Shown: positions 1 through 64,000 of the stretch, piece by piece
Numbering within the stretch: position 1 is the first letter of the stretch
Layout: each line of letters starts with the position of its first letter
Assembly (NCBI RefSeq): GCF_036669915.1
Contig: NC_089318.1
Coordinates: 21,702,755-21,766,754, forward strand
Reading direction: 5' to 3'
Length of the DNA: 64,000 bases
From: Pocillopora verrucosa
Lineage: Eukaryota; Cnidaria; Anthozoa; Scleractinia; Pocilloporidae
Program-made: the position numbers and the translations under genes
Notes under the pieces: model-generated
The model's database searches: none
What the model was told of the DNA's origin: nothing
The model's input: the letters and a program-made list of their open reading frames with translations, nothing else

Positions 1-545
1 AGTGTCGTCGTGTAGCGAGAAAGTAACCATGTGCTTTGTTAACGCGCTAGTCGCCGGCAATTTCTCATCATATGGTGAGTCTTAGGAGCTCGTGTATTTC
101 CAAATCCCGTTCCAACAGTGATTAAGTGTTTGTTTTGTAGGTTTTTACTTGCGAGGTGAAGCTTGTTAGCCAAAGATGAGACTCCAATTCCGATCCTGTT
201 GTGTTGTTAAGAAAATATGCTGAGTGTGCAACTCTCGATTATTAAACCTTGTGTTCAAGAACCCTTGTGTTGTGAAGGCGCGTTCTTTGTCCCCTGCACA
301 TTTTCTAAGGTGCTGACAGGGACTTGTTGAACAATCTAAAGCTTCTTTAGTTGGTGATCATTTCCTTTATTCTCAAGAAATAAGATGTGCATCACTCTTG
401 TGGGTCAAAAGGTTAAATTGTGTGCAGTGAGGTTTCTCTCACTCCTGATTGGTCTTTTTTTCAAGGCACATACATGAACAGTCTTGAAGCATTTTAGGTA
501 TTCATGGTTTACTAAACTTTGTGGAGGTAAGAAAACATACTTATC

Positions 546-675
546 CAGTATGACATAGAGCCTATTTGAATTCCCACAGCGAGGACACAAACCATCCTGA
601 GAAACAGTATACTTTGTCCCTCTCAAGTCAGTTCCCTTAATCCTATCATCCATATCTATAATGTCAACACTGCAA
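546..675 (-). CDS. Candidate internal exon of an unidentified gene
   Basis: This is a minus-strand open segment bounded by a TTGCAG acceptor and an AA|GTATGT donor. Its predicted peptide contains VDIIDMDDRIKG, then a Cys-Pro-Arg-Cys pair followed by GNSNRL. That suggests half of a small zinc ribbon, but I do not recognise the family. Any downstream exons would lie off the left edge. A possible first exon is the minus-strand ATG at 1361 (Met-Ala-Glu-Ser-Ser), which has the same ATGGCGGA-type start context as NSL1 and PUS10 and would make a divergent pair with NSL1, 81 bp away. I could not find a clean donor to join the two. It could be a chance open frame. Confidence 0.3.
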
Positions 676-930
676 GAGAAACATAGATTGCAGCTGTTGT
701 ATAACATTACTAAAATACTCCATGGAATTAAAATATTTTTCACTAAGAATTCTCTTGGTGACGTGCAGCAAACTTGGAATCTGCATAATTTTAGTTTAAA
801 TAGTCTTGTGACCATGTATGTCTTTTGTGTTTATTCCTTTACATAGCTTACTTATTCATTTTTGTACATCACTTTTGTACTTCAATGTATATTTTTAAAC
901 AGGAAACAAGTCATTTGTATGCTTGGGCTA

Positions 931-1063
931 AACTTCAGAATACCCGGCCATTTTGGTCTGCCTCACTTACATGTGTCGGGAGGCTTTGAAGATCGAGGCA
1001 TAACACAATAGACATTATTCTTAACCAATGACATGTAAATGAGTGGCCGGGTATTCTGAAGTT
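931..1063. repeat. Short palindromic element (MITE-like)
   Basis: A 20-bp inverted repeat (AACTTCAGAATACCCGGCCA at 931-950, its complement at 1044-1063) encloses about 93 bp. It has no coding content. The exact arms and small size suggest a non-autonomous DNA transposon. Its minus strand makes a spurious open frame. Confidence 0.7.
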
Positions 1064-1442
1064 GCTCCCACGTTGTGTATATTTTTTCCCAGTTTTTCCC
1101 GTCCCTAATTTTTTTCGGATTTCCTGGGTCACACGCCACCATATAAAAATGAACATACCACCAAATCAAAATACATTCATGATTTTGAAAAAATAAAACT
1201 AAACAATTATAAAACAAAAAAAAAGGAAAAAGAAAAGAAAACACACTTCATCATTTTCCAGAATGATTCATATGCTGACGGTTCAAAAGCTTGTAGGAAG
1301 GCGAGAAATATTCAAGCGAAGGCACCAAACTGAAAACTCGATTACTGCTACTTTCCGCCATGTTGGTACCTATCCCAAAGTGCTTGAGGGCCTTAGCAAA
1401 TAGCTACTCATGCGCAGCTTAAAAAGCGCGAAAAAAACAAAA

Positions 1443-4436
1443 ATGGCGGACGATGGAAGAGTCTCTGTTAATAGCAAACAAACAGTTCTCAGAATTCACG
1501 ATAAAATTAAAAAGGAAGTGCATGAAATAGCGAGTAAGAAGTCTTGGAATGCACAACAGAAAGAGGAATTTGAGAGAAAGCTGCTCGAGGTTGGAGGATT
1601 CTCTGATTTTCCTTGCATGAAAGAAATTTAAGCTTGATTTTTAAATGTATTAGGGTGCCAAGAACATGTCAATGTCTTGCAATTTAGCGATTTACGTGTA
1701 AATGTTAATTTTGACTGCTTTTCGCTTGATCAAGCTTTACAAGGAATCTGTTGAGGAAACTATCAAAGAAAACGTAACCATTGGCGGTCAGGCCTGGGAT
1801 AATGTAGGCGAGTCAGAAGCTTCAAGTAGTTCTCTTCTTCAGGAAGGTGTGTGCATGCGTATTAGAAAGTTTATATTTTGTACATTTGAGTGATCTTTAT
1901 TCTAAGCGTATGTGAGCGATGTAATAAAGCCTAAGACCGAGGGCTCACAAGCTTGGAGCTTTTCAAGTCGCTGTAATGAATTTTGGCTAACTTGAGCCAT
2001 AACATGCTCGCTATAACGAAGATTTTGATTTAGTCCCCTGTGAAATGATTTTTTTGCTATTTTACGACTTGCTCTACAGCTTGATACACTGCTTGTCACT
2101 GAAACAAGCAAATTGGCTGGAAATGACTAATGGAAGTCCATTGCACTTCTTGATAGATAGTATATCATGCAAAAGTTTATCTCTCTTTAACCCTTTAACT
2201 CCCACAAGTGACCAAGACAGAATTTCTCCTTGTCAATACAATATCAACCAGATGAGTGATGAGAATTAAGAAAAATGTCGATTTGGGAAAAATAAGTTGA
2301 TCCAATACTAAATTCTCTGAGCTAACATTATAAAAAGTATATGGTTGACAGTTAGGAGAATTACAAATTTGATCTGGGAGTTAAAGGGTTAACTTCAGAC
2401 CACAATCTCAAGGTAATTCTGGTTGTCGAATTTGTGGCAAATTTAGCTGTTAAAATTTTTCTTGCCATGGCAACCAAAATGTGTTCAGTCCACTTGGAGA
2501 ACTGAGACCATAGACATGACAAAATTTTCCAGGTAACATAACGCTAAGCTTCCAAAGAATCTGCATCATGACTCATCTTCTAACTCATGTTATTCTCAAC
2601 AATAACACAACATTCAATGGAATAGAGCCCAAAATGTCAGAAAATACTTCTGTTAGAGTCTAGACTGTCAAAATTTCTCAGGGATGTTCATACTTTTTGG
2701 GAAGAGCAGGCCTTCTAGGCTTTCAAAACTACCAGCTGCCTGCCATTCTTAACTACCCTTTTGTTGCAAACATTTTGGAGTTCACTGTGCAGTGCTAAAG
2801 GACCCTTTAGTTGCAGAAGTTTCAAACGTTTTTTGTTATGACCTATTTTGAAAATGTTCTTCAGTCCCCAATGATTACTGGTCCTTAATTTGCAGAAATG
2901 GAGCCCCTTAACAGAGACAGAATTACAGAAGTTCTTCAAATATGTTCTGAACTGGATGATATGATCAGAGATACCACACAGAAACGTAAAAAATATCCTC
3001 AGCAAATTGTTGAAGGAGTCAGTAACATTCTTCAGAGCCATAAGGAATTTTTGGTGAGATGATCAATAACAGTACATTTACACCAAACCAGAGCCTTATT
3101 CACAGACTGACAAACCCTCGCATTTCAAGCAGTATTGAATTTGAGACCTCAGCTTTTATTTTAACTGCCTCTTAAGTAGTGTTCATAAATGCAATGATCA
3201 CTAATCTGCAAGTCAATTATATGATATTCTTATATCCACAACAGAACATTCTCCAGAGCAAATTAAGTATGCATCGTTGTCAGCTCAAGTAGAAAATTAT
3301 AGACATTTTATTTGTATCTCTGTTCCAATCAAAATGCATGGTAAATGGCCATGTACAGAGAGAATAAACAACTTTATCAATAAATGAATTGCATTAATAA
3401 AATAATAGTAATCTTTAATGAGGATGCCAACGTCACAAAGTGGTTTATAGAAGGGTCCTCAGAAATCTAATGATTTCTTGTGTATTTTTACCTGTAGGAA
3501 AACTATCAGCCGGTGATTAAAAGCAACTTATTGTCTGGTGGGTCCAATGTCATAACACCAGGTGAGGCAACAATTTTGTTCATTTTCTATCTGTAAAACC
3601 TTTTTTTTTAAATTTTATTTTACAACATGGGATGTTGTCCATAGAAGAGTAATTCAGCAGAAGTCTTAACTTGTAGTGAACTTCATGTGTGTTGGGCGGA
3701 TACTTACTCTTTTGAATGTTTGTGGTGGTTATATTGAATGGTCATGAAGTTTTTTTTTAATTGTTTGATTTTCAACTTTTATTTTAGATTTGGAAGAGTG
3801 CATACAGAGATTACAAGGAGCAGCATCTGATGTTATGCAGCTATCAAAGGTGTGTTTTTTATTAGAAAAAAAATGACAGAGGGGTTTGAGGTACATGTAG
3901 TTGTATACAAGAGTACATTGTGGCTTTTGTTGACTAGCTTAGCATGGTTCTGAAGTTTTTTTAAATTTATAATAAAGTGTTTTTGTTGTTTTCAACAAAG
4001 TCTCAATGAGAGAGAGAGCTCCCACTTATGCTTCCACATGAACTTTGTTTGCTGGAATGTAAAATTTGCCTTGAAAGTTGCCTCTGAAATAAATGACCTC
4101 TAAGCCATTTTAATTCATTTTTGATTGGTTAACAGTATTTTTTCTTTTCTATTTTTGTTCTAGTCTTTTCCTGAACTTCACAGCAAAGCTGAACGTCTTC
4201 AGCAAGCTGTCCATTCCCGTCAAGCCATGCAGGAATGTGAGACTGATGGCGTTTTATTTGCATTAGAAAATAAGAATGAGACTTTGAACTCATCTTCCAC
4301 TGAACCAACGGTGTTGCAAGAAGATGAAAGCACTGAAAAATTGAAGATGGTAGATTTTCTGTGGTGGGGCGGGGAGAGGCGCAGGTCACGTCCTCCTGTG
4401 AGATTTGATGCTTCTCAAAATACTTATGGCCTGTGA
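1443..4436 (+). CDS. NSL1: Kinetochore protein NSL1 homologue (MIS12 complex subunit)
   Basis: This is the NSL1 subunit of the MIS12 complex, which bridges centromeric chromatin and the NDC80 complex at the outer kinetochore. There are six exons: 1443-1589, 1735-1846, 2896-3053, 3498-3561, 3788-3849 and 4164-4436. All are phase-consistent and encode 271 residues against about 281 in human. Likeness to human NSL1 includes the ENVTIGGQAW block (human ENISINGQAW), TTQKRKKYPQQI (human ATKRKQYPRKI), the following NYQPVI (human QYHPVV) and a basic C-terminal tail with a PxRF-like patch. The start is the ATG in an AAAATGGCGGAC context; an in-frame ATG 11 codons upstream is less likely. The next gene follows 1.7 kb downstream on the same strand. 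The family call rests on scattered blocks, because NSL1 evolves fast. Confidence 0.87.
2187..2392. repeat. MITE family 1 copy (TTAACCCTTTAACTCCCA termini) in NSL1 intron 2
   Basis: An 18-bp perfect terminal inverted repeat (TTAACCCTTTAACTCCCA at 2187-2204, complement at 2375-2392) flanks about 170 bp of non-coding DNA. Related copies lie at 12067-12276 and, reversed and shortened, at 24888-25022. The copy sits wholly inside an intron. Confidence 0.85.
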
Positions 4437-6132
4437 ATTTATGGCTATTTTATTTAGTAACAATGATAAGTGATTAGTTGTTTTAGCAGTTGCTGTAAAC
4501 TGGCATGTAGTTTCATATCCTTTGTACAGAAAGTATGTTCAGGAGTCAATTTTTATTTATGATACTTTTGTTGTTGTTTTTTTTTTGGTACCATGATCAC
4601 TGCTTTTAAGGAAATGAAAATGTTATATTTTATTTTGTACTTGCCGATTCAAATTAATTTTTAACCTTTGAAGGTTAAATAGGAAAACTGAATATTTCTA
4701 AATTCAATTTTGTACACTTAGGGTATAAAAATTATAGATTAGATGACCACTGGTTTTCATGCTGCAAGTTTTTTGCTTCCCACTTTCTTCTGTTGCTAAA
4801 GAAGATAAAGAATTAAAAAAATTGTGCAAAAGAACATTTGCTTGTAGCATATTTGCTGCATTGAAAAATGTAAGTGTCATATTAAGTGTAAATAGTATGG
4901 ATTAATTTGATACAGTGTTGGGCAAAAAATCTACCAGTAGTACACTCACTCATTGTAGTGAAAGTTCAATGTAAATAAAAGAAAATTCCTTGGTTGTTAC
5001 AATCGCAGTATATGAAAACTTCATTTATTAGAAATTAATAAATAAGTTTTTGACCAGTAAGTCCCATCATGTATTTCAAATATTGATGTCATGTTCATTA
5101 TCAGACAGAGTTTTTCATTAATCATCTTTGCAGTAGTTGTCTGTTTGAAGAGAGAGTGCTGTTTGACTATACAAAACAGTTCCTGCGAGGAAGACTACTC
5201 TCCATGTGGGAATTTAGGATAAATGTCTGAGCAGTTGAGGGTGGAGGTAGGGAAAGGGTAGAGTTATTTCTTTCCTAAGAGAGACTAGCATCTAAATTCT
5301 CTTTATGATATCACCCCCAAACTGCATAGTAAGGTTACAAGGATAAAAGAACTGATCACCAACTAAAAAAGCTCCTGATTGTTTAACAAATTCTCCCTGT
5401 CAACATCTAAGGAAATGTGAAGAGATAAGTGTGGAGAATACCTACACTGATGTTAGAGTGTCAGGGGTTAAAGTGAAAGGTGATACTTTGAGCACAAAAC
5501 ATGTGGACAACTGGATAAAGAGCAGTTTATAGAAGGGGGGGGAGGAGGGGAGGAGGAAGGAATCTACCATTGTTTGTATTCCATTCGAGATCGCAAAAAA
5601 AAAAACGAATAAAGGAACAATTTGAAATTAGGATGTTTTAAGTAATGTCTCTTAAGTTGATAGCTCTCTGGATCCTTAGCAACTGTGAGCTTGACAGAGT
5701 ATCAAAATCATCAGTTGATCACCTGAGATTATGCCTGGGATTACGAAGGATAACTTGAGAGCCATTGTAATAATAATGGGAAACAGGATGGGGTGAACAT
5801 ACCTGTAAATATTGTAGTGTCTGTTTATACAGTAGATACCTGAATTGATTTAAGAATTTCAGATGGTCCTGCCTGTCAGTAATGGGTTGCATAAAATTGG
5901 AAAGAAAAAAAAAATTAGGACACTTTTGTAAAACGATTTCAAATCACAAATAAATCATGGGGTTCCCTTTCATATTTTCCTCCTTGTAAGATAAGTGATG
6001 TGTAGAGACAAACTGTTATCCAGTTCCTAAAGGTGCGCGCGAGGATGACAGAACGAGGAGAAACTGGAACAAATAATTTGCGTTGGTATACATTCCATTC
6101 ACCTTACACAACATGTACCTCTGATTTCTAAA
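4437..6132. other. NSL1 3' flank and intergenic DNA
   Basis: This is A/T-rich DNA with no open frame I would support. A poly(A) signal (AATAAA) occurs at 4974. Positions 5278-5472 belong to a dispersed repeat family seen also at 31404-31609. A purine-only G-rich run lies near 5535-5560. Confidence 0.6.
5278..5472 (+). repeat. Dispersed repeat family 2 copy
   Basis: It shares the block order GACTAGCATCTAA, GATCACCAACTAAA, GGAAATG and TGATGTTAG...GGGTTAA with 31404-31609. The reverse complement of the same family is at 26231-26425 and 60965-61155. There is no coding content. Confidence 0.65.
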
Positions 6133-9100
6133 ATGGCGAACGTTGAGGAGACGGCGACCGAAAACGACAGCGAGAATTATGATATGCCTCCACCTAATCT
6201 TCCGACAAAACCTCTAGACCAGGCAAAAATTGTAAAGGAAGAATCAAAATCAAAACCTTTATCAAAAGAAAAGAAGGAATCGGTGCCAGAATTGCCCTAC
6301 AAGGAACCATCCTGGAGTGGTATCCCAGACGAATTCTACAACTTGGAAGTTTTGAAGAATGGATGCATAATAACAAATGTTGATCTCACTAGTAAACCTT
6401 TTCATGTGTTTGGAAGGCTTCCTAGTTGTGATGTTAGCTTAGAACATCCTTCGGTTTCTAGATACCACGCGGTGATTCAGTACAAGACGAGCGATACCTC
6501 AAACAGCGAGAAGGGTTTTTACCTCTATGACCTTGGTAGCACGCACGGAACATTCGTCAACAAGTCAAGACTTGAATCTAAACGTTACTATAGACTGCGT
6601 GTAGGATATGTGATTAAGTTTGGGGGAAGCTCCAGATTATTTATTCTCCAGGTAAGCTCGAATCTGAAATGGTGCAGAAAAAAATCTAATTATTATAGTG
6701 GTTTGTCTTTGATTGATTCGATCCATTCATTATGTGGATTATTGTGTAAAGATGCGTGTATTGATGAAAGCACACACACATACCGTATTACGAATGTACA
6801 TTAAAAAGATTACGCGCTTCTGATTGGTTGAAAACGAGTGTATTTTCATGTAACACGAGTGTAAAGTTGTAACATGAGTGCAAATTACAACATGATTTCT
6901 CGTGCAATTTGGTGTAAATAAGCACTTATAAATTTTCCAAAGACTAGGGCTTGTACAATTTTGTTGTCTTTGAAAATTTGACTTGTGCTTATTAACACCA
7001 AATTGCGCTCAAAATCATGTTGTTACCTATACTTATTGCATCAAGCACCCAACCTTGAATAAGTGCCCACCTCAAATAAGAGCCCACTTTGAGTAAGTGC
7101 CCACCCTGTGGGTAAAAAAAGCTTAGCACCTAGTCTCTAGTAAGCACCCATTTCAAATCATTGAGTGTACTTCCCTCCATAATACTGTGTTATTTTGCTT
7201 TTGTCTGCAGGGCCCTGAAGATGGTGAAGAATCTGATTCAAATGCTGCTATACAAACAGAAAAACAAACAGAAGTCAGGAGCAGTGAAGTAGGCAGAGTT
7301 ATGACAGAAGAGGAATATGAAGAATGGAAGAAAGAAAGAGAGGGAGGAAAACAAAATGAAGAAGATACAGGAATTGATTGGGGAATGGGTAATAATTTAT
7401 ATTGAGTAAAAATTTATTCTGCATTCAAAGAGAAGAGAAGTCTTATTTTGGCCATTTGCTAATTTTTTTCTTCAAATAACTGGCCCACTGAGTTTTTTAA
7501 CTGTTACATTAGCACTATTGATGTTATAAAAGGGGTAAGATTTTCTCGTTTTTGAAAATTGCATCAAGTATGATATAGCTTGCTTTGCTTTCACTTGTAT
7601 CTGAGAATTATGAGTTGTTCATAGCATATTAAGTATAATTATAAATTTTGAGCCGTCCAGCAAAATTAAATGGTTTCCCTTTTCAAAAATAAATATATAG
7701 CACTTATTACTTGTGACATAAGTGGTCCCTTGCAATGATCATATCCTTTTATTTAATTCCTTAGGGGAAGATGCAGTTGAAGAGCCTGCATATCCACCTG
7801 ATTTTGGTGAAACTGAGAAGACTGAGGAGCATCATTTCAAAGATCCTAAGAAGACTTTGAGAGGATTCTTTGAAAGAGAAGGTTTTTAACATTAATTATG
7901 ATTGTGGTTCTTCATGAAGTTTTTTGTGTCAGTAGTGTCCCATTTATGTTGTTTATTTTTTCTTTGTTCTATGTTCAGTGACTCTGATTAATTGTGCTGT
8001 AATATTTTATTGTTATGGTTGTCAGGGCTGGAGTTAGAGTATGATGTGGAAGAGAAAGGTCCAGGTCATGCAAAAGTTTTTCACTGCAGAGTAAAGTAAG
8101 TGAAATTTTGAAATGACATGGCCTTTATGGTAAGAAGGCTGGATTTGAAAACTGGAGGTCCTGGGTTCAAATTGTCCACTTTTCATCTCAAGAAGATTTG
8201 CTGCTCTATAGTTTTGAGTCCTACTCCATTGCTATGATTTATGTCTTGTAGAATTTGGGGTATTGGTTTAAATGTTATACAAAAATACAAAATTTATGTT
8301 GTATTTTCTTTGGTTGGTGATTTAATACCATGACCTATAAACAAAGTTATTACTATTATAGTTATAACCAATAGTATGAATTATTATTATATTTATTAAC
8401 TCTCATGATATCATTAAAACTACGGTAATCACATTTCAAATAATGACTATAATAATTTTGATATGATATTTTATTAATAACATAACCCTTTAAACCCTAA
8501 TGGTGACCAGCATTGTTTCTCCTTACATCTGTTTGATAAACAAATTCTCCTTGTCAACACAAAAGTAAATGTATATAGAAGAGTGTGGAGAAAATGAAGA
8601 TTGACCATGTTACATTTTTTATAGATTGCCAATAGATGGGCCAAGTGGTGATCCTCTTTATGCCGAGGCTGCTATCACAGGAAGGAAGAAGGAAGCAGTA
8701 TTGGAGTGTGCAAAGGAGGCATGTCGAATGCTGGATGCTGCTGGCCTCCTGAGACAGTCCTCTCACGGTAGTGGACCACTTTATATTTGGATCAGTCAGA
8801 TAAATTGATGGTTGATTTTAATAATCATAAGAAATTATATGTTTCATTTATCTCTCTTAAGTCAATTTCAAGTTGGAGATGGATTCTATTAAATGTGTTA
8901 ATTCTAGTTTTGTTGTTTCCCATGTAGAGAGTAGGAAACACAAAGAGAAAAATTGGGAAGAAAATGATTTTTATGACAGTGATGAAGACAATTTCTTGGA
9001 TAGAACTGGATCAGGTCAGTTGTTATTTGTTGCTGATAAATATCTGTGTTGAACAAAACATAAATTGTTAATTTACAAGGAAACGTGAAGCAGCCTGAGC

Positions 9101-12100
9101 AGAGAATTAACAATCAGATCTTGGGGGTTTAATTGTTAATAACTTTGACTCTTTGATCTTATAGTTGAGAAGAAAAGAATACAAAGAATGAAGCGTGCCG
9201 GTAAAGATCAGTCCACCACAGAAACTTATGAATCTTTGGTAAAATATTTAAACACTTTACAAATCAGATCAATGTTTACATTAAATTATTGCATTGTGAC
9301 AGTTGGAATCATGCCCATATTTCCCTGTTCCCTGTTGTCTTTACTGAACGCATTAAATTGCTCTGGGTTTACTAAAAGTTCTCAAGCTTAAGACCCCTAT
9401 CCCAATATTGCAGCAGAATTCCCCCCCCCCCCCCCCCCTTACCAGCTAAGCTGCAAAGGACTCTTTGGTGAGCTAGGAAAGGTGTTAGGGTCATATAAAA
9501 TTATGAGACTGTCTGTATATAACAAATTCTTAACTTTGTGTTGTTATTGTTCTGAGCAAGACTTCAAAGCTTCAGATGTTGGATGATGAAATTTCAGATT
9601 GTGAGAGTCGATTAAAGCAAGATGCAGGGGGTAAGTTTTTTGTAAAGTGGATTTAATGGTTAAGATAGATGTTCGGAGAAATTCCATTTTGCAGTTGTTG
9701 GCTGCTATATTTTACTAGCCCTTTGTACTTGCAAATTCTACACGTGGTTTTCAAAGAGGACTAGAATTTGTCAGTGAGCATTTTCACCCTAATTTCCAGT
9801 GCAGTTTTTATTAATTGACATCTCATTTGGTTTGACTACTTCATGTTTTTTAGGAAGAAATGGTTCAATGTCTGGAGATGCTGACTCTTTGGATGATTTC
9901 ATGAGCTCGCTTGGAACATCACTAGACAAGACAACAAGGACTCAGATCAGAAGAAAAATATTTGACCTGAAAAAGGTGAATTTAGTAATAACTTTAAATT
10001 TACCATGAGTAACTGTGTGATTTGAGACTACATTGGTTTTACTTTTATGTTGCTTTGTGTTTGATCTTGAAATAATTTTCACACAAAGCCAAGAACATGT
10101 CTTTCCCTTTGGCCTCTCAATGTGTCCCTTCAAGATTTTTGTTACTACTTTCCACTAGTTTTGGTTCACAACACTCAATCAGTAAAATTGCCTTTTATGC
10201 ATGTAATGTTAAGTGGTAAAGGTATGAGGAAGGTCATGATGAGAAGATATGTAAATGCATAATATCTCCATTATTTTCTAGGAGAGACAAAGACTGGTCA
10301 AACTTGTTAATATTGCCAAGCCAGCTAATCTTCCACCAGTTGCAGAGTAAGAGGAATTTTCAATGGCAAATGTGAAATCTTATTTTAAACAATTTGCGAG
10401 AATATTCCACCCTCATATCTGTGTATTTACCATGAGCTGTGTCAAAATAACTTAATTTTAAAATAGAGTATGCAATTAGACCTAAATTGCTGTGTTTCTA
10501 AATTTGGTCCACCTAGTATTATTTGGGTATTTTTTTTTGTTTTGTTTTGAGGTTAATTAAAAATCACTGAAAAAATGTCAATTACTCCAAGGCAAGTTGC
10601 TACAAGCTGATACTTGTATTAACACCTTCATTAGCTATTTCTGACAATTGTTTTGCTTTTCAGGCAAGCACTTGATACTGATCTCAAAAAGTTTAGCACA
10701 GAATCCGAAAGTAAACCCACTGACTCTTCATCAAGTAAGACAGCAGATATAAACACAGATTCTAGACACACATTCTCAGCTATGCCAGAAGAAGAAAAAC
10801 AAACCAAAAGGTCAGCTGATAAGGAACATTTACATGAAAAGGTACTCAGGGACAACAGTCAATCACATCCTACAGAACAGAAAGAATTTGCTGTTCCTGT
10901 TTTGCCTGCTTTGGGTGAAAGGAAAAAAAATAAAAAAAAGAAGGATGTTGTAGTGCCATCAGACAGTGACAAGACTGTAGACATAGAAGAAACAGAAAAG
11001 TTTGAGCAAGAAGAAGATGGGGAGAGTGAACTAGGAAGGAAAAGAGTCAATTCAGATGTAGCGATGGACATGCAGGAAGATGATAAGAACAGAACAGAAG
11101 AAAATGTAAGCTGTGAATATTTCCCCTAAAATATGTATTGTATGTACATTAATTGTCAACGTCAAGTGGGAAGTATGATGGTATAAAATTATGTGATGAT
11201 AATTAGGAAAATGCTACTTAACAGAAAGTAAAATGGTCTACAAATCTCTTCTATTCAAAATGGGTAACTGAAATCTTAAGTTGTAGCAGTTACTTTGACC
11301 ACTTCATTTTTCTTTGCTTTTTTCCCTAGAATGAAGATATTCCAAAAAAGAGAAGAAAGATGAAGAAACGGTCATATGGTGTGCCCACACAGTGGCAGGC
11401 TGATAGTGACCCTTCATTTACTGCATGGATGCCTCCTGAAGGTTTGTCCACTTGTTGACTGTTGAAAGTGACTGGTTGTACAGTTCTTATAACTTACGGA
11501 AGTGTTCCTCCAAAGGACAAGAAAATGTTTGTGAGGTGCAAACTAAGGAAGTTGAAAGGTGGTATGGTCTAAATGATCAAATAAAAAAAAAAAAAACACC
11601 AAGGTACATAAACCACCTTTCATGCCATCTGTTCAGTGATGTTCTCTGATTAAGGGAGACCTACTTAGACATGGCCACAAGTCAAGCTGATGAAGTCGCT
11701 TTAATAAAGGGCTAATGCCTGAAACTCAACTACAGAGGTGGTAAATTTACAATATCAACTCAGTTGATAAATCCAAATTATCCTGTGCCACCTGCACTGA
11801 CTCAGCATCACAGTCTCTTTAGAAGCTTACCACATTTATACAAAGGCTGAGTTTTTGATTAGAATAGTTTCTGCAAGGCTCAAAAACTATGTTGAGATCA
11901 AACTAGAAGCTTACCCAACAACTGGAATGGCAGAGGAAAATGTATCTTGTCAATGAATGGGAATTTCCTGGTAACAAAATAAAAATTAATTGGTGTTTGT
12001 CATGGTCAGAAGTTGTCTTAGTTGACTGGGGTGGCACTGGAGGATTATTTGGACAAGATTGGTGATTTAACCCTTAAATTCTTAAGAGTTGTCAAAACAG

Positions 12101-12395
12101 AATCTCCCTTTACATTATTGATACAAAATCAAGAAGACAAGTGACTGGAATGAAGAAAAATATCATTAAGGGGATTATTAGTGATCCAATACCAAATACT
12201 CCAAACTATCATCATCAGAATTGTATGGCAGACAGTAAGGAGAATTGTTAATGAGATCTTGGGAGTGAAAGGGTAAAGATCAACACCAATAATAGGAAAT
12301 AATAAGTGACCAGGCTATTAATGATCTTTTTGTTTTGGTTCTCAGGTCAGACAGGGGATGGAAAAACACATTTGAATGAAAAGTTTGGCTACTAA
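6133..12395 (+). CDS. SLC4A1AP: Kanadaptin (SLC4A1-adaptor protein), FHA-domain protein
   Basis: A nuclear-enriched adaptor first described as a partner of the kidney anion exchanger. It has thirteen exons: 6133-6651, 7211-7388, 7765-7881, 8026-8095, 8625-8767, 8928-9014, 9165-9238, 9561-9630, 9854-9975, 10282-10346, 10664-11105, 11330-11441 and 12346-12395, giving 682 residues (human 742-796). An N-terminal FHA domain spans about residues 70-173 and has all phosphothreonine-binding hallmarks: FGR at 93-95, SRYH at 109-112 and GSTHGTFVN at 135-143. Further blocks match human kanadaptin: WGMGEDAVE, the dsRBD-like KKEAVLECAKEACRMLDAAG, ENDFYDSDEDNFLDRTG, and the extreme C-terminus GQTGDGKTHLNEKFGY. 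A low-complexity acidic/lysine segment fills exon 11. Introns carry palindromic elements at 6887-7026 and 12067-12276. No frame damage is seen. Confidence 0.95.
6887..7026. repeat. Palindromic element in SLC4A1AP intron 1
   Basis: The arms 6887-6925 and 6984-7026 are imperfect inverted repeats (ACAACATGAT...CAATTTGGTG against its complement) around a short centre. It is MITE-like and has no coding content. Confidence 0.7.
9420..9439. repeat. Poly-C tract in SLC4A1AP intron 7
   Basis: A run of about 18-20 C residues follows AGAATT. Such runs are commonly miscounted in assemblies, so the length is uncertain. A similar poly-G run occurs near 12932-12943. Confidence 0.8.
12067..12276. repeat. 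MITE family 1 copy in the last intron of SLC4A1AP
   Basis: It begins TTAACCCTTAAATTC and ends GGGAGTGAAAGGGTAA, a diverged version of the 2187-2392 element with the same internal order (GAATCTCC, AGTGATCCAATACCAAAT, GACAGTAAGGAGAATT). It lies 69 bp before the final exon. Confidence 0.75.
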
Positions 12396-13612
12396 TGAGT
12401 CTTTAAATGAATAGAGAGCAGTTTCATAACAAAATGTGTCTCAGTTGATTTATTTTCAATGTGTAGTAGTTTTGACATCAGCAGTAGACTGAAACCCAGG
12501 TTGCTCATAAAGAATTTGAGGACCTTGGTTTTCATCAGTGTCCATTTTCTTGTAATTCTAACCTAACCGCAACCCAAACCCCTTCAGTCAACTTTACAGA
12601 GCGTTTATAGGAAATTTGACTTCTGCTGACCCTCCTTCAGCCAGGTTACATCTCTGACAAAATGGTGGAAGACAGGGAATTAACAGCCATAAACAACCTG
12701 GTTATGGTGTGTGCACACATCTTCAAATTAAGTTGTCATGTCTCATGTCATGAGAAAAAGTTGTCCTGCCTGCCAGGGCTAGCCTACTTGCCAAAGTGAG
12801 ACAACTCTCCCCCCTTTCTCCCCTCCTCTAGTTGACCACTGACCTGAGATAAGTTGACAACCTCATGTGAGTGGTGGACTGAATTGTGTAAAGAAATAAT
12901 TGAAAGGTTAGCTTGCCTAGCATAACTCAGTGGGGGGGGGGGGTTGTTACAGTTACCCAAGATCATATAAATGGGGCCTTAAAAGGATCATAACATTCTT
13001 TGCACATGACACAATGGATGATTGATTTTGCAATCCAATAGGACAAGAAATCTTCAGCAAGATATCTTTACTTGCTCAGTGTTTAACAGACTGTACAAAT
13101 GGCATGTAGCATGATGCATTAAGGGTGCAACTTAGACTTGTGTACAAAGCTCATAAGAGGCTGTGGCCTGTTACAATTGTACCGGTGATTTGAGATGTTT
13201 CTGTAATATTGGCTACAATTAAGCACACTGCTGTATTATCTTACAGAAATAAATTTTTAAGTGGCCAATTAATATTATCAACTCACTCAATAAAACCAAA
13301 GTAATTTCACTCATAATATTGTCCACTAGAACAGCATCATAGTTTCTTCAGTAAACTTACCACCTTAAGTCATATAGCTAAGTTCAGTTTTGACATTAAG
13401 TGTTCAGGACCAAAGCAAACAAAGATGACATCGAACCTGGATGTAATTTATTCTTTTTTTTCCTGTTATCAAACTCAGTTTTGTGCAAGTCGCCCTGGAC
13501 TTAGTTCAACTGTCTGAGAACTATTACGTCATCCATGGTTATGGTGGATGTTAAAGATTGTTTGAAGCAATGTTAGGCCAGCGCCGAATCGTATTGTACA
13601 AGTTTCTCAAGC
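12396..13612. other. Convergent intergenic region between SLC4A1AP and GLRX5
   Basis: This holds the 3' ends of two converging genes. I see no further gene. A poly-G run near 12932 and a cluster of short open frames without family likeness are all it contains. Confidence 0.6.
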
Positions 13613-14080
13613 TTAAGTGTCCTTTTTATCCTCTTCGGCTTTGTCCAGTAACAAAGATCTTATTCCAACTTTCTGCAGTTCCTCGATCAATTCACCTTGT
13701 TGATGCAACTGTAACACAATATCGCATCCACCGATAAATTCTCCTCCAATGTAGACTTGAGGAACTGTCGGCCAGCTCGAATATTCTTTCACTCCCTGCC
13801 TCAGTTCCTCGTCTTCTAGTACGTTATAAGCTCCATAACCTTCGACACCATGCATCCGAAGAATCTGAACAACAGCATTGCTAAAACCACACATTGGTTG
13901 CTCAGGAACTCCTTTCATAAAAACCACCACTTTGTCCTTCTTTACGACTTCATCGAATTTTTCTGTTGTCCATGTGGCTACTTGGTCACTGAGGAAGCGT
14001 AACTTAGCTGTAATACGGCCTGTAGGAGGACCGAAGGAAAGAGATCTGTTTAAAATCCGTCGTACAACCAAGGTGGCCAT
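13613..14080 (-). CDS. GLRX5: Mitochondrial monothiol glutaredoxin 5
   Basis: GLRX5 receives a [2Fe-2S] cluster from the ISCU/HSCB-HSPA9 system and passes it to ISCA1/ISCA2 and other acceptors in the mitochondrial matrix. The frame is 155 residues (human 157). It has an Arg-rich, amphipathic N-terminus typical of a matrix presequence, the monothiol active site CGFS at residues 64-67 preceded by KGVPEQPM, the cis-proline motif WPTVPQVYI, and the GGCDI glutathione-binding turn. The Met at 14080 is preferred over the upstream in-frame Met at 14155 because the downstream peptide [16 protein letters not shown] makes a good presequence. The coding region is one uninterrupted exon, whereas neighbouring genes are intron-rich. 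ISCA2, its functional partner, is at 22.4-23.4 kb on the same strand. Confidence 0.95.
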
Positions 14081-15329
14081 CTTAAAAGTCACCAGTCTTC
14101 GCAAGTCACCCTCATTCAAACTAATACCCAGACTTCCCGGCTCTTGCTCTAACAAGTCATCTTGAGGGTCGTTTTGCTATAAAATGGAGATACGACCTAA
14201 TAGGGATGTAATACAATTTATACTTAACTGGACGTTGCTCGGAAAAAACCTTAATCGAAAATGGAAACTTGACGAGGTGACAATAAATTCACCTTTAATC
14301 TCTTGCGTGACTGGATTTGAATGGCGTTACTATTACGAAAGGTTCGCTCATCTTTCTGGGCTGGCACTTTTTTTAACCTTTCGAGGTTTCAGGGAAATCT
14401 TGAGTTTTCACGAAATGTAACAAAAAACTTTCGGGTCGCGTATATTTAAGGAGGCAAATCAAACTTTAAACTAGTTCTTAAATTTACGGATCACGCTCGC
14501 CTTTGACACCTTTAATATCCCTAACATGTAGTTGGTTCTCAGAAATGTCTATGACTATGTGCGCGCCGAAGCGGACGGCAGCCGGATGTTGAGAGTTTAT
14601 GCATGCGCTACAGGTTTTTGTCTAAATCTTTTAACTTTGTTAAAAATGTCAAAATCTTACGAAATCGAGCCTGGAGAAGTTGCATAACACCTTCCCCCAT
14701 ACCTCCCTACTATGAATGCGAGGCTGAATTCACTACTGTCATACGATCAGGCGACAAATAATTAATTCAAATCAATTGATGCACATGGATTCGCAATCTG
14801 TAGGTCAGTTTTTTGCACTTGTAGCTTGAAAAATTATGTATTTTCATTAGTTTTCACGCAGTAACTTGTTTAGTGGATGTTTAATCAAGGAACTTACCGA
14901 GATCTTGCGCGATTAATTTTCTCAGTTATTCGCTAACTTGACTTATCACTCACTTTGACAGTAGCTGATATTTTGGATCTTACGCAACAACCTCCGATTG
15001 ATTGGCTACCCAGATAGGGTGACGCTTTTGTCACGAAAGCGATGACGAATCGACAGTCCTATCAAGAAGAATTAAAGGACAAAGATCTGCGCGATTGCTG
15101 TACATTTTGTACCATTGACATCTTAAAGATTTTTGAAACTAAGCTGGAAGACAAGATTTACCTATAAGGTTAGCGCTTTTAGTTGTGACAGCTTCAAACT
15201 TACGCAATTTCGTCGCCACACCCCCCGTTGCGTCTTAACAATCTTACAGCTGTCTCGTTGCATCTTAATCAACCGCTGAAGTGCATCGAGGCGCTGCCGT
15301 CCACACTGGACTTTTACGGTGACATCAAA
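14081..15329. other. Divergent intergenic region between GLRX5 and the desaturase gene
   Basis: This probably contains the promoters of the two diverging genes. A 78-codon plus-strand open frame at 14184-14420 starts 103 bp from the GLRX5 ATG, but has no family likeness and no splice support, so I do not call it. Nothing else is recognised. Confidence 0.5.
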
Positions 15330-17918
15330 ATGGGGGGACATGTATCGAGGACTGACTTTCGAATGGTCTTACACAGCCGAACCACATGCTTCAAGAAGGA
15401 AGGAAATTTTAGGTAAGAAATGCAAGCATCGAGCTCGTTTTCTTTTTTATCGTTAAAGGGAAGGACTCGAACGCTCTCAGATTTTGCGCTTGTTTGCTTT
15501 GGCAGACGATGAAAATTTATATTTTCACGCGGAAAGAATTGCCAGTACAAGTTCACTCTGGTAAACCATTTTCAAGTTGACTCTTTTATTGTTTTGATTA
15601 AATGGTTTTCTCCCGAAGGGAATTCATCTGAAATAAAAATTCTCACCCTTCTTTGTAAATAAACGAGAGAGAAATGCCGGTTCCGTGCATCGGGATCTGT
15701 AGCCGCAGGCATCGGGACTCATGGCCACTCTTGATTTAGTATTGATTCGGTATGAAATACGAGTATTTAGTCATCGAATTTTCCACGACTGTATCAATTC
15801 TTCTCTCTGAAAATTTATACTAGAGAACCCACATGGAAGAGCATTTCTTATTTCAATCGGTACACCTAAAGGACTATGTTATGCAATGAGATTGAACTAA
15901 CCTCGTGTAAAAAGTAATGTGATTTCCCACTGAAAAACTTAAATTTGTGAATTATTTCGAACATACAGTATCCAATCTGAACTAAATGAACCTTGTTCAA
16001 TCTCAAGATCGAACTTATTATTTTGGATTGCTTCGTTTCTTATGGCCTTAGTCTGATATTCCAAGCTGTAGTAGTACAAAATGAATTATTTATTCAGTGT
16101 CAAGCTGAGTTGTCTGATGTACAAAGGGCGAAATAATATCATCCGTCGGGCCTGATCATTTTCCGTTTTGCTTGGAAAAAGTTTGAACAGCTATCAAGAT
16201 TCGATTGAACAAAAGTAACATTTATATCCACATGTACTCTCTTGAATGACGAAACAGGATACAGTAAAAACAGTTCATCAAATAAGTTATATAACAATCA
16301 AAATAGAAATTTACACATATACGCTAAATGTATGCAAACAAAAGCAAAACCACTCCTTCTCTTTCTCAGTCACTTCTTGTGACAACAATAACAAAGAATA
16401 ACGAATCTTTTCATGCTCACAAGAGGAGATATTAATATGAAGTAAAAGAGAATTATTTAGCATTTACAGGCAAATCTTTAACAAGCAAAGTAAAATCTTT
16501 ACTGGAAACCCAAGAGCTAGAGGAAGCGAAAGGTTTCCAACCACTTCTTACCTATTCAAAGTTTTTATTTTAAAGCAGAAGAGTGAAAGAAACCAGACTA
16601 ATATAGGAAATGTGATATTATTTGGTAATACAGGCACTAGACTTTTTATTCAAGGAATCATGTTCTGACTACAAATAATTTCTTTTTTTTTTTGGTGAAA
16701 GAGTTTGTATTTAGGTCTTTCAACTGATGAGGAATGTCTTACCAGAGATCTAGTGCATGGTCTATGAGACCATGAGAAAAAATTGCTTGTATTTTCCCAC
16801 TACCTCCAGTTTTACAGAGTTCTTAATAATGACTAGAGTTACCATTTCATTTCTCTGTTGATGTCACCTATTTCTACGATCAATGTATATTTTTTCATCA
16901 ACCTTCAAGTTGCAAGTGTTTTCTTTTCTCTGTGACAGATTCTAAAGTTACCATTTTATTTCTCTTGATATCAACTTTTGTTTGTGATCAGCACTATAGT
17001 TTTTGTTCACTAGTAAAATATTTTCTGTTCTCTTATCAGCTAAGTACCCCAAAATCAGAAGTTGATGGGCTATGATCCAAACTTCAAGTACCAAGTATTG
17101 CTGTTAATTGTGATCCAGTTCACATTGACATATGTGCTGAAAGATTTCTCCTGGCCTGTCATCTTTTTGGCTGCATATTTTGTTGGTGGCGTCATCAACA
17201 CATGCATTACTCCTAGCCATACACGAGATCTCCCACAACTGGCATTTGGCCATGCACGACCAATCCACAACCGAATCTTCTCACTGATAGTAAACTTTCC
17301 TATGGAGTACCATGTGCCATCTCCTTCAAGAAGTATCATTTGGAGCACCACAGATACCAAGGTGATGAAGAGCTGGATGTGGACCTGCCCACAGAATTTG
17401 AAGCCCGTTTGTTTTTTAACACATTAAACCAAATTTTTCTGGGTGGTATTTCAACCATTCTTCTACTCATTCCGCCCAATGTTTGTTAACCCAAAGAATC
17501 CTTTGGCTTTGGAAATCTTCAACATTATTCTCCAGTTTGGTGTTGATGCAGTGATAGTGCATTACTGGGGAGGAAAGGCACTTTGTACATGATTGCAAGT
17601 TCACTGTTAGGTATGGGGCTTCACCCAGTGGCTGGGCATTTTATCTCAGAGCACTACATGTTTGCCAAGGGTTTTGAAACCTTCTCATACTATGGCCCTT
17701 GAATATGGTCACCTTCAACGTTGGTTATCACAATGAGCATCACGATTTTCAAGTATTCCTGGTTCCAGACTACCCTTGGTGAACGAGATTGCACCAGAGT
17801 ACTATGACAATTGCCACAACATCACTCCTGGACAAAAGTACTTTTTGATTTCATCACTGACCCAGCAATTGGACCATATGCTAGGATGAAACGAAAGGCT
17901 ATGAAGCCAAAAAAATAA
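15330..17918 (+). pseudogene. DEGS1: Sphingolipid delta(4)-desaturase DES1, frame-broken copy (assembly-damaged gene or young pseudogene)
   Basis: DES1 inserts the 4,5-trans double bond of dihydroceramide in the ER membrane. Exon 1 (15330-15412) opens MGGHVSR and ends with a GTAAGA donor. Exon 2 (17040-17918) begins in phase and restores the family sequence EILAKYP across the junction. The histidine boxes are present: HEISH near 17215, HLEHH near 17343 and HNEHH near 17730. The C-terminus reads [12 protein letters not shown] then TAA. Reading through needs about ten frame changes, all single-base: extra bases near 15360, 17200 and 17427, and missing bases near 17061, 17240, 17304, 17582, 17700, 17750 and 17811. 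Once the frame is followed, no nonsense substitution and no missing motif is seen. The intron is kept, so this is not a processed copy. Indel-only damage points to a poorly polished stretch of assembly more than to genuine decay. Confidence 0.88.
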
Positions 17919-20900
17919 CAAGGAATAATAGAAAGACTTGAACCAACCGAGTGTGAGGAGAAAAACTTGTTATATGGCAGTATCTTGTGAGATGTAATAT
18001 TGTAGTTTGATGTCAACAGACAGTAGTATTTGATAGTATACTGTCAGTTAGGGGAATTATGGGTTATCATGAGTGGTATTTAAAAGGCTGAATGTTCTGT
18101 GGAAGTGATGAATATTGATCCCAAAAAATAAAAAGTAAAATAGTAAAAGTTTCCTTGAGGCAAAGTTGCTGGACATTTAAGGGAAATTTTTGATTTTGAG
18201 GACTCAGAATTTTTCTTTGTCCCACGCTTGTGACAAGACAAAAAAAACTTTTTCTATTTCTTTACTGAGCATCTCTCATTCTATTTACAAACATGACGCT
18301 ATCGACATTGCTGATCCTAGCAGTATGCAGGATGCGTGTCATATGAACTTTGTAATAGACCTCATCACCACAGGTCTCTCTGGCTCAGAAGTAGAGCATC
18401 AGAGTAGTTTTTCTGTTTTCGCACTCATAACAAAACAAAAACATCTTTCTGTAATCTTAGATTGTTTGTTAGCAAACCAAGAATTTTTTCCTCTAGAAAA
18501 GCTTATCTGTAGAGCAGTGTTCCAGGTTTTAAAATTTACTTTGAGAATTTTTACCTTTAATGAACCAAGTTTCATGAAAAAATACACAAATTAACGAATT
18601 TAAGCCTCTTTACAGAAGTATTTCCTTATTCATTATTTTCAAAAAACTTCATGGAATTTATGATGTCAAAATAATATAGTGTACAGTTTAAGTCCTGAAG
18701 GTTTTTGTTTTAGGGATGTTTGAGGTTATAGTTATGATATTTCTTCTATTCCAGAGAGAATTGGTTAAAAATATTGAGAAAGATGCTGTCAATTAGGATC
18801 AAAATGCTAGAAGCAGACTTACCAGAAACCTTCCAAGGACTGATTAACTCTCCCTTTCAACTGTGGCATACTTCCTGATAAATTATTTAAGTGGATGTAC
18901 ATGTAGTGTTATGTCAGAAATTACACCTTGCTTCAAGGATTGACTTCACAGTCCTGCTTTTGTTGGTTAATGTAATTATACTGAAATTCCTCATGACATG
19001 CACCTAAATCCTATTCTCAGCCTTGCAGGAGTAAATGAAACTAATAGCAGATGAGCCATGTTGAAATTTTGCATATATGTTATTACCTGTACTTCAAGAT
19101 CAAATTCCTAAAAGAAGAGATAAGTTAATTGAAATATAACAAAACTAAGAAATATTATTTAATGTACTCTCAAATAAAATTAAATCATTGCAAAATGGTT
19201 TTAGGACTTTCGATTTGAAATAAACTGAATCATTTGGGAAATTGAACCAATAAATAATTAAACATTTGTCTGTTTTCATTAAAAGAAATCATTGAAACTG
19301 CCGATGAAAATCATGGGAAGCAAGGATCATGGCAGGATCTTTGATTTGCTTGATTTTCATGATCTCCTGTTTCATCTCTTGGTGGATTTTGAAACCAAAT
19401 GATATCTTTTGAAAATTTTTGTACTTATGCTTATTTGAAATTTATGTCTGTTATCTTTCTGAAACCAATTGTTGGTTAGTGTTATAAGTGACAATGTGGC
19501 AGAGATAACAACACTTCAAGGATTTGCTAAAACTTGCAGATTTATTTTCCACAAATGCAGAAGATAAAGTACTTGCAAACAAAGATGATGGCAGACTTAA
19601 AGTAGTTGTGACTGATACAGACACTTGGTGGTAGGGGTTAGACCCTTGATGAAGATTGAAACTAAAACGTTGGAAAAGCTAAACTATTAATTGTAACATA
19701 AATATAAAGAAGCAACAGTCAAAGGCTAAGGGGACTTACAATTGTTACAAACTCTCCAAGAAGCGAACTGTGTACTGGAAAATGTGAACATCTGCAAAGA
19801 ACTGTATTATAGACTAAACTGCATTGTTTGCAGAGAAGGGTTAATGAAAAATTTCTGTCCTTGAAAAAATAATTAAACATGGAAAAGGGGTAGGTAAAAA
19901 ATGACCATGACTTAACACCTGTAAAACAAAGAAAGAATTGATCAAAAACAAAGTAAACTGAGATGGTAATGTTAGGTAATGAGCAATAACGATTAAACTG
20001 TGAACTTAGATCTGAAATAAGCACAAATAAAGTGAGAAAGTGTGAAGCAATTTGTATGACCTGTTTTGATTTCTGGCACTTGAAAGAACTTGGCACAAGC
20101 TATAACAGAGATAAAGTGGCTTAAGTACAGGCCCTGACTGGGTCATTGCGCTGTGATAATAGGCAAGACACCACTTAATAGTGAAATCAGTATGTGGTAA
20201 ACTGTCAAGAAAGCAGGCTCAATCCTGTAGGTGGAGGAGGGGGCAAACAGTGGTAAACTAGCATTCTGTTCAGGGAAGAGAAGAACTTCCTGTTAAAGAC
20301 ACCAGCATAATGATAAGTTTCTGAAGTGTTAGTTTTACTGGAAAGACTGACCCTTTACAGTGTTGGCACCACAGTCCCAATCTGGTCTACAGTCATCAGT
20401 TTGATGGGGTATATTTTCAACATTAGTTGCAATATATGGAGGAAAAAGAGGGAGATTTTGGACTATATAGCTTGAATTAAAAACAATTTGATTAATGTAA
20501 AATAAATAACAATGAATGCATAAAATTATTTGTTCTTCTCCCTTTTGATGTTAACCATTTTCCAGTTGATTGGTGGGGGAGACATTTGATGTATCAGTCA
20601 AGGAGAAGGCTTTCCCCAGCTGAGATTAGTTTGCATTGTTTTCATAATCTGTTTTTGATATTGCTAGGACGAACATTTACGTTAAATGATAAGCTTTGCA
20701 CTGAAAAAAAAAAAAAGGCATATTAGCTGCGCTGCACATTCACTCAGATAATTTGCATAAGTGATTAAAGCTGAGGTTGGGCACCTCTTGGTGGCATGAC
20801 GTGTTCCCTGACCTTCTCAGGACAAAACTGATAATGGCCAACCAATTAAGCTTCAGTACAGCTCCCCTGACTGAAATGAAAAAAAGCACGACTCCAATAA

Positions 20901-22394
20901 TATTTCACAATACATTTCCCAGACTACAACACTGCTTTCTTTGTACATTGTCCAAAACCACTAAGAGTCCAGGAAAACGAAAACTGTATGGGTCTAATTC
21001 ATGAACATGACATAGGGGGCCGTAGGCTAAGCTTATTTTGTGGAGAAATGCTGCATGTCTTAAGAAGAAAACAGTAATTCGGCAACACAAGGGCCACAAA
21101 TAGTCCTCAACAAAATGGCACAGCACAAAATAACAGGAACTTTACAGTATCTAAAGAGAAGAAGACCACCTAAGCCAATGGCATAAAAAGCTATTGTTAA
21201 AGCTGATTTCACCCCCATGAGCGAAGACCAATTGAACGTTACCCTCAGGTATACACCCCAGGTGTTACATACGGTATAGAAGAGATTTTAAATAACACTC
21301 AGGTATACACAACCCCATGAGGGTATAGGAGAGATTAAAAAAAGCCTTTAGGTCCACACATACTCAAAGAGCGGTTAGAAGAGATAAAAAAAGAAAACCC
21401 TCAGGTATACCCTACCCATGAGAGTATAGAACAGATAAACTTATCATCAACAGATTTAAGTAAATGTGCTAGGACACCAACTGAGCAAGTGTTAATGTAA
21501 TTCTCTAAATTGATGACAGAACGACAATGCCTCTGGAGAGGAGCATGCTACACTTCTTTTCAAGGCAGAAGCTATTCATAAAAAGGCAATAGCAGATACT
21601 TGGTTGTGGACTACAGAAACAGACGTTCAGCCAGGGTTAAAACTAATACAAGTATTGTGAGAAATCACTTTCTTTCAATAAACTGTGCACGTTAGGCAGG
21701 TTAAAGCCTTGGTTATTAGAAGTTGACCCTCATTTCACATAATCACTAAGTGTTTTTCAGATCTGGGAATGAAATGAGGTCTCAGCAAATCCATTAAAAG
21801 AGGAGAAGTTTCTTAAACAATTAATTTCTTTATTTTTGATAAGTTTTTCCTCATCTCAGTCACGAAGTTAAATTTGACTTAAATTCTCACTTTTTATCTT
21901 TAAAATAACCTTTAACAATAACAATTACATTTAGGATCAGTTATTTTTTTAATATGGTTGCTACCAGATTATCTGCCATAAAATGTAGCTAATAATATTT
22001 ATTTCATTACACACTGATCTCAAATAAATGTTGTCTTTGTGATTATTGAATGTTGCAGACTAAGGAAAAATTACCAAGAAATGACCCCCTTACATAATGC
22101 TATGCCCAGCCAGAAGATTTTGGGGGTTATGAGATACAAAATATTGAGGATGGCAAAAATTGGTGACCTTAATCATTCTTTGAAATCTGTACAATTATGG
22201 TGAGAAATTGCAAATCAAGAAAGGCTTCAGTTTTAAATAATGTTTACATGTACCTTGTAATGATCTTACATAATTGTTATCATTATGAGTTAATAATGAA
22301 TGCCACCCTTAGAGGAATCCCTCCTCACAAATGCTCAATATCAAATGTACACTGTGGTGTTTACTTGATAAGTATATACCGTTTATTAGTTTTG
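17919..22394. other. Gene-poor stretch, 4.5 kb
   Basis: No family-like coding sequence is seen on either strand; open frames up to 134 codons here have A/T-biased composition and no flanking splice signals. It includes the desaturase 3' flank, an imperfect minisatellite (21241-21440) and otherwise featureless A/T-rich DNA. Confidence 0.5.
21241..21440 (+). repeat. Imperfect minisatellite, about four ~50-bp units
   Basis: Successive units start near 21242, 21295, 21342 and 21398. They share the order CTCAGGTATACA, CCCATGAGGGTATAG and GAAGAGATAAAAAA with many substitutions. There is no coding role. Confidence 0.65.
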
Positions 22395-23385
22395 TTAAAG
22401 TTTAAAGGAAAATGATGCACCACAGGAACACCCTGTTTCTGAATTAGGGTTGAGTAAAATTCTGAAAGCAGAGCGTATAAGTTCTTCATGGTAGTCCACT
22501 GTGGAACCTTTCAGGTACTCCAGTGAAATTTCATCAATGACAACCTTTGCACCATCTCTTTCAAATATTCTAGAAGAAAAGCACATTAGAAAATGAACTT
22601 TTTAACTCCCAAGATATGAATGTTACTTCTCCAACCTAGCTACCACATACTCCCTTCGAATTCCTTGTAAATTAGTGCAGTCTGTTCATTGAGAGTGACT
22701 TATCAGGCAAGGGAAATTAATACACGAAAAAAACTGCACTGTGCGTAAATTTAGTCGAATTTGTGTGATGTTTTTTTACGGGGAGAAAACCCCTTTCAAG
22801 GGACAAAGATGTTCGCAAAAACTATCCTGGTCCTAGGAAGCAAATTGTTCGTGCAACTTGTTCTTGCAATGTGTTGTAGCTGCATGTCACCAAGTCTATC
22901 TGGTCTCTTAATCTTTCAGTGAAATGTATACTAATAGGAAAGAGAAAAAACCTTGGTACACAAACCTATCATCTTCGCTGATATCAGAATCAACGTCAAA
23001 GGCGTATTTAAATCCTGAACAACCACCTCCCTCTACTGCTACACGAAGAAATCCATCTTTGTCATCTGGGAATATCTTTTTCAGTTGCTGTTAATCAAAA
23101 TTACAAAAGAACAAAATCAAAAGATGAGTCACCGTTCCCTTTAATTAGGAACAATTGCAAGATGGAGGAAATGTTACACAATCCAACCTTTATACAGTTG
23201 TCACTCAGCTTCAAGTCTTGGGAAGCCGCTTTGTTTTCTTCCTCTACTGAAGAAAACTGCCGAACGAAAGGTAAATTTTGTTCTTTGAAATAAATGCAAC
23301 GATGTATGAGTGGTAAAACTTGACTTCTACAGGCGGGTGATGAAATTTTTCGCCGTACAAAACGGCAGGCGGCCATCGCCGTCAT
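22395..23385 (-). CDS. ISCA2: Iron-sulfur cluster assembly 2, mitochondrial
   Basis: ISCA2 is an A-type Fe-S carrier that works with ISCA1 and IBA57 to make [4Fe-4S] clusters in mitochondria, receiving [2Fe-2S] from GLRX5. Transcription order of the three exons is 23385-23188, 23087-22966 and 22569-22395, encoding 164 residues (human 154). The three cluster-ligating cysteines are present: GGGCSGF (C89) and GCSCG (C154, C156), followed by the typical C-terminus SFSFKL. The Arg/Ala-rich first 40 residues look like a matrix presequence. A second in-frame Met three codons later (23376) is an alternative start. Its start lies 85 bp from the divergent PUS10 start, implying a shared promoter. Confidence 0.95.
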
Positions 23386-23470
23386 GTTTGTTGCTGTTCT
23401 TGGTAGCCGCGCCTTGTAATTATTTCTTCATGACCTTGTGAGATTAACCAGCGGTTAGAAAAAAAAGCAT
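23386..23470. promoter_or_regulatory. Bidirectional promoter region ISCA2 / PUS10
   Basis: Only 85 bp separate the two divergent start codons. The segment has no evident TATA box. Both transcripts begin with translation near their 5' ends, so the core promoters must overlap or extend into the first exons or introns. This is inferred from gene layout alone. Confidence 0.6.
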
Positions 23471-26400
23471 ATGGCGGACGGTTCGAAGGTAAAACAGTGT
23501 TTTCTGTTTTTATTTTTTTTTGCACATTTTAACTAAAAGCGGGGCCCAATTTTTGCAGTTCCTGTTTTACATGATGCTAAAGGCGAATTTCATATGGTAT
23601 CACTTCCTATGCGAGGAGCTCTATTTTCTTATTTGTTGTTGTTTTTTAAATTTGATTTAACATGTGATTTTCAAGGAAGAGAACAGTTTGTCTATTGACG
23701 AAACCCTCAAGTTAATGCCCTGTTGCCCACGATGTATTTTACGACTTCTTGGAGAAAGAGACACCGACTCATACACAGACAGTGTTGAGGTAAAACGCCG
23801 AAATCCTATCGTAAATTATCTATCAATGGAGTGCCCTCGTGGTGTACCTAGAATCCGAAGCCTTTAGACTTAATAGTGTGGCACCGGTACAATGGTTTTT
23901 TTCGGCGGTAGGGTCAGTTGAGTTGCACATCTCCCTGATCCTCATATCTTCCCTACTCTCAATTTGTCCTCACTCTTTTAAATTTTAAACCCTCTTTCCC
24001 CATTTTATCCACACATCATGCACAATACATTTTTGTTATTTACTTATAACTCACCTAGTGTTGAACTCGCAATCTGAAGTTCTCTATCGCTGGACTACAA
24101 CGACCTCGCAAAGACCTCTGCACTATAGTTTTTTTAAAAAATATTTGTCATTTCCCACCTCCCCCCTCAAGACTTTATTTTCATTTACAAATAGTTTTGT
24201 TTCTATTATAAACAGTCTTATTTCTATTGTAAACAGTTTTATCTATATTATTAATAGTTTTGCTTCGAATTATCTGATTAGAATTTCATCTCCTATTCTA
24301 TTTTTTTTTAATTCACTTATCCATTTATCTATTTTGCATTGTGACATGCCAGTGAAGTAGCTTGTGCAGTCTTTTAAACTTAACCAAACAGCTAAGCGCA
24401 TGGTTCCACTCTGAATAAACTATTGTATTATGTTTTGCATGTATTGTCTGTCATTCTTTAGAGAGAAATTGAGAGCATTTGTGTAGCTTGTCTTGGTATC
24501 TTGGAAAAGGCTAATGAAAGTGCTTTCATTGATAAGGTAAGTTTGATAGAGATGAGTTAAATTGATATCCTGCCCATGCTCTTGTTCTTGACATGGAAAT
24601 ATTTTTATCTACAGGGCAAGGGTTTCTTTCTTTCTTTCTTTAAAAAAAGGGAAAAAATAATGATCCAAAGTGAGATGTTGTTGGGAGAAAAATAAGATAT
24701 ATCATCATATGACCTGTGCAGTCCTGAGTATGCTTTTATTGCAAAACATTTGACAAAAATCCCTGTAGGTCAGGCTGGGTGGGAAAGTTTTTGGCTCCTT
24801 AAGTCATGATGTAGTGTATGGTTTAAAACCTAACACAACAGTTGGCCATGCAATGTAGTTGTTCTGTTTAGGGTATAGTCTTGAAATTAATCCTTTCACT
24901 CCCAAGATCTTATTAGTAATTCTCTGATATTTTTCTATATTCTCATCACTTGCATACTTGATATTGTACTGATATTGTAAGGAGAAATTCTGCCTTCATC
25001 ACTCATGGGAGTTAAAGGGTTAAGGGTGTTGTGGCTGAGAATTCCTGATATTGACAGCCTTAAGAGAGGTTATAATCAGAGTCAACTGAAGAGTTGTTCA
25101 GCAGTACTTCTCTGTTTATTTTAGATACAATCAGCAGTCAAGAGTAGTGGTCATCAGTTTGATAGTTTTGTGTTGGCTGTTTCTGTGTCGCATTCCTTGA
25201 CTCTTCGCCAGGTATGGTCCAATAAGTAATTAATACATTAATTCAATCAGTATGAAATTACATCTTTAATTTTTGAGTTACCGGTAGATCATTCACTAAT
25301 AATTTTTGTGGTTGATAAAAATTTCAAAATAATATAAAATCATTGTGTAGATAGTTGATTGAAAATAACTTCTTTATTTGTTATCACAACAAGTGAAACC
25401 CAAAATTTGACCCTGCTTAAGAATAAGTGTAAAAGTGAAAGTTTAATCCTGAGTACTTTTGTTGCATGCATATCTTAGAAGAGACTTTTGAATTTTGTTT
25501 ATAGCACTCATTATCCATATTTCTACAAGAAAAATTCAGGTATGTGTTGTTGGATGGCTTTCCTTTACTCAATAATTTTTCTAAATGATTTGACTGTGGC
25601 GTGAAGACATATGGTAGGTTGCATTTTAATCTGCACAGTTCACTGAGCTTGAACTATCTCATTGGTCTTTTATTCAGAGGGAGATTCAGGAAGTAGGCTT
25701 CCTTGCTTGGCTGAAGAGAAATGGCTGTGAACAGAGTATTGGGATGGTCCAGGGGTATTTTGAGGCACTTCCTCAAAATGTACCTGTTCTTTGACTGGAG
25801 TGAACATCTTTTGTGATGTACATCCTTTACCTAAAGGTTAAATTTATATCTCAGAAAATGCAAGAGAGCCAAATTCTTGTTTTCCTTTATGGGGCTTTTC
25901 TAAGTACTAATATTTTGTTTGATAATGTGGGATAAATATTATTATTTTATCCTCTTGATAACTATTTTCTTTTGGTTTGTGTTACAGTTCAGCGTTTTCC
26001 AGAAAGGAACTGGATGAGATCCCAAGAGTCAAGGATGTGTTCAAATGGGTTCTTGGTCCAAAACTAGAGGAAAGATTACAAGTTAACTATAAGCCATTGG
26101 TAAGTTCTTGAGATCAGGTGTGATCTTCAATCCAAACTAGAAACAGAAGACAAGAAGGTTAGGGAGAATTGAACAAGATCAGCAAAGCAAAAGCAATTGT
26201 GTAAGGGTCTATTTGGTTACATTTGGATGTTTACCCTTTACACCCTGTGAGCAGTATGCATATTCTCTGTACTGTTATATACATTTCCTTCCAATGACAA
26301 GAGGAATTAGTTTGACTGTCAAGAGCTTCTTCAGATGGTGATCATTTCCTTCATTCTCATGACCTTAATGGGGATTCAGCAGTGAGATTGTGTGAAGAAA

Positions 26401-29400
26401 TTAGATGCTAGTCACTCTCAGGCTTACAAGGTTCAAGGTAGTAGAAGGAAATGGATATTTTTACTAACTCTTGCTTGTATTTTTTACAGGTTAACCAAGC
26501 TCAAAGTCTACTATCCTCTTTCCTTGGTTAATACATTCCTTACTCTTGACATGGAATGTTCTAACGGTGTGCCATATGCTTGTCATAAATCACCAGAGCA
26601 CAATCTTCCCTTCCCCCCCCCCCTCTCCCGTGGCACTGTGTCTTTATATTTACTCTTAATCAACTCACACTATTCCTGTTTGGTTAAAAGAAAAAGACTG
26701 CTTTACAAGACAGTGGTAAAGGGTCTGACCTTAAATTCTAAAGCTCTGAGGTTTGAATCCTCATTAGCAACTAAAAATTTTCCCATTAGTTTTTGTGGTG
26801 CTTAAAAACACTTTTGAATGATTGATAGAATTTTTTATTTCTTCTGTAGAGCCCCTTCAAGATTTCATTGGATTTTACCCATAAAGATGCAGAGAGAGAG
26901 GTTGAGTTTCTGTAAGTACTTGCATGTACCTAGGTAAACATTGAATATACCTTTTTTAATTTCTTTTATCTTCAAACGTCCAATAGAGAGGAAGGTCTGC
27001 AACAGGAAATTATGTTGATATTTATTTGTATTATTTCTCAAGCATAGAAATTTGATGATGTAAGTATTCATCCTTTATGGTAAGCCATGAGATGGGTTTT
27101 TGTTTGATGAAGGATTTCTACCTTTTTTCCTGTAATGAGCAGAAATGATTCACCAAAGTCAAGGCTGCGACAACGGAGGAAACGACATAAAACAGAAGTA
27201 AGTCGTTTATTAGATCTATGACTTCACTTTGTTTTGAAACAGTCAGAAAAGTTGTAACAATTATACTGCAAGCTGATTATCTTTAAATGTATCTAATATA
27301 TGGTGGTTTCAATTGTGGCAACCAGTTTCAATTCATTTTTATTTGCTTCAGACTATGTTGGTGAGTAGAGAAACATTAAAAAAAAAATTTAAAAGTCAAA
27401 TTGGAAAGTGTTGAAAGCGCGGGAAAACGCGAGTGACCAAGTTGCCATTGGTTTTAGTATCGAATTCTGATTGGTTGAGAGGATGCCGCGGGTTTTTTTA
27501 GACCAATCAAAGCGCAAGTAAAGCAAAACCAAAGAAATCCCGGATTACTCTTAACACTCAGTTGAAATTTTCCTCTTTGGTTTTCTGTCAGAACAATCCA
27601 GAGGAAGGAAAACTTTCATCGTCATCTGTCAACAAAGCTCTTGCGGAACTACCAACTGTGGATCTCCTAAAAAGGTAGCTGTGACACTACTTAAACATTT
27701 TAGCAGTGCAGTTTTACCGATGTTTATCGCTCTGACCTAGGGCTAAAGCTCAAAACATCAGCTTTGAAACTCTTTACAGTGGCAAATTTGCGTTATCAAC
27801 ACAGTTGATAAAACCAAAGTATCTTGTTATTCTCCCCTACCGATGCAGCACCATAGTCCTTTAGAAACTTACCCTCTTTTTCGATTTTTTTATCGCTGTT
27901 TCCTCTTCACGTCCTTGCGTAGAAAAAGAAGAAAGACACGATTTTTTTCTCGGTCGTCGAGTGAAAAAGTTGAAGGAAATATTTACTCCAATCTCTTTCC
28001 CCTGCTAGCTGACCCTTTGATGTTAATCCTGTTTATTTTCCTTCAGAGTCACCGACTGCCCACCAAAGTCAGCTCAGTCACCCATTGAGTTATCACAGAT
28101 AACATGTGGTCACGATTCCATCTATATTGCAGGTTTGTAAACAATAAATATTGGAGGTGCACTTGATGGGATCGAAGATTTTGGGAAGAAATCATTCACA
28201 TACTGATTGTTTTGTTTAATTATATTTGTATGGACTTTAGGAAGATACAACAAGTATTCACGAACTCTTCCTCAAACGCCTTGGTTAATCGACAACGTTC
28301 GACTCCGCGAGTCGTCAGTTGAGGTAATGTTTAACCTTAAAACTTGCACAGTTGATAAACATGTTATTGTAATCTTTCCTTTCAAACTTAATGCGTAAAC
28401 AAGAAAACAGCTGAAGAGAAGATACAAAGCTATCAGCTACATGGTTATTTTAAATATGAAGTCAAATTCTCCCAAACGTATGCACAAGGAAATGTATAGT
28501 AGTGAGAAAGGAGAAGAAATAATCCAGTCATACACATTTTAGAGATAGTAAGTCTTCGTAAATGAAGTGGTTAATTCAGGTTTTCAATAACTTTTTTCAT
28601 AAGTGACTGCCAATTAATGGTGTAATGGGAGGCTAAACAGACGGCGATAAGAAGTCTTATGGGCAGCGGTCAACCGCTTGGCACCGGCTTTGATTGAAAC
28701 CTCTGTCTAATGGGAATGTTTCCTAATTCTAAACCGGATTAAATGAAATGAACGTCATTAAGTTCTGTCTAACATCTTTCCTTCAATATCGTGTCGTCTG
28801 CTTTTCTGCAGGAAAAAATATGTGACCTCCTGACAGCCAAGGTCAGGTGTGACGGTATGTATCCTCTGTGTGTTGTGAGGGGGTAGGGGGGGGGGTACGA
28901 GTTGTTTATTAGACATGTGATAAGGACGCTGATACGCGTTGGAGCGGCTGGGTTTGAGACCTTACTGTTTTCTTTATGGGGAGGAAAATATGTTAGGAAA
29001 AGTCACACCTCTACTTCCAAACACACTCTGTTTGTTTCATTCAAATGTTCATAAATTATTTTTTGCAGATCATAAATTCGCCTCCGCCGGACGAGAAGAC
29101 GTTGACGTGCGCATGCTCGGTAGCGGTATGTTGGCGCCACATGTTTTTTCAAGCTAACTCAGATACGCACATTGGAACATTAGATTCTACTCATAGATGA
29201 TTATCTCGGTAGTACAGCATCAATTAGTTGCGGTTGTTGCTTAGCCCTTTTTTTTATACTTAGTTTGTTCTACAATTGTTTTAAAGCACAAGGCATCGTT
29301 TCATTATTCCTGATGAATTTGGTTTCATGTGGCCAGTAAGTGAGTATGTCCTTATTATTGCTAGTTTCTGAGACCAATGGTTAGATTCCCTTCAAAATCT

Positions 29401-32400
29401 CAAATTTTTAGGCTTGCTTTAATCAAGTTCTTTTAATGCAGCTCACCTTATTGTTTTGATAATATTTTACAGATAGAAGAAAGATCGTTTCAGAGTTTAA
29501 TTGTCTTGATCTTCTAGGGCTCGAACCTAGACGTTACAGTCCAGAATCTGTTACCCCTTACCGTGCCTTCTACGACTTTTAATGCGAGTATATGTTCAAA
29601 ATCACAGGAAGGCCCTTTCTGGTTGAACTGATCAATCCGCGCAATACTCGTCTGAAGGAGTCTTTCTTCGCTGAACTTCAAAGAGAAATAAACTCTTCAT
29701 GTTCCGACGTTGCCATCAGAGACCTCCAGCAGGTTACAAAGTAAGTGATCATGTAGCCATACGTTATTTTATTTTACAGAAATTCCAAGTGCGTATTCTT
29801 TAGATTAAGTCGAAGTTGTTTTCATTGTACGTGTTGAGAGTTTTGTTATTGAGATTGCCGCAACTTTATGTTGTAGGGAGCAGTGTCTCGCCCTGAAAGA
29901 CGCGGAAACAAACAAGACTAAAACTTATCGGTAAGTCAACAACAATTCGTGGTGGGGTTACATCTGATAACGCAAATTTTTACAATCCCGCTAACTAGAA
30001 AAAAAAAAAAAAGAAAAGAAAACGCGTGAAGAGACGGGCAAAAAGTTTGAGTCTAGACTCCAATCCCTACCATCCCCTCCCCCCTACCTCTTCCAATTCC
30101 ATTTCCTCGAAAGGAATATTGATGCTTCTCCTTAAACTGCTTCTCTGTCTGCAGGGCGTTGATATGGACTGAAAACGAAGTTACTGAAGAACAGCTTCAG
30201 AAACTTAATGACATGAAGGTAGAGCTTTTTCGTCCCTATATTTAAACTCTGATCATGAGCGGTAACTTCGCCGCACACAGTGTATGGTTTGAATAACTAA
30301 CTTCCTCCTGGCGTGGGATTGTCATTTTAATGACCGAAAGAGACCTCGGGGAGTTAAAAACTAACTTTACGTAATTAGTCCTGTAAGAAATATGCTGCAC
30401 TTTCTAATTGTTTACTGGTATCGACTACATAGGCAAAAGGTTTTTCACCAATCATAATTCAAATAGTGTGTCATTTTATCGCAGTTCTTCGTAACCATCC
30501 CTACAAAACAAAACGTTTCTGATTTGTGGACACGATTCTCGGATGACACACCTGTGAAAAAACCGTGGGCAGCAAAAGAAAATATCGTAGGAACTTGTCA
30601 TATGGAGTAACTTTTACATAAATTATCTTGCCTGCATAGAGTTTCAATTAAATCGACAACTGATTTATTTAGATTATTGGAGTCTGACTTTATTTTCTGT
30701 TCCTTCACATAGGATGTAAAGATTTATCAGAAAACTCCTTTGCGTGTGTTGCACAGGTGAGTGATTACTTTCCTTTATGTTGAAGTGTATCTGTCTATCT
30801 GAATCTCAAGATGTTTAGCCTTTTTTATGTGATAACTCCATTCCTATTAGAAAAAGAGGCACGCAATGGGTAAGCTAGTCTACGGAAGTCTTTGTTTTTA
30901 GCGAGTATCAAGTGTCCTCTTATGAGGCTCGAATATCCCCTTATAAGGTTCGCTTCTCTATAAGTGGAATTTCTTAGGCACCGCTTTTAATTGAAAAGGT
31001 CGCTGAAATACGAAGAAAACCCATAGAGGGTTCATTTTGCAGAGCTTAAGGTGATGTGACTGGAGACAAACGTGGGTGATGTGACTCATGAAATGAGTGA
31101 TGCTGCCATGACATGTTACCAATTCGTCGAAAACTGATACTTAAAACCGGCCAGAAAAAAAAAGCGACCCAAACAAGGCATAGCTCTTTGTAAATAGGCC
31201 ATTTAATGTTGTGATAAAGATAATGATTGTGCTGCTAAAATCAAAACTGCCACTTCCCTGATGAAATTGATGAGAACGTTCACGGACGGACTCACGGGTA
31301 CGATGACAAGGAGCCTTCGTCGCCTTGGGTACCGTAGACTCCAAATCGATAATTATTGTAAGATTGGTTGAAAATGATAGATCTGTTTTTTCAGTAGTAA
31401 ACCACTTAACTCCTAAGAGTGACTAGCATCTAATTTCTCCTTACCGTAGCGCCTTGAATCAAACATTACGGTCACGAGAATAAAGGAAATGATCACCAAC
31501 TAAAGAAATTCTGATTGTTAAAGAAATTCTCCTTGCCAGCGCCTTAGGAAATACACAGAAAACACTATGGGGAATATTAATCCTGATGTTAGGGTGTTAG
31601 AGGGTTAAAATACTTGATCAGGCTTGTAAATAATCAACTACTTAACCCCTGCTTGGGAAGTTTTTAAATCATGTTACATTTGCTTTTGGTATTTTTTTTT
31701 TATGTTTAATCGAGTGTCGCAGCTGTTAACTACATGTAGTTGTAAAGCTTACTGCACCTCCCTGTTTGGAAGGAAAGGTTGATTAGCGTTAAAGGTTCTT
31801 TTTTATTTTTTTTTTGGTTTGTAGGCGTCCTTTGGCTGTGAGGGAGCGATACATTTTTAGCATGAAATCAGAACGGATCGACTCCAATCACTGGAATCTT
31901 TTTCTTAAAACCCAGGCAGGAACGTATCCTAATGCCCTAACATCCGCTTTCCTCGTGAACATTAATTTACTGGGAAGGCTGTCGAAGGAAGTTCGGCATG
32001 TTACATTTAGAATTGCACTTGTTTACAATGATACGGTATAACGAGTGATAGCAGAAGACGTTTTCCTTAACTTTTGTCAAGTTATATCAAAGAGTTTGTT
32101 CATGGAGACTTCGGAAGAACAAAACCAAGCTTGGGAGATTTATTAAACGCTGAAACGGACATTTTAGAACTGGATGTAGAGGTAGGATTGTAATGATTAC
32201 TTAAAGTAAATGTGTAACTTCAACAACTTGGTAACTCTGATGAGATGAAAGTGATAATGCTTCGGTGTGGTGTACTGAACTTATGCATTTCATTGGGAAT
32301 AAACAAAGTCCCCTCGCGAACCACAAATGCCCCGTTATCGTTCTCATTGTACTCAAGATGCCTATCACTTTTAAACTTATTACATGGCCGAGCTCACGAA

Positions 32401-32561
32401 CATCTGAAATCATACTCGCATCACAGCAAATTGGTAGACATAATTAGACCGTCAAAAATGCTTTTGTTTTCTAATTTTTGATTTGTTTTTGTTTTCAGTC
32501 AGTGGATGTCGACTGGCCTCCAAGGAAAGATGATAACAGTGCATCAAACGACAAAAGTTAA
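23471..32561 (+). CDS. PUS10: tRNA pseudouridine synthase Pus10
   Basis: Pus10 makes pseudouridine 54/55 in the tRNA T-loop; vertebrate Pus10 also acts in pri-miRNA processing. Twenty phase-consistent exons encode 488 residues (human 529): 23471-23488, 23676-23789, 24462-24536, 25125-25211, 25505-25539, 25988-26099, 26850-26911, 27143-27197, 27592-27674, 28047-28132, 28241-28323, 28812-28854, 29069-29125, 29608-29740, 29877-29930, 30155-30218, 30713-30756, 31825-31923, 32082-32181 and 32499-32561. The N-terminal THUMP-containing part keeps both zinc-binding pairs (CPRC in exon 2, CVAC in exon 3). The catalytic domain has GRYNKYSRTLPQTPW and the active-site aspartate in GREDVDVRMLG. Near the end are RRPLAVR, KEFVHGDFGRTKP and SVDVDWPP, as in human. 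No damage is seen. The first exon is only six codons. Confidence 0.96.
24888..25022. repeat. MITE family 1 copy, reversed and internally deleted (PUS10 intron 3)
   Basis: It starts TTAATCCTTTCACTCCCAAG and ends TGGGAGTTAAAGGGTTAA. The interior matches the complement of 12067-12276 but is shortened. Confidence 0.75.
25678..25794 (+). other. Possible alternative terminal exon inside PUS10 intron 5
   Basis: After a good acceptor (CTTTTATTCAG) the sequence reads open for 38 codons (REIQEVGFLAWLKRNG...) to a TGA. Its phase matches the end of exon 4 (phase 0), so splicing exon 4 directly to it would give a short Pus10 form containing only the zinc/THUMP part. It has no counterpart in human Pus10 and may be chance or a decayed insertion. 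Confidence 0.25.
26231..26425 (-). repeat. Dispersed repeat family 2 copy, reversed (PUS10 intron 6)
   Basis: It is the reverse complement of the 31404-31609 family: GCATATTCTC...ACATTTCCTT...GAGCTTCTTCAGATGG and TGATCATTTCCTTC...TAGATGCTAGTCACTCTCA. There is no coding content. Confidence 0.65.
27414..27568 (+). repeat. Dispersed repeat family 3 copy just before PUS10 exon 9
   Basis: It runs from AAAGCGCGGGAAAACGCG through GATTGGTTGAGAG and AGACCAATCA to CACTCAGTTGAAA. It is clearly related to 50088-50240 and, in part, to 61575-61680. It ends 23 bp before exon 9. Confidence 0.75.
31404..31609 (+). repeat. Dispersed repeat family 2 copy (PUS10 intron 17)
   Basis: It begins TTAACTCCTAAGAGTGACTAG and ends TGTTAGAGGGTTAA. 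Relatives are at 5278-5472, 26231-26425 and 60965-61155. The ends resemble those of MITE family 1, so the two may be related non-autonomous elements. Confidence 0.7.
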
Positions 32562-33525
32562 CTTGGTTGTCGAATGCCTCCTAATTTTTATACGCGAACC
32601 GCTGGTCAGAGAGTCTGGTCAGCATTAAAAACATTTGGCGTCACCTCATATCAGGCAAAATGGCGGAGTGCTGTGGAGACGTTTTGCGTCGCGATGTACC
32701 AAAAGAAGTAAGACGATCACAACGACGATAACGTTACGATGATGATGACGATGATCACGATGACTATGAAGATGATGACGATGACGACGGCCAATAACGA
32801 TGACGATGATGATGATAATTCATGGTGTCATGAGAGTAGTATCAGCGAGCATTTGCTAATGAGGCTCTAATTGGAAACAAAGAATTGTTCCTAGAGCAAG
32901 CTTCCGAAAACAAGAAGCTAATGAATTACAACCCTGTGCTTAGGATTTATCTTATATAGTTTGTCTTGAAGACGCGCCCTTAAAACGAATCAGAAGACCT
33001 ATTTGCTCAGATAATTCTTTTTTGTTTTGTATTTGATGTTTGAAACACATATACATCAGTCAAACATGTTGTTTACTTTCCCGTCTGGCAACTACCGATT
33101 AAAAAATATCATGCTTGCAGACGTCTAAACGATAACAACACCATTCTTGTATTCGGGTTTTGCCTATACTTAGGGTAAAATAAGTCTTAATATTGCAGTC
33201 AAAGGTGCAAATAGTGTAAAAGTAAATATTATCTTGGTTGTAAGACTGGCTGAATGAGGCGATTCTCATTTTCTATCTAAAAATATGAGCTTACTGCCTC
33301 ATAGCTCGTCTGTATCCTCCATAACTAGTCTAATTAAAAGTGTTTATAACGTAACATAAAACAGTTTAAAATGATCATAAAAGGCTTGAAAGCCTTGGTT
33401 AGACAGTCTTTATCTAATCTAAATGTCTATACTACGACGTTAATTAGCCTAACATGACACCCAGCGTAATCATAACTACGAACAACGGAGGCAGTAACGA
33501 AATCATTAAGCGTGACCGTCTACAG
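32562..33525. other. Convergent 3' region between PUS10 and the reductase gene
   Basis: It contains a degenerate GAT/GAC microsatellite (32712-32820) starting 150 bp after the PUS10 stop and otherwise A/T-rich sequence with no gene. Confidence 0.6.
32712..32820 (+). repeat. Interrupted GAT/GAC trinucleotide microsatellite
   Basis: About 100 bp are built mostly from GAT and GAC triplets with interruptions, within the likely PUS10 3' UTR. It is not in frame with the gene, which already stopped at 32561. Confidence 0.8.
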
Positions 33526-36500
33526 CTAGTTGGAAGCAGTGCTCTGCTGTGTTTTCATTTCCTGATATTTTGGCGTTGCTTTGATAAAACCGCTGTCGAT
33601 AAGACTGTACCCCATATCAAGTATGGTTGTCTTCTCGTCCCGAAACTGAAATCCAAAATCTTCTTTTATCTTTAGAAAGCAAAAAGAATAAGGAAATGAA
33701 TAAGTAAGAGTGGGCGCGGGGTGGGACACACGGTATCCCCATGATTAGTTCGCTGGTCGTGAGGATAGTGTTTGAGATAGATGAGCCGGGTCATTGTGTG
33801 GTGCTCTAGAGCAAAACAACTTACTTTCACAGTGTTTCTCTCTACCCAGGAGTATAAATGGGTACTTGCAAATTGTTGGGGAAGCCTGATGAAATGCGGG
33901 GGGTAGCCTTCCCCCAACTTAAGGGAAGTCAGTAATACTCATAGGCGTTTCATGCTTAAGAAAACCAGGATAAGCTCAAGCTGGATGGACCACTTGGCCT
34001 TAGTACAGAGTTAACCTTATCACGAATTTCACACGATAAGGGAGCAAGATTGCGAGTCGCACGATCTCATCAATCGACCACGCTACCTATGAAACTACGA
34101 GTCGAACCTTTCACCAGCGCCCACCCAAAGTATTAAGTCTGCATGGTTTCTTACGAGAGGTGGTCGCTAAGGGATGTTCGACTGTATAATCAGCGACCCC
34201 CAGCCCCTTTACACAATGTTGTATCTTTTTCATCGTCAACATTCACTTCACTCGTGTGCAACAATTTTGAGAGGCTGGGCGAGGAACAAGATGTAATTTA
34301 ATGTAAAGATAAATGATTTAATCATCTTGTTAAGGAAGTCTATCAGTCAAGGTTCTCAATTTATTTCGTCACTTGTAACACGAGATTGCAACATAGGAAA
34401 TTCTCAAACTTCAAGTCCTTGTGGAGACTCAGATGTTCCTTTGTCGACGTCCGTGACAATTTTTTTTATTCTAAATCCTTCTCTTAAGGCGATTTTCTCT
34501 TTGAGTTAGCTCAATGGATTAACCGTAAACACAGTCGTGAGGTATCTTTCTAACACTCCCTCTAAGTTACAGGTGCTAACAGTTACCTTTTTGTTGTCCA
34601 ACCTCACTTCTTTGTTCAGAACAGGTATGATCATCTTCACTGTGGGATCAAACCACGAAGTAATCTTCAGCAAGAATGTTGGAGCCACTCGAGTGGGTAC
34701 ATTGTAACCTGTGACAAGGAAATACGTGTTTAACCCCAGAAAATAGTCGGATCAATATCAGTGTCTAGGCAACTGCCCACCTACCTCTCCCCTAACTCAA
34801 CAACAGTCAATTGATAACAAGTTAGGGTTAATATCTGGTTAGGGGAGGGGTAGGTGGGTAGTTGCCCAGGTACTAATATTGATTCAAATAGTCTTATGTC
34901 ATTTCCCTACCTTCCAGTCCTTCCCGGCCTTGTAACCTTCTTCTTGACAATGAAAAAGCTTAAGGAACAGCGTTTGCAGGAAAGCTATGTGTTGGTTAGA
35001 GTCTAGTTCCTTACTGTGGGATATCTAAACAGTACGAATGCGCAGTGTCGCTAATTGGGTTGTGGTTTTTGGTTTACCGCCATATCCTTGTCACCCGTGT
35101 AATTTTTACAATACAACAGACAATTCAATCAGTGTAGACGTCCATGGTTTTGTGAGGTTAACCGTGATAATTAACGATTAACGAAGCCTTGACTGTGCAC
35201 TGCTCTGTTGTAAAGCACACAGGGAGTGGCTAGAGCACGAAAGAAGCGTAAGGGAAACAATGAAGCTGAAAATAGGACCTATTTTGTTTTCTAGAGGATT
35301 CAAACAGAGAATATTTTCAATTCCGATATGACGATATCATTTTCAGTCACAGTTTTTAATGAGATGAATTTCATTTGATCTGCGGATAAAAATCAAACAA
35401 ACAAATGATCCTCGTGGGCAGACTGTAATTTAAGCAATTTCAGTAAAAAGAAGCCGTCCTCCCAGATGCTCGAGCTACGACGAACTAAGTCACCGACAAA
35501 GCCACGTAAGGACTGAGGCACAGTTTAGAGCTTTGATTTTTCGCGTAAAGGAATCCCATCACCATTTTAAATGAAATAGATCACCTTTGACTTACGGATA
35601 AAAATCAAGCAAAGGAAGAATCCCCTCAGGTGGATTGTAATTGACGCAATTCTCAGTGTTTGTTCAACTTACCAACTAACTGTTTGTTCAACTTATTAAC
35701 TAAACGTTTGTTCAAATTACCAACTTATCGTTTGTTCAACTTACCAAGAGGTCTAAACTCTTCATCCAGTATCTTTGCCATATCATCCCACCATAGGCAA
35801 ACAGAAACCGTGACATATCTGTTACCTGGAGTAAAGAAAGCAACAAAATAACTTTATGTACCTCCCTCGGCAATGATTTTCTTAACGCCAGGCTACTCTG
35901 GTAATGTAGAGAGCCTTACACGTGCCAGAATACTTGTATGTTTAGATTTGGTATGAACATTCAGAACTTCATAGTTGTTTGTCAGTCAATGCCACTTGTT
36001 CTCTTGTGTTCAGTCAAGTGGTTTAACTCTAATTAATTAACACTGATTGAAAATTAAGCATGATGACTTTTTTTTTTATATACCTTTGCAGAGTCTATTT
36101 GCGCGAACCAATTATTTAACGGGGGGGGGCCGTCTTAATGGACATCTCTCCCCGTAAAGCGTCCTACCTCCAAATTTTCCCTATAACTCGTCATTGGGGT
36201 AGAGGGGAGACACAGCCAAAAAATGTATACAAAAAGCAACGGTATTGAGGGAGGGGAGGGAGGGTATCAAAGGTAAGTGTTCCAAGAGGGGGTGACCAAT
36301 CGCTCTAACCTGGGGCTTTCGATGACGTCAATGCCATGATGTGTGCCGCTGCAACATCTCTGACATCAACTATTCCAATGGATAGCTTGGGTAACATTGG
36401 CATTTCACGGTTAAGGAGACGCCTGTGAATCTGAAGATAGGACAACATGTTTATCGAGCAGTTTTCAACAACCCACTTTAGGTATAACTCGATGAACTCA

Positions 36501-39500
36501 TGGAGTTGAAAAGACCAGGAATATTTTAATCTTTGAACGGTACATGTAATGTCTGACAATATTATTTCAATCAGTAAATTTCAAGTCGAATTCATTTCCA
36601 ATGAGCTAATGCCACTGATTTGCGTACCTCCATACTGGTGCATGTAGATCCGTGCAACACTGGTCCAAGGATAAGCCCAGGATTGATGCAACTGAGCTCA
36701 AACTTCTCATCATCTGTCGACAGAAACACGTGGAAATTTGAGCAAAGAAAACGAACATGGCGTGTTGCTAGAAACGCAGTTTTATTATTTCTTTCAATCT
36801 ATCTTTCTCTCGTTCGATTATGCATGGTTTCTGCAGCTTACTTGTCCATTTAATCCACAGTGTGATTTCCTTACCTCCCCCCCCCCCTCGAAAAAAAAAA
36901 CACGAGCTTGGCAATAGTCTCGAAAAGCAGCTGTTATCCGGAAAAGGAGCATGCGATAAAAGCCTAAGAGTGCATCAGCAATGGAGCCAATCCTAACTAG
37001 AACCCAAAAATGACTCCCTCTCTCATCTCTTAAAACCGAGCTACGCGGTTAAGATTAGTATTGGGCCTGACCTGGTAAATTCTTGACTAGTTCCCATGCT
37101 GCCCTCTCTGCCATCAGCTTGCTCTTTTCATAAGGGATGCTCTCTTCCTCAGATGCCCAGTCTTCCTCATTAAAGAGATGGTCTTCACCAGCGCGCCCGC
37201 CTAGTGTTGGAAGAAATATAACAATACCTGTATACTATTTGGACACTGCAAAATACTCACTAAGGGGCTGATTAAATGAAAGGTGTTGGATCTTTCACCT
37301 CAGCTGGACTCATTCCCTGATAAAACTTAAACCGCGAGATTGGAAAAGCAGACGGTCAGTTAGTTTCCTGCTGTTCGAACTCGGTTCCAATAACTTTATG
37401 AGCCTAAAGCCACTTTTGTAACCAAAATGTAGGGTATTTTTCATGCAGTGCAACGTCTGAGCTAAAAAATAAAAATAGTCTGTTTCATCTGCTGATATTT
37501 TCACTATTTGAATTTCAAAACTATCAATACCTCGATCTCAGTATAAACAAACTTGCAAAGAGAACCTTTCAGCGGTTACTGCAAGTTTTCTAGACGAACG
37601 TGGTAAATGGAAACATAAATAATGCAATTCATGATTTTGCCCGAAATTATGACGAAAACTACATGTTCGCATCCACTCTCTTTGGAGTTGAGCGCTTACC
37701 ATAGACTGCAGCACAAGAACTTGTGAGTACAACTCTTTTCACGCCGCCCTTGGTCTTGGCGCAGGCTTCAAGCACGTTCTTCGTTCCATCTACTGCGGGC
37801 CCAATCACCTCCATTTCATCTCTTGGAGTTGCAGCCGGGAAGGGAGATGCCACATGAATCACATAAGTGCAATCTTTAACGGCGCTGTGCGAGTAAGAAG
37901 CATAAAAAACCTTTAATTAAATTATAAGGGAAGTTAATGGTTGTGTATGGAATAAAGATAAGGGGGAAGTGGAAATTTACACCTCAATAAGAAAAACAAT
38001 TAGCTTCCCCCCAAAATTAGGATGAATGTGGTTAGCTTCTAGAATGAGCATGAAACGGAAGGACAAAACAAAACATACAAAACAGACAAGACAAAAGATT
38101 CTCGACTCAGACCTTTCTGCTTTTCTGATCAGATGCCTCGTTTTTTATGGCTCTGATCTCACAAAAATGTCTAAAGAATGTCACACATGAACCTAGTACA
38201 TGGCCTGGCTAACCAAAGAGCACTGTATGACTCACTGAGTTCCCAGCTGGTAGAGCAACTGCATGAAAAATTGAAGGCCCTAGGCACGATAACTTGCAGT
38301 AGACTAAGATTTTTGGTACTCTTGACAAATGCTTCACCAATCATTTCTTATTCGATAACAGAGCTTAAAATTTACCAACATTCTTTATCCCAAAATATCA
38401 ACAATTTGAAAATTTCTATCTTCCACACTCCGTCAACTAAAAAACTCGCAAATTATGCGTGTACGTGAATGCGGACCTACTTTTCTGACCCAGTCTTCCT
38501 AGCTTGGGAGAGCACGACCACTGCACAACACGTATATTAAAAGATTACATCACCTCGATGAAGGTGTAAGCGGCACAACATAAACCAAAATAATTTTATT
38601 GTTTTGTCGTAAATCGCTCAAGGAAGGGTCAATTGCAACAATGTAGTCCAAAAACTGGTGCTTTAAACTGAGAAAAATCGATTTACGTCGTAGAGGGTAC
38701 CTCGAACGAACAAGTGCATGATCTGAATATTTTGCAAGAATGTTTATCTTGTTCCCTCCACCATATCTTATTAAAAAGATTATAGAAAACCGTGTAATTC
38801 GAACGTTTAAATTGAAAAAGGAATTCAGCCATAATTTCTTTTATCCTCCTCTGCGCCGGAAAGGTTTAGAAGAACAAATTGAATCATAATTTTTGCAAAT
38901 GAATCGTTGCTCACAGTATGCATTTGCTTGATGTAAATCGCCAGAGAAAATAAACAATGCGACACGTCCATGATGGGCACACCTCACTGAGCCGATATCG
39001 TTTACATATCATACCTTGCTATGGACGGGGTTTGTAAAAGCTACAATTAGTCCAAAAATTAAAAAATTCAGAGTTCTAGGATTAATCTTTATTTTTACTT
39101 AACGATATGCGGATATTTTCGGTGTTACAGCAGCTCTGAGGGAACACCCCGAGGGCTTGCGTGACTAACCGTGTGAAGGAGTGCCAATTCATGTTTTCTT
39201 TTTCTGCACTCCGATGATACAAGCGAGAGCTTGACCAAAGAAAATTAAAGGGAAACTGATATTGATCTCATAAAATATACAATGCGACACGTCCATGATG
39301 GGCACACCTCACTGAGCCGATATCGTTTACATATCATGCCTTGCTGTGGACGGGGTTTGTAAAAGCTACAATTAGTCCAAAAATTAAAAAATTCAGAGTT
39401 CTAGGATTAATCTTTATTTTTACTTAACGATATGCGGATATTTTCGGTGTTACAGCAGCTCTGAGGGAACACCCCGAGGGCTTGCGTGACTAACCGTGTG

Positions 39501-39802
39501 AAGGAGTGCCAATTCATGTTTTCTTTTTCTGCACTCCGATGATACAAGCGAGAGCTTGACCAAAGAAAATTAAAGGGAAACTGATATTGATCTCATACTT
39601 ACTCAATCCAAGATTCTTTCTTTGTAAGATCTGCCTCGACCAATTCAAGCTCTGAGGACAGCTCTTTCAAAGGCTTCACTTTCTTTTCATTTGTTAGACT
39701 ACGAACCGTTCCTCGCACGATGTATTCCCTCGAGTCCACCAGCTGCTTCACAACGTGCATTGCAAGAAAACCGGACGCACCGGTTACAAGAACTCGCGTC
39801 AT
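33526..39802 (-). CDS. NAD(P)-dependent extended short-chain reductase, dihydroflavonol-reductase / cinnamoyl-CoA-reductase type
   Basis: An extended SDR that should reduce a carbonyl with NADPH; the substrate cannot be told from sequence. Eight exons in transcription order are 39802-39603, 37884-37700, 37200-37072, 36713-36628, 36430-36310, 35825-35745, 34708-34587 and 33669-33526. All are phase-consistent and encode 355 residues. The N-terminal Rossmann motif is TGASGFLAMHVV (residues about 7-18). The active site is Ser in LTSSCAAVYG (about 122-123) with Tyr152 and Lys156 in YEKSK. VDVRDVAAAHIMAL is also typical of this subfamily (animal relatives resemble yeast YDR541C/ARI1). No signal peptide or membrane segment is seen. 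The Met at 39802 is chosen because TRVLVTGASG follows it directly; a Met eight codons upstream is possible. Intron 1 (1.7 kb) holds a 325-bp tandem duplication that ends five bases from the exon 1 donor. Confidence 0.92.
34749..34884. repeat. Palindromic element, family 4 copy
   Basis: The arms read GGATCAATATCAGTGTCTAGG...CCCACCTACC and the complement GGTAGGTGGGTAG...TACTAATATTGATT around an A/T-rich loop. The same element, with the loop reversed, is at 56883-57019. It lies in intron 6 of the reductase gene, close to exon 7. Confidence 0.8.
38955..39597. repeat. Recent 325-bp tandem duplication in reductase intron 1
   Basis: Two 318-bp copies (38955-39272 and 39280-39597) are separated by 7 bp. 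I could see only two differences between them (ATACCTTGCTATGG against ATGCCTTGCTGTGG). There is no coding content. Near-identity implies a very young duplication or an assembly duplication. The second copy ends five bases before the exon 1 splice donor. Confidence 0.92.
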
Positions 39803-40473
39803 TTCGATGCTGTTGGTTGAGAGCAACGGAGAAGAAGGTCAAATTTAGCAACCGGGTGTGATTATTTGCCCGACTGGTCAAGTCGACGCTTCTTGGGTGA
39901 TTATTCGGGTCAGTCAGGAAGTGTTCAATTGGACTGGATTTGATCATGAAGTGGACGGCGGAACATGCACTAGGCACCGTAAGGAATACATGCTAATTCC
40001 TCATTTAAATTAAAGTTTTTTGTTCGAAACAATTTTACTACCCTGTAAAGACTGCTCTGATAACAACATCAGGTGGCAATCTGAGACTTGACCACAGACA
40101 AATCGATTAATCAAAGCTGATATATGAACAGTTGTTTTTGATGCTCATTTGGTAGTAGTGTCAAAAGCCGTACCCGTAACTCTTTAAATCAAAATGCTCT
40201 TTTCTTCTCTTAACGGCCTCTTAAGTTGTCCTCCTGCAATTGACGTATTGTGAGTGAAAGCATACAGAAATGGATACGTTTAATTTTGAAATGTTATTTC
40301 GGTAGTAGAGATCTGTAAAGTTCAAAGAAATCCTTTTATAGACATAAAAATTTTGTATGGAATTAACATCCCTTGAAAAAATATTTATGTCTGTTTGGCT
40401 CCAAAAACCCTGTAAAATTTTCAGAATGGTGCTCTATGATGTATTCTCGAAGCAAGATATGCATTAAATTCAT

Positions 40474-40600
40474 CGCTATGAACACTACTGAACTAGTAGT
40501 TGAAATAAGACCTGAAAAAAAATTCAGGTCCCTAACGGGATTTGAACTCATGACCTCTGCGATACTCGGTGCAGCGCTCTACCAACTGAGCTAAGAAGCC
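40474..40600 (-). repeat. tRNA-derived SINE copy with intact tRNA-like head
   Basis: Read on the minus strand from 40600, the head GGCTTCTTAGCTCAGTTGGT contains a good Pol III A box (TAGCTCAGTTGG), and a B-box-like AGTTCAAATCC follows. After the head come a CAGGTC hairpin and the tail AACTACTAGTTCAGTAGTG. The anticodon arm does not fold as a normal tRNA and there is no tRNA-like 3' half, so this is a SINE and not a tRNA gene. Confidence 0.8.
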
Positions 40601-40656
40601 ATCTGGGAACTAGTTATTATATTGGATCTAGGTAAACCTTCGAAGTGGTGAATAAT

Positions 40657-40891
40657 GGCTGTAAACATATGAAAATCATATCTGTGTACTGCTGTTGAAG
40701 AAACGAATATAGAATCGATCCTCGCGCTTATGAACACTACTGAACTAGTAGTTGAAATAAGGCCTGGAAAAAAATTCAGGCCCTTACGGGATTTGATTTT
40801 GTAGTGTTCATAACTGCGGGGATTGATTCTATATTCGTTTATTCAAGCGCAGTGCACACATATGATTTTCGTATGTTTACAGCCGTTAAAT
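40657..40891. repeat. Two further SINE fragments in opposite orientations
   Basis: Positions 40657-40797 are a minus-strand copy truncated inside the tRNA-like head. Positions 40798-40891 are a plus-strand tail fragment (GTGTTCATAACTGCGGGG...TTTACAGCCG). Together they make a large imperfect palindrome next to the copy at 40474-40600. Confidence 0.75.
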
Positions 40892-41569
40892 TCATCGTTA
40901 TAATCAATATTATTAATAGCAATTGCCATTATCATTACTCAAGAGATTATAATCTCTTGCATTTCTGTCGTCTTAATTATTATCATAATTATCTCATTCA
41001 AGGAAATCTTTTGGTCATAATACTTAATTTTATCACTGGTTAAATCATAATTTTCTTATTGCTTTTTCCCAGTGTTTCTTGCTATCGTTGTTCCATTATT
41101 TTTTAATGATCTGGACCGTGGACAATTAGAAACCCGGCAGGGAGGGGTAGGAAAACTCTAGTTGGTTAATCATTGAAAACATAAACCGTATTTGCATAAA
41201 TGTTCAAATTGTTACGAAATGTAGACTAAACAGCGAATGTTATCGTGGATACAAATGCGCCTAACTGTGCTATAATCCGAAATCAACCTTAGCTTATGAA
41301 CGAACTTTAGCATCAGCCCTCGATTAACCTAAAGAGGTGCGTTTCAAAAACGAATTTTTAACGCGAAATCTCAATTGCGTAGCAACCGAACAATTAGGGA
41401 TGAGGAGAAGGAATTGAAATTACGAGGATAGCTTTCTGCGTCCAAAACAGCTGGGGAGATTAATCCATAGCTGTGTTTGAACGTAACAGTCTTATCTATT
41501 TATAAACTGTTGTTAACTCCGATGTTTAACTAACATTTTCCGCTCCACCGCGAGGAAGACATTTTTACC

Positions 41570-44500
41570 ATGGCAAGGAAGAAGAAAGGAAGTTGGACGA
41601 GTCGAATCTGTGCTGTTGTTATTATCCTGGCTTTAGCTGGCACAATGTCAATGAACATATTATTCATCTTACACACCACTTCTCGAGGTACGAGCCAGGA
41701 AAAGGAACCTATGGAATATGATCACAAGTTTCATAATGTTCCGCAGATTTCAGTTGCTCCTCCGGCTCAATATTGGTTGAATGGAAAGGGAAATTCGCTA
41801 ACTCGTGAAGGTACGTATTTTAAATAATGTTTACGCTTCTCGAGCTCGAATGTATGTATTTCGCTTTAGTGTTGCGTGCTTTTGAGGAATTTATTAGATG
41901 AACAACGTATAAGTTTGAAGAAAATCGCTTTGCCTTCCATAAAGTGTTTAAATCTCGGTTTAATACCGCTTATAATCACAACATTGGCATATCCAAGGCT
42001 CCAAAATGTAAATTATATATATATTTTTTGAAGCATATCAATTTACAGGAGTTCAAAGTATGCGTTAATTTATAGAATTTGGAAACAGTCAGCAGCGTAG
42101 TATTCTAGAAAATTACATCCTCTCGACTTTTATTTATCCAACGGTATTTACCTTCGGGTCAAAGACGTCGATGCGGATATTGCAATTATTACTAAATGTT
42201 ACACGAAATGCAGTCCAGTTGGACCATTAATTTCCCCGGTATTTTGACCCTGCTTAGGTTTTTTTAAGAGTGCTTAATTTATTGGAGGTTTCTAACTATT
42301 ACGCATGGAAAGAAGAAAAATAAAATTAGTCGTTATTTTTCTTTTGAACCAGAAATTCTGACGAGTACGATAATCACTCACATCGCACTTTTTGTAGTGC
42401 TTTTGAATATTATTCAGTTCATTCAGCCATTAACAAATAGCTATTGTTTTGTTTTGCTTTATTTCAAACTTTTATTTCCTTCTCTACCTTTCTTTCCTTA
42501 GGGATTGGGTTGCTAACGGCAACAGAGAGTAAATATGTAGATTTAGAGGTGTTCTCGAGTAAAGAGAATGTTTCAATTACCATCAACGGACAACAGGTGT
42601 GAAGAAAAAATTTCCTCATTCAGTTTTTACGTTATTAGTGAGCAAAATGGCGGCGCCGTTATCGCTGAAAACGTATTCTAGGCCCATAAACCGTAGTTTC
42701 ATGAGTAATTCATCAAAAATAGTAATAATAATTATGATCACAGTAATAATAATATTTTTAATAAAAATAATAAGTAATGGTAATAAGATTGAGTATAATC
42801 CAATTCATGAAGCGGAGACCAATTCGGTCTGTAATGCTACGAGTGATTAACATAATCGGACGACGACCGCGAAACGGGAGTCCGATTTGTTAATCACGAA
42901 TATGATTACAGGCCAGATTGGACGACACGAAGTCCTGTGTTACCATTAATCAAAACCGTTACAATTTCCTAAAATGAATTACTAATTAATAATTGAAAAA
43001 ATTACAAATTTTCGAGAAAAGAAGAATGGGCAGGTTACAAAAGAAAGGGAAAATTGAATTATGATTGAACCCAAGGTTGTGATTGGTTGATTTAAACTAC
43101 AACTTTGAAAATGATTGGTTGATTTGAACAAGAACTTTGAATAAGATTGGCTTATTGAACTGTCCGATTATTGACAATAATAATACTAGTAATAACGATA
43201 GTGGTGCTAATAACAATAACGATATAAATAAAGATGATTTGCACAAGTAAGTAAGCAAATATCCTTCCTTTGATGAAAAGGTTGAGAAGCAAACAATTTT
43301 TCCAGAGATTCCAGCTTAGGGAATACTGCGAGCTTTTACGTACAGATAATGCCAAAGGGCAGGAGCCCAATGGACTCCTGCAAAGGGTCACTATGTACAG
43401 TCCTGATCTAGGCGTGTATTATTTCTTCGCAAAGTGGAGGCCATTGTGCAGTTTGCGGGACGAAATTGTTACGAACAACTAACCGACAAAAACCTGTATT
43501 TCGAAGGATGTCGACTATTTTATTGCTTTGGTATTATCTAAAAGCTTACTTGTTTCGTTCTGTACAATAAAAGCGAAACATTCTCTCATTTTGAATCAGA
43601 TATCAAACTTAATTTTGTCGGAGTGAAATGTAACGTGTGAAAAATGGAGTAATACCTCTCCGGGGACATAACTCGGCTAGGAGCCACTTTAAGCAGGGTC
43701 ATGTTCAGCTTGGTGAGACGCTCAGACTCAAAAAAAACAAACCTTTTTACTAGAAAATTCCGTTATTTTCTCGACGCTATGAAATGAATGTAACCGTTCA
43801 ACATTTTGGAGAAAGTAAATGTTAAAGTCGTACCCAGACCCCTCATAGTATCTTAAATTGATTCAATATGTCTAATCAATAGATTTATGTGTTTTTTCTT
43901 GTTTAGAGGGTCGATATTTCCGAGATGTTACTAAGAGGACTGAATGTTGTAGTTTTAAATGAAGTAACTGGCGCTGTGATGTCCTCGAGATGGTTCGATA
44001 CATATGAGTCAAAAGAGGACAGCGGTTATCTTATGGAATTTCTTTCAAATTTAAAAAACGGCAGGATAATCTGTTTTGCCGTGAAGGTGCGTACAGACGG
44101 AATATGAAGTATGGAGTTGTTTCTACAAGCTAGGAACTTACGTGTATCCTATACGTGTTGGGAGATGACGAAATCTATCTATAATGAGCCTAACAATAGG
44201 TCTGTCGAGCGCAAGATCAATTCATCATTCTTTGTTATGAGAGGAGGAAGGGGTTGGGAGAAGGACTAGTTGCCGGGTACAGACTATTATCTTAAAAGAA
44301 GACGCCAATTTTGAGCTCGGATTTCGCGTAATAAAAGGATCTTGGGATCAAAAAGTTCTCAGTCGCCGCTAAGATTTCCGAAACTTAGACCTTCGGAATT
44401 TGCGCTCGAAGGCTCTTTTAAAAAGCTACGAGGGTGTCAAAGGGATGTTGGCTTTTACGGTTAACGGTTAAAATTTTGGCCGTTTTACGGCTAATAGTCA

Positions 44501-47500
44501 ACCCTATTAAGACCCTCAGTTACTGAGAAACCTCTGGTTGACAATAAATAATATCGTTGTACCGTAGACGTAGGCGGGACGTATGATGAGCTGTACAACG
44601 CCTGATAACATGACCGATGCATTATCTATTCAGCAACCATAATTTTCATCTTGTGTACTCAGCTGAGCGGGTGAAATAGAAAATATGTGACAACGGACTC
44701 ATTCCTTCTTATCGTTTAGGACGAGGCGTCTCTTTCCTTATCAGAGAGCACGCGCATGTTCATCAAGCGTTTGGGAAGTGCTTACATCGATCAGCTAAAG
44801 TGGAGAGGCATGTGGGTGTTTATTGTCCAACGGTTGGGCACTCGAAACATTGTGTACGGCGAGAGTTTTCAGGATGCACCGAATCTTAACCAGTGGGCAA
44901 GACCAGTGAGGCTACACGTAACCGCACAACTAGTGGCAGAAAATATTGTCAACTGCAAATGGGACGACTCCGACGCTACCAAGAGACGAAGAGAATTTTG
45001 TGAAAAATATGAAGGATATGGCAACGTTTGCAATTGTAAGTACATGTATAATCTGAGCTGTCATTGAGAGCCGGTAGCCCTTCAAAAGTGCTGGTTAGTG
45101 GGGCATCTTAAGCTTGTTACTTTCACCTTGTTTTACCATAAGTTGTGGTTAAAAATCGCATGATTACAATTAATGCGTTATTATCTTACAAGCAAAATTT
45201 ACCAGTAGCATGTTTAGATGTTTGCTCGAAGGTTTGTGTGATCTTCGTGGAATGCATTTCACCTGAATAGTTTCAAGTTTTTTCCAGGTATTTTTATGAT
45301 TTTTTACACTCCGCGGAAGTCTTAAAATTAATAAGCCATAACATGCTTTCTGTAACTTCGTGAATTTGACGTAGTTCTTCATAGGGACTCATCAATTCCT
45401 TCTTTGTTTCTCAGGTGACAATCCTCTTTCGCTAGAATTTGACCCGCCCTCTTTTAGAGACAACAGCCGACTGAAGTTGCCCGTGGCGGTCATGGCTGGT
45501 AACAGACCAAGTTACCTACTACGCATGCTCTTAAGCCTTCGTAACGTCGAGGGTCTGGATCCTAGTTTGGTAACAGTTTTCATCGATGGTTTTTATGACG
45601 AACCTGCCTCGGTCGCTAAACTGTTTCAACTACATGTGGAACACCATGCAGGCTCGGGGAGATTAAACTCCAGAATTTGTCAGGTATAGCGTGCTTAGAG
45701 CGTTTAGTCGTAAAGTTGGAAGTTCCAAGAGGGTTTTCCCCATCTACTTAATTTTGTTCTAATGATTTTCATTTTTGTGTTATTTCCCTCAGCATTACAA
45801 GAAATCGCTGACAGCTTCGTTTGACAAATATCCCGATGCTGATTACCTTGTGATCTTAGAAGAGGATCTCGATATGTCCGTTGATATCCTCAGCTATTTT
45901 AAACAACTTCTTCCTGTCTTAGAAAACGATGAAAGCCTTTATTGCATATCAGCTTGGAACGACCAGGTATGTTTGGTGTTGAAAGGCTGGACTGTTCACG
46001 GAATACAGCTTAACTTTTTTTATACAACAAAATTGATCGCGACGCTTGAATCGCAAAAATATTGATGCATGTTCTGAATTACTAATGAGTTGGGATGAGA
46101 TGAAAACACATCTCGTCCACGAGAAGTAAAAGTATTCCAAATTCTCCCACCGACGCAGCACCACAGTTTCTTAAGAAGCTTACCCCCCGTATTCCATGTT
46201 GCTTGGACTACTTTTTCTACTTAAAATTCATATAACTCTTAATATTGATACAGATTCTGAATTGTTGAAATACCTGATACCTTCTTCAATTTAACTTCGT
46301 AGGGTTATGACCATCTTGCAAATGATCCTGCCATGTTGTACAGAGTAGAGACCATGCCAGGATTAGGATGGTAAGGGATGCGTTAGTTATTAAGAATGGT
46401 ACTCATACTAAAGTTCAGAGATAAAACTATGGCGACCACTTTTGAAAAGGAGATTGCTTTCCTTTAAGATAGCAGCACAAACTTAAATTAGCTGTCTCAA
46501 TTCTTCGCTTTCGCTTTTGAAATTGCTTTATTCTGAATTCTTTTTTACGGAAACGGTTAGCATTACGTCATCCAATATACCTTTTGACGTAAAAGCAAAG
46601 TAACAAACCTTGGTGATGAGGCAAGTTAGTTTACAGGTAGAATTCAACCAGGAAATGGAAGAGCGTAGGGATGGAGTCTGATGAAATCTATGATTCGTGT
46701 GTGGCTTCAACTAAAAAGGGCAAGCCTTAATCAGCAACAGTGATCAAACACGGAAAATTCTTGAAAGTCCTAATTAGATGCGGGCTGAACGATCCTTTCT
46801 TTTTCCCCATAATGTGTTGCACCCTAAATGGGAGTTGGTTGTAAAAATTTCAAAAACAATGATTGAATTTTTTGGTGAAAAATGGCCACCAAACTTTGTC
46901 GGTAGCCATCGCCGGCCCAACCCATTTTTCTCTACGTAACAAACCCCTCCTTTCTCCCTCAGGGTGTTAAAGCGTAAGATATACAAGGGGGAGCTAGAGG
47001 AGAAATGGCCGAAGCCCCATCAGTCAGCTGACTGGGATATGTGGATGAGGCTTCCTTCCATCATCAAAGGTCGTGAATGCATCATCCCGGACATTTCTCG
47101 TACTTATCACTTTGGAGCCAAAGGACTTAATGTGGGAAGCTTTATGCAGAATATTTATTTCAAACATCATGCTCTGAACAAAGAAACAAATGTCAAGTTG
47201 AATGCGGAAATGATGTATAAGGATAACTACGAAAGAGAAATATTTCGTCTAATAGGGTAAGAACCTTGTTTTAATGTTAAAAAAAGTGAGCATCTAGCTG
47301 GAGCTAATCCCGGTTTCCATAGCATGAAGCTGCTAGGAGTATTACTATGCGATGCCAGTTCATCGTAAGGTTACCCCCCAGCTTTTCATCAGGCTTCCTT
47401 GAAAACTCACCGGAACCCATAACGCAAATCATTTTACTCACCTGCTTCACGTTTATCCAGTTGTTACCTCATTAAACATTTAGGTTTTCCAGTTTATAAC

Positions 47501-48112
47501 ACGTAACCTCTCCTTTCTAGATCACTACATTATCTAGGGAAGAGTTGATGAGAATGGAAAGGTTTGTCAGCTACAGGGTGTCATTTTGACATAACAAAAA
47601 CTAGCTAATTTTTCAGGCAAGCTATAGCAGCTGTAGGGGAGATCTGCGATTCAGATCTTCGGAGTGAGGAGATTAAAACCGAATGGCCCAAACACTTTCC
47701 GAAGTTTTCTTAAATGGTTTAGTAATGAACGATATTCTAACGTGAAGTTCAAGGCAGCAACAGTGAGCTTTTTGTTTTGCGTTTCAGTGAGGCTAAGCTT
47801 TTAAATCATTCCAAAAACCCGTGCGCAAACCTCAAAGACTTTGTGCCAGACACCGCTGGACAGACGTATTTGTTTTACCTACGTATGGATAATCCAAGAG
47901 ACTACACCACGTGGTCCAACATAGCGCGTTGTTTTCAAATGTGGGATCTGGACCCCAGAGGATTTCATAGAAGTACGTGGAGATTCTGGATCAAGAAAAA
48001 TCATATTTTGGCTGTTGGGTGTCCTGCTTCTGTTTATTGTATGAAGAAACCGAAAAATCTAAATCCGATTTATCTTCCAAACAAAGAGACGAGACCGAAA
48101 GATCTTATTTAG
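41570..48112 (+). CDS. POMGNT1: Protein O-linked-mannose beta-1,2-N-acetylglucosaminyltransferase 1 (POMGNT1)
   Basis: A Golgi type II enzyme that adds GlcNAc in beta-1,2 linkage to O-mannose, as on alpha-dystroglycan. Nine exons (41570-41810, 42502-42596, 43907-44086, 44720-45035, 45415-45683, 45793-45966, 46303-46370, 46963-47256, 47788-48112) are phase-consistent and encode 653 residues (human 660). A short basic cytosolic tail (MARKKKGSW) precedes one membrane anchor at about residues 13-36. The stem domain follows (exons 2-4, lectin-like ILEI/FAM3 fold) and then a GT13 catalytic domain. Diagnostic blocks are [20 protein letters not shown], the metal-binding EEDLD (EDLD at 391-394), [32 protein letters not shown] and [16 protein letters not shown]. 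The C-terminus [18 protein letters not shown] also matches human. Cnidarians may have several GT13 paralogues, so one-to-one orthology is inferred. Confidence 0.93.
42820..42965. repeat. Dispersed repeat family 5 copy in POMGNT1 intron 2
   Basis: It carries the blocks TAATGCTACGAGTGATTAAC, GGGAGTCCGATTTGTTAATC and GACGACACGAAGTCCTGTG. A relative is at 49370-49440 (GGGAGTCTGATTAGTCAATC, GACGACACGAGGTGTTG). It is followed by A/T-rich simple sequence. There is no coding content. Confidence 0.6.
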
Positions 48113-48353
48113 CTGATTATCTTAATTTGCAAAAAAGGTAGCGCTCCTATAGATAGGGGAGTTTGTTCCCGATAGACAAATGTTGTAATTATGAAAAGAG
48201 GCATTACTCTTGGGCACTATTTATTTTGTGGAATAATTGAATATTATAACTGATTATTGAAAATAATAACCGAAAAGACTTCCTATTTAATCCTCAGGTT
48301 TCCAAGTACACTACAATAATACGAATTAATTTTTCCTAAGGGTCTTGATATTA

Positions 48354-48890
48354 GCCGGCAAGTGAAGAATTTAAAGAAAGCGACAAAACTTTCAAGTCTG
48401 TAATATACGTTTTGACAGAAACCTCTTAATGTTGGAATTGCCCTCGGAAATGCAAGTAACCTTAATTTTTCCACACGTGTTAGAGAGCACTTAGTCAGTG
48501 ACAGGGCCTCTCACATTTTCAAGCATCTGCAAGATTCTGCACATTGTCGCGCTTTGTGTTCAGCACATAGTTTCCATGTTTTGGATCACGCCTCTACCGG
48601 TCTTCAACTCAAGATAAAAGAGGCTATTCATATTCAAAGAGAACAACCATCCTTGAATCAAAAATGACACCAGGTAAATCTAAAACTATCCTTTTAATTC
48701 TCTCAATTTCATGCTTTACCTCTTTTCTTGTTGTCACCATTTATCATAACTAGCGTTTTTCTACTTACTATATAATTCAACTTTCAACGCTTTGTACATC
48801 AATTAACTGAAGATGACACTCAGAAGTTTCTGTCGAGACATGTATCACAGACTTAAAAGTTTTGTCGCTTTCTTTAAGTACAAATTAAAC
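48354..48890 (+). mobile_element. Penelope-like retroelement remnant (GIY-YIG domain end with inverted flanks)
   Basis: Plus-strand 48484-48664 translates to EHLVSDRASHIFKHLQDSAH then, further on, CRALCSAHSFHVLDHAST and KIKEAIHIQREQPSLNQ. This pattern matches the C-terminal end of the GIY-YIG endonuclease region of Penelope-like elements. The sequence TTTCTGTC...ACAGACTT.AAAGTTTTGTCGCTTTCTTT occurs twice in opposite orientation, at 48354-48425 (minus) and 48828-48890 (plus), as expected for the rearranged terminal repeats of this class. The reverse transcriptase part is absent, so the copy is dead. Confidence 0.65.
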
Positions 48891-49601
48891 TTAGAAATTC
48901 TCTAAGAGCCTCAGCGAACTTCGCTAAACACGTACGTCGAAAAAAACTTTATCTTCGCGCACTTCGTGTTCAACAATCTGTACTCAAAGAAGATAATGGA
49001 CACGTAACATTAATATTCCAGACACTATCTATTTCTAATAGCCACGCGCAGCCGAATTCTTCAATGGTACGCGCACTAACGCGGCACCCTTCAAAAGTAA
49101 AGCTTTGCGCAAATGACACATTAGACATGACTAGTTATTTAGGTGATTATTCGCATAGAATTAGGACCATTAGTTATTAAAATGAAACGTGTTTTTAACA
49201 AGGCCTCTGTTCGTTACTAATATGTCTCCTCAACTCAAATTTGAAGCACATCAGTACAAGACATCAACATTCCACTAATAAAACAGTATTAAATTTAATG
49301 TCATTATCTACTATGGGTCACTCTTCGCTTACAAACTTGCTTACAATTGCCTTAAGGTTCACAAGTGGGAGTCTGATTAGTCAATCACGAGTATGACTAC
49401 GATCAGAATTTGACGACACGAGGTGTTGTTACCAATTAATTATAATTATAACATAGCTAGAAAATTTGTCTAATCAGATTCAATTGCGCGAACGTGCTTC
49501 ATATTCCTATTGTGCACGCTCAAGGCGTCAGCAAACATCCCTCGAGGAAAAAAATTTCCATCGGGTTGAAAATGTTATAAAACAATTGGTTCATACGTCA
49601 G

Positions 49602-49740
49602 CTGTGCGTTCATCGAGATATGAAGTACTTGGGAAGTTTGGAGAGTACTCAAGGAGAGTTGCTACGCCTCGAACAACTCTTACGCATCTTTCGTGCTTTC
49701 CAAACTTCCCGCGTGCTTCATATCTCGATTAACGCACGCT
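49602..49740. repeat. Palindromic repeat, family 6 copy
   Basis: The arms 49602-49645 (GCGTTCATCGAGATATGAAG...TTTGGAGAG) and 49693-49740 (CTTTCCAAACTTCC...CTTCATATCTCGAT...) are inverted repeats. A diverged copy is at 62868-63010. Part of its right arm also resembles the 159-bp repeats at 54881-55198. Confidence 0.75.
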
Positions 49741-50087
49741 GGGGTATGAACCACTTGTTAAATATAAGAAATTATAAATATATGAAAACAAATTAATACA
49801 TTGAAGAAAAATATCTCTGGTAGAGACAATTTCTAAAGTACGATTACAGCCAACTGTCAGATTACAGTGTGCGATTACAACTGTACAGAATAATTAGTGA
49901 AAAATAAAGCAGCTTATGCACCAATTCCATTTCAGGAAATTGCAATGGTTATGATTAAGTTTAGATGGAGCGCTTATCGAGTGAGTGTTTTTGAACCGAA
50001 ACCAAAGTTATCAGAACGACCAATCAGAAGAAAGAAAAATACCCTAGGGGACCAATGAGTACTCAACTAAAACCAAGCAAACCGCCC

Positions 50088-50240
50088 AAAGCGCGGGAAA
50101 ACGCGGGCGACCAATTCCCAATTTGTTTTAGTTTTTCATCTTATTGGTTGAGAGAGTGGTGCGAATTTTTTTGGACCAATCACAGAACGAAGTAAAGCAA
50201 AACCACTGCAATCTCGGATTACCTTTGACGCTCAGTTAAA
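50088..50240 (+). repeat. Dispersed repeat family 3 copy
   Basis: It is the same element as 27414-27568, from AAAGCGCGGGAAAACGCG through TTGGTTGAGAG and GGACCAATCACAGA to ACGCTCAGTTAAAAA. Confidence 0.75.
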
Positions 50241-50481
50241 AATGACTATAAGCAGTGTCAAGTGATTTGTTCATTGATTTTCGGACGTTTAAATTACTGG
50301 GCAATTTTAATCCTTTTTTACGCAAGATTTCCTGTTCTCTGCCTCAGTCCCTCGCACTTCTTGACACATATGTTCAATGTCCCTGGTACCAATCCTCTTT
50401 GCCAGCGTTTTGTGCAAGTTTCCATGACACTTAATCACAATTCGCTTGCAAGAAAAACGGCCTAAGGGATCATTATCGGCT

Positions 50482-51817
50482 TCACTCGTGCAATCCAAAC
50501 ACCTCGTAATCTGTTACTTTAAATTTCTTTTTCCCCGTTAGGAATGTCGCCTGCTGGCCTGGAGGAGTGTCAAACGATCGGCCGAGATGGCTAAAACCTG
50601 ATATATTTCCTTCTCCGTCCCTTGATATGATTTCCAGGTCGCGCTGTCCTCCAAATTTGGGTCCCAGGCTGCTATCACAGTAAAAACCTTTCAGATGAAT
50701 TTTGTTTATCGGCATTTTAGTAGGTCCCAGGCCATGAGGATTAACCATGCTGAATAGGAATGCTTTTGATTGTGTGACCCACGTGACGCGACCTAGAAAA
50801 GTAACTTTTGTTTCAGAAACTCTATTAGAGGTATTGTTAGCTATGGTACCTTCATGTTGATTAATGTTTGTACCGACGTTTCGTCATAAAATGTTTATAT
50901 ATTCATGCTATTGTCTAGGCTTTCTGCTGAATCAACGCCGTACATTCGTGCAAGAACGAAAGACTATATATGCCAATCCTTTTTATTTAAATTTATGAAC
51001 CAGAAAGTAAGGAAGACTTAAACTTTATTAAAGTTGTCTCCTGAAAAATGTAGAGGTAAACGGTCAGATGCTGTACCAACTACAAAGAACTGGCCAGGTA
51101 TGTTTTTTTATAGGCCGTGTACCAGTGAGCGATCCGAATTCTACTTGGTCAGCAATGGTGGATGTGTCATACGTGAAGATACAGTAAGGAAGTGGATAAA
51201 TGTTAGTTGATAAATTCTTCAAGTGCAACTGACTTACCACTCATCCATGGCATGTCTGTGAATCCACCGAAAATATTGTTCACGCTGTTTACAATGGTGA
51301 CAGTGGGTCCTTTGTTGTCACATTTGGAATGAAAGCGTTCGGCCGAAGAGCCATCGCGAGAAGCTCGGTACAAAAGGACCCAGGTCCTACGCGAAGAAGG
51401 CAACCAGGATTGAAGCACCCGGCAATGCTCAATAGAAGTTAAAATCTTGGATTCCTGAAATGGTTCAGGAGATTTGTTTGCTTGAAGTGAAGATCCAAAA
51501 AAACTTGGCTCTTTTAACTCGTTAATAATTCCTGTTATCTGGTAGAAATCAGCCTCTTCTTCGATTTCCCTCAGAATTTTTTCTTCATCCGGTAAAGTCA
51601 ATTTCCCAGTTCGTAGGTAATTGAGTATAAATCGAAAGTGAGTTCCATCCCGGTCGATAAAGAAGGCGCCGTCCTCAGAAGGTCTCATTTCAAACTTTCC
51701 CGAAAACATGGCGGCAAGCATTGAGTCTGGATCTTTGGTCAGTGTTTGAAGACTTGTTGTGAAGTAATGGCCGCCAACATTGAGTTTTACAGTCGACGAG
51801 TACATACCACCATTCAT
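50482..51817 (-). CDS. BTB/T1 (KCTD-type) - TLDc fusion protein, copy A
   Basis: Two exons in transcription order, 51817-51238 and 50792-50482, encode 296 residues. Residues about 7-105 are a K-channel-tetramerisation-type BTB domain (STVKLNVGGHYFTTS, SMLAAMFSGKFEM, DGAFFIDRDGTHFRFILNYL). From about residue 130 to the end is a TLDc domain: LLYRASRDG, FHSKCDNKGPTVTIV, IFGGFTDMPW, then after the intron FLFSMVNPHGLGPTK and the closing DYEVFGLHE. By family knowledge, T1/BTB domains oligomerise and can recruit CUL3, and TLDc domains bind the V-ATPase and protect against oxidative stress; this protein's role is unknown. The Met at 51817 is assumed. The frame stays open upstream and meets a plausible acceptor (TATTTGTAAG), so an N-terminal exon like the coiled coil of copy B may exist unseen. 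It is about 63% like copy B by eye in the BTB part. Confidence 0.85.
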
Positions 51818-51965
51818 TGCTAAATCCCTCGAAATGGGTTCTATTGACTTACAAATAGGAAAAAATACAAAAATAATTTTAAAATTTGAATTAAAAAAAT
51901 TCAGCATCATTTAGCATCGTGTACTTGCACTATTTCTTGACACACAGAAGTGATTATTAGACACT

Positions 51966-52024
51966 TAATGTATGGTCCCGAGGGAAAACAAAACTAACTA
52001 GTTTCCCGAGGGACCATACATTTA
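51966..52024. repeat. Near-perfect hairpin upstream of BTB-TLDc copy A
   Basis: The arms TAATGTATGGTCCCGAGGGA and its complement (51966-51987, 52002-52024) enclose a 14-base loop. It is probably the end of a dispersed non-autonomous element that may extend to about 52200. It lies about 150 bp upstream of the assumed start of copy A. Confidence 0.75.
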
Positions 52025-52950
52025 GTGCTTTGTTAAATATTTAGACTTTCCCTTAAACAATCATATGGCAAAAACATGCTGTTGTATCCGGCGCGTAGGA
52101 AACAACTGCGCATTTGTATCCCGGTCGGATTACATTTAAAATTTGATCAGCGGCACGTGACCAAGAATCAACCAATTACAGTGCTCGTTTTGTTGAGTGA
52201 AAGTCTGGGTGTGTAACAATATCCTTTCCCAATATCCTCAAGTTCTTTAAAACTTCTAAAAGAATATGATTTTTATTTTTTTATGATGATGATGATTTTT
52301 TTATTTTTTTAAGTAGCTTCCTGTCAACCAATGAATCCACGATATGAGCTAATAGTTTTGGGGTTCAGGCTAGGGATAAAAAAAAAATGTTTACAATTGA
52401 GAGCCCCACCACGACTCAACTTACATATTGTAAGTATTTTTTTTTTCAATTTGCAATTTAGTAGTTTCCAGCCTTAGGAAAACGTACCTTCACAAAAGTT
52501 ATTCTTTCTCCGATAAAGTAACTGTAGAATTTCACGATAAATGCCTATTCATGACTAATTTTGGGTTATGCGTGTGCATTTATTACCACGCTCCAAAAAT
52601 ATACCATTTCTTTCTGCTCTTGAGCGAAGGCAGCGAATGAGTAATTTAATTTCACTTTCGTCTTTTGCGTGATATTGATTCCATTTGAAGCTTGTGAAGC
52701 TTAAAGTTTGATAGGCTAACTACAACGAGTCTTCAAAAGCTCTTCAAAAACGATTTAGAATTCAGAAAGTTCGAGTCCGGCGGCGAACTTTTCGTTTGAA
52801 TTTGTTTTTCGGTGTAGGCTTGTGTCCTTAGGGTAAAAGTATTGTAATTCAGGTCAGGTTTCCTTCGAAAAGAAGATTAAAACTGGAGATATGGGTTATC
52901 GCAAGAGAAGCAAAATCGAATCCTACAGTGTTGGCACCAAAGTGTTACTC

Positions 52951-53138
52951 TTAGGGATTTTAAAGGCCTATTTACACGGCACGACTTTGTCGCATGCGAC
53001 AAGCTTACGACAGGCCTACGACATAACTTAAGAGTCGTAAGCGAGTTGTAGGTTTGATTTACACGAAACAATTCGTGTCGTAAGCCTGTCGTAAGCTTGT
53101 CGCATGCGACAAAGTCGTACCGTGTAAATAGGCCCTAA
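52951..53138. mobile_element. 188-bp palindromic DNA transposon (MITE)
   Basis: The left arm (TTAGGG..., then GGCCTATTTACACGG and CGACTTTGTCGCATGCGACA) is repeated as its complement at the right (TGTCGCATGCGACAAAGTCG, CGTGTAAATAGGCCCTAA). The arms are about 50 bp and nearly perfect. The left arm has a short insertion after TTAGGG. High arm identity suggests recent activity. It has no coding capacity. Confidence 0.85.
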
Positions 53139-54880
53139 GAAAACCACTACAGCAACGGCAACTGGAACCTTACTAGACTAAAGTGTTTATGAGCAGAACA
53201 GTGGCTGTGCACGTATGGTATAAATCTTTGCGTCCTCTGCAAAACAACGTGAAATGACCCAACTCTGCGCTGTCTGGAGAACATGACTCCGACGACGGGT
53301 AATTTTTTAAATTTCTAATTTAACGCTACTCTCCGTATTCAGGTTCGAGATAGTTTTGACAGCGAGAAACAAACTTAATGACTTTAGAGTACTGCGAAAT
53401 TCGTAGGCAAAACAAGTTTATTGTTTAATCGACGTTGTCGACAACTAACAAAGCCCACGCGAAGCTCGCAAATCACTATTTTGTTCGTGAAAAACCATAA
53501 TAAATCAAATGGCACTCACACAGATCTTTCACTTTGCTCGATGTATGTTCTGTCTATTACCTTCCAAGTTGAGGTATATTTGTTCACTGTTTCCTTGCCA
53601 AACAACTGAGCTCAGACAATCTTTCTACAACCCCACACCTAGCAATTGTCATCAACACCCAGAGCAGTGGCGTAAGAAAGGATTCCCATTTGTGTGGCTA
53701 ATTCAAAGACGTGTACTCGAATATTTATAGACGGAGAGTGTCGCAATCGTCTGGCAGACTGCGTGCTCACCCTGTTTTTAATTGCAGTTGGCAATCAACT
53801 TATTTCTTCTTTGTTTCCAGGGTTTAGTATAAACAACTCAAAAGTCACGCAACTTTCACGATCCGTCAACTATCGATTGATTGAGATATCTCAAAAAGGC
53901 TATATAACCTTGGTAGTCTGAAATTTAGTCGTAAACATTCCTCTGAGTAAACAGTAAAGACACTAAGATGAACAAAATTTTTAATTGCTTGTTTCTATGG
54001 CCTTTTTTATGTCCAAAGTCAAGTGTTCATGAATTCTAAACGAGTTAATTAATATACAATTCAGCGTATATCATTTCGGAAACTTAATTTTTGCTCACTA
54101 ATTTTAGTGTTGCGAATTGAAGGCGAAAAAATCACAATTTTCTCGAGAAAATCCTGATCGTCTCCTTCTATGCGAAAGCAAATCTAATAACTTGGTACAA
54201 AGACTTGGAAAAAAGGCCTTAATATCGCTTCAGTGGACAGATTATTGTAATTACAGTGAAAGTAATTTCAACATTTCTTACCAGAAAAGCCAGTTGCTAC
54301 AGTAACCCAACACCTGCTTAAGGCCGAATTCACGCAAGAGAGAAGAGAGAGAAGTTGTGCTTTGATCAAAAACTATCATCACCCAATTTTAAGTGTGTTA
54401 CTAAATTAGCGAAACTATTTTCTCTTAATAAGAGATGATCAGCCTATTCTTTTTAGGCTAAGCTTGTGATTTACAGTCGTGACTGTATGAAGTGGCACCG
54501 TACTGTGCGGTGACCTTGTTTAAAGCAGTTGGTTCGCAAAAGTCCCATAATTTTTTCCCTCAATTACCCAATTTTCACCTCAATTTCGCTGTCGTAGTCG
54601 CCCTTTGCTGAGGCCCGACAGTCTCTTTTTACTGTTTTCGACTTGCATCGAACGGAATCTAACGATCCCTTAAAGATTACCCACTCAAATTACATTAGGA
54701 ATAATCTTTCACATAAAGTTTAATCCATGTTTACCTCCCAAAATCAATGTTAGAAAGATTATTGAGCAAGTTTTTTTAAATTAAGAGGTAAATTATGGCG
54801 AAACGTGGCGTTTCTTTATTATTTTGTAAGACTCCCATTGTATTAAGCTGTCAATCTGTATGGATGAGCGGTTTATACAG

Positions 54881-55198
54881 GTTCGACTGTTATTGCAAAA
54901 CAGATGTAACAATTGATTCAAGCTTAACGTGTGTATTTCGCAATCTGAAGCAAGCAGTAAGGTTCATATTGAGAGCACGAACTTCTAGCCTCATGAGCAC
55001 TCTCCAAATTTCCTCTGTGTTTCATATCGCGATATACAGGTTCGACTGTTATTGCGAAACAGATGTAACAATTGATTCAAGCTTAACGTGTGTATTTCGC
55101 AATCCGAAGCAAGCAGTAAGGTTCATATTGAGAGCACGAGCTTCTAGCCTCATGAGCACTCTCCAAATTTCCTCTGTGTTTCATATTGCGGTATAAGC
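54881..55198 (+). repeat. 159-bp tandem duplication keeping an open frame
   Basis: Two 159-bp copies (54881-55039, 55040-55198) differ at only a handful of sites. The period equals 53 codons, so both read through in one 133-codon frame (54795-55196). The sequence is related to the arm of the 49602-49740 palindrome, which argues that it is repeat DNA and not a gene. Confidence 0.85.
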
Positions 55199-55698
55199 AC
55201 GCTAACCTTGAACTATTGGCTTGTGACCCGATTGTGTCAGTTAAATTAGGTAATTACCTATCCGGATTTAAAGTTATGAATAAAAGAAAGGCAAAATCGA
55301 ACAAAGCAATATTTCGAGAACTAAGCTTCTTTCAAAGAAAAGCTAACTTTGTCCTTAAGACAAAAATCTCTGTAAAAGCGGTTCGGTGCATCCAAGAATC
55401 GATTTCTTTCAAACTCTGCCGGTGAATCTTTCTTAGTCTGAAAGTAACTGAAACCACCTTGGATTTTCATATATATTGAAAATTTTAGGTATGTGTGATT
55501 TTTGTTTGGAAAAAAGAAAAATAATACGGTAAACCTTGATATTTGTGCCTCACATTTATCAAAACAGAAGTCGAGAGCATGTAGGTATAGTCTAAGTGCA
55601 AGGCTAATTGTTGTTGTGACCTGTTGTCATGTGTCATGCATGTCTTCTGCAAGCTATCTATTTACTATTCCTAACGGTCTTTTCGTTTTTCATTTCAG

Positions 55699-56034
55699 CT
55701 CATGTGGATGATCATATCTCCGTCTTGAGACCAGGATGTCGACTGTATGAAAAAGGACTGTCAGGTAAAACTAACAAAAGCTCGGTCAAAAATGAGCTTT
55801 CGGTTCAGTGCAAAATAATATCGACCAGGTCTCTGAGGAAATTCATCCAAAATAGGTCCGCTCGGCGTGCAAACGATTACTCCATCGAGTCAAAAAGGAC
55901 TTATTTTGACCTCAAAACGATCCCTTTTTTTTCGTGGAAAAGCCATCGTGAACAAGACTGCCCTTGTGCGAAAAAAGCTAAATGGCGCCCTTCAAATCAA
56001 GCAAAGAATCAACGGGCAGCTGAAGCTGGTGAAA
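55699..56034 (+). CDS. Candidate exon of an unidentified gene
   Basis: After a strong acceptor (TTTTTCATTTCAG) a 336-bp open segment runs to a good donor (GAAA then GTAAGT). Its peptide begins HVDDHISVLRPGCRLYEKG and later has QDCPCAKKAKWRP. A run of eight or nine T at about 55922-55931 lies in the middle; beyond it, a second frame (IVNKTALVRKKLNGALQIKQ) is equally coding-like and reaches the same donor, so the base count there may be wrong. I recognise no family and found no clear partner exons. Confidence 0.28.
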
Positions 56035-56882
56035 GTAAGTTCACTGAAATTCTCTCAGTTCAACTTTTTAAATGGGTCATTTCCTTCACCATTCAGGTGG
56101 AAATTTCAAACGAGAATGAAGTAAAAATGTTATTTCATCGGTCGCTTCCTTCCACGAGGTGTCTTTTAGGCATCTCACCTTAGACATTTTTCATTTGCCG
56201 TCGGAAAAATTTTCAACATGTTTTAAGGTATTGTGCTAAATTTGAACTTATTTCCTCGTGTCTATAAGAAAAAAGTGGTGTCGCGAATGTAGAGCATTTT
56301 CAACACTAATGTTTATTGGACGCTAATTTGAGGTTAGGTTCTTTAATCTTGGAAATGGCTCCATAGAGTTTTCCGAGAAAACTCTACGTTAAATGCAATA
56401 TATACATGCAATAACTTGGATAAGTTTTAATTGATGTAAGTGTGGTGAATATGCCGATTTAATGTTAACACTTTACCCCCATCGGTTTTCCGTTACACCC
56501 GTAGTATAAAGTTGACAACTGTTGTCTTTTCCTGTTGTTCTACAAACAATACTGTCTACCCCAATTTGAATAATCTCACATACTCAGACGGCACTGTTAA
56601 AAGAAGAAAAGGAAGAGTAAAAACCGTCAAATTTATACCTTCAGCCGGACAGAAAGCCGATATAGGCAAAGGATTTTTTTCTTCAGTATTATTTCATTTG
56701 CTATTTTTTTTCTAGCTGTTTTTCGAAATAAATCCTACAGTCCAAATAAAAGTACTATCGATCGAGTATGGCCGAGTGAAAGACCAAAACAATACAAGCG
56801 AAACCATTGGAGTATTTATGACTAGTAAAAAATTGGATACGCCTAGAAGTTCGTTGCTTTAACAGTCAAGCCTAAAAAATAG

Positions 56883-57019
56883 GGGTCAATATTAGTATCT
56901 GGGCAACTGTCCACCTACCCCTCCCCTAACCCAGCATTAACCTTAACTTGTTGTCAATTGACTGTTGTTGATTTAGGGGAGGGAAAGGTGGGCAGCTGCT
57001 CAGATACTGATATTGATCC
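56883..57019. repeat. Palindromic element, family 4 copy
   Basis: The arms GGGTCAATATTAGTATCTGG...CCCACCTACCC and the complement ending ACTGATATTGATCC match the element at 34749-34884, with the loop in the opposite orientation. The DNA following each copy also shares a GAAGCCTTGA...CTAGAGCACGAAAGAAG segment (35185-35255 and 57085-57155). Confidence 0.8.
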
Positions 57020-57461
57020 AAAAATAGAACAAAACCTAGGCTCGGATCGTTCAGCGCGTACTAACGGAATACTACGAATAAAGAAGCCTTGAATGTACCC
57101 CGTTCTGCCCTAAAGCAAGCAGGTAGGCGACTAGAGCACGAAAGAAGTGTAGGGGGGGAGGGACACGAGACATGGTGGAGTGTTTCCCCCTTCTTCTTGA
57201 GTAGACATACCTCCTGCAACGGAAACTTAGGTGAAAATGTTAGACGGGACGTGGGAGCGTTGATAGGATTGTTTCGGAGGATGATATCAAGGAGGAAAGA
57301 AGATGCGGCTAATCCATAATCAAAATTACTGCAAGGTTGCAAATGTGAAACGTCAATGCTTCTGAAAAGCCTTCTCGTAAGGGTCAATGCTTCTTTTCAA
57401 CTGAAAAGCAAAACTAGCAAACCAATGCAACGGCATATGCAAAAGTGCGACCATTAAGTCA

Positions 57462-57720
57462 ATGACAACTCCGAGCAGCTTTTCCCCTGCCGCTTCCTCT
57501 AATTTGATATTATCGATATAAATTTCCATTGTAGTCTCGCTGCTTTGGGATAGCCTTTGAACAGAACCAATTAGCAGGTGTTTGGTCTTCTTTGTGTTTG
57601 GTATCATCCTGTTCAATTTAAACCAACTGTTGGCCCTGTCTAGACTATTATTAAGAGTGTTTTGAATATCTGTACAATTGGTTCCGCTCGACCAGATCGT
57701 TGTATCATCGGCATATATCC
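57462..57720 (-). mobile_element. Inverted 5' part of a non-LTR retrotransposon (reverse transcriptase core)
   Basis: Read on the minus strand from 57720, the peptide begins with the polymerase motif YADD (YADDTTIWSSG) and continues SLDRANSWFKLNRMIPNTKK to EAAGEKLLGVVID. The last ~30 codons are the same as the start of the plus-strand part that follows, so the two halves are the same element in opposite orientation. Confidence 0.8.
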
Positions 57721-58620
57721 CAAAGCGGCGAGACTACAATGGAAATTTATATCGATAATATCAAATTAGAGGAAGCGGCAGGGGAAAAGCTGCTCGGAGT
57801 TGTCATTGACTCAAACCTTTCATGGAACTTACACATTGACTGTTTGATTAAAAAGTTAAACTCTAGAATATGTCTCCTTAAAAGAGCAAAGGTTTATTTA
57901 ACCTTTGCTTGCAGGAAAATGTTATACAATGCCCTCATCAAGCCAATACTAGAGTATTGTTGTACAGTCTGGGGCAACTGTACCGTTGGTAATCTCCAAA
58001 GAGAAAACGAAACGATGTGCTAGGCTTATTTTAGATGCTGATACTCACGAAAACTCAGTCAAGCTTTTTAACAAATTACATTGGCTGCCTATAGATGATA
58101 TCATACGTATTAGGAAGCTTTATTTGCTTCATAAAATAAATCAAGGACATTGCCCGGCTTATTTTAATAAATATATTGAACATATAAGTAACAACCATAA
58201 TTATAACACGAGATCCGCTTCTAATAACAATATTACAACACCAGCTTGTAAAAGGAACTCTGGCCTTAGAACGTTTCACTCAAGCGCTTGCCGTTTGTGG
58301 AACGCTCTTGATCCCGAACCAAAGACACTCTCTCATACTAATTTTAAAAATTACTTAGTTAAATTTTACCGTAGTATGACTTCTTTTCTTGATCATTTTA
58401 AGATTCGTAAAACTTTTTAGTTTCATTAGTAGTAAATCAATCAATATTGTATTAATAGTAGTTCTTAATGTGATTTTAGTTTGTAGATTATATAGGTAGT
58501 CAATTATTCAATCGATACATTTTAGTACTTTAATTGTAGGAGGGCAATTATGAAAACTACTGGGTGACCAGTAATCAATGTCTTTACCCTCGTTAAATAA
58601 AGTTATTACTAACTTACTTA
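57718..58620 (+). mobile_element. Direct 3' part of the same non-LTR retrotransposon
   Basis: This is the reverse transcriptase thumb and C-terminal region of the CR1/Jockey/L2 type: EAAGEKLLGVVIDSNLSW, KMLYNALIKPILEYCCTVWG, then after one frameshift near 57990 RCARLILDADT, KLHWLPIDDIIRIRKLYLLH and NYNTRSASNNNI to a stop at 58420. The 3' end is an AATAAAG followed by ACTTACTTACTTAC short repeats rather than a poly(A) tail. It is a 5'-truncated dead copy. Confidence 0.85.
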
Positions 58621-59039
58621 CTTACGATTTGCCACTTTATTCAATTATAAGCACGATAACAAAGATGAAACTAGATTCTAAGTTCTGATTATTCAAACAA
58701 AGTCCAGTGGTTTTTTTTAAATAACTACACAATCCTCAATTTAGCTTGCCATGTTTGATGTTTGTTCGACCTTCAAAGGGGGTTGAACCACTAAGGTTCT
58801 CGTGGCTGTCAACATTACTTAAGATCACTCAAGATAAATTTCGGTCTCTGCACAGATTTTTTTTATAACATTTTACTGTAACCCACGAGCTACATGATAA
58901 AATATCCTTCACGCCTGATAGAATTATTTCTATACTCAAAAATTTATATCATTAACTGGCGGGGGAAGACGTAATATACTAGATCTAATACTAGTAGTTA
59001 TAATTGGTGAAAGATCTTCTGTGATCTTTTTGTTGTCAG

Positions 59040-60600
59040 TCACTGGATTCCAAACACTTCGTAATTGGAAACGGAGAAATATTTACCTCCTGTTAAGAAG
59101 GAACTCTCTTGCCCTCGTGGACATTCGTATGAGGTGCCGAGTTCACTGTGGCTGTCTGTGTTCTTGTTTGCATCATTTGAGATGAATAGATCTCTGGAGA
59201 TAGAAAAGAACAAAGAACCCCTGATGCCAAACGTGGGTCCATATCCGCTATGACCGACCATGCCAGATTTTTGGTTTTCACTCATGAGGGGCATTTTAGT
59301 CGGTCCTACACCATTAGGGTTGACCAAACTGAACAGGAATGATTGTGTGCTATTCACAAAAGTCGTAACTGTGAACGAAATGACACATCATATAAATGCC
59401 TGCTGTATACAAATAGACTGTGTCAAGGATAGTTTTCGCCTTGATTTTTTTTCTGCATTTATTGAAATAGTTCGTTCCGACTATTCCGATTGATTTCTTT
59501 CGTTTCACAAAGTACAACATGCCATATTTATCATAGTATCCTGTCAACCGAGTAAATAACTATTTTCTTTATTTTTTTGTCTATCATAAGAATATTGCTC
59601 CTTATAAATTACATCATGTTGCTATCTTATTTTGCTCATGGTGTCAGCTCTTATACTGGGTTATTTTCCCTTGATACATATTCCTTGCAGGAAAATAGTT
59701 AGGGGAACTACATGCAAGAGAAAGGCCTTGAAAACAATGCACCACAATTTAATAATCATGTGTCACCTTACCTGGACCGGAAGCCCATGATATTTCCATG
59801 AAGCCTCCAAAAATGTAGTCTCCACTCTGTACAATTGTGACCGTGGGACCTTTATTATCGCACCTGGAGTGAAAGTTTTGCGCCTTAAAACCATGGCGAG
59901 AGGCTCGGAATAGAAGGTGCCAGTTTTCGCATCCTGAAGGGAGAAACTTCCTTAGGGCATTTCGATGCTCTTCAGTTATTACAATCATCGACTCTCCAAA
60001 TAGCTCGGCTACTTTCAAACCAAGTATAGGAGACTGCGTCGGATCATATGGACGTTCAAGCGCGTCAACTAATTCCTGGATCTGATAAAAATTGGCTTCT
60101 TTCATGACTTCCTCAAAAACTGTTGCATCTTCTGGTAAAGTTAATGTCCCAGTGCGAAGAAAATTGAGAATAAACCGGAAGTGGGTGCCATCACGGTCGA
60201 TGAAGAAAGCGCCGTCTTTTGTAGGTTTCAGGTCAAATTTCCCTGAAAACATGGCGGCAAGCATTGAGTTTGGAGCGCCCTTGGTCAGCGTTTGAAGACT
60301 TGTTTCGAAGATGTGTCCGCCCACATTGAGTTTCACTGTCGAAGGAAAGTGAAAGTTCTCCACTTTCTTAGACAGTGCGTCGACTACTTCCCGCTCCTGG
60401 CGAAGTTTCTCCGCCTCTCGCTTAAATACCTTGCAGGCTTCTTCTATTTGATTCAAAGCTTCGCTTAGATCTTGATCTTTACGCTGATCTTCTTCTCCAA
60501 GGCTACCCTCACAGTGGGTTTCGTCATTCATATTTTCTAGCACAGACGGTCGTTCTCTCAAAGCAGACACAGCCTTGGTAATCTGACGCGAAGTTATCAC
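59040..60600 (-). CDS. BTB/T1 (KCTD-type) - TLDc fusion protein, copy B
   Basis: Two exons in transcription order, 60600-59772 and 59368-59040, encode 385 residues. Residues about 36-82 form a probable coiled coil (LSEALNQIEEACKVFKREAE then KLRQEREVVDALSKKV). Residues about 87-185 are the BTB/T1 domain (STVKLNVGGHIFETS, SMLAAMFSGKFDLKP, DGAFFIDRDGTHFRFILNFL). From about 215 to the end is the TLDc domain (LLFRASRHG, FHSRCDNKGPTVTIV, YIFGGFMEISW, then FLFSLVNPNGVGPTK, YECPRGQESSFLTG, NYEVFGIQ). The intron falls at the same place as in copy A, inside the TLDc domain. The Met at 60600 is the first in frame; MNDETHCEG 23 codons later is an alternative. Three 20-bp repeats, each with CACGTG, lie 101-160 bp upstream. 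Confidence 0.88.
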
Positions 60601-60700
60601 CTTTGCATGGTTTTGTATGACATGATTGTGAAAGGACGCATCATGCGAAAAGGGCCTGAGTTCGAGTAATTTGCATTTGAATCAACTGCTCAAAGCTTCC

Positions 60701-60760
60701 AACTGTGGCCCGCACGTGACAACTGTGGCCCGCACGTGACAACTGTGACCCGCACGTGAC
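60701..60760. promoter_or_regulatory. Three tandem 20-bp E-box repeats upstream of BTB-TLDc copy B
   Basis: AACTGTGGCCCGCACGTGAC occurs at 60701-60720 and 60721-60740, and with one substitution at 60741-60760. Each contains the palindrome CACGTG, a site for bHLH-ZIP factors (USF, MYC/MAX, MITF/TFE). Spacing is exactly two helical turns. The array sits 101-160 bp before the assumed start codon. Binding is inferred. Confidence 0.7.
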
Positions 60761-60964
60761 AAGACTGGTGAGGGAATTTGTAGAGTCGAGAAACTGTGAA
60801 AAAAAAAAAGAAAAAAGAAATAGACATATCTTGCGGAAGAAGCGAACAGGTAACCAACTCGATATAAGAGTATTTCTATTATACAGTTACGTCAACTGTG
60901 TAACAGCTTTGTTTCACTATCCTGACAGACGTTTTCCTGTGTCTATACTTGACACATCATGTTC

Positions 60965-61155
60965 ACACTTTACACCCGAACACCAGTATGCATATTCTCC
61001 ATACAGTTCTCTATACATTTCCTACGATGCTGCCAGGAGAATTTTGTTTCAAAAGCAAGAGCTTCTTTAGTTGGTGATCATTTCCTCTGTTCTTGTGACT
61101 TTTAGTTGTGATTTTGTGTTGATATTGTAAGATATTCTAGTCACTCTTAGGGTCA
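60965..61155 (-). repeat. Dispersed repeat family 2 copy, reversed
   Basis: It shares AGTATGCATATTCTC, ACATTTCC, GAGCTTCTTTAGTTGGTGAT and TCTAGTCACTCTTAGGG with the complement of 31404-31609 and with 26231-26425. Confidence 0.65.
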
Positions 61156-61375
61156 AGGGAATGTCTTCTCCATATTCTTCATGAATGAACAAAGGTGTAG
61201 GTTCTCTCATATACCTCGATAAATATTTGCGTTCTGTTTGTATGAGTATCAAAGGAGTCTAGCAAATTCGTTCTTTTGTCCTGTAGGACACTTACGCGGA
61301 GCCAAGATTACTGTAACTAGCTGAGTTTCCATTTACGTCATCTGCATCGCTTCCTTCAGCTGCTCCAAATGTTGG

Positions 61376-61477
61376 TCAGATGCCGTATCGTTGGCTTTTT
61401 CTATGGAGCAGCATTTTTGTCGGCTCCAGGCCCTGTGGATTCACCAAACTGAACAGGAATGCTCGAGTGCATGTAAA
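61376..61477 (-). pseudogene. Relic of a TLDc second exon (copy C)
   Basis: Minus-strand translation from 61477 gives FTCTRAFLFSLVNPQGLEPT then KMLL, matching FLFSLVNPNGVGPTKMPL of copy B, and stops at 61376. A possible acceptor (TTTCAAG) precedes it at the homologous position. The remaining TLDc sequence and any BTB exon are absent, so it is a truncated leftover of another array member. Confidence 0.7.
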
Positions 61478-61574
61478 CTTGAAAGTTTTGCAAGAATTCA
61501 AGGAAGTCTCAAAATAAATTATGCAAGGGCGGTAAATTACAAATAAGCACGACGTTTTGTTGTTTATCTGAACA

Positions 61575-61680
61575 GTTGATGTGGTGGCGCGAACTTTCCA
61601 GACTAATCACAGAGGATCTTAGAACCAATTAAAACAAAACTGATGCAATCCCAGTTTACTATCAACACTCATTTAAAAAT
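61575..61680 (+). repeat. Partial family 3 repeat
   Basis: GTGGTGGCGCGAACTTTCC, AGACTAATCACAGAG and CAACACTCATTTAAAAAT correspond to the second half of the 27414 and 50088 elements. Confidence 0.55.
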
Positions 61681-62867
61681 TTCTCCGTTTACACTCAAAC
61701 TGACGTGCCACATGACATTTGGGCAAAATCAGTAGATGTCCTCATTTGATGGATGATGTCATTTGATGTCCTCATTGGTTGGAGTTTATGAAGGAGGAAG
61801 CAAATGCTAGCTTTTTTGCCAACAGAATTCCTTGGAAGTTTACCGGTGACAAATTATTTTCTTCGGCGAAGGGAGCCACTTTGATCGTGTAAAGACTTCC
61901 CTGGGGAAACAGACAAAATTTCGGCCAGGTCTCGAACCCAGACCTCTAGAAAAGCAGACCCGGTTGTTCGAGGGGTGGATAGCACTATCTACCTGATAAA
62001 TCTGTATTAGGTTGATAGCACAGTACGTTTGTTATTTACCATAACACCTTGAGATTAATTGTAATTTTTTTGAAAACCAGGAGGTCGCAGTCGAACCAGA
62101 TTTTCTTTTGACGGGAACCTTTCAACTTTCCGCCGCAACATTTGTATTTTGATTGACAGTTTGAATGGGGCATTTCGCAACCCACGTGTTTTGAGGCCGG
62201 TTTCAAATTTGATTTTATTTGTAAGTTGCGAATCTTGGTATCCATAGTATTTTAGATTATGTAGTTTTTAACAGTTTTAAAGTGCTTAATGTAAATAGTG
62301 AATGTTTCTTGAATAACATTATGTACATTATACATTATGTAAGTCGTTAGTTTTTAGTTAATATGACGGATGTAGAGCTACGCTGTAGAAATACTGTCAA
62401 TAAATCGTTATTATTATTATTGTTTGTTGTTTACTTCTTGAAGAACTGGTATCGTATAGCTTTGTTCGCGCGATAAATAAGTTCATTTTAGTTGCCGAGT
62501 GGCTCATCAATACATTGTATTCAGTTTACTATCAATACAGTTTTATCCTAATTCTCACGAGAAATAATTTTCTTTTGAAAAAATCTCACGGTCATAATTG
62601 ATTTTTCTGCAATGGTTTGGGAGATGACGCGTATCTTATATAATTCTTTTCAAATCTATTTTTTGTGGTTAGGCCAAGCAGTATTCTTTCTCAAATTCAA
62701 CGCGGTAGTCTTGATGTCAGGAAAGGGATGGCCTCTTGCATAATATAGTTGGTAAATTTGTACATTCAAATTCAACTGCACTTGAAGACGTAAGGGTACG
62801 TATTGAAGAGTAGCGGAAGGAACCTCATTTTAGGAAACATCTCAAACTTCAGCGTCGACATGCTATA

Positions 62868-63010
62868 AAACGATTGTTTCGTACGTCAGCAATTAGTTTA
62901 TCAAAATATGAAGGACTTGAGAAGTCTATAGAACACTCAGGTAGCTAGAGGTACTCCCTGCTGCGCCTCGAGTTCAGTCTAAGGCATTTTTTCATGCTCT
63001 CCAAACTTAG
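62868..63010. repeat. Diverged family 6 repeat
   Basis: ACGTCAGCAATTAGTTTATC, ATATGAAGGACTTGAGAAG and CATGCTCTCCAAACTTA follow the order of the 49602-49740 palindrome, with many changes. Confidence 0.55.
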
Positions 63011-63342
63011 ATGTATTTAGGGAGGTAACTCAGATTACATGGGAAAGCATTAAGCGTGCGTTGTTCGTGATAACGTGGTAAAAGATTGGATCTGAGCTCG
63101 AGACAAATAATCAAAAAGTGATTGCAATAACAGGATGAATCGAACAAGTCGGTGGTAAGATCGGGTTCCAGTTTATTTCATTCAATCAAGATATCGATCT
63201 ACACTCCACTGGTGACGAAGAATTTTTTACTCCAACATTCTTATTTTTCGAAAAATCTATGATTTGGGATAGTATAAAATGAGGTATTAATACAAAAAAC
63301 CTCTCTTATATTGTATATTCCGGTTTTCTGTCTGTCATCAAG

Positions 63343-63656
63343 TCAATGTCGGATCCCAAACACTTCATAATTTGTTATTTGAAAACGTCCACTCCCTGTA
63401 AAGAATCTTCTCTGCTCGTCTCCTAAGTCGGGAGGACATTTATAAGAACAGTCAAGATAAAGTGAACCGTGGCGCCCTGTGATAGAGAGATCGTGTCCGT
63501 TGCCAAACATTGGTCCATAATCACTGTGACATTTAATGGCGGAAAGCTGTTGAAATGGATCTTTAAGTGGCAGTTTAGTTGAACCCAGGCCTAATGGGTT
63601 GACCAAACTGAACAAGAACGCCTCGGTACAGGCTTTGTAACCTCGATGCGGTCCGC
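63343..63656 (-). CDS. C-terminal exon of a further BTB-TLDc-type gene (copy D), running off the right edge
   Basis: After the acceptor ATCATTAG the exon begins in the same phase as copies A and B and encodes the second half of a TLDc domain: CTEAFLFSLVNPLGLGSTKL, HSDYGPMFGNGHDL, YKCPPDLGDEQRRFFTG and the closing NYEVFGIRH with a stop at 63343. The first exon, expected to carry BTB and the first half of TLDc, is not seen between 63657 and 64000 and must lie beyond the window. The BTB part is therefore inferred from its paralogues. Confidence 0.8.
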
Positions 63657-64000
63657 CTAATGATGAGATAAAATTTCAAATTAATCCAAATACCTGCTTT
63701 TAGAATTTGCTGTGTAACATCGATGTGGCTTACCTAATGATGAAGTAAAGTTAATACCTGCACCTGGGAAAGAAAACCTTAATGCACGCGTGCTGTGACA
63801 AGAGAATCTGCATCATGACAGACAAATCCTCTGATGAACACCAAAAATTATGCTATCACTCTTCGCTCGACTTGATGCGCACTTAGTGAGATAAAAAATG
63901 TAATATCTCCCTTGAGATTTCGATACGACTCCGAGGATTACTCGACAAATTTGACTTAGAATTCTGAATGACTATCAGATATTAAGCAGTTTAAAATGTT
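63657..64000. other. Intron of copy D at the right edge
   Basis: A short local duplication of the acceptor region is present: ATGCGGTCCGCCTAATGATG at 63646-63665 resembles ATGTGGCTTACCTAATGATG about 77 bp further on (plus-strand view). No exon is recognised here. Confidence 0.5.

Follow-up and report, generated by a model that had tools for sequence, protein, structure and literature searches.

Work on TLDc proteins has centred on their part in V-ATPase function and oxidative stress. Domain databases are believed to include protist and cnidarian architectures that join a BTB to a TLD domain. Our literature searches, which covered few subscription journals, returned no publication on a BTB-TLDc fusion in cnidarians or on the TLDc plus BTB architecture. 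On the BTB side, the KCTD proteins are the closest described family; according to passages of PMC10856315, their BTBs chiefly promote the formation of oligomers, and some human KCTDs do not bind CUL3. One member, KCTD19, carries three BTB domains per chain (passages of PMC8699099). The MATH-BTB families of nematodes and plants combine a BTB with a second domain in large tandem sets, and have been hypothesised to act as adaptors that recognise foreign substrates (passages of PMC4063957).

Here we describe a gene array in which TLDc lies behind a KCTD-type BTB. Amplification of the pair has produced dozens of genes, spread over at least two contigs, and individual genes can contain more than one BTB. 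The array's products resemble the KCTD family in their BTB_2/T1-type BTB, but end in a TLDc domain rather than the KCTD C-terminal domain, and in some copies the BTB is doubled or tripled. These are similar repeats placed side by side, whereas the BTBs of KCTD19 are spaced apart and come without a TLDc. With OXR1, NCOA7, TLDC2, TBC1D24 and mEAK7 the array shares a full-length Pfam TLD match (in genes A and B) and an invariant contact glycine; it differs from them in having nothing after TLDc and in its BTB partner, and the C-terminal half of its domain has no sequence match to the solved ones, although the Pfam TLD match includes that half. Compared with the MATH-BTB families, the second domain is TLDc and not MATH, the BTB is of the KCTD type, and dN/dS in the array averages below 1.

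Genes A and B, the edge copy and the relic

The window, that is, the whole stretch of 64,000 nucleotides of Pocillopora verrucosa DNA that was analysed, contains two intact two-exon genes (A and B), each fusing a KCTD-type BTB_2 domain to a full TLDc domain, as well as remnants or parts of other copies:

50482..50792, minus strand: gene A exon 2, TLDc second half and stop codon
50793..51237, minus strand: gene A intron, 445 bp, GT-AG, phase 1, interrupting the TLDc domain
51238..51817, minus strand: gene A exon 1, BTB_2 (residues 10-97) and TLDc first half; TLD starts at residue 121 (Pfam)
59040..59368, minus strand: gene B exon 2, TLDc second half and stop codon
59369..59771, minus strand: gene B intron, 403 bp, GT-AG, phase 1
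59772..60531, minus strand: gene B exon 1, helical N-terminus, BTB_2 and TLDc first half
60067..60336, minus strand: gene B BTB_2 (KCTD/T1-type) domain, residues 66-155 (Pfam)
60358..60498, minus strand: gene B N-terminal helix, residues 12-58, from a low-confidence structure model
61262..61474, minus strand: relic of a TLDc exon 2 (pseudogene) with in-frame stops and a frameshift; lower end approximate
63343..63656, minus strand: TLDc exon 2 of the edge copy, phase-1 acceptor at 63656; the matching exon 1 is expected outside the window

The preliminary description of this DNA had proposed two complete minus-strand BTB-TLDc genes, and this is borne out: in both A and B the two domains lie in one spliced frame, and the TLD match spans the second half of the protein. 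Pfam found BTB_2 and TLD in spliced A with E-values of 3.6e-23 and 9.1e-26 (TLD profile positions 2-169 of 170) and in spliced B with 6.2e-22 and 2.4e-29 (3-170 of 170); by this coverage the TLDc domain is complete in both. The two proteins are 54% identical across 302 aa, and in the BTB as well as in TLDc synonymous substitutions outweigh non-synonymous ones (dN/dS of 0.19/1.02 for the BTB, 0.37/2.26 for TLDc-N and 0.44/2.76 for TLDc-C, with dS of both TLDc parts near saturation). Over 72 aa that extend into the BTB, the N-terminus of B shares 47% identity with that of a gene in a second cluster on contig C12. Its helix comes from a single-sequence prediction of B exon 1 with a poor mean pLDDT of 40, which serves solely as a hint in this respect; a search within the window gave no significant homologue of the helix upstream of A.

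The exon at the window edge had been taken for the TLDc end of a third copy, and its sequence agrees: alone, it matched TLD at 5.7e-4 with 20.3 bits (the curated cut-off is 24.5, and the exon makes up half a domain). For the fourth copy, reported as a 102-bp relic, a broken exon 2 is indeed present but the size was underestimated, since the tblastn match covers 180 bp (61474-61295) and eroded similarity extends further to about 61262. Similarly, the claim of an intron in the same place and phase stands for A, B and the edge copy, all in phase 1, but is not shown for the relic, where the only phase-1 AGs upstream of the core lie directly at the core codon and 131 bases away. Nor is this intron peculiar to the array, since two of four BTB-less TLDc loci examined have a phase-1 donor at the same spot.

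Size, turnover and evolutionary rates of the array

The window is a small slice of a very large BTB-TLDc gene cluster. Its own genome (353 Mb, 52 contigs) gave at least 156 TLD profile matches; among the matches listed, at least 29 TLD first halves lie inside about 315 kb of the same chromosome (C7), and at least 15 form the cluster on C12. The local expansion suggested earlier is therefore strongly supported and far bigger than guessed, with the array running well outside the window. Our open-frame filter was passed by 19 of the 26 copies inspected, those failing it having no second exon, stops, or no in-frame BTB. Broken copies, stray exons and one relic were found among the cluster copies.

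We observed that TLDc evolves faster than the BTB, with averages below 1. Across 21 near pairs the median dN/dS was 0.19 for the BTB, 0.24 for TLDc-N and 0.49 for TLDc-C, the last exceeding the BTB in 18 pairs. Summed over seven disjoint pairs, the values were 0.26, 0.41 and 0.39, so that TLDc-C appears no more variable than TLDc-N. Values above 1 were seen in single pairs only and for no region as a whole, and diversifying selection thus lacks support. Within a gene pair the synonymous distance varies from one part to another; this variation points to gene conversion and distorts the pairwise rates.

A possible CUL3 surface, tandem BTBs and the proposed role of TLDc

By sequence, the closest solved BTBs in the PDB are those of KCTD10/BACURD3 and KCTD7. 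We took seven CUL3-contact positions of KCTD7 from passages of PMC10856315 and checked them in 34 of the 42 cluster BTB matches (the eight under 255 bp were left out). D98 is kept in 34/34, M80 in 32/34 and M76 in 29/34, and the position of Y131 is occupied by F in 33/34; four of the seven are thus kept or conservatively changed in 29-34 of the 34 BTBs. The remaining positions are mostly changed, R65 to S and H85 to F (27/34 each) and R84 to K (24/34). Given the nearest solved BTBs and the partial conservation of the contact positions, the earlier suggestion of an oligomeric, possibly CUL3-linked protein is plausible, although a KCTD-like BTB is no proof of CUL3 binding, since some human KCTDs lack it.

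In six of the eight plus-strand copies a single frame encodes two or three BTB domains; Pfam, run on four of these six genes, found three BTB_2 stretches in one ORF and two in each of the other three. M76 (KCTD7 numbering) is kept in all 21 BTBs of single-BTB copies and lost in 5 of the 13 BTBs of tandem copies, each of the six tandem genes retaining it in at least one BTB. These losses are partly non-independent, as g634 and g643 have second BTBs that cluster together in the tree, and a third BTB has the same change. From these counts, the loosening of constraint on M76 seems confined to genes with a BTB to spare. Multi-BTB genes are natural experiments on the stoichiometry of KCTD rings.

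We suggest, with a probability of about one half, that the cluster encodes expanded oligomeric, probably CUL3-linked adaptors in which TLDc is the target-binding arm; the V-ATPase as the target is a weaker guess. Judging from their domains, the proteins are probably cytosolic. The BTB would form a KCTD-type ring, probably a pentamer, that would dock CUL3, and the TLDc, evolving faster than the BTB, would bind the target. On this view the array would supply ubiquitin-ligase adaptors resembling in outline the expanded MATH-BTB families. Its copies have arisen by tandem multiplication in clusters on at least two contigs, some have decayed, and one sub-array carries the BTB two or three times per frame. 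If the proteins are CUL3 adaptors, this non-bilaterian animal has a large family of them that has so far gone uncharacterised, and they offer a direct test of TLDc targets other than the V-ATPase.

An unlikely alternative dispenses with CUL3: the BTB would only multimerise TLDc in an oligomeric scaffold or sensor, and the multi-BTB copies would shift its stoichiometry. This is in line with the chiefly oligomerising role of KCTD BTBs, not all of which bind CUL3, and with the altered ring composition expected of tandem-BTB copies, for which the three BTBs of KCTD19 are a precedent. The M76 pattern argues against it, fitting a binding surface that is no longer constrained once a BTB is spare, although M76 might have a role in packing as well. 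That the expansion is largely neutral, driven by turnover and leaving few working copies, we regard as very improbable. The 19 copies passing the open-frame filter speak against it, as does dN/dS below 1 in both domains, both between A and B and in the median of near pairs, even if the broken copies, stray exons and relic are what it would lead one to find and tandem duplicates abound in corals, where they account for nearly a third of the genes predicted in two species (PMC10236652).

It is also unlikely that the array encodes oligomeric V-ATPase regulators, in which a BTB ring would present several TLDc domains to the pump and control its assembly or activity. TLDc is a V-ATPase-interacting module in mammals (passages of PMC8608904 and PMC9263379), and four mEAK7 contact residues lie in the part of the domain that aligns, its first half. 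The glycine corresponding to mEAK7 G276 (a subunit B1 contact, located by counting in the alignment) is invariant across the 25 first halves that were 200 bp or longer. This residue probably equates to NCOA7 G815, whose replacement by alanine abolished binding. The glycine may nevertheless be structural, being needed for a bend between helices (passages of PMC8608904). The other contacts fare worse: H277 is replaced by F in 23/25 copies, the counterpart of P316 is P in B and the edge copy and R in A, and Q317 is lost. The residue two places beyond the glycine varies. In the PDB, the matches to mEAK7, skywalker, zebrafish Oxr2 (E 0.021) and yeast Oxr1 (E 0.037) stop mid-domain, although Pfam TLD covers the whole of it. 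A and B end with TLDc and have no C-terminal helix after it, unlike mEAK7, where this helix, which not every V-ATPase-binding TLDc protein has, matters for binding (passages of PMC9263379). A bacterial PEP-CTERM TLD family is matched too, with E 2.9e-13 and 5.3e-13 and scores of about 50 bits versus a cut-off of 100, so the fold need not imply the eukaryotic pump, and a separate mEAK7-like TLDc gene (L030) is present in the same genome. Thus, what remains of the initially proposed link to the V-ATPase and oxidative stress is weak: the contact glycine supports it, and the half-domain PDB matches, the loss of H277 and Q317 and the missing helix do not.

Extending the adaptor reading, a more speculative and unlikely possibility is that these BTB-TLDc ubiquitin-ligase adaptors form a repertoire on the scale of a chromosome, with rapid turnover of its members. 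Multi-BTB forms would pair a CUL3-competent BTB with one that has lost a contact residue, and the variable TLDc would recognise intracellular foreign or symbiosis-related proteins. As a means of intracellular recognition, such a repertoire would stand apart from NLR, TIR and lectin genes.

A rejected promoter motif and searches elsewhere

No relative was confirmed in viral and prokaryotic contig collections under strict patterns, a search that is silent on other animals. Literature matches for TLDc in corals were, by title, not about corals, and a word search of the main text of three coral papers found no TLD, BTB or KCTD. A study of Hydra symbiosis reports symbiosis-responsive KCTD9- and KCTD10-like genes, with no TLD in its list.

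Each of the five GTCACGTG sites in the window falls within or close to gene A or B (0.59 expected by shuffling). Four lie upstream of the A and B start codons and one in A exon 2. We rejected an E-box/CLEAR element as a family-wide signal, since the 900 bp preceding the first BTB contain GTCACGTG in only 3 of 26 copies, A and B included, and some GC-rich 8-mer is common to 24% of random 600-bp pairs. In one paper that mentions both TLDc and BTB, the BTB protein is BTBD6, an interactor and not a fusion. Among the papers listed by broader searches, one on Entamoeba (PMC6321534) mentions TLDc three times.

Genes A and B and their neighbours

On the minus strand between positions 50482 and 63656, the window carries two intact two-exon genes, A and B, as the preliminary description had claimed. 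We ran Pfam on the spliced proteins, the check suggested there, and found in both A and B a BTB_2 domain together with a complete TLD domain, far over the curated cut-offs. The two proteins are 54% identical over 302 residues, with synonymous change exceeding non-synonymous change in all parts. Their domain content and similarity are far beyond chance. Both introns are phase 1, bounded by GT and AG.

BTB-TLDc genes and gene parts (window coordinates)
Gene A, minus strand: exon 1, 51817-51238; intron, 445 bp; exon 2, 50792-50482
Gene B, minus strand: exon 1, 60531-59772; intron, 403 bp; exon 2, 59368-59040
Edge copy, minus strand: 63656-63343, TLDc exon 2 at the right end of the window; acceptor in phase 1, same as A and B
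Relic, minus strand: about 61474-61262, exon 2 interrupted by stops and a frameshift

The relic had been described as a 102-bp exon; an exon-2 remnant is indeed present, but that size is too small, since tblastn matches 180 bp of it. Upstream of this remnant, a phase-1 acceptor at the place of the common intron could not be demonstrated. The earlier claim that the intron has the same place and phase in A, B and a copy called D holds if D is the edge copy, and is unsupported if D is the relic. By eye, part of the exon-2 acceptor region of the edge copy recurs within its intron (63709-63760). GTCACGTG occurs in each of three tandem 20-bp units at 60700-60762, about 190-230 bp upstream of the start codon of B; this motif is not general across the BTB-TLDc copies of the cluster.

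Size, layout and divergence of the array

A profile search of the genome (353 Mb, 52 contigs) gave at least 156 TLD matches, a lower bound, as 150 of 257 candidates were scored. Among the matches listed, at least 29 to the TLDc first half (the part before the intron) lie at 21.605-21.919 Mb on C7, the contig on which the window occupies 21702755-21766754, and at least 15, plus one to the second half, at 4.187-4.302 Mb on contig C12. The proposed local expansion is thus borne out, by an array much larger than the window. We inspected copies in 200 kb of the C7 cluster, all but 15 kb of it readable, and in the window; three of the 29 C7 matches lie outside, at 21.660-21.703 Mb and above 21.890 Mb. 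The inspected DNA holds 26 copies with a first-half TLDc, eight in a plus-strand block (21.605-21.644 Mb) and 18 in a minus-strand block (21.754-21.884 Mb). The blocks face each other, with the remaining genes of the window between them. By permissive tests, 25 of the 26 copies have a phase-1 donor (exact GTAAGT in 21), and each of the 24 second-half exons found downstream, one of them at 4.8 kb distance, has at least one phase-1 AG. Nineteen copies pass a filter that requires a BTB in frame and both TLDc halves open, irrespective of start codons and expression. Among the seven that fail, two lack the second half (one of these also has a stop), one combines a stop with a broken second half, two lack an in-frame BTB, one has its second half too distant, and one has a short first-half match. 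Tandem duplication is well documented in corals (PMC10236652, in excerpt), so the mode of expansion is ordinary.

In six of the eight plus-strand copies, and in none of the 18 minus-strand copies, the open frame that encodes the TLDc first half also contains more than one BTB, arranged head to tail (two BTBs in five genes, three in one). Pfam, applied to four of these six genes, found three BTB_2 stretches in one gene and a pair apiece in the remaining three. A tree built from 37 BTB rows did not distinguish a single from a repeated origin of the internal duplications.

We quantified dN/dS in 21 near pairs among the 171 pairs of 19 genes, obtaining medians of 0.19 for the BTB, 0.24 for the TLDc first half and 0.49 for the second half, which exceeded the BTB in 18 of the 21. 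Summed over seven disjoint pairs, the values were 0.26, 0.41 and 0.39, respectively. By both counts the BTB is the slower-evolving of the two domains; the second half of TLDc stands out as the most variable part only in the 21 near pairs, not in the seven disjoint ones. Positive selection was not demonstrated by dN/dS in either set. Within some gene pairs synonymous distance is uneven (in one, 0.49 for the BTB versus 0.08-0.10 for TLDc), and such strong differences among parts of one pair suggest that sequence may have been exchanged between copies.

Other TLDc loci and the age of the intron

By tblastn, four of the five sampled C12 loci have both BTB and TLDc; the fifth, L034, was taken without its upstream part. 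A 1786-aa open frame at L034 (C12:4222500-4226500) was rejected as an artefact of bases read as N. In two of the C12 genes, L032 and L033, an additional intron splits the BTB. Because B and these genes are alike at the N-terminus (47% identity across 72 residues, extending into the BTB), the layout N-terminus-BTB-TLDc is probably ancestral, and gene A probably lost the part before its BTB.

Further large TLDc clusters occur at C13:2.17-2.64 Mb, at C14:1.40-1.46 Mb and in several places on C5. Five sampled loci on these contigs (L031, L036-L039) have matches to TLDc and, at E 0.01, none to the BTB over the 2.5-3 kb covered. Of four BTB-less loci examined, L037 and L038 have a phase-1 donor right after the conserved tryptophan, like the array, and in L031 and L039 such a donor was not seen. 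A mEAK7-like gene on C3 (L030) has a phase-1 donor in the same loop, a few codons further. Since L037, L038 and L030 also have a phase-1 donor there or close by, the common intron looks like an old TLDc intron and not a hallmark of the array.

Predicted roles of BTB and TLDc

The BTB-TLDc proteins are a real, large family, of which we found no description in the literature searched on TLDc with BTB. What appears novel is the fusion itself, the scale it has reached and the forms with several BTBs, not the mode of expansion. On the best reading of the sequences, these proteins are predicted oligomeric adaptors, probably CUL3-linked, with TLDc as the recognition arm. In outline they are like the MATH-BTB adaptors, another expanded group, for which recognition of foreign substrates has been hypothesised (PMC4063957, in excerpt).

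The nearest solved sequences to the BTB are KCTD10/BACURD3 and KCTD7. We mapped the KCTD7 residues in contact with CUL3 (as named in an excerpt of PMC10856315) via sequence alignment, with an offset of 8 at which each named residue falls on the right letter, and counted them in 34 of the 42 cluster BTB matches, excluding eight under 255 bp. D98 is kept in 34, M80 in 32 and M76 in 29 BTBs; Y131 is changed to F in 33, H85 to F in 27, R65 to S in 27 and R84 to K in 24. M76 is present in all 21 BTBs of single-BTB copies versus 8 of 13 in tandem copies (one-sided Fisher p about 0.005, computed by hand, with partly dependent losses and the test chosen post hoc), and in at least one BTB of each of the six tandem genes. 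This pattern fits, but does not prove, a CUL3-type surface that would be able to decay in a spare BTB.

Alternatively, the TLDc of the array may bind the V-ATPase. In mEAK7, G276 touches subunit B1 (PMC9263379, in excerpt), and the glycine at this position, found by counting along the PDB-match alignment, is invariant in all 25 first halves that are 200 bp or longer. We infer that NCOA7 G815, whose change to alanine abolishes V-ATPase binding (PMC8608904, in excerpt), is the same residue. However, the neighbouring H277 is replaced (by F in 23 of 25 copies), the position two after the glycine is variable, P316 is retained in B and the edge copy and replaced by R in A, and Q317 is lost. Moreover, the alignments to mEAK7, skywalker, Oxr2 and Oxr1 in the PDB stop mid-domain, whereas the general Pfam TLD model spans all of it, and the protein ends with TLDc, with nothing after the domain. 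Matches to a bacterial PEP-CTERM TLD model (2.9e-13 and 5.3e-13) fall under its curated cut-off, and on account of them the TLD fold may have roles unrelated to the eukaryotic pump. These proteins may bind the V-ATPase, but this is not to be taken for granted.

Elsewhere in the window, Pfam identified an FHA-domain exon (6049-6804; SLC4A1AP-like by eye), a glutaredoxin (13613-14176; GLRX5-like by eye) and exons with ILEI and GNT-I matches (44720-47260; POMGNT1-like by eye). An exon at 17044-17427 is DEGS1-like by eye, with no Pfam match. Remnants at 57353-58420 resemble, by eye, the C-terminal part of a non-LTR retrotransposon; two ORFs scanned there gave no reverse-transcriptase Pfam match. 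Inside them lies an inverted 99-bp repeat, 98% identical (57454-57552 versus 57716-57814), and at 54874-55195 a 159-bp tandem duplication has two copies with 96% matches.
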